A stretch of DNA of 64,000 bases from Cladocopium goreaui (lineage: Eukaryota > Sar > Dinophyceae > Suessiales > Symbiodiniaceae), in contig CAMXCT020001531.1 of NCBI GenBank assembly GCA_947184155.2, forward strand, positions 53,761 to 117,760. Direction: 5' to 3'. The translations under genes were made by a program, and so were the position numbers. A model generated the notes under the pieces. That model saw nothing but the letters and a program-made list of their open reading frames with translations, was not told where the DNA came from and did not search any database. This document shows, one piece after another, positions 1-64,000 of the stretch (within the stretch, counting starts at the first letter, position 1; the number at the start of each line of letters is the position of its first letter).

Positions 1-580
1 ACAGCGGCGGGAGGTTTATGGATGAACTTGGGTTACCATGTTGGGTCTCCCAAAGATTATCATTCTCCAAATGCCTCGATATGTTTCTTGGAATCTCGCA
101 TGGATTTCTGTTGAAACAACATGAACGACATGAAAAAAATCAAAACGCTTGAACTCACTGAACGCCTAGAAAACTCTTGTCAAGGGAGGGTCAAGGTATG
201 ATTACATCTTCCTTCCTCTTGTCCAACCCCGACAGGAATGGGGGTCGGCGGCACCCGGGCGCTAGCCCATTCTATTAATTAGATTTACAAAGGAATTTAA
301 TTGATTTTGAAATAGTTGTTTGTTAAATACGGTTTTTAACTTAATGTTAGGGGAACCTTCGAAATCCAATGTTTGGCAATATTTTAATTAGGTTTTAAGA
401 AGGAACTTGATCGATTTTGAAACAGAAAAAAAAGTTTTACATACATACTAAAGCAATGTAGGTCGCTAATATAAAATATCCCTAAATAGTAAAAATATAT
501 CGCCATGTTCACCATTCGGAGGGCGAGGGTGGGCGTTTTAGTAATAGGGTGAAGGGATTTATATATATATATATATATAT

Positions 581-681
581 TATATCCCATAGGATCCATG
601 TATGCCATATATGGTAACATTTACCATTAATATACCCCAAATGTTAGCATATATACCATACATGGATCTTATGGGTATATA
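581..681. repeat. Hairpin element (about 100 bp palindrome)
   Basis: The left arm ATCCCATAGGATCCATGTAT is mirrored by ATACATGGATCTTATGGGTA on the right, with a short centre. It sits between two TA dinucleotide runs. It resembles the non-autonomous hairpin repeats elsewhere in the window but has different ends, and no second copy was noticed. Confidence 0.6.
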
Positions 682-724
682 TATATATATATACCCGATA
701 TAAAAAAATACAATACTGCAACAA

Positions 725-790
725 CTTGAGCACTTCGAACCTTTCCCCCCTGTCCTGGAGGACTTCGTCGAGACAGCCTTTCCACCGTAG
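725..790 (-). CDS. Possible small exon, product unknown
   Basis: A GC-rich island in AT-rich DNA. The minus frame reads CLDEVLQDRGERFEVLKLLQ with mostly G/C third positions, as in the better-supported exons of this window. A plus-strand frame is also open and ends in a stop, so the strand is not certain. No family was recognised. Confidence 0.3.
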
Positions 791-933
791 CGAGGACCTC
801 GAGAGTCACTAGTCACGTAGCGCGTGACATTTCATGGGAAAACCATAGGAAAACCATAGGAAAATGGTGATTAGTAGTGGTTAATAGTGGTTAATGGTGG
901 TTGATGATGGTTAATCATTGATTAATTTGATGG

Positions 934-1039
934 CTGGTTGGTGGTATACCTACCCCTCTGAAAAATGATGGAGTTCGTCAGTTGGGATAATTCTTCCCAA
1001 TATATGGAAAAATAAAACATGTTCCAAACCAGTAACCAG
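934..1039. repeat. Hairpin family 2 copy
   Basis: Starts CTGGTTGGTGG and ends CAGTAACCAG, with the family core (CCCCTCTGAAAAAT, then TTCCCAATATATGG). The left flank (830-930) carries the CCATAGGAAAA and GGTTAAT repeat module seen beside other copies. Confidence 0.85.
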
Positions 1040-1189
1040 GTATGGTCATCCGTCCAGGGATTCTTTAGCATTTTGGTATATTTTGGTATTAAATTTCAGA
1101 TGTCTCGAAATCGATGGGACAAATTGACAACATGTGAGGAACAATGAACATTAACTCCAGTTAATGCCATTTAACTCCAATCAATGCAG

Positions 1190-1610
1190 TCCAAGACGCC
1201 TGTACCAGTGCATAGTTGAGGCCGCTTTCCGGGAAGCCCTCGGGTTTTTTATCCAATGCTGGTCCTGGCCACCGTGCCAGTACCTCAAGTACATCAGAAG
1301 ACGCCAGATCTTGTCGAAGATGGTCACAGGTGAGTGGTCTGGAGCAGCTGCCAATGCCTGACGAAGAGTGGAAACCAACCGTGCTGGAGCTCCATCCTCC
1401 ACATGCTCTCCGTTCTCAGCGGCTTCACAGAGCTTCTTCAAATCCAAGCCGTCTGGCAATGCGACCAAATCCTTCCATTCATCCACAGCTGGTGCTGAAG
1501 CCATCTCAGCCTCTTTCTCCATGGCCTGGAAAATGACATCCCAGTGCATGTCATACACTGGACGTCGCATGATTGCCCATTTGAAAATCAACTTCGGATC
1601 AAACATAATA
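1190..1610 (-). CDS. Coding segment, unknown protein
   Basis: One frame stays open for over 130 codons on the minus strand and looks coding: acidic and helical stretches such as FQAMEKEAEMASAPAVDEWK and LDLKKLCEAAENGEHVEDGA. The apparent ATG at the upstream end comes from the family 1 hairpin at 1613-1716 (its arm always encodes MLNYQRV), so the true start or splice acceptor is inside the segment. The last 40 codons (toward 1190) are less convincing. I do not recognise the protein; it is longer than the other exons here and could belong to a host gene or a degraded mobile-element protein. Confidence 0.5.
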
Positions 1611-1612
1611 AA

Positions 1613-1716
1613 TACCCTCTGGTAATTTAACATAGCTATGGAAAATCACCATTTATAGTGGATTTTCCCATTAAAAATGGTGATTTTCCATAGTTATGTT
1701 AGTTTACCAGAGGGTA
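1613..1716. repeat. Hairpin family 1 copy (intact)
   Basis: Begins TACCCTCTGGTAATTTAACA and ends TTTACCAGAGGGTA; the arms pair over most of the 104 bp. AATAAA occurs directly on both sides, a possible target duplication. Confidence 0.9.
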
Positions 1717-3164
1717 AATAAAAATGCGCATCAATACATATGAAGTATCCATCAGAGGTCACAAAACATCCAAAAACCTTTGGCCCTTTAAGTGTCTGGA
1801 TCTCCATATCTCATAGAGCAATAATCAATATGTAGATATGGAAAAAACAAAATCAATGTCTTTTAGATAGTTCCGATCAATATCTCATAGATCAATAATT
1901 ATGTTCCATTTAATCAATTTGTAGATGATCAGAACTATCTAAAAAAAAATCTAAAAACATAATTACCAAATATGATCAAATATGTATCAATCAATTTTAT
2001 GATACACACAGCCGCATGATTGGCCCTAGAAAATCAACCGATGACCAAAATGGATTGACATCTCACAAAATACATCAATATATATATATATATATGCCAA
2101 TTGGTGTCCCCTGATTAGTTTGCCAATTGGTGTCCCCTGATTAGTTTGCCAATTGGTGTCCCCTGATCAATGAGATAACCCCACGTACTGGGAACATACT
2201 AAGCATGATCACCATCTAATCGAAGGAGGGGCCTCCTTTTTGTTCGCAACAGGTGGCTTGTAAAGATAGTGTTCCATAGTCGCCCTATTGCATAAGAAGT
2301 TCCTAATGTGGCAAATCTAAATCTGAGTACAAACCCCAAAATGATGTAGTTTACAAGAATACCAATATTCAATATTGCAGAATTGAGTACTAGACGAACA
2401 GTCTTGCACTTGGAATATGTTGGTATCTTTCCTTGAGCTCCACTCCATTTCAACTGAACTAAGTTTGTCTGAAAATGCTGTACCCCAAAGTCCAAAGGAT
2501 TAAAACTTAAAACTAACTATTTGACAAATTGGGCTTGTCCTCTATTCTGGAACAACCGCACATGATATAGTTGGTTATATCCGATAACAACTCCCCGCAA
2601 GCTGCGTGGTTTTTATACCCGATAATATATATATATAATATTATCATTATTATTATTCTTTTTTTTATTATTATTTATTATTATTAGTATTACATATTAT
2701 TATTATATATTATTTATTATTATTATTATTTATTATTATTATTGTTATTATTTATTAGTATTATTACATATTATTATTATATATTGTACTTGTCATATCT
2801 CCCTCCAAAATGACCGGGGAAACACCAAGTCTCTAACCATTGGTTGAAATCATCATGTGAAGAATCCCTATTCTTGATGCCAGCTTTAATCCTCAATTTG
2901 CCTGCCTGTGTATTTTTATCGCAATTTTGTTCATATATAGTTGGTGTCAATATATAATAATCAATGATATTATATATTATTCATGATCTGAGACAACCAA
3001 TTTTTATAGTTGGTGTCAATTCTTTCTGAGAGAACCTGAAAATCCAATTGTCATGGGTCATTAAATGTCCCCATTGAACATCACCCAACCATTAGGTATA
3101 TGGTCTATAATGGCTACTATCAGGTGATGTCCAATATACCCAAAATGGGACAGTTACCAACCCC
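1717..3164. other. No gene seen; repeats
   Basis: AT-rich DNA. It holds an inverted repeat at about 1857-1948 (arms TTTTAGATAGTTC and GAACTATCTAAAA), a TA run near 2080, the three-unit tandem at 2095-2166 and ATT/TTA trinucleotide runs at about 2630-2790. No exon with coding bias was found on either strand. Confidence 0.6.
2095..2166. repeat. 26-bp tandem repeat, 3 units
   Basis: The unit beginning GCCAATTGGTGTCCCCTGAT is repeated three times, the third copy cut short. Confidence 0.9.
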
Positions 3165-3310
3165 TGATTGTCCCTGGGAAGATGTGACCTCCCACTTCTC
3201 GCGTCCAAGACGCTTGAGCTGCGAAAGTGCCAGTGAGGCGAACTGCGGTGCTCCCAGCCACTGTAGAAGTCGACCTTTTTCGAGCAGCGTTTGGCGCATC
3301 CCAGGTTGAA
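3165..3310 (-). CDS. Probable exon, unknown protein
   Basis: GC-rich island whose minus frame is open and coding-like (MRQTLLEKGRLLQWLGAPQF, then SLALSQLKRLGREKWEV). The flanks turn AT-rich on both sides. Overlapping plus-strand frames lack the same codon bias. No family recognised. It lies on the strand of all other exons and may belong to the same gene as the segments at 9-11 kb. Confidence 0.5.
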
Positions 3311-3894
3311 CATGTTGCGAGAACATCCCTTCAATGGGACAAATCGTGTTTTTTTTGAATACTTTTGAATGTGAATTTGCCCGAAAATCCAGAAAATCCA
3401 GCCTCGTCCTAGTAACAAAATGTAACAAAGATAAGAAATGACCCCAATAAGAATGGCAAGAATGGCAATGTTGAGGAGGAAATTGATGATATCCAACAAA
3501 CAGCAAAATGTGTCAACCAGCAAAATGGTTTGTGATAGGCCGATAGGCCCCAAAATCCACTCAATTTCCAGTACAGACTTGCTGAATTGGGCCAACATTG
3601 GGCATCGGGTTTGTCCAAAATGTTAGAGTTGCTTAAATTTAGTCAAAAAACATAGTAGAAACATTGAACAACCATAAGATTTGGGGGTATACAGTATAGC
3701 CAGCTAGCCATTTTTTGACAGATCCATGTCTATATGATGTGACATGGTCAGAACATGGTACATGGGTTACGGTCATTCCAGCTTTGCGTTTGGGATTCCT
3801 TACAGAGTATAAATCATTATAAATCCCTTTCAATGGATTGATGACCATCCTCTATACCAGGAAACACATCCCATGACAATGTCATAATGAATGG

Positions 3895-4004
3895 TACCCT
3901 CTGGTAAACTAACATAGCTATTGAAAATGGCCCAGTCGAAATAGTGGATTTACCCATTCAAAATAGTGATGTTCCATAGTTTTTTGTATGTTTACCAGAG
4001 GGTA
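3895..4004. repeat. Hairpin family 1 copy
   Basis: Starts TACCCTCTGGTAAACTAACA and ends TTTACCAGAGGGTA. The right arm has TTTTTTGTATG in place of the usual TATGTTAG block. Confidence 0.85.
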
Positions 4005-4736
4005 AATCCCATGGTAAATTCAACTCAAGTTGCAGTGATTTGCTGTACATCCCACGATATACCCATGAAATGTTCGTTTTGATCATGGGAAACTTCCCAT
4101 GCGGCAAGTGAGTCAAAAGCCACCCTGTCCTCCGTTTCGATGGTGGAGAACCCCAAACTCATCATCAACCCACCATCATTTATATATATTATTCATGTAT
4201 CATTGATGTTCACTTATATCACCATATTGTTGATGTTTCAAGCCCATATTTCGTGGTTATCCCTCCATCAGCCATCATTTATCAGTTGTGTCCACTTTTA
4301 TCGCCATATGTTGATTGGTGTTTCAACCGTGACTTCTATCAGTTCTAGTCATCAACCAACCATCGTTTATCTATTAAATCAGATTATACCACCAATAGAT
4401 GGTTCTAAGTTTAAACCCCTATAAATCCATGTTGTTGATAGTTGATCATCAACCAACCATCATTCGTCAATTATTTATCTATAGCTTTGATACATGTTAC
4501 ACAATTTTCCGCCACATAAAACCCTATCATTGATGCTTAGATCATTCCCCTACATATTCATATTCCCCACAATCATCAACCATTCTCTCAATTATGTCCC
4601 CTATAAATGACGCTTAAAACCTGAACAATCGATGGGATTCATCATCAACCAACTGTAAAAAAAACAGAAAACTAAGCCGGTACGAACCCCTTAAGAACTT
4701 GAGGTATCCATGTTTGTTCTTAGGTACCCATTTTTT

Positions 4737-4826
4737 CTGGTTGGTGGTTTCAACCCATCTGGGGTGATGACATTCCCAATATATGGAAAGTCATAATCCA
4801 TTCCATGGTGCCAAACCACCAACCAG
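4737..4826. repeat. Hairpin family 2 copy, internally shortened
   Basis: Ends CTGGTTGGTGGTTTCAACCC and CCAAACCACCAACCAG; the GAAAAATATGAGTTCGTCAG block is missing. The right flank to about 5040 is an ATTAACC/ATTATCC array, with a cut-down family 1 arm at about 4945-5022. Confidence 0.85.
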
Positions 4827-5040
4827 ATATCTCTAATTAATTATTATTAACCATTCTCCACCCATCAGTATCCATGGGATTAACCACCATTATCCACCAA
4901 TATAAACCATCATTAACCATCATTAATCATCATTAATCATCATTTGGAAATCACCATTTTTAATAGGTAAATCATTCATAAATGGTCCATTCTCCATAGC
5001 TACGTTAGTTTACTGGAGGGTAATCATCACTTCAGACCCC

Positions 5041-5140
5041 CAGGGTGCCTCTGGACCTGCGCAGCGCTGCGTCGCCCGCGCCGCGGCAACGCCGCGGCGT
5101 CCTACGCCGAGAGGGACAGCACGCTCCACCGGAGGGGAGA
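5041..5140. other. Very GC-rich island, coding status unclear
   Basis: A sharp GC-rich block (CGCCCGCGCCGCGGCAACGC) between AT-rich repeats. At least four frames are open, so coding strand and frame cannot be chosen by eye. It may be an exon. Confidence 0.3.
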
Positions 5141-5145
5141 TGACA

Positions 5146-6120
5146 CGAGCGGTTGTGATGTCATGGAGATTTCTGCTGATTTCAAGGGAATTTATGATGA
5201 TTTCGTGGAGATTTGTGATGACTTCAAGGGATTTTATGATGATTTATGATGATGTCATGGAGATTTCTGCTGATTTCAAGGGAATTTATGATGATTTCGT
5301 GGAGATTTGTGATGACTTCAAGGGATTTTATGATGATTTATGATGATTTCATGGAGATTTGTGATGATTTCAAGGGAATTTATGATGATTTCGTGGAGAT
5401 TTGTGATGACTTCAAGGGATTTTATGATGATTTATGATGATTTCATGGAGATTTGTGATGATTTCAAGGGAATTTATGATGATTTCGTGGAGATTTGTGA
5501 TGACTTCAAGGGATTTTATGATGATTTATGATGATTTCATGGAGATTTGTGATGATTTCAAGGGAATTTATGATGATTTCGTGGAGATTTGTGATGACTT
5601 CAAGGGATTTTATGATGATTTATGATGATTTCATGGAGATTTGTGATGATTTCAAGGGAATTTATGATGATTTCGTGGAGATTTGTGATGACTTCAAGGG
5701 ATTTTATGATGATTTATGATGATTTCATGGAGATTTGTGATGATTTCAAGGGAATTTATGATGATTTCGTGGAGATTTGTGATGACTTCAAGGGATTTTA
5801 TGATGATTTATGATGATTTCATGGAGATTTGTGATGATTTCAAGGGAATTTATGATGATTTCGTGGAGATTTGTGATGACTTCAAGGGATTTTATGATGA
5901 TTTATGATGATTTCATGGAGATTTGTGATGATTTCAAGGGAATTTATGATGATTTCGTGGAGATTTGTGATGACTTCAAGGGATTTTATGATGATTTATG
6001 ATGATTTCATGGAGATTTGTGATGATTTCAAGGGAATTTATGATGATTTCGTGGAGATTTGTGATGACTTCAAGGGATTTTATGATGATTTATGATGATT
6101 TTATGGAGATTTATGATGAT
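5146..6120. repeat. 94-bp satellite, about 10 units
   Basis: Unit of 94 bp with almost no divergence between copies. Each unit is itself two related 42-bp blocks (ATGGAGATTTGTGATGATTT and GTGGAGATTTGTGATGACTT types) plus a 10-bp TGATGATTTA spacer. The first two units differ (TTTCTGCTG for TTTGTGATG). Since 94 is not a multiple of three, the 63-codon open frames are an artefact of the repeat. Confidence 0.95.
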
Positions 6121-7558
6121 TTCAAGGACATTTTCATTGGGATTCAATGGGATTTAATGGAATTGAATGGGGATTTGATGGGATTCAGTTGAAACTTAAT
6201 GGGATTTTACGGGGAGTTCATTGGAGTTAATGGGATTTCACTCCAAAATGCACGTGCTTTAACATGGGAAAATGGGGAACAAAATTGGCGGTGCAAAGCG
6301 TATAGAATGGAAGATGAATAGAATATGAATGGAATATGAATGGAAGATGAATGGAATATGAATGGGATATTGGTTCATACACTCTGAGCAATGGAACATC
6401 CATCATTTATAGATCATGTTCCCTTTAAAACCTCAATCTATATACGTAGGATTTTCAATTGCCATGGTTGATTAGCAAATGGCATTGATGATAAAATGTA
6501 GATACATGTTGTGATACTTAGGTATTGGAAAGATATGTTGGGAGATATCTTGGGAGATATTATTTATCCCCACCTCCTTTCACTAAACGTACCCCAAATA
6601 CTAAAAACATCTAAAAACTAGGGTCTGCGTTGAATTTTGGGAAATTTCAGACTGGCCAATTTCATTCTTAGTTGATCCCTTTTCGAAAACAAATTAAAAA
6701 TTAAGGTCCCATTTCAGGGTTTCACCCCCTAATAATTTGCTGGTCAACCCGGGTTGTTTTTCATTAGGGTCCGTCTTTTAAGGTGGAAATATGTATATGT
6801 ATATATATATATATTATATAGTTTTTAGCTTAATATTACGTGAAAGCTTCGGAATCCAATTTTTGGCAATATTTTATCGATTTTGAAATAGAAAAAGTTA
6901 GTTTTTTAATATTATAGGGTTTTTAATTTAGTATTAGGGGGACGCTTCGCGCCCTAATACTAAATACCCCCTAATACCAAAAACTCCTCCAGGTATTTAT
7001 CATTTTGGGGTGGGGGTGGTTTAGTAGTTGGGGGAAGATATTATATAATGTGAATCTTGCTTCAAGCTTAGTTGATCTTAGTTGAATGATTTTTGGAGTA
7101 CATACCTGGGATAACCTGGGATCACTTTTGGAGATGGAAGGATGAAATAAATCGCCTAGACCTAGATGAAGGATGATGAAGGGGCATGAATAAAACCAAA
7201 AAGCGCAAGAGACATTACAGTAATTACTCAGCATAAAATATTAATATATAACTATAATTATCATAAAATAGTGTCATTCATATTCTCCAACTACCTTCCT
7301 CTTCAACAGTGGCGTTCCGAAACTTAATCCCGCTCGCGGTTTGAACCACTGTTAGTTGGTTAAACCCCAATTGATGATGGTCAAATCACAATTTTTGATG
7401 GTTAAACGGTTAAATCAGTTCCATCCCTATTTTGTCTTCATCAAATCCACAAAAATATGGCGTGTTTAGCTTCCATTTTTGCTTGGTTAAGAGTCATCAT
7501 GTGGGTTTCTCTGAAAATATATATGGGATACGCAGTTAAGTCGCCATATGTTCATCAT
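6121..7558. other. No gene seen
   Basis: Degenerate ATGGGATTT/AATGGAATATG repeats follow the satellite to about 6370. Then come AT-rich DNA and pieces also present near 300-430 (TTTTTAACTTAATGTTAGGG type, at 6820-6970), suggesting an old dispersed repeat. No exon recognised. Confidence 0.5.
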
Positions 7559-7664
7559 CTGGTTGGTGGTTTCAACCCCTCTGAAAAATATGAGTTCGTC
7601 AGTTGGGATGATTATTCCAAATATATGGAAAGTCATTAAATTCATGTTCCAAACCACCAACCAG
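7559..7664. repeat. Hairpin family 2 copy (intact)
   Basis: Near-consensus copy: CTGGTTGGTGGTTTCAACCC to AAACCACCAACCAG. Followed to about 7890 by the ATTAACC array that flanks several copies. Confidence 0.9.
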
Positions 7665-8080
7665 AGTGTCTCATTAACCATTATTAACCACTATGAACCA
7701 CCATTATCCACCCATCAGTATCCATGGGATTAACCACCATTATTAACCCCATCATTAACCATCATTAATCATTGATATTAATCATCATTAATCATTATTA
7801 ATCATCATTAATCATCATTAACCATCATTAACCATCATTAACCCCATTATTAACCATCATTCATCATCACTTCAGAACCAGTATGCCATGTTTATAGGAA
7901 AATGATATGGAAAATGATCAGAATCCCATGGTCCATTGGGAATTCCCATGGGATTCAGAGCCTGACTGCGCAGTGCCGTTCTCGTCGGGTGGCCCTGTGG
8001 GGCGCCACGTACATTCTCCCCAGGAGCTGAGGCCGGCCTAGGGGACTCCGTGGCTGGATGGGATATGAATAGGATATGAT

Positions 8081-8190
8081 ATGGGTTTGTCTGAAAATAG
8101 GGTATACCCCCAATGAAATAGCCATTTAGTAGGGATAATGATCAGCAAAACCATTGGGTGTAGGGGTACACTATTTTCAGACAAACCCAT
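8081..8190. repeat. Hairpin family 3 copy
   Basis: Perfect 20-bp inverted ends ATGGGTTTGTCTGAAAATAG. A second copy lies at 33031-33148 and a fragment at about 24886. A GC-rich island (7970-8045) just upstream may be an exon, but no frame could be preferred. Confidence 0.85.
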
Positions 8191-8793
8191 ATGACTATGG
8201 TAACTATATGGTTATGTTATTTCATGCTGGGATATGGGGGCCCCTATAATTTTCTAGCTGCAATAAGTTGGGATATAACTCCACTATGATTATTTGGGGA
8301 TCTGAGGCATGGAAATCGTATGACGTTGAAGCTACTTTGATGGATATAGCCATAGTTAATCCCAGGTTTGTTGGGATATATGGGGCCCCTAGGAGTATGG
8401 TTACTTTAATAATCTTTAATATATCGATTATAAGTGGAACTGCATCCCCCAAAGTGAGATATCAACTGATTCATGAGGACTACTAACATTAAATTATATA
8501 ATTAAATCCTGTTGGTAAGATATTAAATGATCAAAGTCCCATATGGATTTACGGAATATTCTCGGAATTAATTTGAATGAATATTGATATCATGGAGACA
8601 TATGGAGACTTTTTCTGGGGAACTAATGGTGATTTGGCGGTGGTTTCATGGATATTTCACAGGGATTCAATGGATAAGAAGGGTTTAGCACCCCCCAAAG
8701 TGCCAAAAACTTCCGAAACCTGGAAACTATGAGGAAGAGATCAGACAAAACTATCTACCGTACTTGAACATTTAAGGTATATTCAATGGATTC

Positions 8794-8870
8794 GTTTAGG
8801 GGAAAATTTACAGGAAACCCCCATATTTAATGGTAAAAACCATGGTTTCCTGTAAATTTTCCCTTAAACC
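8794..8870. repeat. Hairpin element
   Basis: Arms GTTTAGGGGAAAATTTACAG and its near-complement ending CCCTTAAACC, loop about 25 bp. Similar ATCCAATGA-like words occur on both sides. Confidence 0.7.
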
Positions 8871-8898
8871 AATCCAATGATATGTTGTTTGATGATGG

Positions 8899-9006
8899 TA
8901 CCCTGTGGTAATGACTCACATAGCTATTGAAAATGGCCATTCATAGTGGATTTTCCCAGCTATAAAATGGTGATTTTCAATAGCTATGTTAAATTACCAG
9001 AGGGTA
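8899..9006. repeat. Hairpin family 1 copy
   Basis: TACCCTGTGGTAATGACTCA to AAATTACCAGAGGGTA, with the CCCAGCTATAAAATGG centre variant. Confidence 0.85.
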
Positions 9007-9288
9007 TATGTCATGAAAACTGTTGGCTATGATATCACGTTCAAGACATCATCGAACTCTGGATATCTTTAGTCCAGGATTGATGAGGATCAATGAGGAT
9101 TAACCAAAACATCTCCCGTTCGATGGTGGATCATCCGTGAAAATAAAAAAGAGTATATATATATAATTATTGTGAATATGAATTAGTAATAGTTGTTTAC
9201 TGACTGATCATATGGATCAAGAACAATAAATGGATGAAAAACTTTTCTGCCGTCAGAAGCGGAAGAGCTCATGGTGTCAGAGACCGTC

Positions 9289-9455
9289 TTACGCAGCCTC
9301 CAACATCGACTCTTGAACTCTTACTGCTGAAATTGCAATCGCTTTCGGGTCATAACGGGAAGGCAGTTTGTGCCCATACCAATCAGCTTCGTCAGTGACA
9401 GGTGGTTCAACAACTCCAGCAACTGCATCCGGAAGTATGCCAACCACAGCAGTCT
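9289..9455 (-). CDS. Probable terminal exon, unknown protein
   Basis: The minus frame is open and coding-like (GILPDAVAGVVEPPVTDEAD, then WYGHKLPSRYDPKAIAISAV) and ends in a TAA stop at 9289-9291 after ESMLEAA. An AG acceptor lies near 9455 (CAACAG). If a GA or GC donor precedes the stop, the exon would be internal instead. The protein is not recognised. Confidence 0.55.
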
Positions 9456-9605
9456 CTGTTGATATTATTGCTTATCGATGCTTATTGCCAGATTTACCAC
9501 TGACCTTTCAAGATGTGGATTTCACCATAATGAGGATCTGAACCGCAACAATGTGGATAGTGTATGATGGGGAGATCACAAAGACAAGGAAGAAATACCT
9601 CCATA

Positions 9606-9709
9606 TACCCTCTGGTAATTTAACATAGCTATGGAAAATCACAATTTTTCATGGGAAAATCCACTATAAATGGTGATTTTCCATAGTTATGTTAGTTTAC
9701 CAGAGGGTA
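9606..9709. repeat. Hairpin family 1 copy (intact)
   Basis: TACCCTCTGGTAATTTAACA to TTTACCAGAGGGTA. CCTCCAT occurs just outside both ends, a possible 7-9 bp target duplication. Its centre is inverted relative to the copy at 1613. Confidence 0.9.
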
Positions 9710-10199
9710 CCTCCATTTTTTTACCAAAGATCAGCCACTCAGCTGCCACCCCCTGAGGTCTCCCAACTCGCGCGGCCAAATGTTGGTTCTGCGCCAAGAG
9801 ATTTCCCAGCGAGTGCCGCTCGGAATGGCTGGATGAAGCAACCTGACGAAGGAATTGGACAACCAAATATGTGGAAAATTGGCCACACAAATTTGACAGG
9901 ATTGACCAAGAATTTTGGATTTCACCAACAAACTTGGGAGTCATGTCATAACCAACCACAATGGGACAGTGAAGAAAATATTATCCTGATCTAATGGGAT
10001 TTTTTTACCATCAACAAGATGAATCCATCAGAAATCCGTCAAAAAAAAATGGTGATCTTTCGCCATTTTTCCAGGAAATCCCTCCAAAAATCTCAGAAAT
10101 CCGTCAAAAAGTCTTCATTTTCAATATTTGTTTCACATGTTTCCAGAAAAATGCCTCAAACATCTCAGAAATCCCTTGCAAAAATGTCAATCTTTCCAC

Positions 10200-10315
10200 A
10201 TGGCAGTGTGTCAAAACCTTGTACCCCTGGTGAACATCAAAATAGCTGGTAAATGGATGTTCATCCCATTAAAAATGGTATTAATAGGTATTATTGATCC
10301 ATACCCACATTTTTC
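10200..10315 (+). repeat. Dispersed repeat family 7, copy 1
   Basis: Starts GGCAGTGTGTCAAAACCTTG and holds GGTGAACATCAAAATAGCTG. Further copies are at 26343-26463 (opposite strand) and 58872-58990. It has no clear inverted ends. Confidence 0.8.
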
Positions 10316-10329
10316 CACGAAAAAATGCC

Positions 10330-10453
10330 CAGCTCCAGCTGCACCTGCGCACGTTGCGCGCGCTCCAGTAGCTCGGGCGTGGGCGTGAGAACCTCGCGGA
10401 GCTCTGCCTCCATCACCTGACGGAGCTGGTGGTGGTCCAAGGGTGAGAAACCA
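10330..10453 (-). CDS. Probable exon, helical segment of unknown protein
   Basis: Minus frame LRQVMEAELREVLTPTPELL, then ERAQRAQVQLELG, is Glu/Arg/Gln/Leu-rich and probably alpha-helical or coiled coil, with strong G/C third positions. It is bounded by a TTCCAG acceptor at about 10454 and a possible GC donor (CTGG|GCATTT) at about 10330. Family unknown. Confidence 0.6.
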
Positions 10454-10974
10454 CTGGAAATCTATGGAAAGTCATAGGACATCATATGGTGAATTATAAT
10501 GAATATATATATATATATATATGTATGTATATATATATATATGTATTTTGAAGATATATTGACATGTAATTATGATGGAAATGTGTATATATGGAAATGT
10601 GTATTAAATACATGTTAACATATTCGTGTAAATACATGTAAATATGTGCAAATATATGTATTTCAGCAAATCTATCGTTACCATCTGGTGATTAACTGGT
10701 GTCAATAATGGAATTAAGGGGGTAAACGATGGTTCATGATTCATAATTAATTTAATGATGAACTATAGTGGTTACCAATGGTAAATAATGGTGATTTAAT
10801 ATGGTTTTTATTGGATTTCAATGGTTATATAAACAAGGATGATCATGGGATACAATGACAATGGAATACTAACGAAATTACAGGTCCGGTAATCAAACAT
10901 GGCAATTGATGGTTTTAACTGGGATAATTACTAGAATAGTTTTCAGTACTAAATTGGTCAGTAGTTTTGTAGTG

Positions 10975-11105
10975 TTCGAGTCGGGTCAATTCTCTTCCCC
11001 CTTCCGCAAAAGCTTCTCCCCAGTTGCGCTCCTTGGCGGCACTTTGTCGAGGAAGCGAGCGGCACTGGAGCACATCCAGGGAGCAGTTGGAGTAAAGATG
11101 TTCTG
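10975..11105 (-). CDS. Possible exon, unknown protein
   Basis: Minus frame TEHLYSNCSLDVLQCRSLPR, then AAKERNWGEAFAEGGRELTR, is open. A plus frame across the same bases is open too; the minus strand is preferred because the neighbouring exons are on it. Confidence 0.4.
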
Positions 11106-11132
11106 TGATTCACTCCTTTGAGCGGTGCTTTA

Positions 11133-11376
11133 TCAGCGCACTTTGCAGCTGCCTTCAAATGCCCAAGCAGCTGCCCAGTTTCGACTGCTGGCTGCGTCTA
11201 CTTCCCACACATCTTGCGGGTCGACCTGCTCTGCGTGGTCCATTTCAGAGAAAGCCAATGCGGTTTTCTTCACCATCAGCTGGGAGTTTCGATTCGGTAT
11301 GAAGCATTTAAGTAACGGTTCACTTCTTTTCCCATTGGAACTATCAACATCTTGGTGGATGGGAATGGAAAGGGGC
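11133..11376 (-). CDS. Probable terminal exon, unknown protein
   Basis: Minus frame with good coding character (MVKKTALAFSEMDHAEQVDP, then DVWEVDAASSRNWAAAWAFE), ending in a TGA stop at 11133-11135. The frame is open back to an AG acceptor near 11377 (GAGGCATAG). The Ty1/copia element starts about 225 bp upstream, so the preceding exon, if any, lies on the far side of a 6.8-kb insertion. Protein not recognised. Confidence 0.55.
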
Positions 11377-11601
11377 TATGCCTCAGCCAGCACCTGGCGC
11401 TATGAAATCATATGTTTTTCTATACTTAGTAAGGAAAAACAGAAACTATCACCTCTCCCTGTACCATGGTGATGACAAACATATTGTATATCATACTAAC
11501 ACTATAGTATATTCTACCGGATTACACAAAAATAGTGGAATTGATTCTTTTTAGTGGGTTGAAAGGAATTTAAAAGGGAACTTACGTACATCATAGCAAT
11601 A

Positions 11602-11698
11602 TGCAAACCCAGCCTATACCATAGGCTTCCCACGCTGCAGTGCGCAGCTCGCTTTTGTGCCAGATGGCTATGGGTGTGTAACCCAACTGAAATCTGCA
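11602..11698 (-). repeat. 3' LTR (97 bp)
   Basis: On the minus strand it begins TGCAGATTTCAG and ends GGGTTTGCA. It is identical base for base to 18268-18364. At 97 bp it is very short for a copia LTR. Confidence 0.95.
11652..11673 (-). promoter_or_regulatory. Spliced-leader-like motif inside LTR
   Basis: The minus strand reads CCATAGCCATCTGGCAC, close to the dinoflagellate spliced leader CCGTAGCCATTTTGGCTC (14 of 18 aligned positions plus a 1-base gap). It is present in both LTRs (also 18318-18339). It may be a relic of a trans-spliced transcript fixed in the LTR, or chance. Confidence 0.4.
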
Positions 11699-11706
11699 CC
11701 CCCTGC
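11699..11706 (-). promoter_or_regulatory. Candidate polypurine tract
   Basis: GCAGGGGG on the minus strand directly before the 3' LTR is where plus-strand priming is expected. It is short but correctly placed. Confidence 0.55.
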
Positions 11707-11772
11707 GGTGTGAGCGCAAGTCCAAAGGCGCAAACACCGGGGAAAATCCCAGGTAGTGGAGTCTGGCCAGGG

Positions 11773-14700
11773 TCATGTTAACCTCTTATGGCCTTCTCTA
11801 CCACATACCAAGAAATTCAGCCTCGCCAAGTGATCTTTGATCATGGCCTTCGGCTGAGTCTTTGTTACAAGATCTGCGTCGTTGACCTTGCCGTTCACCT
11901 TCTGCACGATCATCTGCTTGGCAAAGATCAAATCCTGCAACCACAGGAAACGTGCTTGCACGTGGCGAGTCTTGCCAACGCCACGCCGTTCCACCAGGGC
12001 TTTGGCACTCGACGAATCCACCTTGAGGATCATCTTGCCAGGATTCAGCTGCCAAAACTCCAAGACGTGGTGGATGAAGACGGCCTGCGTTGCACCACGG
12101 CACATCCCATAGTACTCAGCTTCCATGCTGCTGAGCGCCACGACCTTTTGGCTCGCCGCTTTGATCTGGATGGTGTGTGATCCAAGCTTGACCACCGCTC
12201 CAGACATAGACCTCCTGGTCTTCGGATTCCCAGCCCAGTCCGAGTCCGTGAAGACAGTCACGTTGATCTCCTCATTGGACTGGAGCTTAAAGACCCTCTT
12301 CAGGCAGGGGAACTTCAGGAGATAGCGCGCCACCTTCTTCAAGCGCATCCAATCTGAAAGTTTCGGTGCCACGATAGCTGATGCCAAAGTTCTGACTGAG
12401 TGGCACAGGTCTGGCCTGTCGATGCTCATATAGGCCAGCCTCATCACCATTGACCTGAACTGCGTAATCTGGGACTGCTCCAAAGTGGCCTCCCTCTCCG
12501 CCTCGATCAAGTCCTTCTCTGTCATCTTGTCCTCTGGGACGTCGCACCCTTTTGAATCAGGCTTGAACCCGAACTCCTTGACCAAAATCTCGGAGTGCCT
12601 GGCGTCAGCCTCGATCTCCAAGCGACATTCTCCTTGTCCCGCTCCATCTGGAACGTAGCGAATCAGCCTGTTGAGGAAGAACATCTCGCGTTGATCGTTC
12701 TCCCCATCTCCCAATGTTGCCTCCCACCTTGCTGTATAGCGGGCATTCAGCTGCTGGTCCATCCACTTCAGACCATTCTCCTCTCCCACGACCAGGAAAT
12801 CGTCACCATGAACAACTCCAATCAAGCCCTGCTGCTCGATGATGAAAATGGATGGGCACACCTTGGAAAACTGTGCTCCATGTTTCTTCAACCATCCCTC
12901 ATAGTCGGTCTGGAAGATCTTGGCGGCATCCTGCGTGCCGTAGAGCGACCGTTTCAAACGACCCACCATAGGTCCTTGATCACCTGGATGAACTCGATCC
13001 TCCTCAGGCAACTCCAGGTACAGCTCCCTCTCGGCTGTCCCCATGAAGTGGGCTCGAGAGATGTCCCAGTTTGCCATCTTCTTGCGTCGATCACCAGGTG
13101 CTCGGGTCATGAAGCAGCTCATCAAAGCATAGACTGCCTCAATCGGCGGAGTGCTGCTGAATGTGTCACTCCCACCCAACTGCATCTCTTTGGGCTTTGC
13201 TCTTTTGATCTCCCGGGCCACCAACTTTGATCTGATGCGGACATGGTCGGCATCGCCCTTGTTGATGTCCACCCACTTGACTCGAAGTAGTTGATGCCCT
13301 TGTGCAAGCTCTGCAGGAACTCGCTCGTAGACCTGTTCTCCTCTGATCCACTTGAGCTCCTCCTCTCTGGCTTTCTTCACTGCCTCTGGGTCCAAAATGG
13401 CTCCCGAGGCATCATCGATGATTGGTTCTGCCTCCTCAATCTCCATGTCCCATTCGACTGCATCATCAGGCGATGGGCCCGAAATCATCTCCTCAACCAT
13501 GCTGATCTTCTTGGCCCTTCTCACCTCCTTCTGAAGACCACGAAGTATGGCTTCCACCAAAGCCTTTGGATACACTTGTGCGGCCTTTGCACGTTGCCCT
13601 CCAATCAGCTTCACATGCCGATGAATCTCCTGCCCATGTAAAACGTTGTCGCAGACTCCTTTGAGCTCATTTGCAATGGCCTCACTGTTTGTGAGCCACA
13701 ACGTTTCCTTCCTCACATATTGCTCCTCCCCATTGTCGTCCTTGAGCTTCATGCCAAACCGACACATAGGGCTCTGGACCAGGTAGTACTTGCCGCTGTC
13801 CACAAGCTCTTTCACCTCAGGCATTTTCCAGCTCCAAGAATCTTTGGGGTGCTCGTGCAGGAAGTAGTTGCCCGTGCTCGCCTGAAGCACACAGGCCTTC
13901 AAGGCCTTTCTCAACCTCTCCTTTCCAAGTTCTTCTTCTGCTGCAACAACTTCTGCATCACGTTTGTGATTGCTCAACCTCCTCAGTGGGCAAAATGTGG
14001 TGCACGGCGGACTGCTCGTCACCAACAAAGGTTGCTCCTGAATGATCATCTTCAGGACCTCTCTGTAATCGTCGGGCTTGTCCAAGTCCCAATGGCCACT
14101 GCCGTCGGGCTTCATCTCATCCAAGTCGATTGCCGCTCCTCTCCTCATGCCGAAGCGCTCGACCTCTTGATTCACCCTCTGGGGTGAGAACACCTCGATG
14201 ACATCCATCGCACCAAGATCCATGATGATCTGCGCCGCCTCTCGGCTTCCGATGATCTTCTCCATGGCTCCTACAGCCTCATCTCGGATGCTCTCCTGGA
14301 CTTCTGCCTCGACCTGCCTCTCAAGGTCTTCCACATCAAGAACCCCCTGTTCTCCTCCTTTCCTCTTGGGGCTCTCCCCAATCACTTCATCTTCTGCAGC
14401 CTCACCTCCTCCCTGCTGTAGCTCCTCTGCACTCGGCCTCGAGCTCGAAGAAGGTCCTGACTGCTGTGGCTGTTGTGGGGCTTCTGCACTCTCCTCAAGC
14501 CGCATCCTCACCTCAGCCTCAATCTTATCATCTTGTTCTCTTTGCCTCTTTGCTGACTCCTCCGAAGTCTTCTGCTGCTCCTCAATGCACCTCTTGATCC
14601 TCATTCTGCATGTCTCGCTGTGGGCGATCTGTTGGTACCCAACGCCCTTCATCAGCGATGTGCACCCTGGGCACTCAGCTGTCTTGCCAAACTTGTTGAT

Positions 14701-17700
14701 GTGCTCGCGCCTCACCGGCCAAGCCCTCTTCTGCCCTGCCGGCGCCTGAGCACTGATGCTCGGTCCACCCAAAAGTGGAGCGCCCTCACCACCTGCGTCC
14801 TCTCCTCCAGGCCGTAGGTCTCCTCCAGGAAGTTCTCCTTGTTCAGCATGTAGTGCCGCGGGTGCCTGTGCCGCCGCTGCCGGTACAACCACCGGCACAG
14901 CTGCTGGCAACCCCAAAGGTTGTGGCAGCTCCTCCACCACTCTCCTCACATAGGCTTGGACATCCCATGGGGCTCCTTTCAACCCATCTTCAATTTGAAT
15001 CCACTTCTCCTCCTCGGGCAGAGAATGGTATGAGCTCCCCACGATGACGCCCTGCTCCGTCATGGCCAAGACGCTCCCAAAGCGGTTGTGGCACCCCAGG
15101 AACCTGCCAGATTTCATCTTGGAAAGATCACCCTTGCGACCCTTGCCAACCGGCTTCACCATGATGCGTTCTCCAAAAAGAGGCATCGGCTTCAGCCATC
15201 GTTTCCCTGTTCTGCGTTCCTCTGGAGTGCGGCCGTCATGGCCAATCTTGAACCTGTTGCTCTGCTCAGCTGCATAGCGGGGCACCCAAGTCAGCAAAGG
15301 AGGCCCTTCAGGAAGTTTGATGTTAAGCTTCTTCTCCAACATCATTGTGATGGCTCTCACACGCCACTTGATTTCTCGAACTGCCTGTTCAGCTTCTCCA
15401 TTGGCTTTTGAATCTCCCTTTGGTGACTCCTCGTGGATTGCTCTGACCAGCCCTTTTGATTGTCGGGCTGCAGCTCTTTTCAGTGCGATCAAGGCCCTCT
15501 CGCCATCGCTCTTCAAGACCACCTCCTTGTAGCCGAGGACGTCCAAGAACTTTGCCAAGAGCTTCGTTGCTGTCAAGTCGGCCACACCTTTCTCCCTCAG
15601 GGATGTTGACATCATCATTCCAGTGCGGCGGTCTTGAGCAACCAGGTAAGGCTTGGCACCGTCCTCCTCACCCATGTAGTAGTAGTCCATGGTCACCGTG
15701 TCGACCAAGTCCTCACTGTGGTCAATGCGGCGATGTTGATGGCTCATCCCAGTGGCCTTGATGCACTCCTCACACCACGATCTGTAGACTGCATGTCCAC
15801 TGCTCTCATGTTCTGCTCGTTCACGATCTGTTGGGCTCTTCGGTGTCCAGCCAGGGTTAGCACGTCGGGCTTCCACTGGCTCCTCAACCTCATCACCTCG
15901 AACTTGCATTTGATCGTCACCTGCATCTCCTTCTGGATCATCGCCTTCCACGGCACAAACTGGTCGATGCCTCATTGGTGATCTGCTCCTCATAGGTGCA
16001 TCCGACCCAGTTGCCCTAGGCGCAGGTGCAAATGTTGGCTGTGGGACCAACTTCATCTCGGCCCTCTTCTCTGGTGGCTCCTCATCAGGTTTTGCAGGGG
16101 CATCCAACTTGTTCACGTCCTCCAAGTCGTTGATGTAGAAGTTGTACACTCCGTTCTCCTCATAGAGTGGTATGATGCCCTCATCCCCATGCTTTCCAAT
16201 CGCTGCCGCATAAGCCACTCCCAATGCATCATTGATGGGATGCTTCAAGGGGATAATACATCCGCCACCAGGGCCAATCCAAGTTGAAAATCCCTTCTTA
16301 TGTAGGGCTCCAGCACTGACCAAGATCTTGTGCACCTCCGTCACCTGGCCGGTCAACTTGCGCCCGATGCCTTTCTCGTCCTTCCCCCTGATGGATGTAG
16401 TTCCATATCCTCTGATGATTTCTCCTGATGCGGTCTTCAGGTGCACGTCATTGGGCTCATCCACGTTGTTGAACATCCTCCTCGGGAAGACAGTGACTGA
16501 GGCACCGGTGTCCAAGTTGCATTTGATCCACCCCTCATCCAGCGAGTTGACCGTCGATGCCACTGATGCCTCACGATCTGAAGCTGCTCTCGACTCCTCC
16601 CCTTCCTCCTCAAAGTAGGGGATGTCCGTCACCCTCGACATCCTTGAAGTGCTCACCCTCGAAGTCCTCGACGGAGTAGGGGATGAAGTGATGGTGCAAA
16701 GATCCAGTCCTCCTGCATCGGCTGGTGGTTCAGGCTCAGGGTTGTCCAAAGAGTTGGCACTGCCCTTCTGCTTTCCCTTCTGCTTGTCTCCTCCTCTACC
16801 TTTGCCTCCAGAAGGTTGCCAGCATTGAGCCTTCTTGTGTCCCACCTTTCCACAATTGTCGCATTTGCCCTCGAATCTCACCTTCTTGGGGCTCGCACTT
16901 GAACTCCTCGATGAAGCCTTGCCCTTGTTGTTGGGATCTCGGTGCCAGCATTGGGCCTTCTTGTGCCCCGGCTTCCCGCAATGATCGCAGGTGCCTTCGA
17001 ATTTTCCGCCTGGTTTCTGGTTGTTGCCAGGCTTGCCTCCTCCTTTGCCCTTTGCAAGCGAGCTCAAAGTGCCGCTAACGGCTCTGACCAAAGAGTCAAC
17101 GTCCATAGCCACAGGACCATTCGAATTGCTCGGCTTTGCAAAGTTGGATGACACCACCATTCGGCTCCCCGTCTTGGCCTCGATGAAGTTGATGACCTCC
17201 TGCTCCATCTCGTCGAAGGTCCTGAAACGGGTGTAGTTGAGCATCAGGTGGGTCTCCAAGTCCTTGGGCACCAGCTTCTCCAAGGCATTCATTGCCAAAG
17301 ACTCCGGCAACGCCTCTCTGATCCCAAACTGGTCCTTCTTTCTGTCGTACCTGGACCTGAGGGCTTTCCACCTTTCCAGGGCTGCTTGAAGGCTTTCGTA
17401 TGATGCCCTTTCTGGGTTCGTGAGGGCTTGCAGCATCACCCTCTTCCTCGACCCTGTAGCGGGATCGAAGCGCCGGTGCAAGAGGCGCCAAGCTTCCAGC
17501 CCACGCCCTGTGGGGCAATTCTCCACCAGGTCAAAGGGATTCCCCTCTGTTGTCGCTCTGAGCACCGTGTAGAGCTGGCTGTTGAGCTCGTCCACCTCGT
17601 CCCACTGGTCGTTGAGGTCCGCCGCCATGCCGAAGTTGTTGTCGATGTCGGTCTGTGTCACCTCAGCGTCCATGCCAGCGGACCATTCCAATACCTCTCG

Positions 17701-18072
17701 GCATCGTCCTCCGAAAACTCCTGCAACATAGTCTTCCAGCTTGATGGCCCACAACCGGAACTTGGCATCAGCATCATCACCAAGCACCGTAGGCTTTCCC
17801 AATCCTTTTGGATCTATGAGGCCCTTGGGGCGATTCATCCTTGAAATTGCTTCTGGAAGACCTTGTAGGGCTCGAAGGATCTCATCTGGGTTGACTCCTC
17901 CTCCATGGTGAGACGGCGATACTGCCGCTTGCTGTGCAGCTTGTTGGGCCTGCTGCAGCTCAAAGTTCGTGATCCGATCCCTCAGCAGCTGGTTCTCCGT
18001 CTGCTGTTGTTGAACCTGGTTTTGTAGTCCTTGTACTGCCTGGACCAGATCCTCCATCGTCGGGGCTGCCAT
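11773..18072 (-). CDS. Ty1/copia Gag-Pol polyprotein with methyltransferase-like insert
   Basis: A single 2,099-residue frame; the ATG at 18070-18072 is used because the three upstream codons start only from TTG. Domains in order: Gln-rich coiled coil (about 6-50) and gag; two CCHC zinc knuckles (362-375, 404-417); aspartic protease LDTGAS (D521); integrase with a His/Cys zinc site (H755, C767, C770), D796, D856 and E895 in NGEAE; a CPGC...HSETC zinc-finger-like motif (1134-1155) after a Pro/Ala linker; a cytosine-methyltransferase-like region (about 1287-1487: VFSP, SPPC with C1357, HEHP); reverse transcriptase (about 1590-1830, D1670, VHGDDF D1757/D1758); RNase H (TDSDWAG D1943, SSMEAE, VDSSSA D2019). 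The protease-integrase-RT-RNase H order fixes the copia type. Gag and Pol share one frame with no stop or shift between them. All catalytic residues looked for are present. Confidence 0.95.
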   Translation of the reverse strand: MAAPTMEDLVQAVQGLQNQVQQQQTENQLLRDRITNFELQQAQQAAQQAAVSPSHHGGGVNPDEILRALQGLPEAISRMNRPKGLIDPKGLGKPTVLGDDADAKFRLWAIKLEDYVAGVFGGRCREVLEWSAGMDAEVTQTDIDNNFGMAADLNDQWDEVDELNSQLYTVLRATTEGNPFDLVENCPTGRGLEAWRLLHRRFDPATGSRKRVMLQALTNPERASYESLQAALERWKALRSRYDRKKDQFGIREALPESLAMNALEKLVPKDLETHLMLNYTRFRTFDEMEQEVINFIEAKTGSRMVVSSNFAKPSNSNGPVAMDVDSLVRAVSGTLSSLAKGKGGGKPGNNQKPGGKFEGTCDHCGKPGHKKAQCWHRDPNNKGKASSRSSSASPKKVRFEGKCDNCGKVGHKKAQCWQPSGGKGRGGDKQKGKQKGSANSLDNPEPEPPADAGGLDLCTITSSPTPSRTSRVSTSRMSRVTDIPYFEEEGEESRAASDREASVASTVNSLDEGWIKCNLDTGASVTVFPRRMFNNVDEPNDVHLKTASGEIIRGYGTTSIRGKDEKGIGRKLTGQVTEVHKILVSAGALHKKGFSTWIGPGGGCIIPLKHPINDALGVAYAAAIGKHGDEGIIPLYEENGVYNFYINDLEDVNKLDAPAKPDEEPPEKRAEMKLVPQPTFAPAPRATGSDAPMRSRSPMRHRPVCAVEGDDPEGDAGDDQMQVRGDEVEEPVEARRANPGWTPKSPTDRERAEHESSGHAVYRSWCEECIKATGMSHQHRRIDHSEDLVDTVTMDYYYMGEEDGAKPYLVAQDRRTGMMMSTSLREKGVADLTATKLLAKFLDVLGYKEVVLKSDGERALIALKRAAARQSKGLVRAIHEESPKGDSKANGEAEQAVREIKWRVRAITMMLEKKLNIKLPEGPPLLTWVPRYAAEQSNRFKIGHDGRTPEERRTGKRWLKPMPLFGERIMVKPVGKGRKGDLSKMKSGRFLGCHNRFGSVLAMTEQGVIVGSSYHSLPEEEKWIQIEDGLKGAPWDVQAYVRRVVEELPQPLGLPAAVPVVVPAAAAQAPAALHAEQGELPGGDLRPGGEDAGGEGAPLLGGPSISAQAPAGQKRAWPVRREHINKFGKTAECPGCTSLMKGVGYQQIAHSETCRMRIKRCIEEQQKTSEESAKRQREQDDKIEAEVRMRLEESAEAPQQPQQSGPSSSSRPSAEELQQGGGEAAEDEVIGESPKRKGGEQGVLDVEDLERQVEAEVQESIRDEAVGAMEKIIGSREAAQIIMDLGAMDVIEVFSPQRVNQEVERFGMRRGAAIDLDEMKPDGSGHWDLDKPDDYREVLKMIIQEQPLLVTSSPPCTTFCPLRRLSNHKRDAEVVAAEEELGKERLRKALKACVLQASTGNYFLHEHPKDSWSWKMPEVKELVDSGKYYLVQSPMCRFGMKLKDDNGEEQYVRKETLWLTNSEAIANELKGVCDNVLHGQEIHRHVKLIGGQRAKAAQVYPKALVEAILRGLQKEVRRAKKISMVEEMISGPSPDDAVEWDMEIEEAEPIIDDASGAILDPEAVKKAREEELKWIRGEQVYERVPAELAQGHQLLRVKWVDINKGDADHVRIRSKLVAREIKRAKPKEMQLGGSDTFSSTPPIEAVYALMSCFMTRAPGDRRKKMANWDISRAHFMGTAERELYLELPEEDRVHPGDQGPMVGRLKRSLYGTQDAAKIFQTDYEGWLKKHGAQFSKVCPSIFIIEQQGLIGVVHGDDFLVVGEENGLKWMDQQLNARYTARWEATLGDGENDQREMFFLNRLIRYVPDGAGQGECRLEIEADARHSEILVKEFGFKPDSKGCDVPEDKMTEKDLIEAEREATLEQSQITQFRSMVMRLAYMSIDRPDLCHSVRTLASAIVAPKLSDWMRLKKVARYLLKFPCLKRVFKLQSNEEINVTVFTDSDWAGNPKTRRSMSGAVVKLGSHTIQIKAASQKVVALSSMEAEYYGMCRGATQAVFIHHVLEFWQLNPGKMILKVDSSSAKALVERRGVGKTRHVQARFLWLQDLIFAKQMIVQKVNGKVNDADLVTKTQPKAMIKDHLARLNFLVCGREGHKRLT

Positions 18073-18255
18073 CTCCAACAACCAATCCCACTATTGCGAA
18101 GGGTACCCCAGCTCCGCAGCCTAGGATCACCGCCACGGCCACCAGGATCCACTTCCCCCTCCACAAGCAGGAACCCCTTCTCGATGTCCTGCAGCCCAGC
18201 ACCAACTGCTGCTCCACAGCAGTGCGGCCACGGTTCACGGCACTGGATGAACCTG

Positions 18256-18267
18256 GGCACGCTACCA
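18256..18267 (-). promoter_or_regulatory. Primer binding site (initiator Met tRNA type)
   Basis: TGGTAGCGTGCC on the minus strand starts at the base right after the 5' LTR. The first eight bases equal the Ty1 primer site (TGGTAGCG), which pairs with initiator methionine tRNA. The host tRNA was not available to check the remaining bases. Confidence 0.75.
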
Positions 18268-18364
18268 TGCAAACCCAGCCTATACCATAGGCTTCCCACG
18301 CTGCAGTGCGCAGCTCGCTTTTGTGCCAGATGGCTATGGGTGTGTAACCCAACTGAAATCTGCA
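18268..18364 (-). repeat. 5' LTR (97 bp)
   Basis: Identical to the 3' LTR at 11602-11698. The 195 nt from its end to the ATG is the leader. No TATA box is evident. Confidence 0.95.
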
Positions 18365-18369
18365 CAATA

Positions 18370-18830
18370 TGTTTGGTATATACTATATAGCAACAAATAC
18401 TAACATAATCTAGTAATATCGTAATATACAGCAATACATAGTAATGCATAGTAATACATAGTAACACATAGTTATATATATATATTATAGCAATATATAG
18501 TAACATAGTAGTATATAATAATATACATATAGTAATATATAGTAATATATAGTAATATATAGTAATATATAGTAATATATAGTAATATACAGTCATATAT
18601 AGTAATATATAGTAATATATAGTAATATATAGTAATATATAGTAATATATAGTAATATGTAGTAATATATAGTAATATATAGTAATATATAGTAATATAT
18701 ATATATATATTACTATATATTACTATATATTATAGTAATATAGCAATCTATGGTAATATAGAGTAATATACATATATATATATATAGTAACGTATAGTGA
18801 AATATAACAATATGTAGTAATACATAGTAA
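18370..18830. repeat. AT microsatellite, 10-bp unit
   Basis: A run of the unit AGTAATATAT with variants, starting right after the retrotransposon target duplication. It holds no credible gene; the open frame over it is an artefact. Confidence 0.95.
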
Positions 18831-18839
18831 TAGTGGTAG

Positions 18840-19605
18840 TGATCTTATAGCGGTATAATGGGGAACATATGTGATAAATCTGTGCTTCCATTACTTGGAT
18901 CTAGTGACTTTTTCCGTGATCCAAGTACCAATAATAGGGACATATTAATGGGGATGTAACCAAACAAGCGATATACCGGTCTATCCGAAACTGGGAGATA
19001 GCCCCAAATGGCAATTTCATGGGCTGATTAAGCAGAGATATGTGGGATATAGCGTAATAATTACTCATTGTAATGACAAAACTATTACAGTATATCCTAG
19101 TAATATTGTAGGATATCATTGTGGTATGTTATAGTATATCATTATGGGACATAGTAGTAAAATGAGTTTATTTGTCTGAGCATGGGGTAACTCCAAGACC
19201 CACTGTAATTTTGGGTATACTGTACGCACCATCTTTGGACCGACCCATCTTACAGTATACCATTGTAATGATTATAGTACATAGTAATAAAGTACAGCAA
19301 ATATTGATGAGGATAATAAGGATGATGAGGATGATGATGATAGGTAACTATCCCAAGTATCAACAAACAATGCATCATGTATTGCAATGCATTCTCGCTG
19401 ATAGTGGATTGAACATAGGGACCATAGGGACACGTGGACATTCCCACGACAACTTGGCAATGATGAAAATTCCAAGTGAATGATCACCAGTCAACATGCT
19501 CAAATTTCCCCATCACTATCGTGATATTGATGGGACATGATGGGATATGTGATATTAATAGTGGTTAATACTGGTTCATGATGGTTAATCATTGGTTAAT
19601 TATGG
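18840..19605. other. No gene seen
   Basis: AT-rich DNA with a GATGAGGAT run near 19310-19350 and GGTTAAT words at 19560-19600 leading into the next family 2 copy. Confidence 0.5.
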
Positions 19606-19714
19606 CTGGTTGGTGCTTGACCTACCCCTCTGAAAAATATGAGTTCGTCCAGTTGGGATTATGACACTCCCAATAGATGGGAAAATTAAAAAAATGTTCC
19701 AAAGCACCAACCAG
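19606..19714. repeat. Hairpin family 2 copy
   Basis: CTGGTTGGTGCTTGACCTAC to CCAAAGCACCAACCAG. Both arms carry the same change (GGTGCTT left, AAGCACC right). GGTTAAT words flank it on the left and ATTAACC words on the right to about 20010, extending the palindrome. Confidence 0.9.
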
Positions 19715-20191
19715 AGTATCTCATTAACCATTATCATTATTAAGGACTATTAACCACCATTATCACTATTCTCCCATATAGTTGAACTATATATATACAC
19801 CCCTATGAATCAATGAACCATTACCATGAACCATTATGAATCATTAACATCCATTAACCATATTATTAATTAACCACTATTAACCACCGTTATCCACCCA
19901 TCAGTATCCATAAAATTAACCACCATGATGATCCACCATTATTAACCATTATTAACCCCATTATTAACCATCATTAATCATCACTTCAGAACCGATATGC
20001 CATGTTAACTAAGCAATCATTAATCCGAAAACTAAGCCAGATATCTCATTAACCATTATTAACCATTATTAACCACTATTTAACCACAATGTTTCCCCAT
20101 CAGTATCACTAAGTCACTATTCTCCCACCGTAAAAATCACACAGTTTTTTCCCATAAAAAAATCCCATGTCACGCTCCGCCATGCCACCAT

Positions 20192-20265
20192 GTCACGCTT
20201 CTCCTGGATGGATCAAAGCCTTTCGTTTCGGACGCCGCCTGAGTGAGGCGAGAGCCGGGAGCCAT
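20192..20265 (-). CDS. Possible exon, unknown protein
   Basis: GC-rich island; the minus frame MAPGSRLTQAASETKGFDPS is open with exon-like codon use. It could be a start exon (ATG present) or an internal one. No family recognised. Confidence 0.4.
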
Positions 20266-20416
20266 GGGAAATGGTGGGAAAATGATGGGAGAACGATGGG
20301 AGAACTATGGGATTTGAATGGGAAAACCATAGGAAAACCATAGGAAAATGGTGATTAGTGGTGGTTAATAGTGGTTAATGGATGTTAATGGTGGTTAATG
20401 ATTGATTAACTATTTA

Positions 20417-20527
20417 CTGCTTGGTGGTTTCAACCAACCCCTCTGAAAAATATGATGGAGTTCGTCAGTTGGGATGATGACATTCCCAATATATGGAAAA
20501 TAAAAAATGATCCAAACCACCAACCAG
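20417..20527. repeat. Hairpin family 2 copy
   Basis: CTGCTTGGTGGTTTCAACCA to CCAAACCACCAACCAG. The left flank (about 20270-20410) has the CCATAGGAAAA plus GGTTAAT module also found before 934 and at 34733-34835. Confidence 0.9.
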
Positions 20528-20878
20528 TTATAGAAGTATAGTATAGTTATTATTGTAATGTATAGCAATATTTTTTCGTAAACTATGGGACACCCTTGGT
20601 ATTTTGATGGTTTTGGGTGTCTGGCCGAGTCTGGCCCCATGGTTTAGAGAACAGCCAAAAAAGTGGTGATTTCATAGATGGAATGGTCGTGTAACCATGA
20701 AAACACTTGAGAAATTGCCTCCCAACGGGCATGGACATCTCTTAAGAGGCACAGGCATCATGGCTCTTATGAAATGCATCCCTCAAAAACGGCTAAGCTA
20801 AGCTTAGCCGTGGCTCCGAGTTATTTACAACTCCCCTGCTCCAGTCTACCCCAAATCACTGGCTGTCTGGCTTACAAC

Positions 20879-20986
20879 TACCCTCTGGAAAAATTAACAT
20901 AACTAAGGAAAACCACTACTTTTAATGGGTAAATCAACTATTTCTATGGCCATTTTCCATAGCTATTTTGACATAACCAGAGGGTA
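20879..20986. repeat. Hairpin family 1 copy
   Basis: TACCCTCTGGAAAAATTAAC to ATAACCAGAGGGTA. Confidence 0.85.
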
Positions 20987-21405
20987 TATACCCAAGTTGG
21001 TGGCTCTTCAGCATCTTGAACTAAGCTAACTGGGTTCAGTACGCTTGACCTAGGCTTTTCACCAGCCAGTTCATGGAAAGAAGCCACTGCACAACGTTAA
21101 AAATCAGTGTCCCTCCGAAAGTCATTAAACTTATAGTAGCCTACCAGTACATACTCCACTTCAAAATTTCAGCACCAATCTTTGTCACCAATTTGTGGAT
21201 GGACTTCCCAATTTGTCCCCAATTGGCGAGATTGAACCCCCAATTGTTCATTGTTGAGGATCATCCAGATCATCCATCCTTCTCTCTACCCACCATCATT
21301 CCAGTGACATATGGCCGACGAGTTTGGTCAACATCCAGAAACATCCAGAAACATGATCCGTTCATTATCCCATGCTTATCATTGCTTATCCCATTATCCC
21401 ATTCT

Positions 21406-21511
21406 TATCCTTCTGGTAAACTAACATAGCTATTGAAAATGGCCATTTATAGTGAGTTTTCCCATTAAAAAAATGTGATTTTCCATAGTTATGTTAAATT
21501 ACCAGAGGGTA
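21406..21511. repeat. Hairpin family 1 copy
   Basis: Left end changed to TATCCTTCTGG; right end TTACCAGAGGGTA. The right arm supplies the ATG of a spurious frame beginning MLNYQRV. Confidence 0.85.
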
Positions 21512-21605
21512 TCCCTATTATATAAACATCATGAAAAACCATTGATATTTCATAAACCACAGCCTACCAGGCCTACCAGTCATCCTGACATATCCTGCTC
21601 CCCAC

Positions 21606-21708
21606 CTGCTCTTCATCAGCTGGCTCTTCCTCAGGAACTGCGGGCTCCTGTGGGGGATCATCCTTCAGCAAATCCTCCTTGGTAAACTCGATGACCTGAC
21701 ACCGATGG
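21606..21708 (-). CDS. Probable exon, acidic segment of unknown protein
   Basis: Minus frame HRCQVIEFTKEDLLKDDPPQ, then a Pro/Glu-rich stretch ending EEPADEEQ, followed by a good GT donor (GAGCAG|GTGGGG). The acceptor is TGCGAG at 21709. It lies downstream of the ligase stop codon, so it belongs to the next gene on the minus strand. Family unknown. Confidence 0.65.
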
Positions 21709-22169
21709 CTCGCAGTTGATTCATTGGGATTTTTTAATGAACACATATATACATGTTCTATACATGGGTTTGAAAATGCTTGAGGTGTAAATTTAAATAT
21801 ATGTATATATAATTTATAACATGGTTTGACATCACGTATACATGGGATTCAATCGATGAAATGTTGCTTTAGACACCATAAAATTAGGAGTTAAGCTGAT
21901 CTAATCCCCAACGCTATGATATATATATATATATGTATGTTACATATTATATATATATATTCAAACATGGGATTCATAATAAGGATATTAGTATGTAGAA
22001 CTGAATCATAGAATCACGGGTGTTGAGCTTAAGCTGATTTAAGTATAAAATATATGGAATAACATCGGGATTCACAGTATATAAGGTACTCTGGATTGTT
22101 TGAAGGGAAATTATAGGGAAAAAGATAGGTTTCTTCCCTTAAAACTCGGTCTTGGTATGTCCTGTACAC

Positions 22170-22245
22170 TTTCCCTGCAATTCTGGGAACATGCTTGAAA
22201 TCAGGGATGTCATTGGCAATCATGTCCAAAACACCATCGATGGTG
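22170..22245 (-). CDS. Probable exon, unknown protein
   Basis: Minus frame TIDGVLDMIANDIPDFKHVP, then RIAGK, between an ACCAG acceptor and a GT donor (GGGAAA|GTGTAC). Probably the same gene as 21606-21708. Confidence 0.6.
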
Positions 22246-22569
22246 CTGGTTTTATTTACCCATATTCATCCAGATTATTATATGTACCCTTTGAATGAAA
22301 CACTGATGTTGGCAAGTAAAAACATGATACCAGGATCTGATTCATTCATAACACATGACTTCCATGCTCACGTCTCTTGCTCAGACGTCAGACCGTGAGG
22401 TTGCTAGATGCCCATCTAGTGGTGTTTTAACATCCTGATCCAACAAAGCTGTTGCCAAATACCCAAATAGCATCAATAAAAATCAATTGACTATAGTAAT
22501 TCCAGTATATCCGGAGATATCCGGAGTATATCCCAAGATATTCACATAGTCTGTTGATAAATATCCAGG

Positions 22570-22655
22570 TATCAGCAGATTGTTGCCTCCCGGCGCGCGA
22601 TCCCGGATTTTGTCGCGATCGACTGCAATGATCGCATGGATCTGACAGGCTTGAA
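22570..22655 (-). CDS. Possible exon, unknown protein
   Basis: Minus frame CQIHAIIAVDRDKIRDRAPG, then GNNLLIPG, is open and GC-rich; the ends are not resolved. It could be near the 5' end of the gene downstream of the ligase. Confidence 0.45.
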
Positions 22656-22777
22656 CAATTGATATCCATAAATTTTCTGCTGTTGATGTTGGCATCCAAC
22701 AAAAATAGTCCAAAAAAATCATCCATACATCTTGAACATCACCATTCACCATTCACGTTTTCAACATCCCAGGTTAC

Positions 22778-22862
22778 TATAGTTATTTGCGTACCATAAA
22801 CCATAGTTATTGGAGTTAACCAACTGAACGCTATTTTGGGGGCCTCACATTGTACTACAATA
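22778..22862. repeat. Hairpin family 5, partial copy
   Basis: Contains CCATAGTTATTGGAGTTAAC and ends in a variant of GGGGGCCCCACATTGTAC, matching one arm of the full copy at 26056-26180. It abuts the 3' end of the ligase gene. Confidence 0.7.
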
Positions 22863-22880
22863 TTAGACAATATCCAGCTC

Positions 22881-23048
22881 CTAGTCCTCCACATTGGAGA
22901 TCATCCACTCCGTCATGGCATCCAGGCTCTTCCTGGGCCCTTCCTCCACAAACTGCGGCCGCAGCTCCAGCAGCGCTTGGCGCATGCTGTGCCGCCCGTA
23001 GTCCCGGCCCTTCAGCGCATGCATGGCCTGCGTGATGACCTCAGCCCG
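22881..23048 (-). CDS. lplA: lplA exon 14 (C-terminus, stop)
   Basis: RAEVITQAMHALKGRDYGRH to MTEWMISNVED, TAG at 22881-22883. Matches the helical C-terminal end of LplA. The acceptor is TTCCTGGCAG; an alternative nine bases in (GCTGAG) would drop three residues. Confidence 0.9.
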   Translation of the reverse strand, partial: RAEVITQAMHALKGRDYGRHSMRQALLELRPQFVEEGPRKSLDAMTEWMISNVED

Positions 23049-26000
23049 CTGCCAGGAAAGGTGCCAGGAAAGGTGTGGTGTGTGATGACCAAGGCCAGAA
23101 ATGGGAGAAATGCTGCGAAAAAAAACATCAAAAAAGTGGGCAACTAGGAAAGCCAGCAGACATTTTCACACACATGTGGCAACGACATCGGGAACCCATC
23201 CACCAGTTGGCATCTCCTATTGCAATTTCAGGTCATCCAAATCTACCAGGTTTATCACCAGATACAACAAAACCATTGACATGATTATTTGATGACAAAA
23301 AACTGGATCAGACAACCCCAAATATCATTTGCTTGGTTACACCATATGTTACACATATTGACATCATATTGACATCATATTGACATCATATTGACATCAT
23401 ATTGACATCATATTGACATCATATTGACATCATATTGACCTCATATTGACATCATATTGACATCATATTGACATCATATTGACATATGGACAAGTCCATC
23501 AAATCCCACGTACCCAATTCATATCCGTCAAGCAACATCCGGAAAGAGCGCATCGGTAAAGATTGTGGCATCCTCAATGACCCCTTGCACCTCAGCGAAG
23601 CCAGTGCGGTTGCTGGTTGAATCAAGGGCTGCGACGGCTGGAGATTCCACAAATAGGGACTTTTTTCTACAAAAGAGAAGGAAAAAAAGCCTGAAACGGA
23701 TGGATTGGATGGATTTACGATGATCAAACATTGTGATAAAAAAGCCACAAACGATGTCTTTCATTTAGCAGAATGCCAACTACTGTACCGAAAAAAGGTT
23801 TGCCCAGAATTCTGGGTAAACATGATTTCACCAAAAGACATGGGCAACAAAAGATAAAGCCTGCGTCAAATTCAATGAAAGGAATTAGTGACTCGATTGG
23901 TGACAAAAATGGGTATGATGGCTTCAGTATGGAGGGCCGTATGGAACCCAGGGCTAATCTGAGATACTTTGCCAAAAAAAAAGGTGGTTCATACATCCCC
24001 ATCAACAAAGGATTAAGTTGCACCAAACTACTTCAATCGGCTCAGAAGCATGATGAAGCATGAAAGTTTCAGGGTCACCCCAAGCCACCACTGTTTTTTA
24101 TCTCCGGGACGTTGTGTTGATCTGCGACTCACACAGGATCGGACAGTGTAAATCGTGCGCATCTGCAACGGTCACTCTCCAGAGTTTAAGGATGACTTTG
24201 GCTGGTAGTCAATATTGAAAAACATTGGCAATGGCCAATATTGACTAACAAATTGCCATATATATTGAAACACATGGCAATATACTTCTGAGTTCCATCA
24301 TTCATATTTTCATATATTTTCTAACAGTATGGGGTCATACAATAAACATATTCCATTGATGGACTGCCATGGATTGTCAGGGCATTCATGGACTGTCTAG
24401 TCCATTAATATAATATATATACCTAGATAACAACTATAGATAGGAATATATATAGTATTACAGTACTATACATTGTAAGCACGTTTCATGAGCAATAAAT
24501 GTTCGATACTTATTCGATACTCACTCATCTATCTTCCAATATTAGATTCACAACACCTGGACCCAATGTTCTCAATGTCCAACGACTCCGCCGCAGAGCC
24601 CGCGGCACCACTTTCAGATGCACATCAAAGACGCCCACGCCGTCGATGCGCGTCTCGAATTGATGCGAGAATTCCGGGGTCTTTCCTCGGCAGTGCCAGG
24701 GTAACAAAAAACTCTGATAGTTCGACCCATCGAAAAACCCCAAAAAATAGATGGTTTTCACATCGAAATAGTGAATGGATTGGATTCCTAGAGGAGCAGA
24801 GTGTTTTAGGTGAGGCTGAAAATGGGGGACTGCCGATGGCAATTTAATTGGAAAATGATGGACAATGATGGTTGAATGAATTTGGGTATACCCTACCCTC
24901 AGACAAACCAGAGTGGGTATGGCGCAACCATATGAGTAAAACCCTTGGTTAATAGGTAGTAAGTGGATGTTCATCCCTAGAAAAAAAGGTCCCAAAGGTA
25001 CGGACGTATCCCCAAATATGAAACACAAAAATGCTGGAATTGAAGCTGGCACTACCAACATGTGTGCAAACCGGGAGCCCCAACCAAGTAGTATAATCCC
25101 CTATGACAATGAACACATGACCAACCTCAGATATGCCCTTGTTCGAAACCTGCCAGCCATTTCAAGCCATCCAAGCTGATGTGGCGTCTTTCAGGGCGTT
25201 GCATCCCAAAAAGTTTTCCCCATGTTGTTGAAACCCCTGCTGGCTGGAGGCGCAGCGCAAAGCTAAGACAGAACATCTCTGAAATAATGCCCCGATACCT
25301 CACAAGGTTAATATATTCACACCAAACTGGCAAAAAAAAATGAAATTTACCAAACTACCATTATTTCCCACTAATTCTGTCCAGTTAATTTTTCCAGATA
25401 CCCAATATGTCCTCATTATATCCCCAAAATATCCCATGATACCACCAGCATGGCTGGTTAAATTCCAATGTTTGATGGTTACTCCCACTATATTCCCATT
25501 CTATCACCATGATATATCATCATTGGATCACTATTTTCATCTCAAATCAAGTTGACTTGTTGGCTTACTTGGTTGTAACCCAATAAATATGCTCGTGTGA
25601 TTTAACATTGTGATGGAAAATCCTGGTCTTTAATAGCCAAATCATCTACAATGGGACATTTATACCATGGTGATTCGATGTAACAAATCAGCAGAGGGTG
25701 TCATAAGGGTATCACTGTATCACCATTAAAACAAATCATCGACTGTCATTTACCAAACATACCACCATTGTGTTGCATAAAAAAAAATGAATGATAGTGA
25801 AATCACCTTTATGGTGATAGCCCCTGTTTGAATATCAATATCCTTTTTTGCCTATCTCACCATCAAACCCAGTTTAAGTTTATATAAGTATAAACAATTT
25901 TCCCGTGGTTTGGTCGGCTAATCACCTGGTTTAGTTGGTTATATCATTGTTATCAGCATAATATCAGCATCATGTCACAAAAATTTCATCTCAGATGAGT

Positions 26001-29000
26001 TTCCGTGAATTACAGATGATGTTCCAGTTTTGTTGCTTGTATATCACCATGATGCTACAATGTGGGGCCCCCAAGATAGCTAAGTTGGTTTATAACTCCA
26101 ATAACTATGGTTTATGGTACTTACAACTATAGTTAATGGGGTTTATAAACCAACTTATAACTGGGGGGCCCCACATTGTACCATAATCTTAAGGGGTCTA
26201 TCCACGCAGTTGGCTTTGAACATCCGGAGTCCCGAGTGTCCCAATCGCCAGGACTTGTCGCTCAACTCAGCAACCAGCTCCTGCCGCCAGGCGACGTTGA
26301 GTGAAGCGTTCGTGATGGAAGATCATGGGCATATGATGGCATATGTGATGGACATATGGGCATGGATCAATACCTATTAATACCATTTCTAGGGGAATGA
26401 ACACCCATTTACCAGCTATTTTGATGTTCACCAGGGGTACAAGGTTTTGACACACTGCCATATAGCAAATATATGCAACTCGGTGTCGCCGTCATCGAGA
26501 CCCGTGGCAGGCGTCGAGGAGCCGAAGTGACATTGGCAACGCGAAAGACAAACGGGCATGGAAGGCACGTCCCTTTGCCATGTTCACTTCCCTCTCCGAT
26601 GTCAATCATCTTTACCTTCCCTTTGCGGGTCTTGTGTTGCTCCTTGACTTTCTGCTCCACAGATAGTTTCTTTTCGGCCTGGTGAATTTCAAGCAAAGAT
26701 AAATACGACGAAGACTTTGAAGAGGTGCCACAGCCCAAAGCCGATATAGCCCAAAGTGAGTAACTCAGAATCCTTAGTCTGCCAGAGCAAGTTCTGACAC
26801 TCGATCAACCACGCGCGCTCGCACAGTTCGAGCACGACGGGGTCAGACAGCGAAAGAACCAGTGCATCACCCCATTGCAGATGTTGCACCCATGGGACCT
26901 TGGTCATAGTGAGTTTTCCCAATAAAAATGGTGATTTTCCATAGTTATGTTAGTTTACCAGAGGGTATTCCAAATGCTGTTCTGACATGTGGCCAACCAG
27001 CATCTGACCTTCAGTACCTCATCAGGACATGACTTATTTTGGAGAACCAACCAAATCTAGCGAGATAAGGACAGGACAGTTTAGGAGGTAAAGGACCGAC
27101 ACGATTCGGACAATCCCAAGTGTGGGTGAGCAAAGTAAGACATTTACATGCCATGTTCATTGTTACACGTTTGTTGGATATGCACCCCATGGGAGACGTA
27201 GCAGCGCGTACATAAGCAGCGTAACATGAACGTTATTGCCCCACCCCACCCCAACCCCCACCCCATGCGTGACATAGCAGCTCATACATAAGCAGCGTAA
27301 CATGAACGTTATGCATAGCAGCACGTACATAACAGCGTAAATGAACGTTATTGCCCCTCTCCCACCCCACCCCAACCCCACCCCATGTGGTGACATAGCA
27401 GCACGTACATAAGCAGCGTAACATGAACGTTATTGCCTCACCCCACCCCAACCCCATCCCATGCGTGACATAGCAGCACGTACATAAAGCAGCGTAACAT
27501 GAACGTTATTGCATAGCAGCACGTACATAACAGCGTAACATGAACGCTATTGCCCCTCCCACCCCACCCCAACCCCCACCCATGTGTGACATAGCAGCAC
27601 GTACATAGCAGCGTGACATGAACGTTATTGCCCCACCCCAACCAACCCCAACCCCACCCCAAGCGTGACGTAGCAGCACCAACATAAGAAGTGTAACGTG
27701 AACTGTATTCCCCGAACCACAAGCCACACGCCACACCACATTGACATTTAAAAAAAAAAACAGCATAAAACAATGAAAACTGCATCAGGCAGTTAGGCAG
27801 TTGGTTGACGCAGTTATATTGGCTATATCCCCATGATTGGTGATTAAATCCTCATCCAATCATCCAACAGATCTGTTGTTAAATACCCAATGACAACTCT
27901 ATAATATATATATAATATACGGTAACGGTATATAACATTATACAACTACATTTAAATATACGGACTTTTAAATATACGAACAGGTACCTTAGACTGCCTC
28001 GGGAAGGTTTTCCTTGGCCTGCCCGGCCATTTCAACATACGGAATCCAATTTGTTTACACATACATTTAAAATATACGGATGGAACTGGTGTTTCATACT
28101 ATTTACGGCGCGTCGCGGTCTCGCCCGCCCTCCACATATTTAAATGTCGTTACCGTGTATATATTAACTAGTCTCAGAAAATATCCGTAGTATCTACAAG
28201 CATATCCCAACATATTGCCAATAAATCCCAACATCTTCCCATTCATTCCCCATGTTGGTCAAAACGTTAACATTTCTGTCGCTCCATCTCCGAAGCATGA
28301 TCAACACCCCCATTCTATGGTCCCAAATGTATTCCCTATGAAACCACAGTTTCTGGGTGGTGTTTAATATTAAGTACATATGTCTCATTAATAATAATAG
28401 TTGTAGGTGTTATAGAGTTATATCCCAACTTATGGAGGTTAGAATCCCATAAATTATACCCATTAATATCACCATTATTAGCGTGATGGGAAAGGGAGTA
28501 ATCCAATCTTCTCAAAAAATATTCACATGTCTTCACCAGTTTCCCATCAACACCTCCATCATTTACAGATTTTATAGGGGATGTCTCATCATGTTCTTCA
28601 TTTTCCCATCATTTGAAAAGAACTGATACAGTAGCCTGGTTGGTGGTTTCAACCATCTTGAAAAATATGAAAGTCAATGGGAAGGATTATCCCATATATT
28701 ATGGAAAAATAAAAATCATGTTCCAAACCACAAACCAGCTAGCCCTTTTCAGAGTGCCCCTCGGCTCCTGAAACGCTTCCGCTCGCGTCAGCTCGGACCT
28801 CTCCGTCACTTCCTCGAGAGGCTCTGTGGCCCCGTGGCGCTCGCGAAACTCCTGTGGCGCTCGGTGGGTTGGGGTGAAAAAAACTTCAGTTAAACATGTT
28901 TCGAAAAGGTAACAAAGGTTTTAAACATTTGAAACATTTTTTTTTGCAGGACCTATTGTGACTATAATCACTATAATATACTATATATAATATACCATAA

Positions 29001-32000
29001 TTATTCTGGGTAAAATATGTTGAAATGATGCTGTGTTTTTGGTGTTGAAATGTGTTAAGTACCAGCTAGATGGTTCAATATTGACCTATGCCGAAACCCA
29101 CTGTACTTCCCCATTGAAAATAAATTGCAAGGGCTAAGAATCGACCAATTAACCTGGTACCAATTCCTGATCATTCACCAAAAAAAAGAAGAAAAGTTGT
29201 TGGTTCTTGATCCATTTCAATTGGTGATGCCAAAAAATTGGGTTTCATATTATTTTTCCAGTGAATTAGTTGCTTCATCCCGGCCAAAGTCTTGACCCTT
29301 TCCCTTTCACAGCAGCCTCAATCAGCGCGTCACAGAGCTGCTGATGAGTCAACTTGGGAAAGCTTTCCTCGGCCCCGAACTCGCTGTCCGTTCTGGGAAA
29401 CCATCCCACGATCATGGGAAGTCCGTTTTGAACGGGAAGATCATGGGAAAATCACAGGAACAGATGGGAAAATCAACTATCAATGGAGGTTTCTAGCTGG
29501 GAAAATCATCGAACTAAATGGTAGATTTTTCAGCAGATCACGTTTGATATCTAGAGGGTAGCCCTGGTGATGGTAAGTCCCCGATCCGTGGATTCTCGCA
29601 CCTTTGTACATGGGGTCTGACTACAATGGTGATCCTAGCCACTTGCGATTTACCTGGGATGATCGCCCTTAGGTACTGCTGCAAATCCAGGCCGTCTACA
29701 ATCCAATTCCACGGTGGTTCATCTTTGCCAGGAATCCATCCAAAGATCATAGCATTTTTGGTGACTAGCCAAGTTGCTTGATCTTATAAGGATTTATGAG
29801 GTTTATAAGGGATAGCCCATTTTTGGGATTTTTGCTGACTACCCAACCCATCATAGCATTTTTTGCTTGGTAACTGCCCATTTTTGGTCAAAAGCTTCCA
29901 CCAACAGCCGAGCTTCTCGCAGGTTCATCACCCGCGCGCCCACACTGGCGATGCCTTTCGCTTGCAGTTTCCTCTTGTCCTCGTATTGGAGTGACCCTGG
30001 ACCCCAAGCAGGGTCTGGAAAGAGGGTACCCCTCAATTTGATGATTGGTCATGATTTCCCGATGAAAACATATTAAACGGGGAAAAAAAAAATGCAATGA
30101 CTTGGGTGTACGGTAAAAAGAAATGGAAATTGACTATTTCGAGACCACCAAGCAGTTTTCAGGATTCTCTTGTCAATGGGGGTGAAAAATCACCCGCAGA
30201 GGTATCGCAAGCTCTGCACATCAGCCACAAATGGCACAAGATGCTGCACCCTGTTGGAAGACATAGCAATGGACACGAAGACAGCTTGCATCCCAGTCAT
30301 CCCACACTTCGGGTTTTTGGCACAGCAAGTCGTCTCTGGGCGAAGGTCGCCGCTGGTCGGCTGTCAACTCTGCGCCTGTTTCTTGGAGATTGTAAGTGGT
30401 TTGTAACGCATGTAACATATATATATATAATATATATATAGCCCGGATGGACCCATCTATTATGACTCACATAGAATCCAGCCATGATGTATATATAAAG
30501 TATGTGTTTAATAAGACGATTGCTGCCCGCTTACTACACTTACTAACTGAAGAAATAGTTTTGCATGGAGATAATTGGAGTATGTTCTATTGCCAGGGGA
30601 TATTTTAAGGGGCAAGAATCCTTGACCAAAAAATCGACCCTGAAATCACTCGCGGCTCGGCAAGGTACTTTCGACCAAAAGCTTACAGGGTGGCCAGGGA
30701 TTCATTGCTCCTTGGGTATGGGCCAAAACAGTATCACCCAAGATTGGATAGTTTACTGGATTCTACTGCTTGGGGGTTGAGCCTACCCCTCTGAGAAATA
30801 TCAGTCAATGGGAAGGATTATCCCATATATTATGAAAAAGAAAAATGTTCCAAACCACCAACCAGAAAAGCAAGAAACCCCCTTGCAGAACATTGAATGG
30901 CCGATCCAAATCTCATCCATCTCTTGCGTCTGTTCAATTTAATCTGTCGGAGAAAATCTTCAGCTGTTTGATGGGCCAATTGCACATCTTTTCTGGTCAA
31001 ACCCCCCTATGTTGTTTGTTCCAGCTGAATCCTCATTGTTGTTGCGTATAAATAGCCTGTCACTTTTCATGATTTTCATGGATCTTCATATAATATATGT
31101 TCATAGATCCTCATAAATTTTCATATATTTTCATAGATTTTCAAGGTCAATCTGTGGTAGTCCACAACCCAAAAATATCACTGTTTGCTGTTGATCATCC
31201 ACTTGGTCAACGGTCAACTCGCCGGGGCTCCGGTGTCAGATACCGCTGCAGGGCCGTCAAATCCGTATCGATCCTAAGGATCGTGGTCGTTGGTGTATGG
31301 CTTGGTGTATTTGTTTATTCACAATAAGGAGAAAACCCATGGTTAATGTTGATATATGTTGATAATGGTTCATCATGGTAATCGAAATGAGCCATGTATA
31401 GATGAGCCATGTATAGATGATCACAATGATGATTTACCATGATTTACCGATTAAACATGGTGATTTTCCAGTTCGCGAGCTTAAATTTGTCAAAGGGTAA
31501 ATGGAGGGGGTGCGCATCAGGAAGGATCTCGAAGACTGTGTGAGGGTGATGTTCTCGATCAATGGGACGACTTGAATCGTTTTAAACGCAACATCTAACA
31601 AACTAAACAATAATTAGTGATGTTGAAATCGGATATAAACAATATATAAACAATATATGGATGATGTTGAAATGGGACATGCAGGTGAGATTTTTGAAAT
31701 TGGGGGCAAAGAATGTTGGAAGGTGATGCTCTGCAATTCCTAAACGGCTGGAAAATCTCCCCGGCTATATTTCGATGATTTTCCCAGCTAAGTTTACCTC
31801 CATTTGCAGAGCATTTTCCGAACCGTGTTTTATTACCCTAAATATCATATGTTTGGTTGTATATCCATTGTCTATCCACATGATATTCCCAAATTCTTGT
31901 TTTTCTTGAATAGATTACATCGCGATCGAAATCGATTTATCTATTAGTAATCACTATATTAACATATATTAACCCATATTAACATATATTAACATATATT

Positions 32001-35000
32001 AACCCATGCAACCCATTTTTGAACTCACCATTTTCTCAGACCGGGGTAAAAACGACCATGGTTTTCGACCATGTTAGACCCATGTGATTGACCCATTTGC
32101 TATGGAAAATAAGGATGTTTAATAGGGATAATAATGGCATAAATAATGATGAGATAATACTGGGATATTAATGGATGTACCCTCTGATGAACTAAGAGTT
32201 TGCGAACTGGAAAATCACCATGTTGAATAGCTAAATTAATTTTAAATCATCGAACTATAGCTGGTCCATGGCTTCCGGTTCGCTATGTGACAAATTACCA
32301 GAGGGTAGCCAGTTGTTTCAAACGCCATTTTTGAAAGCCGTGGTTCAATGGGACAATCTATCAATGGGAGAATGTTCCATTGCCATGTTTAATTGCCAGA
32401 GGGTCATTTGCCTGTGGCGGGAAAGTCACTGGTTTAACCAGATGGATGTGTCTGAACAAAAAGCGAGCAAAAATCTGAGGAAATCAATGATTATCATCAA
32501 AAGTGACCATCAATCGGAGTAAATTCCATTTCCACAACACACCCAAATAATCATTAAGTATATGTACAGTGTTTTTGTTGCTGGTTACATTCCACGATGT
32601 CCCCATAAAATGATGACCTACCCTGGCCTAGGTTTGCCGAAACGATCTCCCAAACGTCAGCAAGAAACAAGATGGTCCCGTGATGTAGTGACACCTGTCG
32701 GTCTGGCGCATGCTTGAAGGCGCTGCCGGAAATCTTCTTGTCCTCATGGGTGAGGTCCTTAAAGAGCTTCAAAAGTGCCAAAGATACCCTCTGGTTATGT
32801 CTAAATAGCTATTGAAAATGGCCATTTATAGTGGATTTTCCCATTAAAAATGGTGATTTTCCATAGTTATGTTAGTTTACCAGAGGGTATCCAATTTTTT
32901 GTGGTTCAGTGGGGTTTCAGAGTGAAAAAAGCAGGACCGACCCACCCCAAAGATATGTAAATTGTGAATTGTGATTCAATGGGGTTTAATGGGGTTTTCA
33001 CGGATAAGTAACCAACTTGATATGATATGTTGGGTTTGTTCGAAAATGGGGTACTGTATACCACCGAAACGTACGGTTTAATAGGGAAAATGGTGATTAA
33101 CCAGTAGATTAGGCGTATCCAGGGTATTCTATTTTCAGACCAACCCATGTGGAATTATGGTTCAAAGAAGTGCGTTTGTGTTTTGGGGGTACTCATCCAA
33201 AATGCATTTCGCTAAATGGTATGTACACGTAACTTGATGACCGTTTCAAAAGCAACAGTGAGGTCTGGACATATAAAAACAGCATAGATCTATATATATA
33301 ATGTCTACCCTGGATTAATACACCTTAAGGGTGATTTTCATTCGTGATTACCGCCTTTACTATTATTTTCATGTCATCTGCTGCCTTTTTTCTGATCTAA
33401 ATTGGTAGCCCAAATGATCGATCAACCACCCAGGGGCTTTGATTTCAATTTCTGATGACTGATTATTGCTGCCTGAACTTTCATAAAAATTCATTGATAT
33501 TCCCAGTTATATATATATATATGGAATGGATCCCAGCAAAAAAAAACCTTTCTTTTTCATGAAAACATTCCGAAGCCAAGGCTCCTATCCGGAGATCACC
33601 CCCCAAAATCCGGAGAGGTCCAGCAACATAAAACCTCCGGTTGAATAGTGTAGTTTAGATGGCTTTTATGAATCAGTTTATTGCAACCCACCAAATAATA
33701 CCAAAAAGATAGAAAAGTGAATTATCACTCTTTTAATGTGACGTTGTTTTTGCATCTTTTTGTGGGTTACCATGTTTAACCACCAATGCTTGCCTTGTGA
33801 AAACCAACCATTGTACCAAAAGAAGCCCAAATAGTTCTGGCTACTCTGGACCCTCTAGTTCACATCCAAAATAATGTTGCCAATAGAAACTTATATATGT
33901 AGTCGGGATCTTATCTATATAGTACCGACTACCAATGTTGCAGTTAGTTGGCAAAACATGTATTTAATTATCATATCCAATTATCCATGTTCATGCTCAA
34001 ACAAGTGCTAGACGACGGTCATAGCCATACCTCCGTTAATAGGTTATATGAACCGATACATGATACAATAATATGAGTTGCAAATATATCCAAGGAAATC
34101 CAAAACATCATCACTATACATGCCATTGTATCCCATGATATATATATATATATCATGATATCCATTGTATATCTATATATCCATGAGAGATCTCATGGGG
34201 CTATATATAATATAGTGAATATAAAATATCCCGTTATTATCCCATTATTACCTCCTCCTCCTCCGCCTCCTCCTCATCATCATCATTATCATCGTCATCG
34301 TCATCGTCATCCTCATCATCATCATCATCATCATCATCATATCACTATCTATATCATTATCTATATATTCTATACCCATATCCATATGCATATCTATATC
34401 TATGTATATATCTATATCATTATCTATATCTATATCTATGCATATATCTATATCTATATCATTATCTATATCTATATCTATGCATATATCTATATCTATA
34501 TCATTATCTATATCTATATCTGTATCATTCTCTATAATCTATATCATTATCTATAATCTATATATGTCATGATAATCCAATCTATATATCGATCCAAGCA
34601 TCGTTGCGCCCTTTCTTCTCTGCCTCGATCCCCAAGCGCCGCAGGGCACCCAGCACAGTGTCCAGGTTGCGGTCGATGTGGAAGTCCTGGTTGGGACGCC
34701 GCCACGGGGATGAGAAAAGGCTCCTGGGGATGGGAAAACCATAGGAAAACCATAGGAAAACCATAGGAAAATGGTGGTTAATAGTAATTAATAGTGGTTA
34801 ATGATGGTTAATCATTGGTTAATTATGGCTGGTTGGATGTATATTAAAGAAATACAGTATATAATCCAATAATTACTGATGATCAATGTGTCATACATGA
34901 TGTATATATATATATATGTCTATGATGATGATCTGGTTGGTGGTATATCTACCCCTCTGAAAAATGTGAAAGTCCAGTTGGGATGATGACATTCCCAATA

Positions 35001-38000
35001 TATGGAAAGTCATAAAATTCATGTTCCAAGCTATAGTACTATATCAACCAGAAAAGATGAGTGTGGAGTCACAGTGATTTAAGGGAATCGAAATATGGAT
35101 ATTCATGTAGCTAAACTCAATGTCATAAAAAAAAGACTCCCCCAAGTCATCATCATGTTTGGCTGGGATTCCAACCATCCCCAGTCATGGTAGTAACTTT
35201 ATCTGGTTGGTGGTATACCTACCCCTCTGAAAAATATGACTTCGTCAGTTGGGATGATTATTCCAAAAATATGGGAAAATAAGAAATGTTCCAAACCACC
35301 AACCAGTTATTATATGCTTGCCCACATTACTAGGCATGACGCCCTGGGATTGTAACAGATTTTGACCAAGAACCACAAGGATTGTGGCGCTAATAAATCC
35401 TGGCGAGTCAGATGACCAAACATTGGATTTCATGAGGAACAAAAGCATAGAAAAGCATAGTGAAAAAAATCAGGGGTTGCTGACAAAAAAACGCGGGTTA
35501 ATCATGGATAACACCCACAAATGTTTGGAAGAAAAAGCCGAAAAAAAAAAGGCTGTTGACCAACAGTGAATGGAACTTAACCAACCACAGATCACACATG
35601 TCCCATGGCAAGCAATAGAAATGGAAGGTAAATTATATAGTGAAGGTGACATTTATATACATTTACCCTCTGGTTATTTAACATAGCCATGGGAAATGGC
35701 CCATTTATAGATGGTTTACCTATTCAAAATGGTGATTTTCCATGGCTATGTTAGTCATACAGTAACCAGATGGTATATAGATACATTTCTTGGCTATCGT
35801 CAATTAATCAACCACTTGGAAATCAACACCACACCAGAGTCGTCGAGGCACAGAAGAAGGGAAGATGAAGGTAAAAACGCTACCTTGGGCGAAGACACTT
35901 CGCAGGGATATCATGGGATATCTAGGGATATCTAGTGCGAAACTGCGGTCAATACAGGTTTCAGTCTTGCTGTGCTTAATAGTGGCTTAATGGATCATAA
36001 TTGTGATGGCATTGCCCTCCGGCAATCATTCATGGCTGGGGAATAGATGAAGGGGTTTAATGGGAAAAATGGTCGAACTATGTACGAGGAGTCCTGGGAT
36101 GTTCCGAAACGCAGAAAATCGAACTATAGCTGGGCCATGGCTTCCATAGCTCTGTTGAATTTCCGAAGGGCAGTCGTATGGTTTAGGATATGCCGATTGC
36201 TGGCTCTATGATAACCTCAGAATTTTTTCCGAGATGCTGGGATCTTGACCGGCCACAGTGATTCTTTAGATGTGTGGCTGTGTGGCTACATCATTCTATC
36301 GCTGTTGACCATATCCCATCTTGGATGCTTAGTAAAACTACCTTCTGGTATAATTGAACGTAGCTATGGAAAATCACCATTATTTCTTTTTTGGTACAGT
36401 AAATCAACTATTTCAACTGGGCCATGTTCAAGTTCGCAAACTGTTCGTTTACCCGAGGCCCCAGCACCAAAAAAAACCGGCTGGGGATGGCCAAAAAATC
36501 CCCTGATGGATCGATCCTGGCTCATATTCCCTGTACATCCAATGGAAATATATAGCCGACATCTTACTTTAGCAACTTTAGCCGACATCCAATAGACTCA
36601 TTGCCCTGTGCCAATCAAACATTTTGAAAATTCCACTTTTATGGAGGATTGTTCCATTTTTCAGTGCCAATTTGGGGATGGGTCAATTCAAATCTCTTAT
36701 TGTCTGTTGGGGATTTTAGCATCCATTCCCCAGGCTTTTGACTCTTAGCATCTCTTTGCTGTTTACCCTCTGGTTATTTAACACCGCCATGGAAAATAGC
36801 CCATTGAAATAGATGATGTTCCCAGCTAGAAACCTCCATTTATTTCAGGGATTTTCCAGTTCGCTATGTTAAATCACCAGATAGTACCATCTGGTTATTT
36901 AACATAGTGACATAGCCATGGAAAGATCCACCATTTTTCATAGGTAATGGGCCATTGTCAATAGCTATGTTAGTCATAACCAGATGGTCGTTTTTGGATT
37001 TCCCGGCTCCGCTTGCCGTGTTTGATGACACCAGAGGGTAGACCCCATTTTTTCCAGGTCGATCCTTTCCGAAATCGCTGGGTTTACCCAGTCGCAAAGT
37101 CAGTGACATCTTTGAGGTTCATAAATGTTTATGGTTGAACCCCAAATGGTATACCCTCTGGTGAACTAACATAGCAATGGAAAATGGCCATTTATAGTGG
37201 ATTTTCCCATGAAAAATGGTGATTTTCCATTGCTATGTTAGTTCACCAGAGGGTACGCTATCTCACATGTTTTTTTCTGCTGAACTTCCCATGTTAGCCC
37301 CTTGATGGCTTGAAACCCGAGGGTAGCTCTGTGAGTTGAGTTCACCACTGGCACTGGCCAAGTCAGGGTGATACCATATGGATTTTGTTGGCTATATCCC
37401 ATAGAAAACTACCCTTTGGTAAACATACAAAAAACTATGGAAAATCACCATTTTTTAATGGGAAAATCAACTATGAATGGCTATTTTCAATAGCTATGTT
37501 AAATTACCAGAGGGTATATCCCATAGAAAAATAAGTCTCATCATATTCTCATAGAGTATTAATTCACCAAAATTAAATATTAATGATGGTTATATTTCGA
37601 TGGAATATCATATTCCCATTGTGCGGGGTAATCGAATCTACTCGCTTATATACCATCTTATCAGCAACTATGTTGATTTACATCCCCCTCTCTTAACCCA
37701 ACGACATCCCAACATCTCATATGGTTTGAGTTAAAAACTTCACTTTAGAAAAACAACCAATGAAAAACAAGCAATACATGGCAAGTCTTGGATGCCCTGC
37801 AAAATATATAAAGATCCTTCAGTTGCTTCCTATATTCTCTGGATATACCAGGAATTTAACATAGCTATTGAAACTCATGTCAAAAATAGGTATATCAACT
37901 ATAAATCCACCATTTTCAATCGCAAACTGTTCGCCTACCAGAGGCTATCTGGATGATTCGAACCAGGCCCACCCCCACCTTATCCACCTTCGAACCCGGC

Positions 38001-40887
38001 GGCATCCCGCGTCCTGAAACACGGCACCACCTCCCGACCTCCGCCGCACCAGCGCCACGCCATCCTCCTCCAGGCGGGAAAGGACACACTCCTGGCGCGC
38101 TGCAAGGGCTCCAGAGGTGGCTACAAGGTGTCCCTTGAAATGTGATGGTTGTTGATAGCCCCCAGAAAACTGGTGATTGATGATTCATCATGCTTAATGA
38201 TGATTAATCATGGTTCATAATGGTTCATTATGATGGGATATTTGATATTAATAGTGGCTAATAGTGGTTAATGATGGTTAATCATTGGTTAATTATGGCT
38301 GGTTGGTGGTATACCTACCCCTCTGAAAAATATGAAAGTCCAGTTGGGATGATGAAATTCCCAATATATGGAAAAATAAAATTCATGTTCCAAACCACCA
38401 ACCAGTATAGATATGTGTGTGTGATATCTGAGTGATATATGTTATATAAACCCTATAGTTCTTGATATAACCTATATGGGATACAAAAAAAAAACGATTT
38501 ATACTTGTTGGATCATGCGGTTATAACTCCAGCCATGAAATATAACTAGTCACTGAGTGGGATGATCCTCCAAGTAAGTCACTTTCCTGTAAGCTGGTGC
38601 CTCAGCTCGTTAGCTAAGTTGCTGAGACGGAGCAACAAGTCGGAGAAATTGGGTTTGAACATGATGTACCCACCAAAATATGGATTCACCATGCGGCATA
38701 TTTTCAAGATCAATAATTGAGGCATAACTGTTTAACCATAAACAATTGAATTTCAGTTTTTGCGAGTTAAATGCATTATGATAACAAAATCACGTGTTTG
38801 GCGGGTAGCCTTTCGGACTTGCATTGCTAGTCTCAGACGCCCTTCATTTTTGTTACACCGTGTTTGAAGAGTAGGTGGTAGCAATCACCAGCCTTTAGAA
38901 AGAAACATCTATAGGGCCGCTAACACCTACCGTTCACCAAACGGTTGATTCAGAGATCACGAAACCGGTATCTACACTCCCAATGTTATCGAAGATGACC
39001 AACACATCAATTGAAATTGAAGCAGTTGTCCATGTTCTATATACTTTGACTTTGAATATAACTATATTCATAAATCATCATAAATCACTATAGGTTCACA
39101 TTGCTCGTGCATCCCAAAGCTTGAAGGCCTAAAAAAACCTCTCCTTCCAAGGATTTTGATGTCGTCCAATGGTCACCACAGGCTGCGGTCGCCACAGATA
39201 CATCAGAGGCGCACGGATTTTGGCGAAGTTCATCCTGGGCTGCGGACACTGCGACTTCCCACTTTCGCCAGCCAAGATGGGGATATCAGTGGCCATTTCA
39301 GGTACCGATAAAAGTTGAAGCTACCAGAATAAGAGGTCTATGTCAAGGCTATGTAAGGTGATTTGCCCCTGAAATATGGCTTTCTATATCTTTATATGGT
39401 ACCTCCATTTTAGGGTCAAAATTCCTATTGACCATTGGGTGTATAATTGGTATATTTTTAAGGATGTAATGGGGATCAGCACCCCGCACAGCCCGTTGAG
39501 CGTGTTCACTGTTGAAACCCTGCACGTCACCATTCATGAGCCGTCATAGATTTAAAACCGCCAAAATTTTAGAAAACAAAGAAAACGCAAACGCTATTGC
39601 TGTGGTAGCAAAACTTTAATGAAGCCCCAATAAGCCCATGTTATTGGGGGGATCATCTTTAAGGGGGGGTGGTTGAACCCTATGATACAACATTTTTGAT
39701 CTTCAATACATAGATGGAAACATCTTGGAACCCTGAACATATCTATATGGCTCTATATGGTGGCATATTTACCTACATCACCGAGTCATTCTTGGGTGGT
39801 AAATTTTGCTTACAAAAACCATACATTGGTCGCATTTGTGATGGGATCAATATGACCACTGGACCAAAAACCATTGATTCACACACTGAAAATTCACAGG
39901 AGCTGCATGACAAGAAACAGGAAACTGGGGAGTGAATCCAAAAGATGCCATGGGACAAAGCCACTGGATTTGGGGAAGCAAGGTTACTCCAGGCCGGCCA
40001 GAGGTTATACTAACTTGTGGGTATAAGCATGGTTATAAACCCCCATGTTTGTTGGGATATAACCCATATAGCTATGGTATACTATGGTACTATACTGTGT
40101 CCACTTATAACTGGATGTGCACTTCCAAGTAGGCCTTTTGTTTTTTTTAACCCTCCGGTAATTTGTGACATAGCTACGGTATAGAAGGCCCATTTAGTTC
40201 GATGATTTACCCATTAGTTTTATTTGGCGATTGTCCATGGCTATCAGTTTTGTGAAGAAGGTCACATATCCGGATTTATGTAATATGATATGAATGACCG
40301 TCATGATTTATATAATAAGATTTATGTTTATAATATCACGTATATATATATAATTATATAAAATCAAATAAGATATAAATATAATAAGGCCATTTGGGGA
40401 TGATGTCCCTATATAATATACACTGTCACCACAGTGACGTCACGACTTGAGGTCATGATTTTTTGTTTTGTGTCATGTCATAACCCTCCGAACTTCGAAC
40501 CATCAAATCACGGCCCCAAAACATCCTGGTTGGTGGTGCAAAAACCATCTTGAAAAATAGGAGTTCGTCAATGGGGTTGGGATGACATCCCATATATGAA
40601 ATGGACAATAAAATTCATGTTCCAAACCACCAACCAGATATTGTCATTAAGCATTATTAACCACTATTAACCACTATTTTTATGTCCCAACCAGCTCTAA
40701 AACATAGTTTCATAACAAGCCTCAAATATTCCTCCACCGCGAAGTGGAAGATGATGTCCGGCACATCGGATTTCAAGATCCGCGCTCCCGTGCTCCAGCG
40801 ACGCGCCGAAGCGGACGCGCGCGCGCCAGAGACGCCGGAGACGCGCCGCCATTGCGCGGTCGCACGCAAGAAGGCCATGGTCGACAT
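22881..40887 (-). CDS. lplA: Lipoate-protein ligase A gene (14 exons), mitochondrial
   Basis: Ligates free lipoate, via lipoyl-AMP, to lysines of 2-oxoacid dehydrogenase E2 and glycine-cleavage H proteins. Fourteen minus-strand exons were joined by homology to the bacterial LplA family and by frame: 1,125 nt, 374 codons plus TAG. Residues 1-40 have many Arg and no acidic residue, a likely mitochondrial presequence. The catalytic domain follows: HFAVEEYLR; LWRPQPVVTIGRHQNPWK (68-86); lipoate-binding RRRSGGGAVF (102-111); GRND (155-158); KKISGSAFK with the conserved Lys166; HHGTIL; LQAKGIASVGARVMNL; then the C-terminal domain (SWRLGKTPEFSH, IFTDALFP). Length after the presequence equals E. coli LplA. 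Thirteen introns use GA (6), GT (4) and GC (3) donors, all with AG acceptors. About 94% of the span is intron, filled with hairpin repeats. An ATG 30 nt upstream (40917) is an alternative start. Confidence 0.93.
23353..23483. repeat. 13-bp tandem repeat in intron 13
   Basis: Unit ATATTGACATCAT repeated about ten times almost exactly, with one CTC variant. Confidence 0.95.
23540..23590 (-). CDS. lplA: lplA exon 13
   Basis: VQGVIEDATIFTDALFP, matching the family segment around VFTDSLNP. GA donor (CCG|GATGTT), acceptor GCTGAG. The frame happens to stay open upstream to a good TTTTGTAG site at 23667, an alternative acceptor that would add 25 codons. Confidence 0.85.
24612..24685 (-). CDS. lplA: lplA exon 12
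   Basis: KTPEFSHQFETRIDGVGVFD then VHLK, matching FGQAPAFSH...GGVELHFDV of E. coli LplA. Acceptor CCGAG|GA; donor AAA|GTGGTG. Confidence 0.9.
25130..25290 (-). CDS. Open coding-like segment inside lplA intron 11
   Basis: Minus frame AGVSTTWGKLFGMQRPERRH, then ISLDGLKWLAGFEQ, is open but fits nowhere in LplA. It could be a nested gene fragment, an alternative exon or chance. Confidence 0.3.
25598..25701. repeat. Hairpin family 1, degenerate copy
   Basis: GTGATTTAACATTGTGATGG to AAATCAGCAGAGGGTG keeps the family layout with many changes; an old copy. Confidence 0.5.
26056..26180. repeat. Hairpin family 5 copy (intact)
   Basis: Ends TACAATGTGGGGCCCCCA and GGGGCCCCACATTGTA; the arms pair over most of 125 bp. 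Lies in lplA intron 11, 60 bp from exon 11. Confidence 0.85.
26241..26280 (-). CDS. lplA: lplA exon 11 (40 nt)
   Basis: ELVAELSDKSWRL plus one base. With exon 12 it gives SWRLGKTPEFSH, matching SWEWNFGQAPAFSH. The join needs a GA donor (TTGG|GACACT), and the phase then fits exactly. Confidence 0.85.
26343..26463 (-). repeat. Dispersed repeat family 7, copy 2
   Basis: GGCAGTGTGTCAAAACCTTG on the minus strand followed by the same GGTGAACATCAAAATAGCTG block as at 10200-10315. Confidence 0.85.
26470..26900 (-). CDS. Coding-like segments inside lplA intron 10
   Basis: Two minus frames with coding character overlap end to end: 26690-26900 (GDALVLSLSDPVVLELCERA, then LIECQNLLWQTKDSELLTL) and 26470-26700 (AEKKLSVEQKVKEQHKTRKG, then KVKMIDIGEGSEHGKG). 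An intron or a frameshift would be needed to join them. Neither matches LplA. A nested gene, a retrogene fragment or alternative exons are possible. Confidence 0.4.
26907..26967. repeat. Hairpin family 1, right half
   Basis: Only the centre and right arm remain (GTGATTTTCCATAGTTATGT to TTTACCAGAGGGTA). Confidence 0.8.
27188..27716. repeat. Irregular tandem array with C-rich spacers
   Basis: A conserved 40-bp block (AGCAGCACGTACATAAGCAG plus CGTAACATGAACGTTATTGC) recurs about eight times, alternating with CCCCACCCCACCCCAACCCC spacers of varying length. On the minus strand the spacers are GGGGTGGGG runs that could form G-quadruplexes. Lies in lplA intron 10. Confidence 0.9.
28636..28738. repeat. 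Hairpin family 2 copy
   Basis: CTGGTTGGTGGTTTCAACCA to CCAAACCACAAACCAG. Lies 44 bp inside intron 10 from the exon 10 donor. TAGC occurs on both sides. Confidence 0.9.
28783..28848 (-). CDS. lplA: lplA exon 10
   Basis: FRERHGATEPLEEVTERSEL then TR: the variable linker before the SWxxG segment, with the expected length. GC donor (CGA|GCGGAA) and GAG acceptor. The frame is open on both sides, so the ends could shift. Confidence 0.75.
29311..29367 (-). CDS. lplA: lplA exon 9
   Basis: ESFPKLTHQQLCDALIEAA, matching LLPGITHEQVCEAITEA of E. coli LplA residue for residue in length. GT donor (GCT|GTGAAA), acceptor CCGAG|GAAAGC. Confidence 0.88.
29654..29722 (-). CDS. Coding-like segment inside lplA intron 8
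   Basis: Minus frame EPPWNWIVDGLDLQQYLRAI then IPG, with an AG acceptor and a clean GT donor (CCCAG|GTAAAT). It has no counterpart in LplA. It may be an alternative exon or a relic. Confidence 0.4.
29917..29979 (-). CDS. lplA: lplA exon 8
   Basis: DKRKLQAKGIASVGARVMNL then R, matching KKKLAAKGITSVRSRVTNL. GA donor (CGA|GAAGCT), acceptor ACGAG|GACAAG. Confidence 0.93.
30221..30388 (-). CDS. Coding-like segment inside lplA intron 7
   Basis: Minus frame ETGAELTADQRRPSPRDDLL, then VWDDWDASCLRVHCYVFQQG, ending in TGA at 30221-30223, with a CTCCAAG acceptor at 30389. It does not match LplA. A nested or relic coding piece. Confidence 0.4.
   Translation of the reverse strand, partial: LQETGAELTADQRRPSPRDDLLCQKPEVWDDWDASCLRVHCYVFQQGAASCAICG
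30766..30865. repeat. Hairpin family 2 copy
   Basis: CTGCTTGGGGGTTGAGCCTA to CCAAACCACCAACCAG. Confidence 0.85.
31231..31273 (-). CDS. lplA: lplA exon 7 (43 nt)
   Basis: IDTDLTALQRYLTP, matching NADLSRLANYLNP. GA donor (CCG|GAGCCC), acceptor CCTTAG|GATC. Confidence 0.9.
31429..32177. other. Intron 6 sequence with decayed hairpin elements
   Basis: Family 1-like remnants near 31429-31500 and a related hairpin at 31723-31825 (ends ATGCTCTGCA and TGCAGAGCAT). An AACATATATT run lies at 31965-32000. No exon assigned. Confidence 0.5.
32178..32307. repeat. Hairpin family 1 copy, divergent centre
   Basis: TACCCTCTGATGAACTAAGA to AAATTACCAGAGGGTA. The TTTGCGAAC/GTTCGC blocks near each end pair with each other. 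Confidence 0.8.
32669..32757 (-). CDS. lplA: lplA exon 6 (catalytic lysine)
   Basis: DLTHEDKKISGSAFKHAPDR to SLHHGTI plus two bases. Holds the KxSGSA motif (Lys166) and HHGT. GT donor (CATCTT|GTTTCT); with exon 7 it gives HHGTILLIDTDL. Acceptor TTTAAG|GACC. Confidence 0.95.
32785..32889. repeat. Hairpin family 1 copy (intact), next to exon 6
   Basis: TACCCTCTGGTTATGTCTAA to TTTACCAGAGGGTA. Its edge is 27 bp from the exon 6 acceptor, so it occupies the 3' end of intron 5. Confidence 0.9.
33031..33148. repeat. Hairpin family 3 copy
   Basis: TGGGTTTGTTCGAAAATGGG to TATTTTCAGACCAACCCA, diverged from 8081-8190. Confidence 0.8.
34240..34560. repeat. Trinucleotide and TATCTA microsatellites
   Basis: CTC/CAT runs pass into TATCTATATC repeats. 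It sits inside intron 5, ending 40 bp from exon 5. Confidence 0.95.
34600..34686 (-). CDS. lplA: lplA exon 5
   Basis: DFHIDRNLDTVLGALRRLGI to AEKKGRND, 29 residues, matching EYDKTIS...LGVSAEASGRND. GC donor (GAT|GCTTGG), acceptor CCAACCAG|GACT. Confidence 0.95.
34933..35051. repeat. Hairpin family 2 copy with insertion
   Basis: CTGGTTGGTGGTATATCTAC to ATATCAACCAG; CTATAGTACTATAT interrupts the right arm. The flank at 34733-34835 carries the CCATAGGAAAA/GGTTAAT module. Confidence 0.85.
35203..35306. repeat. Hairpin family 2 copy (intact)
   Basis: CTGGTTGGTGGTATACCTAC to CCAAACCACCAACCAG, flanked on both sides by TTAT. Confidence 0.9.
35664..35775. repeat. Hairpin family 1 copy
   Basis: TACCCTCTGGTTATTTAACA to AACCAGATGGTA; both arms use the CATAGCCATGG block. 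Confidence 0.88.
36339..36458. repeat. Hairpin family 1, divergent copy
   Basis: TACCTTCTGGTATAATTGAA to GTTCGTTTACCCGAGG; family blocks are recognisable but the ends are changed. A related remnant lies at 36105-36175. Confidence 0.65.
36764..36886. repeat. Hairpin family 1 copy
   Basis: TACCCTCTGGTTATTTAACA to AAATCACCAGATAGTA; CCCAGCTAGAAACCTCCAT centre variant. It shares its last bases with the next copy. Confidence 0.82.
36885..36988. repeat. Hairpin family 1 copy, abutting the previous one
   Basis: TACCATCTGGTTATTTAACA to CATAACCAGATGGT. Directly followed (36990-37039) by another right-arm remnant ending CACCAGAGGGTA, suggesting insertion of one copy into another. Confidence 0.82.
37077..37109 (-). 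CDS. lplA: lplA exon 4 (33-nt microexon)
   Basis: MSLTLRLGKPS, filling exactly the gap between RRRSGGG and DFHIDRN (family: FTFMAGKP). GA donor (AGC|GATTTC), acceptor TCAAAG|ATG, phase 0 at both ends. Hairpin copies lie on both sides. Confidence 0.8.
37152..37255. repeat. Hairpin family 1 copy with perfect arms
   Basis: The outer 34 bp of each arm are exact complements, including two blocks that differ from other copies (GGTGAAC and ATAGCAATGG). It starts 43 bp from exon 4. Confidence 0.93.
37410..37516. repeat. Hairpin family 1 copy with 14-bp flanking duplication
   Basis: TACCCTTTGGTAAACATACA to AAATTACCAGAGGGTA. TATCCCATAGAAAA stands on both sides, a likely target duplication. Confidence 0.88.
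37846..37946. repeat. Hairpin family 1, variant ends
   Basis: TACCAGGAATTTAACATAGC to GCCTACCAGAGGCTA. Ends 50 bp from exon 3. Confidence 0.7.
37996..38091 (-). CDS. lplA: lplA exon 3 (lipoate-binding loop)
   Basis: ECVLSRLEEDGVALVRRRSG then GGAVFQDAGCRR. RRxSGGGxV is the family hallmark. The next motif, normally HDLGN, reads QDAGC. The donor is uncertain: GT (CGG|GTTCGA, used here), GC five codons earlier or GA (GCGG|GATGCC). Acceptor CGCCAG|GAGTGT. Confidence 0.88.
38299..38405. repeat. Hairpin family 2 copy (intact)
   Basis: CTGGTTGGTGGTATACCTAC to CCAAACCACCAACCAG; GGTTAAT words on the left flank (38215-38298). Confidence 0.9.
39144..39234 (-). CDS. lplA: lplA exon 2
   Basis: MNFAKIRAPLMYLWRPQPVV then TIGRHQNPWK, matching [22 protein letters not shown] in spaced alignment. 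GA donor (AAG|GAGAGG), acceptor GCCCAG|G. Confidence 0.95.
40149..40260. repeat. Hairpin family 1, degenerate copy
   Basis: AACCCTCCGGTAATTTGTGA and a loosely paired right part; old copy in intron 1. Confidence 0.5.
40526..40637. repeat. Hairpin family 2 copy
   Basis: CTGGTTGGTGGTGCAAAAAC to CCAAACCACCAACCAG, in lplA intron 1, 83 bp from exon 1. ATTAACC words follow. Confidence 0.9.
40721..40887 (-). CDS. lplA: lplA exon 1 (start, presequence)
   Basis: MSTMAFLRATAQWRRVSGVS opens an Arg/Ala/Ser-rich leader with no acid before Asp41; then RILKSDVPDIIFHFAVEEYL, matching RLLISDSYDPWFNLAVEE. GC donor (TTGAG|GCTTGT): the leftover AG plus the first G of exon 2 makes Arg. A plus-strand frame over the same bases is open but matches nothing. 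Confidence 0.9.
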
Positions 40888-41113
40888 GGCACAGTTGGAA
40901 CCCCCGAAAAAAATCATGTGGGATGCAGGTGATCGTCATGGTCACCATTTGTTCATTGGAGTTTGGGAGGATCATTGATCATCTTTATAGATTCCAGAGT
41001 GGGATCTAATACAGATTTTTTATGATTTTTTATGATATATAGCCCAACAAAAAAGGGCCAAGAAACTTATCTAAGACACTCAAATATGTCTGGGCCTTTT
41101 GAGCAAGAGAATG

Positions 41114-41295
41114 TCAGGCCGCTGACGTCTGTGTCCGTGTCTTCTTCAACATGTATTTAGGCAATGTTGAGACACCTTCTGTGAATGATGTCGCGTTCTT
41201 CTGTTGCTGCTCCCTTTTGATCTCAACATGGTCGATTGGAACATGGAGTCGAAAGCTGCCTTTCAGTCGGGCGGAAGTTGTCCAAGTTGCCGGTG
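41114..41295 (-). CDS. Terminal exon of the gene upstream of lplA
   Basis: Minus frame to a TGA at 41114-41116: SARLKGSFRLHVPIDHVEIK, then NATSFTEGVSTLPKYMLKKT. It has a good pyrimidine-rich acceptor (TTTTCGACAG) at 41296. The stop lies about 200-230 bp before the lplA start, so the two genes are tandem on the same strand, as usual for dinoflagellate arrays processed by trans-splicing. Family not recognised. Confidence 0.65.
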
Positions 41296-42095
41296 CTGTC
41301 GAAAACAGGCTGACAGGAGGAAAGCACCAGAAACATCCAAAAACTGCTTCTGTTTTTCCACCTTTGGTCACCCTTATCAATGCAACTGAGCCATGAAAAT
41401 ACCCCTATCCTAATGAAATACTGGCTGGTCTGGTTCATAAGTATCCCTATGGCCCAAGAAGCCACAAAAATAGCCTCCCTATTTCGAAAAACCCATCGAC
41501 AGGGCAAGCCTTTCCTTATGATTCAATTGGCTATGGATGTTATGGCCATCCTGTCACATTACCAAGTATATCACCAGTTTTGATACTTAAAACTTAAAAC
41601 CGTTTAGTAAATGATGGTGTCAAATTCCAGGTATCCATAGGTATCCAACCACGAAACTGAGTGGTTAATTGCTGCTGAAAAATATCCCAATAAAATTATC
41701 CTTATGCTATCCGTATTTCATCGTATTTCTGTATAATTATGTAATTAACTAACCAACAAAATTGTCACAAACACCACTTTTGATTCCGTCCAGACTCCGA
41801 ACAAAAATGATCATTGAATCCTTCCCACTAGTAAAGCAAAAGGATCGTTCCCATTCTTTATGGGTGGACTTTTAACCGTCAATTTATATGGATTGGATGG
41901 TTTATGACATTGGTGTAAATCACCATTGTTGCTGGTTAAATCACCCTATATCTTGATGGTTAAACTCCTATGAAAAATTTGAACTAATCATCAATCCTGT
42001 TACAGTCACTATAATCCTGTTGTGTCCATTATTATCATGTCGTATTCATTCTGATCCCTATTACTATCCATCATAACCCCTTATTGGAATCCCAC

Positions 42096-42201
42096 CTGGA
42101 CATCTTCCGACAAAACATGGGGTGCCTCCTCGTCGCTTTCGGGGACCTCCTCTTCTGCAATCTGTTGCCTTGGGAGATTCGGCACTTTTTCGATCATGTT
42201 C
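42096..42201 (-). CDS. Exon, acidic segment of upstream gene
   Basis: MIEKVPNLPRQQIAEEEVPE, then SDEEAPHVLSEDVQ, between AATCCTAG and a GT donor (GTCCAG|GTGGGA). Probably the same gene as 41114-41295. Low-complexity acidic; no family. Confidence 0.65.
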
Positions 42202-42432
42202 CTAGGATTTTCCCATTGGTTTGACACATCTATATCAGTTTACCCTGAACGTATAGTCCATAAAATCAGCATGAAATCCCATACAATCATAATCAATCAT
42301 ACATATAATCCATATAATCCATATAGATTTCCATTAAGTCACCATTAAATCAGCATTAAATCACCATTTTCCCATCTGTTTTCCCACCATCTTCCCATCT
42401 CCCATACGTTTTTTTTTTGCCCGAGAAACGAC

Positions 42433-42497
42433 CAGGACAGGCGACGCACCCTGGGAGCGCGCTGCGCCACGCCCACCAAGCGCTCCAGGCAATCGGC
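42433..42497 (-). CDS. Exon of upstream gene
   Basis: ADCLERLVGVAQRAPRVRRL, then SW, between GGTGCAG and a GT donor (GTCCTG|GTCGTT). Confidence 0.55.
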
Positions 42498-42558
42498 CTG
42501 CACCAGGAATTTACTGGCCATTTTCAATAGCTATGTAACAAATTACCAGAGGGTATAT

Positions 42559-42771
42559 TATGGGAAGATGATTTTTGATATCCATTGGGAAATCACCATT
42601 TTCAATGGGTAAATCCACTATTAACCTGATATACCCTCTGGTAATTTAACAGTTTGCTATTGAAAATAGCTCATTTATAGTGGAATTACCTATTCAAAAT
42701 GGTGATTTTCCACAGCAAAATGTTAGTTTACCAGAGGCTATGGGAAGATGATTTTTGATGTCCATTGGGAA
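42559..42771. repeat. 33-bp direct repeats flanking a hairpin copy
   Basis: TATGGGAAGATGATTTTTGA and 13 further bases occur at 42559-42591 and 42739-42771 with one mismatch. Between them are a family 1 centre fragment and the copy at 42632-42740; a lone right arm precedes the first repeat. Confidence 0.85.
42632..42740. repeat. Hairpin family 1 copy
   Basis: TACCCTCTGGTAATTTAACA to TTTACCAGAGGCTA, with the TTTGCT block in the left arm and AGCAAA in the right. Confidence 0.88.
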
Positions 42772-42892
42772 TATTCATCATCCATTTTAATATATTGGGA
42801 ATATGAACTGGATTGGGTAGAAGTTTGTTAAGGTTGTTTTCTCCATGGCCAATTTTTATTGTTGTTCCTGTAGCAAAAATTATACCCTCTGG

Positions 42893-42986
42893 TAATTTAA
42901 CATAGCTATTGAAAATGGCCATTTATAGTGAGTTTTCCCATCAAAAATGGTGATTTTCCATAGCTACGTTAAATTACCAGAGGGTA
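42893..42986. repeat. Hairpin family 1 copy (intact)
   Basis: TACCCTCTGGTAATTTAACA to AAATTACCAGAGGGTA. Confidence 0.9.
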
Positions 42987-42989
42987 GAG

Positions 42990-44050
42990 GATTCAACAAG
43001 CGGTCATCCAAGGTTCATCCATGCAGGAACGCTGCAGTGAGGCCATGATTGGTCATCCCCATTAATTAAGCCCCACAAAAGCCACCAGGATGGAATTTCG
43101 ATGTTTTCCCCAAATTGCTAGGTGAAAACCAACTGTTCGATCTGTTTGGAGGTTGTTATATAGCAAAAACATATGCATCAAAACACAAACACCAGAAATG
43201 TCAAAAAACTATGACATTCTATGGGGTGCTCACGATTGAAATTGAACTTATCCAGTATCCCACACCCATGAATTACCCCCTGCCATACGATATCCTATGA
43301 ACTATATTGAAATATCACCAATTATATTGGTTGGATCAGTTTTTTTGTTGGGTAAATATGTTTTTTTTTGTTGATCAAATCCCCAATTTTTTTGCTGGCT
43401 TGAATCTATTTTTTTGATGGTTAAATCATCCCACCGTTTGGAGTTCCTGGCAAAATCATAGGTCAATCCCCGATGAATCCCCGCCTTTTTGGGACGCCAA
43501 TTTTACAGTATCATCTGTTAGAAATTTCCCCAAATAAATGGAAAAATCATCTAATTTCCCCGAAAATTGGATAAAATTGGATGATTTCTAATTGGTATCC
43601 AAATCATTTAGCACATTTCTATCAAGGTTGCTAAATTGATGCCCCCAACTTTTTGGTTGAATCCTCCAGGTCCAAGGTATTCAGCATACCACCTGTTGTT
43701 GCAATCTTAACGGGGGGTTCCATAAATGGGAGATTCCCCAATAGCTGGATGGTTTTAAAAATGGACAATTTTATTAAAACGGATAATTTAGGGGTACCAC
43801 TATTTCAGGATATATATATATACATATGTAACAATACATCACACTATACGTGCTCATAAATGGCTGAATAGATAGATTAGATTGCATAGACCGACACAGA
43901 AAAAGATGCAAGACATGCAATACAGCTTGTCGGCATTTCTTGGTTAGTCTATCTATTCACCACTGCTCACCAGTTGAAATAGGATTTGAAGAGCGGATCT
44001 TTCTATCGGATTTCCTCTAGATATCAGATATCTATTCCCCGCAGAAATTA
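42990..44050. other. No gene seen
   Basis: AT-rich sequence with T-run and TTTTTTTTG patches near 43340-43410 and short TA runs near 43810. No exon with coding bias found. Confidence 0.5.
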
Positions 44051-44270
44051 CCATAGAAATATCATATCACCATAGATAAGTGGTTGGTGGTTTCAACCCC
44101 TCTGAAAAATATGAGTTCGTCAGCTGGGATGATGAAATTCCCTATATATGGAAAGTCATAAAATTCCATGGTTCCAAACCACCAATCAAATATCTCATTA
44201 ACCATTATTAACCACTATTAACCATCATTAACCATAGAAATATCATATTACCATAGATATCTGGTTGGTG
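44051..44270. repeat. Local duplication around a family 2 copy
   Basis: ATAGAAATATCATATCACCA at 44054 recurs as ATAGAAATATCATATTACCA near 44232, each followed by a family 2 left end; the second is cut short. A family 2 copy fills 44080-44188. Confidence 0.8.
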
Positions 44271-44339
44271 GTTTTAACCATTATTAACCACTATTAAACA
44301 CTATATAACCACCATGATCCATAACAGTTTCTTCCAGTC

Positions 44340-44430
44340 CAAGTCGAAGTCCTCGCCTTCAGCTCATCATCTAGGAGCCGACTCTGCGCCACGCGCTCCC
44401 GAAGGTGTTCCGAGTAGCCCGCCTCAAGGA
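44340..44430 (-). CDS. Exon of upstream gene
   Basis: FLEAGYSEHLRERVAQSRLL, then DDELKARTST: a helical, charged segment with strong coding bias. Ends not fixed. Family unknown. Confidence 0.6.
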
Positions 44431-44563
44431 AGCCATGGCAATGGGGAAAGCCATGGGGGATCGAAGCAACGAAAATGGTGAAGCCATAGTGGTTAATAGT
44501 GGTTAATAGTGGTTAATAGTGGTTGATAGTGGTTAATACTGGTTAATAGTGGTTAATAGTGGT

Positions 44564-44788
44564 TACCCTCTGGTAAATTAACATAGACCCTGGCAGTCAT
44601 AGGACTTGGAAGATTCGTTTCCATGAAACATGGGTGATTTTCAGGGGTCCAACTGTTTATTTACCCTCTGGTAATGGTCAACTAACAGTTTGCAAATTTT
44701 TAGAAAATGGCCATTGAAATAATGGATTGACAGAGCTACAAGGTGATTTGTTCCATAGTTATGTACTGTAAACGTTTCCCAGAGGGTA
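44564..44788. repeat. Two divergent family 1 copies in tandem
   Basis: A TACCCTCTGGTAAATTAACA start at 44564 with a decayed centre, then a second copy from 44662 (TACCCTCTGGTAATGGTCAA) to 44788 (CCCAGAGGGTA). A GTGGTTAATA array precedes them. Confidence 0.75.
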
Positions 44789-44853
44789 AGCTAGAAGAAT
44801 AGGAGATTGAATCAACACATGGTGGAACCATCAGAGACATAAAAACCAATTTT

Positions 44854-44990
44854 TACCCTCTGGTTATGACTAACAGTTCGCCATGGTTTTTCGATGGCCC
44901 TAATCGAAATAGATGGTGAACAACTGGCTTTACCGTTCTTAAAAATGGTGGATCTTTCCATGGCAAACTGTTAGTCATAACCAGATGGTA
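44854..44990. repeat. Hairpin family 1 copy with matched arm variants
   Basis: Both arms carry GGTTATGACTAACAGTT and GCCATGG, blocks absent from most other copies; one arm ends CCCTCTGG, the other CCATCTGG. Confidence 0.88.
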
Positions 44991-45861
44991 ATTGCTGATG
45001 TAAAATGGAACACTAGTCAAACATGGTGACTTGATCGACCACAACCTGGGTTTTAACATGTTTCAGTGACTGTTTCAACCCGAAAGCAATATACTTAATA
45101 GTTTATGGGGTATGATTTTGTTTCCTGCGAAGGAGGAAATTCTGGAAAAAAATGTGATCTTACCAGTTTAAAAATAAGTTTTTCAATGCAGTTCTAAATC
45201 AACAAATATGATCGAACTGTAGAAACAATGGGGAGGTTACCTGGAAATTCCTGAAGGTGACTTTACCCCAAAGAAATGGTTGAGCAGCTTCGGTGAAACA
45301 TCCTTTGTAGAGTTGGGATAGAACCATTCAAAGATCTTTGGTAAACAAGAAAGATTGGGGTTTATCAACAAAATACGAATGAAACGTTGCCTGATCTGAG
45401 AAGGTCTTAGACCATCGTTCATGGTGAGGTTGTTTTTAGGGTGTCACAATTTGTCTTGACATTACGAATGATGTTTTGCCACCCACAAATCTTTTCGAAT
45501 GCGGTCTTGGCGTCTTACAGTGCAATTTTGTGAGATATCAATTTTTTTGAGTCAAACGCAAGTGCAGCGGTGTGTTTTTTTTCGGTGCAAAAAAATGATC
45601 CCTGCAGAACAAATCATATGTATATACATAATAATAATAATTGTGTATGTGTGTATATATATATTATGTATGTATGTAGAGAGAGAGAGAGATGCAAAAG
45701 CCACCATTAATTCAGACCACTCTCCTGAGAAATCTCACATTAGTTGTCCATCTTCTTTCGTTTTTCAAAAAGTTAAGATTTGGATAAACCATGATCAACC
45801 CACTTTTTTAGTGGTTAAACCACCATTTTTCATGGTTAAACCACCAATTCACCCATTTTTT

Positions 45862-45960
45862 TAGGACCACTTTCCCTCTGGAACGTTCCCTGCCTCCAGT
45901 TTCCCTGGCTTGCAGATCTGCGGGTGAAAGGACAGCTCCACGGCCGGCAGTATCGGAGCT
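45862..45960 (-). CDS. Probable exon, unknown protein
   Basis: [20 protein letters not shown], then [10 protein letters not shown], after a TTCTCCCAG acceptor. Another minus frame is open across it, so the frame is a judgement from codon bias. Confidence 0.45.
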
Positions 45961-46019
45961 GGGAGAACAAAAGCGGGCGATAAAGAAGGAGAGGGGCAGC
46001 CCTGACATAGTTTGGGATA

Positions 46020-46800
46020 TGAGGATATGATACATATATACATATACACATATATATATATACATACATATATATTTATATATATACATATATATATATA
46101 TATGATACATATATATATATACATATATATATACATATACATATATATATATACATATATATATATACATATATATACATATATATACATATATATATAT
46201 ATACGTATTTATATATACATATATATATATACATATATATATACACATATATGTACATATATACATACATATATATATATACAAAACTATATGGATATTA
46301 CATGTGTATATATATATATGTATATTCATCATTATATATATATCATTAAATATATCATTATATATATATATATATCATTATATCATACATACATACATAC
46401 NNNNNNNNNNNNNNNNNNNNNNNNNNNNNNNNNNNNNNNNNNNNNNNNNNNNNNNNNNNNNNNNNNNNNNNNNNNNNNNNNNNNNNNNNNNNNNNNNNNN
46501 TACATTAAGTACATTACATACATTACATACATTACATACATTAATACATTACATACATTACATACATTACATACATTACATACATTACATACATTACATA
46601 CATTACATACATTACATACATTACATACATTACATATATATATATCATTATATCATTATATCATGTGTATATATCTCATTGTATCATATATATATATATC
46701 ATTATATCATATATATCATGATATCATATGTATATATATATATATCAGTATATCATTTATGGTTTGCACAGTATTTTTTATATACAGTATGTATATTTGC
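46020..46800. repeat. TATACA/TACAT microsatellites around an assembly gap
   Basis: TATATACATA runs, the 100-N gap at 46401-46500, then CATACATTA repeats to 46630 and TATATCAT runs. Long open frames here are tandem-repeat artefacts. Confidence 0.95.
46401..46500. other. Assembly gap, 100 N
   Basis: Exactly 100 N in a repeat array; the true length is unknown. Confidence 1.
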
Positions 46801-47272
46801 GTATATGAATAGTATTCCATTTATATTTATCTTTATACACTGATATGTAAGTTGAATAGTATGGAGCTGGTATTCTATCGGCAAAAAGGTTCATAGTATA
46901 AGGTGGATTAAATTTGTGTCTACTGTATGTATATTTGGTATGTATACGTGTGTGTATGTACATATGTATATATATATATACATATACATTATATGTAATA
47001 TGGTGGGGATTAATGGGTAAATGATGGTAAATGAGACTGGGGGAAAGTATGGTTTAAAACGCGTGTGGGTTTCAGGGCCTGGAAATCAATGATTTTAGAT
47101 ACGTTGACCGAAATAAATCGACCCAGGTTGATGAAAATAAGGGGACCAGCCCCAAACATCTGGGAATTTGCGCTGCTATTCAAATGGTACCTTCCAATCA
47201 AAGAGGGGGTTCATTATGTTGATCCGGGCCCAGTGATTGAGGGATCATCCAATTTCTACCCCTTGAAACACA

Positions 47273-47400
47273 TTAGCCTCTGGCAAATTTTTCACATGGC
47301 TGTGGCAAATTGCCCAGTTATAGAACTGATTTCCTCGTCAAAAATCATGATGTTCTAATAGTTTCCATAGTTCTGTGAAATATTCGCGGAGGGGCATTGA
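47273..47400. repeat. Hairpin family 1, degenerate copy
   Basis: TAGCCTCTGGCAAATTTTTC to ATTCGCGGAGGGGCA. Confidence 0.5.
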
Positions 47401-47656
47401 ATTCACACCATGTGAAACCAATTGAAGCCAGTTGAATTCCACATACTACTGATTTGCAGCTGCTGTTTCCGGCATCACGATTAAACCGTTGAAACATATT
47501 GAAGCCATGGATCACCAACTACTTTGGGATGAACCAGATCATCATTGTTAAGAAAAACCCAGTATATCTCAGTATATCCCCAACAAGAATCATGATGTTA
47601 GATGCTTCAAAGCCATTTTTCTAGGAAGTCAGTGTTATCTCTCAGTTTTGGACCGC

Positions 47657-47815
47657 TGGTGAAGCTTCCAGCCCCCCCCTGGGGGCCAAGGGCCTCGCTC
47701 CCCAGACAAGAGCCGCGCCGGAGGCTTCTCAGGTTGCTGCAGCTGCAGGCTGCCGCCGCGGATCAGCGCCGAAGTGAGGTCCTGGAGGCGGATGGGGTCC
47801 CAGGCATTAGGTTAG
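47657..47815 (-). CDS. Exon, unknown protein
   Basis: NAWDPIRLQDLTSALIRGGS, then LQLQQPEKPPARLLSGERGP: strong coding character in one minus frame, while plus frames give Arg/Pro-rich junk. Family unknown. Confidence 0.6.
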
Positions 47816-48635
47816 GATCTCGAATGAACACCGGGCCAGAGACTCTTACCGTAACAACCCCTTCAGTGCGGCCACACTGTTTAGAGAATTTGCTGCAACC
47901 CAAAAAAGATAGAAACGTGAGAAACTGTCCAGTAATTGATCGCTGTTTTGGTGGAAATTTACTTTTCTATCTTTTTGGAGGGTTTCTATGAGGTCTGTAA
48001 TAAATACGTTTAAACCATGATAAACCATCAAATTTGTGTTTCTTGAAACCCCACGGATCATAACTGCTTGTGAGCATGAGTCCCCTATGCGCCTATATTG
48101 GTCATCCCATGTATACGTGGTGAAGTAACTACGCTTATTCACCACTGACCAAGTGTGATGATTCTCCAAGCATGACTCAGTGGAAATGGCAGAAGCCTCA
48201 TATGCTTCTTGCCTCACCATCTCTATGTTCATGGTGACTGAATAATGAGTTCCATGTTTAGATAATGTATCTATATATATATATATGTATGGGTAAATGA
48301 TGATAATTCACTGACCTGCTAAGGTTATTTTTGGAATAGTTTTTCTCTCTACTAGGCATTATTCCAGTAAGGTCGCGATGAGGTCGTTATCATTTAGACA
48401 TATGAATATGTATATATATATATATATATATGTAACAATAATAATCATCATGATTTATTAGTAGTATCATTATTATGTATAAATTATTTTTTACCCTCCA
48501 GCAAATTAACATATGGAACACCCAGCCATCGTTTCCCTTGGAAATGATCTCTTGATCTATGTTGATAACGACCTGATGCATTGGAAGGTAGATCGTTAGA
48601 TGATTAGAATCCCAATTTTGGGCTCAAGATCTGAG

Positions 48636-48741
48636 CTGGTTGGTGGTGCAATAACCATCTTGAAAAATATGAGTTCGTCAATGGGAAAGATGACATCCCA
48701 TATATTATAGAAAATAAAACATGTTTGAAACCACCAACCAG
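48636..48741. repeat. Hairpin family 2 copy (intact)
   Basis: CTGGTTGGTGGTGCAATAAC to GAAACCACCAACCAG. Directly flanked by TGAG on both sides, a likely 4-bp target duplication. Confidence 0.9.
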
Positions 48742-48861
48742 TGAGTGTCACTCACCACCATCCAGGATTTTTTATGAATTCTGGGGTCTTCTTACTTTGG
48801 ATAAACATGGATAAACATGGAGTTCATCCATAAATGACCCATGACAGCCATGACAGCCATG

Positions 48862-48968
48862 ACAGCCATGGAGCTTCCCCTGGCCTGCGACCTCGACTTC
48901 TGCAACGTCGCAGCATCGTAGACATCCGGAAGCATGTCGGACGACAGTACGCAAAGGACGCGCCACCC
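48862..48968 (-). CDS. Probable exon, unknown protein
   Basis: VLCVLSSDMLPDVYDAATLQ, then KSRSQARGSSMAV. Followed by a three-unit GACAGCCAT repeat. Family unknown. Confidence 0.5.
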
Positions 48969-49051
48969 AAACTGTGTGGGACATTTTATCTCTGAGACAT
49001 CATCAAAACCGGAAAATTGTATTTGTCCGCAAATGGGATAGCCTCAAAATC

Positions 49052-49108
49052 CACTCGTATTCCAATGCTACAAATGTGTTATATATATATAATTTTCCCC
49101 TTGAATGG
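49052..49108 (-). repeat. 57-bp block A, copy 1
   Basis: GGCCATTCAAGGGGAAAATT to CATTGGAATACGAG on the minus strand; the same block is at 52496-52553. Here it directly follows the OTU fragment on the minus strand. Confidence 0.9.
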
Positions 49109-49306
49109 CCTGATCAACTCCTTTGTCTGAGGAAAATGCCAAAGCGACAAATTGGCAGTTGCCGTCCCCTATGGTATCACAGCGCACCAAACCCAACTCG
49201 CGCAGCCGCTCGTTGACTGCCTCTTGGTTCCTTTCAAGCAGTGTCTTGGCCTGTGGTTTCTCTTGCAAAGAAATGTCGGCTGCCAGCACCTTGGTCGGGT
49301 GTAAGG
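49109..49306 (-). pseudogene. Truncated OTU protease copy
   Basis: Repeats the first 59 codons of the ORF at 49434-50162 nearly exactly, including GDGNCQFVALAF, then breaks off at GTTGATCA, where block A begins. The His half of the catalytic site is missing, so it is a dead duplicate. Confidence 0.8.
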
Positions 49307-49337
49307 AGCAGGTACGACACCGTTGGGAGTTCTTCGC

Positions 49338-49560
49338 TGAAGCTATTCCAACCGCAAAGAAATAAAATGAAATAAAGAACTTTAAAGAACCCTTTCCGAA
49401 GCCAGCCCTACACTAAAATATTCTAATATAACACTAGCTGAACCGCCGCCCTATATAAACTTTAGATAAACCTTTAAAGCAAGCCCAAGTTTGACGATAG
49501 AACCGTGAAGCGTCAAAATTACAAGAAGATTGAAAACTGGCTGGCAACCTTCGCCTCCGA
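49338..49560 (-). repeat. Shared 3' tail, copy 1
   Basis: About 223 bp covering the last codons and 3' region of the OTU ORF. Nearly the same sequence lies at 52005-52230, where it ends a different ORF. Confidence 0.9.
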
Positions 49561-50162
49561 GCAGCTTTTGGAGCGCCTGGTGCCACAGCTGAATTGGAAT
49601 GGGATGGAGGTCCTCCGTGAGGCGCAAGAGGTCCTTCATCAGCTGTCGAGGCTGCGCAGGTCCCTTCATTCGCCAGCGGCACAGTGGCCTCGTAATGCCC
49701 CCATGCGACAAAGGCTAGAACCAAATCCGCATCCAAAGAATCATCGGGTGCAGACTCCGGAGGCAAAAACAGTCGGTCATGCTCAGGGTCGGGGCAAATT
49801 ACTTGGATAGGTCGCTGGAACAGGTGCGCAGCACACTCAAGAGTGCATTCGTCACCCCACGACCCGTCATGCGCCATATACTCAAGGTACGCATTGAAAT
49901 CGCCAAATTTTGTGTCGAATTTGTCAGCAAACATGTTATGTTTCTCTCTCAACTGTTCCACGATCTGTGTTCGAAGAGAGTGGTGATCAACTCCTTTGTC
50001 TGAGGAAAATGCCAAAGCGACAAATTGGCAGTTGCCGTCCCCTATGGTATCACAGCGCACCAAACCCAACTCGCGCAGCCGCTCGTTGACTGCCTCTTGG
50101 TTCCTTTCAAGCAGTGTCTTGGCCTGTGGTTTCTCTTGCAAAGAAATGTCGGCTGCCAGCAC
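49434..50162 (-). CDS. OTU-family cysteine protease ORF
   Basis: A 242-codon minus frame. OTU domain (about 35-160): D42 and the nucleophile C45 in GDGNC, GSWGDECTLECAAHLFQRPI in the middle and the catalytic His156 in WGHYEAT. OTU enzymes cut ubiquitin or similar modifiers from proteins; substrate here unknown. The residues after about 165 are Ser/Pro/Ala-rich and the last 35 come from the shared 3' tail. The first codon of the open frame is GTG and the frame runs on upstream, so the real start (ATG or splice acceptor) is not resolved. OTU domains are common in eukaryotic mobile elements, and the duplicated pieces around this ORF suggest a mobile or recently shuffled gene. Confidence 0.8.
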   Translation of the reverse strand: MLAADISLQEKPQAKTLLERNQEAVNERLRELGLVRCDTIGDGNCQFVALAFSSDKGVDHHSLRTQIVEQLREKHNMFADKFDTKFGDFNAYLEYMAHDGSWGDECTLECAAHLFQRPIQVICPDPEHDRLFLPPESAPDDSLDADLVLAFVAWGHYEATVPLANEGTCAASTADEGPLAPHGGPPSHSNSAVAPGAPKAARRRRLPASFQSSCNFDASRFYRQTWACFKGLSKVYIGRRFS

Positions 50163-50439
50163 CTCGGTCTTCGGGTGTAGAATAGTTTTTTATTTTTTTT
50201 GCCTCAGGTTTTGTGTATGGATTTTTGTTTTCTTTCCCGGTACCATTTGCCTTGTATTTGCAACAGTTTGGAACTAGAACCTGTCATTTTGCATGATATT
50301 TGCTACATTTTGGCATGGTCACTTTGCATTTTGCATGGTATTTGCTACATTTGGCAATGTTTGCCATCCATTTTGCATAGTATTTATCATATTTTGGCAT
50401 TTCAACCTCTCATTTGCATGGTATTTGCTACATTTTGGT

Positions 50440-51480
50440 GCTTCAAACGTTCATGTGGGTCTCTTGAGGGTTCTTTTGGCTTTCATTTGGGGTTTCATTT
50501 AATGTTTCATTTATATAGGGTTTCATTTAGGGTTTTATTTGGGGCTTCATGCGGTGTTTCATTTAGGGTTTCATTTATGGTTTCTTTAGGGTTTCATTTC
50601 GGATTTATTTAGGGTTTCGTTTAGGGTTTCATTTAGTGTTTATTTAGGGTTTCAGTTTGGGTTTCATGTAGGGTCTCATTTACGGTTTCTTTAGGGTTTC
50701 ATTTAGAGTTTCTTTAGGGCTTCTCTAGGGTTTCTTGAGGGTTTCATTTAAATCTTCTTTAGGGTTGCATTCCAGGGTTTCTTATCAGGATTTCTCTTTG
50801 CGACTTCTAAACGTTCAAGTGGTTCCTAAAGGGTTCCTTTAGGGTTTCATTTAAGGTGTCATTTAGGGTTTCTGTAGGGTTTCGTTTAGGGCTTCATTTA
50901 GGGTTTCTTTAGGGTTTCAGTTTGGGTTTCATTTAGGGTCTCACTTAAGGTTTCTTTAGGTTTTCAATTTAGGGTTTCATTTAAGGTTTCTTTAGGTTTT
51001 CAATTTGGGGTTTCATTCAGCAGTTCATTTAAGTTTTCTTTAGGGCGTCATTCCATGGTTTCTTATCAAGATTTCTTTTCACGATGTTTAAACGTTCAAG
51101 TGGGTTCCTTTAGGATTCCTTTAGGGTTTCATTTAGGGTGTTATTTAGGGTTCCTTTAGGGTTTCATTAGGGTTTCATTTAGGGTTTCTTTAGGGTTTCA
51201 TTTAGGGCTTCATTTAGGGTTTCTTTAGGGTTTCATTTAGGGTTTCAGCTAAGGCGTCAGATGGTGTCAGTTAAGGCTTTGGGATGTCATTTAGGGTGTC
51301 ATTTAAAGTTTCTTTAGGGTTTCATTTATGGTTTCTTTAGGATTAGTTTATGGTTTCTTTAGGGTTCATTTATGGTTTCTTTAGGGTTCATCCAGGGCTT
51401 CATGTAGGGTTTTTTTAAATCAAGATTTCTTTAGGGTTTCTTTGGGTTCACCTAGGGTCTCTCTAAGGTTTCATTTAGTA
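50440..51480 (+). repeat. TTTAGGG-containing 12-bp array
   Basis: About 1 kb of TTTAGGGTTTCA/TTTAGGGTTTCT units with many point changes and short interruptions (two GTTCAAGTGG blocks). Each unit contains the plant/dinoflagellate-type telomere heptamer TTTAGGG. Confidence 0.9.
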
Positions 51481-51800
51481 AACAAACAGAACAGAATAAA
51501 GCAAACGAAAATGAAAAACAAAGAGACAGTAAAGACAGGAAGCGAAGAAGCAAAGGAGCAGGAAGCGGAGCAGCAAAAACACATGACTGAAGAAAAGAAA
51601 AAGTAGAATAGTAGAAGTAGAAAGGCACAGAAGTACAAAAGCAGAGAAGCAGGGAAAACAGAGAAGCAGAAAAGCAAAGAAGCAGGAAAAGCAAAAAGCA
51701 GAGAAGCAGGAAAAGCAGAGAAGCAGAAAAGCAGAGAAGCAGAAAAGCAGAAAATCAGAGAAACAGAAAAGCATAGAACCAGGAACCGGAAAAAAAAAAA
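51480..51800. repeat. Purine-rich AGAAGCAGAAAAGCAG array
   Basis: About 300 bp of AGAAGCAG-type units, one strand almost free of pyrimidines apart from the C of GCAG. Open minus frames rich in Phe/Leu/Ser/Cys are artefacts. Confidence 0.9.
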
Positions 51801-52004
51801 ACCTGCCGCGAAGAAAAAATAGCCCTCCTTGGTCTTCTCCTGGGCACTTACACCCAACTGATTCGACTCATTTGCACCACCCATTCACTTACACCGCAGG
51901 CACTCACTTACAACCAACAAATTCGAATCACTTACTCCAGCACTCCTTTTCTAGAGGATGCGACAATTTATGTTCAGTGTCACCGCTAGGATTTCTTCGC
52001 TGTC

Positions 52005-52230
52005 TGGATAGCTATTCCAACCGCAAAGAAATAAAATGAAATAAGGAACTTTAAAGAACCCTTTCTGAAGCGAGCCCTACACTAAAATATTCTAATATAA
52101 CACTAGCTGAACCGCCGCCCTATATAAACTTTAGATAAACCTTTAAAGCAAGCCCAAGTTTCACGATAGAACCGCGAAGCGTCAAAATTTGCAGAAGATT
52201 GAAAACTGGCTGGCAACCTTCGCCTCCGAC
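52005..52230 (-). repeat. Shared 3' tail, copy 2
   Basis: Matches 49338-49560 with a few substitutions (for example GAAATAAGGAAC for GAAATAAAGAAC). Confidence 0.9.
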
Positions 52231-52496
52231 ACTTCAAACCAATGCCCTCTCATATGGTTTGAAGTGTGGCGTCCAAGGCCGCAAGTGTGCCCATGCTTTC
52301 TGTCAACTCCGAGGCACAAAATTGGCACTCCATCCTCTTCAGCTGCAGAGCCAAGCAGCGGAAACAATGGCACTGAAATGCCGTTCCATGTGGCGACGGC
52401 TGATTGCCAAGTATCCTTCGCACCTCTTTCCATTCCATAGCCCTGGGCCAGCCACTCACACGTATCCTGCAACATTTTCTGGGCCTCTGGGCTCAC
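52182..52496 (-). CDS. Partial ORF ending in the shared tail
   Basis: About 104 codons: MLQDTCEWLAQGYGMERGAK, then PILCLGVDRKHGHTCGLGRH and RGHWFEVSEAKVASQFSIF. It begins where block A ends and stops within the shared tail, so its N-terminus is missing. GHWFEV resembles the His motif of OTU-like domains, but no cysteine motif is present. Confidence 0.5.
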   Translation of the reverse strand: MSPEAQKMLQDTCEWLAQGYGMERGAKDTWQSAVATWNGISVPLFPLLGSAAEEDGVPILCLGVDRKHGHTCGLGRHTSNHMRGHWFEVSEAKVASQFSIFCKF

Positions 52497-52553
52497 TCGT
52501 ATTCCAATGCTACAAATGTGTTATATATATATAATTTTCCCCTTGAATGGCCA
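52496..52553 (-). repeat. 57-bp block A, copy 2
   Basis: Same as 49052-49108; here it precedes the partial ORF on the minus strand. Confidence 0.9.
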
Positions 52554-52555
52554 TA

Positions 52556-53729
52556 AATTACACCAGTTCTGGACAAATGAAACACCCAGTTGGTTCAGTC
52601 TGGGACGCCCCGTGAGAGTTGTGGAGGCATAAACTTGACCATTTCTGTTGATTTGGGAGTTGCTACAAAAACTCAGAATGTCAATGAACTTTATAGGACT
52701 TGTAGATGTCATCTTCCAATTAAATCATTTGATGTAGAAACTTTTGCAGAAAGGAGCAGCTACAAGAACTCCTCAAACAAATACAAAAACACGTCCTATG
52801 ATTTCCAAACAAATCTCTCACAAGGGGGCTCAAGTCGCCCTACTCCGCGCCAGATTTCAGCGCGGCTTGGGCAAAAATGAGACTTCGCGAGACTCGCGAA
52901 ATTTCATGACCTGTCTGTGGGGATGCTGCCTTTCAACGGGATCAAGACTCCAGCCTCTTTCAAGACACCGGGAGGCAGGGAAAAAAAAACGCATCAAACA
53001 GTTGCATGATTGTATAATATGTTCCACAGTCATCCATAGTATCCATAGTCAAGTTACATGGGATGGGGCCCCTGGTCATCCCACCACTACTGTACTGATT
53101 CCTGATAAGTGTATTGACGGCTGTTAACGGGATCCCCAATGTGGATCTTTTTCTGTCCGCCCTGCCCCCCTGCACTCAACGCACTCAACCTGAAAGAACC
53201 GGAATATTGAATAGCATCTTGTGGAAAGGTCAGGAGATTTGGCCCCGTTTTCTGCGTTTTTTGCGAGATTTCATGGATTTCATGGATATTTCATGGATTC
53301 TCGTGGATTATCATAAAAGAACGCCATAACTTTTGGGCATTCCAACCATTTTCGAACCCACCAGTAGCATCCCAGGGCCGGCTTTGGTGATCTCTACCCG
53401 GCTGCCGGGTCAGATTCTCGTAACAAGCGTCTACGTGATGGGATAGAATCAAAGTGGATGGTGAATTCTAAGAAGACCCCAATGATTGGTTATGATTGGT
53501 ATAACATACCCATGATCAGTGATCATTTAACTACCAGTGATAGGATATTTACCAAATTTTACCAGTCATTGGAATGATGTTGATTTGTTGCCTCCACCGG
53601 CCCTTAATTTTCAGGGCAGCCTTCGATACCCAACAATGTTAAGGAGGACTTCCAAGGTGGTGCCCCCGTTATGCTACTCCAATTGAGGTTGGTTACACCC
53701 ATATGATATCCATTGATATCCCACATTCT
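52556..53729. other. No assigned gene
   Basis: Includes a GC-rich patch at about 52840-52980 with open frames on both strands and another at 53370-53430. Neither gives a convincing exon. The rest is AT-rich. Confidence 0.4.
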
Positions 53730-53838
53730 CTGGCTGGTGGTGCAATAACCATCTTGAAAAATATGAAAGTCAGTTGGGAAGGATGACATCCCATATATGA
53801 AATGGAAAATAAAATTCATGTTTGAAACCACCAAACAT
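53730..53838. repeat. Hairpin family 2 copy
   Basis: CTGGCTGGTGGTGCAATAAC to GAAACCACCAAACA; the last bases are changed. Confidence 0.85.
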
Positions 53839-54364
53839 TAGTTCTGGTTGATTTTATACCCCCAATGATCCCTCCTGAAGGATTGCTTCCGATGAAGTTC
53901 AGTCAGATCCAAGTCGGAGCCAGATGTGTTGGTTATTCCAGTTCTTCCCCCAGAGAAAAAAAAAAAAAACCTTTTTAAATATCCCATTCTTCCAGCATGT
54001 CTGTTGCGAAAACATCCAATGTTTGTGGCTTCCCACTATTTGCAGATTCTATCACCATTACATCACCAGTATATAAGTAACATTTTAAGTAACTATGTAA
54101 CTATGTTCATTCATTTCAGATGATTTTCCATGACAGATGGTTTTCCCAGCGACAAACCTCCATATGGTTCAGGCATTTTCAATGTTTCCCGCCCTTTTTT
54201 CCATTGATGTCACTTCTCATATCAAGTTGGTCAGTTGCTTTAGTTCACGTTCATGGATGATTAGAGAGATCATGATGATTGGTTCACCATAACATATCAA
54301 GTTGTATCAAGTTGCTCAGTTGCATACATCAAAAATGCTATCATAGTTAGTTCACCATCAAATC

Positions 54365-54480
54365 ACCATCAAAAATATATATCACCATCAAATCACCATC
54401 AAAATCACCATGAAAATCACCATCAAAATCACCATGAAAATCACCATCAAAATCACCAAGAAAATCACCATCAAATCACC
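54365..54480. repeat. ATCACCATCAAA tandem repeat
   Basis: Roughly ten 12-bp units ATCACCATCAAA/ATCACCATGAAA. Confidence 0.9.
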
Positions 54481-54499
54481 ATTCTATCGCTATGTTCGA

Positions 54500-54600
54500 T
54501 GACTTTCCGGTTGTCCAGTCGTCGACCTCTACAGCGGTGATCTCATCGCCCTTCTCCAGTAGCGAAACCTGCGGCCATTCCAGTGACGTAATGTGTACCA
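54500..54600 (-). CDS. Probable exon, unknown protein
   Basis: SLEWPQVSLLEKGDEITAVE then VDDWTTGK, clear coding bias in one minus frame. Family unknown. Confidence 0.55.
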
Positions 54601-54639
54601 TCTTATTAAATGATATCACTCAATGGATCTAAATGGTAT

Positions 54640-55640
54640 ACAGAAATAATTATGTATATATAATTATGTTTATATATATATATGATTACATATATATAAT
54701 TATGTATATATAAGTATGTATATATAATTATGTATATATATAATTATTTATGTATATATAATTATGTAATATTATGCATATATATATATTCAATTATGTA
54801 GGTATGAATTTATGTATACATATTCGTATGATTATGGCTTGCTTTGATATTATGGATGGTGTTGCTCTCCAACCTAAAAATTCTCAGATCAAACCAATCC
54901 CTTGCAGTACAGAAACCGAAATAGCATGATGTTGGCCCTCAAATAACGTTGCGATTGGATCCGGAAGCCAACAAGAAAAGAAAAGTTGGGGGTGAAGTTC
55001 ACAAAAAGGACATTTTCTCACCAACTTGTGTCTGATAAGTGCGGGTGAAAATAGCAGAAATCTGGGGTCTAAAGCAACAAAGAAAGACAAAAAAGTCGTG
55101 CCTACTTCTTGAGAGCCTTGTGAGTTTTACTTACTAAACCGATTTGTCGGGGTTCACTGTCATGGGGGTACCCTACTAATATGTGGTTATACGAATTAAT
55201 CGGAAGATCAGTATATTATTAATAGCAACAATACCATCCGATTAATAATAAATCCCATACGAATCTTGGAATATAACTATGACCCACTAATCTAACTGGG
55301 GTACACCCTATACAGAACTGGGATGAACTGGGGTTGTCAAAAAAAAACGAGCCCTTTCAAATAGTGTTTCCTCTTGTCAAATTCCCAAGCGTTGGCTTCA
55401 CACCTATTTTCTTTGTGGGATGTTAGCTTACAACCACCAGAGTATAGATTTACAAATGTCTTCTCTTGATTAAAAAAAAAATCATATCTGCGTTGGAATG
55501 ATGCCATGGCATGCGCAAGGCATACAGTGTTACAGTGTCTTTGCTGGGACCGATATGGAGATTTCCAGAGGCTGGAGGGATCATGGAAGACTCAACGAAA
55601 ATGGCCACGGATGGTGATGGTTATTATACTCTCCCCAAAT
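54640..55640. other. No gene seen
   Basis: TATATAATTATG runs to about 54830, then unique AT-rich DNA. A plus frame near 55510-55600 is weak. Confidence 0.45.
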
Positions 55641-55644
55641 GGCT

Positions 55645-55753
55645 TACCCTCTGGTAAACTAACAAAAAACGATGGAAAATCACCATGTTTAATAGGTAAA
55701 CCATCTATTTCTATGGGCCATTTTCAATAGCTATGTTAGTTTACCTGAGGGTA
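55645..55753. repeat. Hairpin family 1 copy, unmatched arms
   Basis: TACCCTCTGGTAAACTAACA to GTTTACCTGAGGGTA. The left arm has AAAAAACGATGG, the right the standard CAATAGCTATG. Confidence 0.87.
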
Positions 55754-56239
55754 TTTCATATGCTTTATTCACCCATTACATCCACTTACATCCACTTACT
55801 AACTGGGAAGCACATCCAAGCTATTGGCCTTGGGGTTTGTGGGGATTTCATCAGAAACGATGATAAACAATGGGTGAATCGGTCAATGTTGAACTGGTGG
55901 TTTGGGTGATTTGGACAGTGTATGAACTTTTTGGCAGCCCAAAAAAACAATCCCAAAGTTGGACACCAGGAAATGATGTTTCAGAAACATCATCAAATGT
56001 TCAGATCCTCGAAAGACAACTTTCGGCATCTTTTTGGGGACGTTTTTTTTATGTTGGCAAAAAGCAATGTCATAAACCACTCATATCCATTGATGCTTCA
56101 CCCATTGATGGTCAAATTCGGGACAGTTTACTATTGCCTTCCTAGCATATATATACTTAGCATCAATCACATCCCCCCAATCTTCAACACCCCCTAAATG
56201 GTACCAAATAAGTATCAATCCCCTGCTAAACCATGGTGG

Positions 56240-56330
56240 CCTTGTCGCTACTCAACGTCGGCCGTCGGCGCACGATCACCTGGTGATGCCCGCCGCGAAT
56301 CCGGGGTCAAGTTGATCGTAACCCCCCTAA
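56240..56330 (-). CDS. Possible exon, unknown protein
   Basis: GC-rich island; minus frame IDQLDPGFAAGITR before a GT donor (CACCAG|GTGATC), or an overlapping frame ending in a stop. Weak. Confidence 0.3.
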
Positions 56331-56868
56331 AAAGTTGCAGAAAATGTGGTGCATCGCATAAAATAGATCTATTAACAATAAATATAATTGATCTATTAGA
56401 TATACCAATGTTATAAACTTGATCTATAGTACCAATTTATCATTGATCATAGTGGTATGCCAGATAAATAATGATAGGACTTATACATACTTATACCACT
56501 TATTACTCAAAAGAATGGTATAGCCAAGCAGCTCCGGAGAGCTCCGCAATGAAGCCTGGCCGATGCCGGGTTGGCTGAGTTTAAAATAGGATTCAAAGCC
56601 ATGGGAAAGGGGGGGCTAAACCATGGTTAAACCAAGATTAAAGCCATTCAAGTGAATGATTTGCAGCTTGAAATGATTGAATGGTGAGCGTTGAAACGGT
56701 GGCTGTCGACCCGTTGAAATAAGGATCTCTTTAGATATTTGACACATAGAAAATCATGGGAATAAGTAATAAGGGTGCTGACCGTCGAGAGTATTCAAAA
56801 GTGAGATTTGAAGCATTGAAAAAAAGGGATTTGAACCTGCTGCGGTCAATCCGAAAAGCATGATGATA

Positions 56869-56983
56869 TACCATCTTGTTATTTAACATAGCCATGGAAA
56901 ATCCCTTATAAATGGAGGTTTTAATGGGAAAATCATCTATAAATGGGCCATTTTCCATGGCTATGTTAAATAATCAGAGGGTA
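56869..56983. repeat. Hairpin family 1 copy with matched arm variants
   Basis: TACCATCTTGTTATTTAACA to TAATCAGAGGGTA; both arms use TTATTTAACATAGCCATGG. Confidence 0.88.
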
Positions 56984-57199
56984 TCACATGATAGGGACTC
57001 CTGAATAGAGAGACTATAACATGATCATTAGATTCGCCATCGTGATGGTTCCATCAACAAAAATCAAACCAACAACTTGATCCAGGGCTCTTGAGAGTAA
57101 GGTACTTGGACAGCAGGGTAGCAATCCATGAAGAATCCAGTTACGGGGTAAAATGAGAATATAAAATGATAGGGCATGCAAATGTATACGGCGATCCGT

Positions 57200-57560
57200 C
57201 ATAATTATATGCATTATATATTATATAGAATACATAAAATATATGATGTACAATCCATATAATATATATATATAATGTGCAATGTAAAATTATATATATA
57301 ATATGTATAATATATAATATTATATATATATATTTATTTGTTAATATAAAATATATGATATATATATAATATGTATAATATACAATATATATAATATATA
57401 TAATATATTTTTAATATAAAATATATGATATATATATATAATATGTATAATATATATATATAATATGTATAATATATATATGTAATATGTATAATATATA
57501 GTATATAATATAATATATAACAAATAATGTATAGTGTATAATAATATATATGTAATTACA
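57200..57560. repeat. TA-rich microsatellite
   Basis: ATATATAATATGTATAATAT repeats; spurious Ile/Tyr-rich frames. Confidence 0.95.
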
Positions 57561-58169
57561 TATATTACTGATGTTGACATTACTTATACAGTAACTTGTA
57601 ATACTAGCCAAAAACATCACCAGTCAGCTATTAATCCCCCATGGAAAGTAAGGGCACAAATAAACGAAAAGCTCTTGATCTGTGCTCCTGGACAAAACTC
57701 TTGGTGCACAACCAAAACTGTGTGGATGTCTTATACCATATATCTGGTATATGGTTAGTCCCAATTAATATGGGCTTTTTTGTATAAGACCAAAAAACAC
57801 CAAGGATTCCCAGGCGAAGGGGATCAACCATGCCAGGCCCTCGCTCCCCACCCACCATGGCGAAAGCGGGAAATGGCAAAAGCTTTGAACGTTTCTGGAG
57901 AAAAATCTGGAAAATGGCGGGTTTATGGTGGAAAATGCTGGGAATTCCTGAAATTTATACAGAAGATCTGAAAAAGTCCTGAACTCGGAAAGAGGTCCAG
58001 TTGGCTATGTCACTCAAGAGCTTTTTGTTGCTAGGCATGATGATGCCAACAAATTGTCAGGTCACCGATGTCACAAGCCGGGCTGATGTCTGACAAAATC
58101 GCCCAAAAAACTCTGCGAGTTGGACATGTTGAAAAAGTGGGATATGGAAGGGGTCTTATTAGCTAGCTG

Positions 58170-58370
58170 CTATAGCTTCTGAGTTGCGATGGATGACATG
58201 AATTTCACCAATTGGATTGAGATCTTTCCATACTTGACCATGACTTGGTGGCTTTGGTGTCCACACCTTAGCGTTGGAAAAAATGAAAATTCTTCCTGTA
58301 CGTGGCTGAAGTCAGGAGGCGAGTTGAGATGCGTGGAAGTTCCGGCCTGCAACGATTTTTTTTTCCAGCC
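58170..58370 (-). CDS. Possible terminal exon, unknown protein
   Basis: Minus frame AGTSTHLNSPPDFSHVQEEF, then SHQVMVKYGKISIQLVKFMS, to a stop at 58170. Moderate coding look only. Confidence 0.3.
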   Translation of the reverse strand, partial: GWKKKSLQAGTSTHLNSPPDFSHVQEEFSFFPTLRCGHQSHQVMVKYGKISIQLVKFMSSIATQKL

Positions 58371-58871
58371 ATTGAGTTCGATGTGTTTTTTCCCATTGAT
58401 CCCATTGCAACCTCCATTGATAGGAGAATTTACATAGATGTTCATGATTTGCTGTATTTTTCCCACATTTTCCCACATTTTCCCATCATGTTACATATGT
58501 TACATAGATTTTCCTCATGTTCCCATCATTTTCCCATCAAAAACCCTCAGCTTCCCATCATGGCCATGGCGTGCTGCAGCTCCATTGAGTTTTTCCAGGG
58601 ATCACCAAGTTGAGATGTCAAAAAAACCATGGTGAAACCACCCACTTCTGTGATCGCAAGTGTGTATAGCTATGTAAATACATAATATTATGTATAAGTA
58701 TATACTTGTATATATACTTGCATATATATATATATATATAATTATATATATATGGCGTTCCTGCAGGTGTTCAATCATGTTTTTCCATATGTTTCCCATC
58801 ATCTAATGCTGGGCATGGCTCTCTGTACCTTTCCACTCCTTCTGAGGTGACTTTCCATTGCCACGTCTTAC

Positions 58872-58990
58872 CAGGGGAGTGTGTCAAGACCTTGTACCCC
58901 TTTTGTTCACATCAAAATAGCTGGGATTTATGGATGTGAATAACCCCCTAAAAATGGTATTTTCATAGGTATTGATCCATAGCCACATAC
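58872..58990 (+). repeat. Dispersed repeat family 7, copy 3
   Basis: GGAGTGTGTCAAGACCTTGT, then CACATCAAAATAGCTGGGAT, diverged from the copies at 10200 and 26343. Confidence 0.75.
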
Positions 58991-59222
58991 AGACCTGTAA
59001 TACCACAAGATGACTCGACAGGAAGGTGAATTGCCAATGACTATGGGGGAAAGTCAAGATCGCCGATCGCGAATCGGGGAGTGGTCAACGACCCTGCTTC
59101 ATACTCTGCTTGGTGGCCATATTCGTGTGGCAAACGGAGGATTCTGGAGATCCATTGAAAACCAAATCTGCCATTGAGTAACTGAGTAACACAAACATGA
59201 AATCATTGGAAAACAGTGGAAA

Positions 59223-59328
59223 ACTCTCTGGTAATTTAACATAGCTATTGAAAATGGCCATAGAATTAGTGGATTTTCCCATGAAAAATGGGGATTTTCC
59301 ATGGCTATTTTGACATAGCCAGAGGGTA
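59223..59328. repeat. Hairpin family 1 copy
   Basis: ACTCTCTGGTAATTTAACAT to CATAGCCAGAGGGTA; the left outer bases are changed and ACTCTCTG follows the right end. Confidence 0.85.
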
Positions 59329-59361
59329 CTCTCTGAGGGAATTGGGAAACCACCCTGTTTG

Positions 59362-59460
59362 TCATTGATCCAGACCTCTGGAGACACTGTCGCGCTGTTC
59401 GTTGTGGATCATCCTGCTTTGTTGACATGGCTTGATGGTCTCCATGTCGAAACTCCGTGT
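59362..59460 (-). CDS. Possible exon, unknown protein
   Basis: Minus frame SFDMETIKPCQQSRMIHNEQ, then RDSVSRGLDQ and a stop; a second minus frame is also open. Confidence 0.35.
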   Translation of the reverse strand, partial: TRSFDMETIKPCQQSRMIHNEQRDSVSRGLDQ

Positions 59461-60284
59461 GTTTGACGAAGTCCCCAGTGGAAACATATATATATATATA
59501 ATATATATATATATATATGTATAATATATATATATATATGTATACTCTCGGCAGGTTTCTATCACCCTTGTTTTGACAGCCATTTTTCATGTGGCACGGC
59601 CCCAGTTCGGACCCCTCAACATTGGAGGGGCAATTCTTTGGGGCCAACGGATCCCTGGCGATTTTTGCCAGAGGCTAACGGGAATTCACTGCAGGCAACT
59701 CTGAGATCTACGGTGAAAGTGAGCAACGTCTTCGATGAACATCTTTGGGGTACTTCTATTCACATCTTTGGATATCTTTTGGAGTACTTGCTGCTATGTG
59801 GGTCCTAAAGTCCTAAATCACCTGGGACTGTTTTTCGCGCCACCATCTTAGCACAAAAAATCCGTGTCATGAAGAGATCAGGTCGGGTTTATACAGTGAT
59901 GACTTCTCCATGCCGTCACCATCCAAAGCTCAAAACAAAACACTAGGAATTGGAAGAGAAGCTACAAATCCATTTACAAATCCATTTACAAATCCATTTA
60001 CAAATCCATTCAAAGCACTTTTCGAAACAACTTCCTGAAGGTAATGAACAACCGATACATTCAATGGATTGCTGGGAAACTCGACAGTGATGTTCTCCCA
60101 GTGCACGGCACAGATCGAAATGGTGTTGGATAGTAAATCGCTAGGTTTTAAATCTGTTCCTGTTCATGTTCCCTCAAGATATCTTTTAAGATACATGAAG
60201 CCTTTATTTCTTACCTGAAGATACCTTAGTTCTCTTAGGAAGATACATGGGATATCCCCTGTTCCATCCAGAAATTGCTGCGAC

Positions 60285-60360
60285 TTCGCTTCAGGTCAGG
60301 AACCCAAAGATCCCTTTGCTCGGCGCGGTGTCCTGTGGCAAAGGTGAGCTGGTGCAGATC
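60285..60360 (-). CDS. Probable exon, unknown protein
   Basis: DLHQLTFATGHRAEQRDLWV, then PDLKRSR, directly after a good acceptor (GGTTTTGCAG). Family unknown. Confidence 0.55.
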
Positions 60361-60399
60361 CTGCAAAACCTCTGGATGATATATGATGATATATCATTT

Positions 60400-60950
60400 T
60401 ACATGGATCACATTTAAATATATATATATATGGACTATACTATATATATGGAACATATATGGAAATATATGATATATGGTGCATATGGTATATATATATA
60501 TACATAGAAAATAAAATATGTGGAAAACTATATGTAGATCATCCAGAAGTTTGAGCTCTTGGTGGATCATCATTTCCAGTGACGTAGCAGTAACGTCGGT
60601 ATAATCAATCCCGGATGAATAAACCGTGGCTTATTAATTAGGGGGTACTCCTCCAATAGTCATAATTAATATGATACTTAAATGGTATCCTCCCAATTAA
60701 ACAATCAAGGGGTTTATTAATCCAGGGTTGACATTATAATATATATATACACACATACATCCAATATAACATTATATATATATAATGTATATATATATGT
60801 ATATATATATGTATATCACATACCTATATTATTTCATGACCAACAAAAATATGGACCATGAATATCTTTTTGGTCAGGTTTTCCCATGGAACTCCAAGAA
60901 TCTAGGAGCAGAATCATCTTGCGAGATCATAAACATCGTCGTACTTTCCT
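60400..60950. other. No gene seen
   Basis: TATATATGG and TATATAATG runs with AT-rich unique DNA between. Confidence 0.5.
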
Positions 60951-60951
60951 G

Positions 60952-61057
60952 TACCCTCTTGTAAACTAAAATAGCTATGGAAATCACCATCTTTAATAGG
61001 TAAATCAACTATAAATGAGCCATGTTCAATAGCAAACTGTTAAATTACCAGAGGGTA
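60952..61057. repeat. Hairpin family 1 copy
   Basis: TACCCTCTTGTAAACTAAAA to AAATTACCAGAGGGTA. Confidence 0.87.
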
Positions 61058-61109
61058 ATTCTAACATGCAACTGGTGAAATTGATCCCGAAAAATGTTCG
61101 AGGACTTAC

Positions 61110-61200
61110 AAAAACAGTCTTGAAATGCCTGAAAATGGACAGCTATTTCTGGTCCCAAGAACTCGGTTTCGACCCCACTAACCAGCGCCGCGGACACCTG
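61110..61200 (-). CDS. Probable exon, unknown protein
   Basis: VSAALVSGVETEFLGPEIAV, then HFQAFQDC, after a TTTACCCAG acceptor. Confidence 0.5.
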
Positions 61201-61394
61201 GGTAAACATCATTGCCAGATCAGATTTAGTACCGAAGGATACCGAAGGTTTCACGGTGAAAGCTCCCTAGAAACTTGGAAGCCCACCCCCCAACATCCGG
61301 AAAAACAAAATGGCCATCAAAATGGCAATTTTCCATTGGCGTAGACCCTCCGTTTCTGGACCCCAAGTTGTTCATCTGGGGCCCCCCAACCGTC

Positions 61395-61454
61395 TCGCCA
61401 CCGAAAACACCCAGGGACGGCAGTTGCGGCCTGCTGCTGAAGCCCTACCAAACT
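61395..61454 (-). CDS. Possible exon, unknown protein
   Basis: SLVGLQQQAATAVPGCFRW after a GAACTTCAG acceptor; the downstream end is not resolved. Confidence 0.4.
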
Positions 61455-61492
61455 CTGAAGTTCCCTTACCCCATGCATTACCTACCCTCGGG

Positions 61493-61603
61493 TGATTTAA
61501 CATAGCTATTGAAAATCGCAGATTTATAGTTGATTTATATACCTATTTAAAAAAAATGTGATTTACCACAGTTATGTTAGTTTACCCTCCCTACCAGAGG
61601 GTA
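61493..61603. repeat. Hairpin family 1 copy, extended right end
   Basis: TACCCTCGGGTGATTTAACA to CTACCAGAGGGTA; the right arm carries an extra TTTACCCTCC before its end. A further right-half remnant is at about 61675-61757. Confidence 0.8.
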
Positions 61604-62021
61604 AGTTGATTTGTTGCTGCCACCCCACACCTCATGTTTTCGGCGAATGTTTTTTGTTGGCTACACTCCAGTAATGTTCAATACAGCTATGGAAAATAGC
61701 CCATTTAGTTCGATGATTTACCTGTCAAAAAAAAAAAACTTGAATTACCAGAGGGTATAACCACTAACCTACTAACATCCATGAATATTCAATGTGTATC
61801 ATCCCTATCCACCATCCCATCTGAATGGAACAAACCCATTCTATTGGATCATTATCCATCCCATATCATCCATATCCATCTCCACATCATCCATCACTAT
61901 TTATCCATAATCCATTATTTCTATGGCTCTTCAAATTTTTATGGTCCCCAAAAAATGGTCCCATTCGTATCCACCGAATCATCTCTGGTTAAAATAGCCC
62001 ATTTCTGGGCACCCCTGACGA

Positions 62022-62095
62022 TGGCAAGAGGCTTGGCGCAGCATCTTCGTCCTGATTTGGTCGGAACAAGGCAGGGGTCAAATTTGGAAAATCAG
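62022..62095 (-). CDS. Possible exon, unknown protein
   Basis: LTPALFRPNQDEDAAPSLLP, GC-rich and open in one minus frame. Confidence 0.4.
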
Positions 62096-62479
62096 GGACC
62101 CCCTGGTGATGGTTCATCTAGGTGAATCTTGGCTACAATCTTGGCCAATATGAATCTTGGTTAATATCAAACTTGGTTAATATTGGTTGATAAATGGCAT
62201 CATATAACTTATAACGTCATAAAACAGGGACTTCATAACAAGAATGGGGGTTATTACTCATTGCAGGGATTAGCAATACCCCTGATGTGATTTTGAAATG
62301 GCGTCGTGGGGGGGCGCCAAAATCATCCCACTTATTGGCAATAATGGAAGGTGAAAAGGGATAATTACTCCAATTTCGAGAAACACCGAAATTTGCAAAT
62401 GGCAAATATTGATCCTCTAAATTTAAATACCCTCTGGTAAACTAACATAAGTATGGGTTTTTTTTCAGAAACACCGAAA

Positions 62480-62770
62480 TATTGAATTAGCCCATCACAC
62501 TGATTGGTCATTTTATTGGAAAAAATGTTGGATGGTTCGATCCTATGACCAAATGTGCCATAATCATCAGGTCGTCCATAGTCGATTTGTGCCCATTCTT
62601 TGAGCCAAAATCGTCGCCAATTTTTGAGCATCCAAGAAACTTGGGTGTGTCTTGTAGGGTGCGCAAGTACCATGGTATGGCTCAAAATGACCAAAGGATT
62701 GGGAAATTCGTTGATCAACTGATAAAGGATGTTGGGGCACCTGTTTTCAGGCATCAAATACACTCTCCAG
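62480..62770 (-). CDS. Coding-like segment, unknown protein
   Basis: About 95 codons open on the minus strand: CPNILYQLINEFPNPLVILS, then WMLKNWRRFWLKEWAQIDYG and RPDDYGTFGHRIEPSN. Aromatic-rich with reasonable composition throughout. A partial family 1 left arm (62428) lies just beyond. I do not recognise the protein. Confidence 0.5.
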
Positions 62771-63231
62771 TCCACCAAGTGACATCAGTAGGCGAAACAT
62801 ACCAAAGAGTACCCAGAAAATGCCGTGTACTCCCCAGCCCGAAAGGATCATAAAGTTTGACCTGTACCCCTGTGTTTTGAACATCATCATGTTTGCTGGT
62901 TGCTGAGTTATAACCTTTCACCAAGCTGAAATAAAGTGATCGTAGGGTGGTTCCCTTACTAATCGATCTAACCGTCACCCTTAATTTAATGTAACGTGAC
63001 CCAAAGATGAAGTCGTTAGGAATCATCTAGAATCCATGGTTAAATCTACATGTCCTCCCCATGTTTCCCAGCATATTCCAACATACTGTCCAAACCTGAA
63101 GTAAGCTAATTCCGCTATAATTTGCCTCAATTTTAGAATAGGACTGACCAATAATGCGGTTTCACCAATATGTGAGTTTCAACAAATAAATTCATATTGT
63201 AAATTGTAAATTCTTCCCATGAAACTCCCCA

Positions 63232-63320
63232 TACCCTTTGGTGAACTAACATAGCTTTGATTTGAACACATCCTCTATATCTATAAATGGACCATTTTCG
63301 CTATGTTAGACTGAAGGGTA
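63232..63320. repeat. Hairpin family 1, degenerate copy
   Basis: TACCCTTTGGTGAACTAACA to GACTGAAGGGTA. Confidence 0.7.
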
Positions 63321-63329
63321 GCTTCTCCA

Positions 63330-63420
63330 ACTCCCACGACCATCGGTTTTGTAAGACCTCATCAAAGTCGCCAAAGGCCTGACGTCTGAGGATGAGGGGA
63401 TTCTCCACCGCATGGGAATA
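63330..63420 (-). CDS. Probable exon, unknown protein
   Basis: HAVENPLILRRQAFGDFDEV, then LQNRWSWELEKL. The RxAFGDF stretch recalls the RAFGD motif of PP2C-type phosphatases, but one motif is not enough to name it. Confidence 0.5.
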
Positions 63421-63429
63421 GACATATAT

Positions 63430-63785
63430 ATAGTATAAACATATGATATCTAATATCCCCATAATGGGACTTAATATATCTAATATAATATGATATATCT
63501 AATAATAATAACAATAATTATATATAAAGAATATAATTATATATATATAATCCAATTATCTATATAATTATATATACATATATCCCTAATATAATATGTA
63601 TTATATATATATATAGGTGCACAAGCGACCATGTGATGTTTGTACTCTCTGGCCAGATGCAACACCTGGCATCTGACATGTCCTGGAAAGCCAGGGTTGA
63701 TTTTTGGGGAAGTGGATAGTACCGTAATGTGGATAATATCCCATTTATGATAAAATATATATATATATATTATATATATATATAT
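63430..63785. other. No gene seen
   Basis: TA-rich runs (63480-63620 and 63755-63785) around a short unique stretch. Confidence 0.5.
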
Positions 63786-63883
63786 CTAATTGGTGGTTTC
63801 AACCCCTCTGAAAAATATTAGTCGGTTGGGATGATTATTCCCAATATATGGAAAAATAAAAAATGTTCCAAACCACCAACCAG
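63786..63883. repeat. Hairpin family 2 copy
   Basis: CTAATTGGTGGTTTCAACCC to CCAAACCACCAACCAG, inserted in a TA run (ATATAT on both sides). Confidence 0.88.
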
Positions 63884-64000
63884 ATATATATGGATAAGAA
63901 TTATATGGGATAATGGGATGATAATGATCGAAGGAAGTTTAGAAGTCAAACTTCCGACAATATGGACAGATGAAAAGCAGAGTAGGGCAGAGGCAGAGAG

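Follow-up and report, generated by a model that had tools for sequence, protein, structure and literature searches.

The minus strand of Cladocopium goreaui contig CAMXCT020001531.1 carries, between positions 40887 and 22881 of the window (the whole 64,000-nucleotide stretch of DNA analyzed here), 14 short coding islands that together spell out a full lipoate-protein ligase (LplA). We conclude that these islands almost certainly constitute a working nuclear gene with an intact frame of 372 codons in 14 exons, encoding an LplA of the E. coli two-domain type that is predicted to be imported into the mitochondrion. The frame that agrees with an independent database protein, P0001, measures 1119 nt (372 codons plus stop) and is assembled from exons of 32–164 nt, with no stop or frameshift inside any of the 14 exons. 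Introns make up 93.8% of the span, close to the ~94% given in a first-pass annotation of this DNA, whose span and count of 14 exons also hold; its exon sizes of 33–168 nt do not. Nor does its length of 374 codons plus stop, the same as in our first hand join of 14 exons (1125 nt), as alignment to P0001 revealed two joins that were each one codon too long, with a surplus Arg at the exon 1/2 boundary and a surplus Ala at exon 9/10. The ends of exon 1 and exon 9 were corrected from P0001 to 40724 and 29317, respectively. The equality in length to E. coli LplA after removal of the presequence, also put forward in that annotation, is not meaningful.

Table 1 Coding exons of the LplA gene and repeat elements in its introns, in window coordinates.
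Feature	Position	Strand	Description
Exon 1	40724..40887	-	164 nt coding; presequence and start of core; donor GA
Exon 2	39144..39234	-	91 nt; LMYLWRPQPVVTIGRHQNPWK; donor GA
Exon 3	38004..38091	-	88 nt; RRRSGGGAVFQD motif; donor GC
Exon 4	35852..35883	-	32 nt; SVFTFIFPSS; donor GT
Exon 5	34603..34686	-	84 nt; KKGRN at its end; donor GA
Exon 6	32669..32757	-	89 nt; DKKISGSAFKH with presumed catalytic lysine K161, and LHHGT; donor GT
Exon 7	31231..31273	-	43 nt; IDTDLTALQRYLTP; donor GA
Exon 8	29917..29979	-	63 nt; DKRKLQAKGIASVGARVMNLR; donor GA
Exon 9	29317..29367	-	51 nt; donor GC; end corrected from P0001
Exon 10	28768..28851	-	84 nt; donor GA
Exon 11	26241..26280	-	40 nt; donor GA
Exon 12	24609..24685	-	77 nt; C-terminal accessory domain begins; donor GT
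Exon 13	23537..23590	-	54 nt; donor GT
Exon 14	22881..23039	-	159 nt; stop codon TAG included
Palindromic MITE-like element	37152..37255		Intron 3; ~104 nt, two 49-nt arms, 90% complementary
Second MITE-like repeat family	38299..38405		Intron 2; ends CTGGTTGGTGGT / ACCACCAACCAG

A tblastn search of the window with LplA from E. coli MG1655 gave six top matches (E 8e-07 to 0.019), all of them minus-strand, collinear with the protein, and located from 39.2 down to 29.3 kb. Three weaker matches (E 2–4.4; at 40.8, 31.3, and 24.7 kb) also fit the gene, and taken alone are at noise level. Spliced alignment of the same protein to the minus strand of 22500–41500 scored 202.9, versus 34.4–61.5 in 15 controls, which comprised the other strand, both strands of 42–61 kb, the retrotransposon end, six block-shuffled sequences, one reversed protein, and four shuffled proteins. 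Guided by this distant E. coli protein, the alignment yielded 16 exons, of which some in the C-terminal half were small and false. Assembly of the motifs by chance is ruled out by these 15 controls and by P0001.

P0001 emerged from a protein database search that returned 2166 proteins below E 0.001 among 7998 scored candidates. Among the best 120 of the 2166, which we examined, it is the top match to the window protein: 371 residues, 98% identical, with a longest contig of 1139 nt and a source label, lgn, that we take to denote the Logan assemblies. P0001 follows the model without interruption from residue 24 to the last residue, through all 13 junctions, with a single substitution (V351L); in the presequence, it differs from the window by three substitutions and one gap. 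When the boundaries were shifted by up to 12 nt each way, exactly one G[TCA]-AG/G choice gave a P0001-matching protein at each of the 13 junctions, and no shift in that range turned any of the nine non-GT junctions into a GT-AG intron. Because an independent protein is unbroken through all 13 junctions, we regard the joins as real. Splicing of these exons to other coding segments, the outcome that the first-pass annotation had set against its own model, was not seen: P0001 has an MSTMAFL start and the same last residue as the window protein.

Most likely, P0001 is the product of a spliced mRNA. We read it so because a six-frame, intron-blind search of the 1.166-Gb assembly with profile PF21948 gave no intronless dinoflagellate-like copy of LplA among its matches, all three of which are unbroken frames on contig C1. 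The one locus of the three inspected, L004, is bacterial-like, with a GC content of 57.5% over the first 2000 bases and dense ORFs, and from these features contig C1 (>4.4 Mb) looks like the chromosome of an associated bacterium. This contig carries intronless frames of the LplA/LipB family at L002, L003, L004, and L007, and it also holds the only match to the LipB family in the assembly, which falls below the cut-off. Should P0001 instead be an intronless genomic retrocopy, it would not directly document that the window gene is spliced today. Dinoflagellates are described as undergoing rampant retroposition (PMC11453091), and the source contig of P0001 is only ~1.1 kb; yet the PF21948 search found no such copy, the splicing pattern would be preserved in a retrocopy too, and the relatives with unbroken frames include some with transcript-style labels (eukprot TRINITY, GFBE, and mmetsp). 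We consider a retrocopy improbable and retain the reading of P0001 as a spliced mRNA product, which may stem from another strain or a paralogue, given the presequence differences and V351L.

By its sequence, the protein is a complete LplA, as the first-pass annotation had claimed, and lipoate ligase activity is predicted for it. The profile search it proposed as a check matched the LplA family above curated cut-offs: in the 374-residue join, the catalytic LplA domain PF21948 scored 187.6 bits (cut-off 27; 3.4e-55), the C-terminal accessory domain PF10437 scored 51.8 bits (cut-off 24; 7.8e-14), and the equivalog TIGR00545 passed narrowly at 283.9 bits (cut-off 280). The window protein also passes the cut-off of PF03099. 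Its best solved relatives are E. coli LplA (PDB 1x2g and 4tvw), followed by Plasmodium falciparum LipL1; further bacterial enzymes and the bovine enzyme rank after these. The match of 1x2g to the first join is collinear over residues 35–370 (4.6e-67). Two motifs, DKKISGSAF and RRRSGGGAVF, are present in the window protein. The lysine of KxSGSA, presumably the catalytic lysine by analogy to E. coli LplA, is K161 of the 372-residue model and does not vary in either of two alignments, of 15 and of 34 rows, counting the row of the window or of P0001.

E. coli LplA (b4386; PDB 1x2g) shares with the window protein the two-domain architecture, the KxSGSA lysine, the RRxSGGGAVF motif, and the fold, whereas the window gene adds an N-terminal presequence of ~35 residues and 13 introns. 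For P0001, AlphaFold gives a model with a mean pLDDT of 89.2 and values below 50 confined to residues 1–30. The closest fold match to this model is again E. coli LplA (3.9e-35), whose 1x2g chains are 38–39% identical to P0001 in the fold alignment. The model departs from the three 1x2g chains by an rmsd of 15.3–15.5 and from 4tvw, a structure with a bound adenylate analogue, by 5.9; such a contrast would be expected if mainly the inter-domain angle differs. The domains of E. coli LplA rotate relative to each other. P. falciparum LipL1 (PDB 5t8u), an alveolate lipoate ligase of the same superfamily, matches at 1.3e-49 by sequence and 1.4e-31 by fold, with 30–31% identity to P0001 in the fold alignment. 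Bovine lipoyltransferase 1 (LIPT1, PDB 2e5a), a mitochondrial member of the superfamily, matches at 2.1e-35. LIPT1 transfers lipoate but is not known to activate it; in contrast, the window protein scores above the cut-off of the LplA equivalog TIGR00545. Among the papers listed in searches of an open-licence library, none dealt with a dinoflagellate LplA, judging by title or abstract opening.

The presequence places 35 residues ahead of the core, six of them Arg or Lys and none Asp or Glu; the presequences of 13 relatives have zero or one Asp/Glu each, that of P0046 being shortened by the motif used. Three in-frame ATGs, at 40917, 40887, and 40878, are candidate starts for exon 1. The 372-codon frame counts from 40887, and P0002 and P0003 start at the residue matching 40878. 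The Arg-rich, acid-free composition points to a predicted mitochondrial import signal. LplA enzymes adenylate lipoate at the expense of ATP and then transfer it to a lysine of a lipoyl domain. In the pathway that we propose, a long pre-mRNA would be cis-spliced by a dinoflagellate spliceosome that accepts GA and GC donors and would probably receive a spliced leader by trans-splicing. The presequence would direct the enzyme into the mitochondrion, where it would adenylate free lipoate (or octanoate) with ATP and move lipoate to the lysine of lipoyl domains in 2-oxoacid dehydrogenase E2 subunits and the glycine-cleavage H protein.

We built a tree of 115 rows from the window protein, E. coli LplA, and 113 of the best 120 proteins, dropping seven that were too short or broken models. 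The window protein pairs with P0001 (support 97) and then with P0002 (100), within a 12-row clade (98) that includes P0003 and Polarella P0045. The first ~200 residues of P0003 are, by eye, almost like the Symbiodinium models P0070 and P0073. These affinities mark the source as a dinoflagellate of Suessiales type, probably one of the Symbiodiniaceae. A single, deeply divided clade (99) takes in 69 of the 115 rows, most of them unnamed but with named dinoflagellates among them. This clade bears on the possibility that LplA was recently acquired from a bacterium and gained its introns later, which we judge very unlikely. Proteins named Psychrobacter, among the best 120 of 2166, are 43–47% identical to the window protein, whose best match of solved structure is E. 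coli LplA. Against a recent acquisition stand the deep splits of the 69-row clade and a genome-contig scan led by P0082, a member of a neighboring group, which kept 80 of 128 loci, largely Psychrobacter and Spirochaetes, at 35–50% identity and contained no close bacterial relative. We accordingly reject a recent bacterial transfer; any bacterial transfer of LplA would be old. Hardly credible is a decaying pseudogene with the expressed LplA gene elsewhere in the genome: the presequence and one further residue do differ between P0001 and the window, but the 14 exons have no stop or frameshift, every junction has a valid G[TCA]-AG/G pair, P0001 residues 23–371 show only one difference from the window, and PF21948 detects no other copy (in a search that would miss intron-split copies, as it does here).

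The intact 14-exon gene is invisible to that search: the contig of the window is absent from the PF21948 matches in the six-frame assembly search, and an intron-blind domain search thus misses LplA. Gene models in relatives fare no better. Among the best 120 of 2166 proteins, all four relatives that look genome-derived, judging from their labels or the lengths of their contigs, prove broken once BLASTP maps them onto the exons. The Polarella model P0045 has neither exon 1 nor the end of exon 14, the alignment of P0070 (Symbiodinium CCMP2456, labeled 'partial') stops at exon 9, and P0076 (eukprot, g24084.t1) is missing exons 4 and 7 along with portions of other exons. P0073 (S. necroappetens, 640 residues) aligns to exons 2–9 and continues with more than 450 unaligned residues, in which a piece like exons 10–11 is discernible by eye. 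The Amphidinium protein P0046 is a nearly complete LplA. The six-frame miss and the four broken models support the earlier claim that this gene would escape standard gene finders or be broken up by them. The window offers a gene model checked at 13 junctions by an independent unbroken protein, for an enzyme whose public genome models from Polarella and Symbiodinium, so far as they were mapped, are cut short, overlong, or missing exons; it illustrates how surveys of dinoflagellate genomes can wrongly call a metabolic gene absent or broken.

The 13 introns range from 465 to 2487 nt, with a mean of 1299 and a median of 1251. All 13 acceptors read AG/G, and the donors are GA in seven introns, GT in four, and GC in two, so that 9 of 13 (69%) are non-GT. 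The GC content is 65% in the first 10 nt of the introns and 67% in the last 10 nt, versus 40% in introns overall and 60% in exons. In the last 20 nt before the 13 acceptors, there is no clear pyrimidine tract (48–54%). Dinoflagellate intron architecture and introners are the subject of a review (PMC11453091), and the donor types are familiar from the group. The same GA, GC, and GT donors and AGG acceptors occur in introns of Symbiodinium, Polarella, and Prorocentrum. Symbiodinium minutum uses GC and GA donors beside GT, with a G following the acceptor AG (PMC4083563), and in two Symbiodiniaceae, GC or GA donors account for 52% and 74% of the introns (PMC7789003). In the tabulated data of PMC10666404, P. 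glacialis, S. natans, D. trenchii, and C. proliferum have 10.6–16.2 introns per gene, mean exons of 99–120 nt, mean introns of 486–1408 nt, mean genes of 8.8–16.2 kb, donors that are 24–37% GT, 44–58% GC, and 17–20% GA, and 96–97% AGG acceptors. Because these averages are published for Polarella and Symbiodiniaceae alike, the LplA gene is ordinary, with a normal dinoflagellate architecture at the long-intron end. The tiny exons and 94% intron content, presented as remarkable in the first-pass annotation, lie near the group average in Table 2 of that source.

The proportions of donors differ more. For this comparison, we used the donor tables of P. cordatum, P. glacialis, S. natans, D. trenchii, and C. 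proliferum, leaving out two of the seven tabulated columns, Amphidinium gibbosum (GA 0.1%) and Amoebophrya ceratii (GT 99.9%) (PMC10666404, tables). The non-GT share of 69% falls within the 63–76% of these five genomes. Within this share, the window gene has GA in 7 of 13 donors and GC in 2 of 13, as against 17–24% GA and 44–58% GC in the five genomes (PMC10666404, tables). Relative to the five tables, the probability of at least seven GA donors is 0.003–0.019 and that of at most two GC donors is 0.002–0.034, values that are uncorrected and set one gene against the genomes of other species. The exon following a GA donor starts with GA in seven of seven cases, compared with three of six after other donors (Fisher P 0.07). 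GA-rich donors, each ahead of a GA-starting exon, may be the sole oddity of the LplA gene, and their pairing is a simple prediction for dinoflagellate RNA-seq sets.

Exact repeats at the intron borders sum to 38 nt over the 13 introns, where permuted pairings average 31.5 (P 0.018, or 0.010 for the right side alone), and reach at least 3 nt in 7 of 13. These border repeats hint weakly at target-site duplications. Introner elements are characterized, according to PMC10666404, by direct repeats of 3–5 nt near both intron ends and inverted repeats of 8–20 nt within 30 bases of each end. No exact inverted repeat of at least 8 nt was found between the ends of any of the 13 introns, at 30 or 60 bases, and inverted-repeat sums at the ends are no higher than in permuted pairs (P 0.29 and 0.79). 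We rejected the introns as introner elements, as all 13 lack the inverted repeats and two palindromic families occur inside the introns and outside the gene alike. A tentative and rather unlikely suggestion is that GA-AG introns in this genome go back to ancient insertions, each of which doubled a short (AG)GA target; the GA donor would then be a second copy of the first bases of the exon and not a weakened GT, and the spliceosome would find the site by the AG/GA repeat and not by a fixed GT. The lack of inverted repeats at the intron ends counts against this suggestion.

The introns also house dispersed repeats. The palindrome family represented in intron 3 has ends TACCCTCTGGT/ACCAGAGGGTA, with more copies at about 21405, 26906, 32783, 36762, and 42874. 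It is dispersed in the assembly, with 971 candidates and 40 scored places at 89% identity or more, the window's own included. Whole or partial copies of the second MITE-like family lie in introns 1, 2, 4, 7, and 10, as well as outside the gene. No copy of either family coincides with a splice site. Two repeat copies come within 30 nt of one: a copy starting at 32777–32783, near the acceptor of intron 5 (32758), and a copy at 28708–28738, near the donor of intron 10 (28767). An ORF in intron 10 (26409–26804) was rejected as a nested gene, having no Pfam match at E 0.01.

Elsewhere in the window, the minus strand holds an open 2105-codon frame of a Copia-type retrotransposon at 11773–18090 (RVT_2, PF07727, 1.2e-07), with a GC content of 53–56% compared with 41% for the window. 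Also on the minus strand, a frame for an OTU-like cysteine protease extends over 49434–50189 (PF02338, 1.4e-10), and ~60 of its residues recur in a second frame just downstream, at 49068–49412, as in a partial tandem duplication. Between 5156 and 6127, a 94-nt unit is repeated 10 times head-to-tail, the copies being 99% alike.
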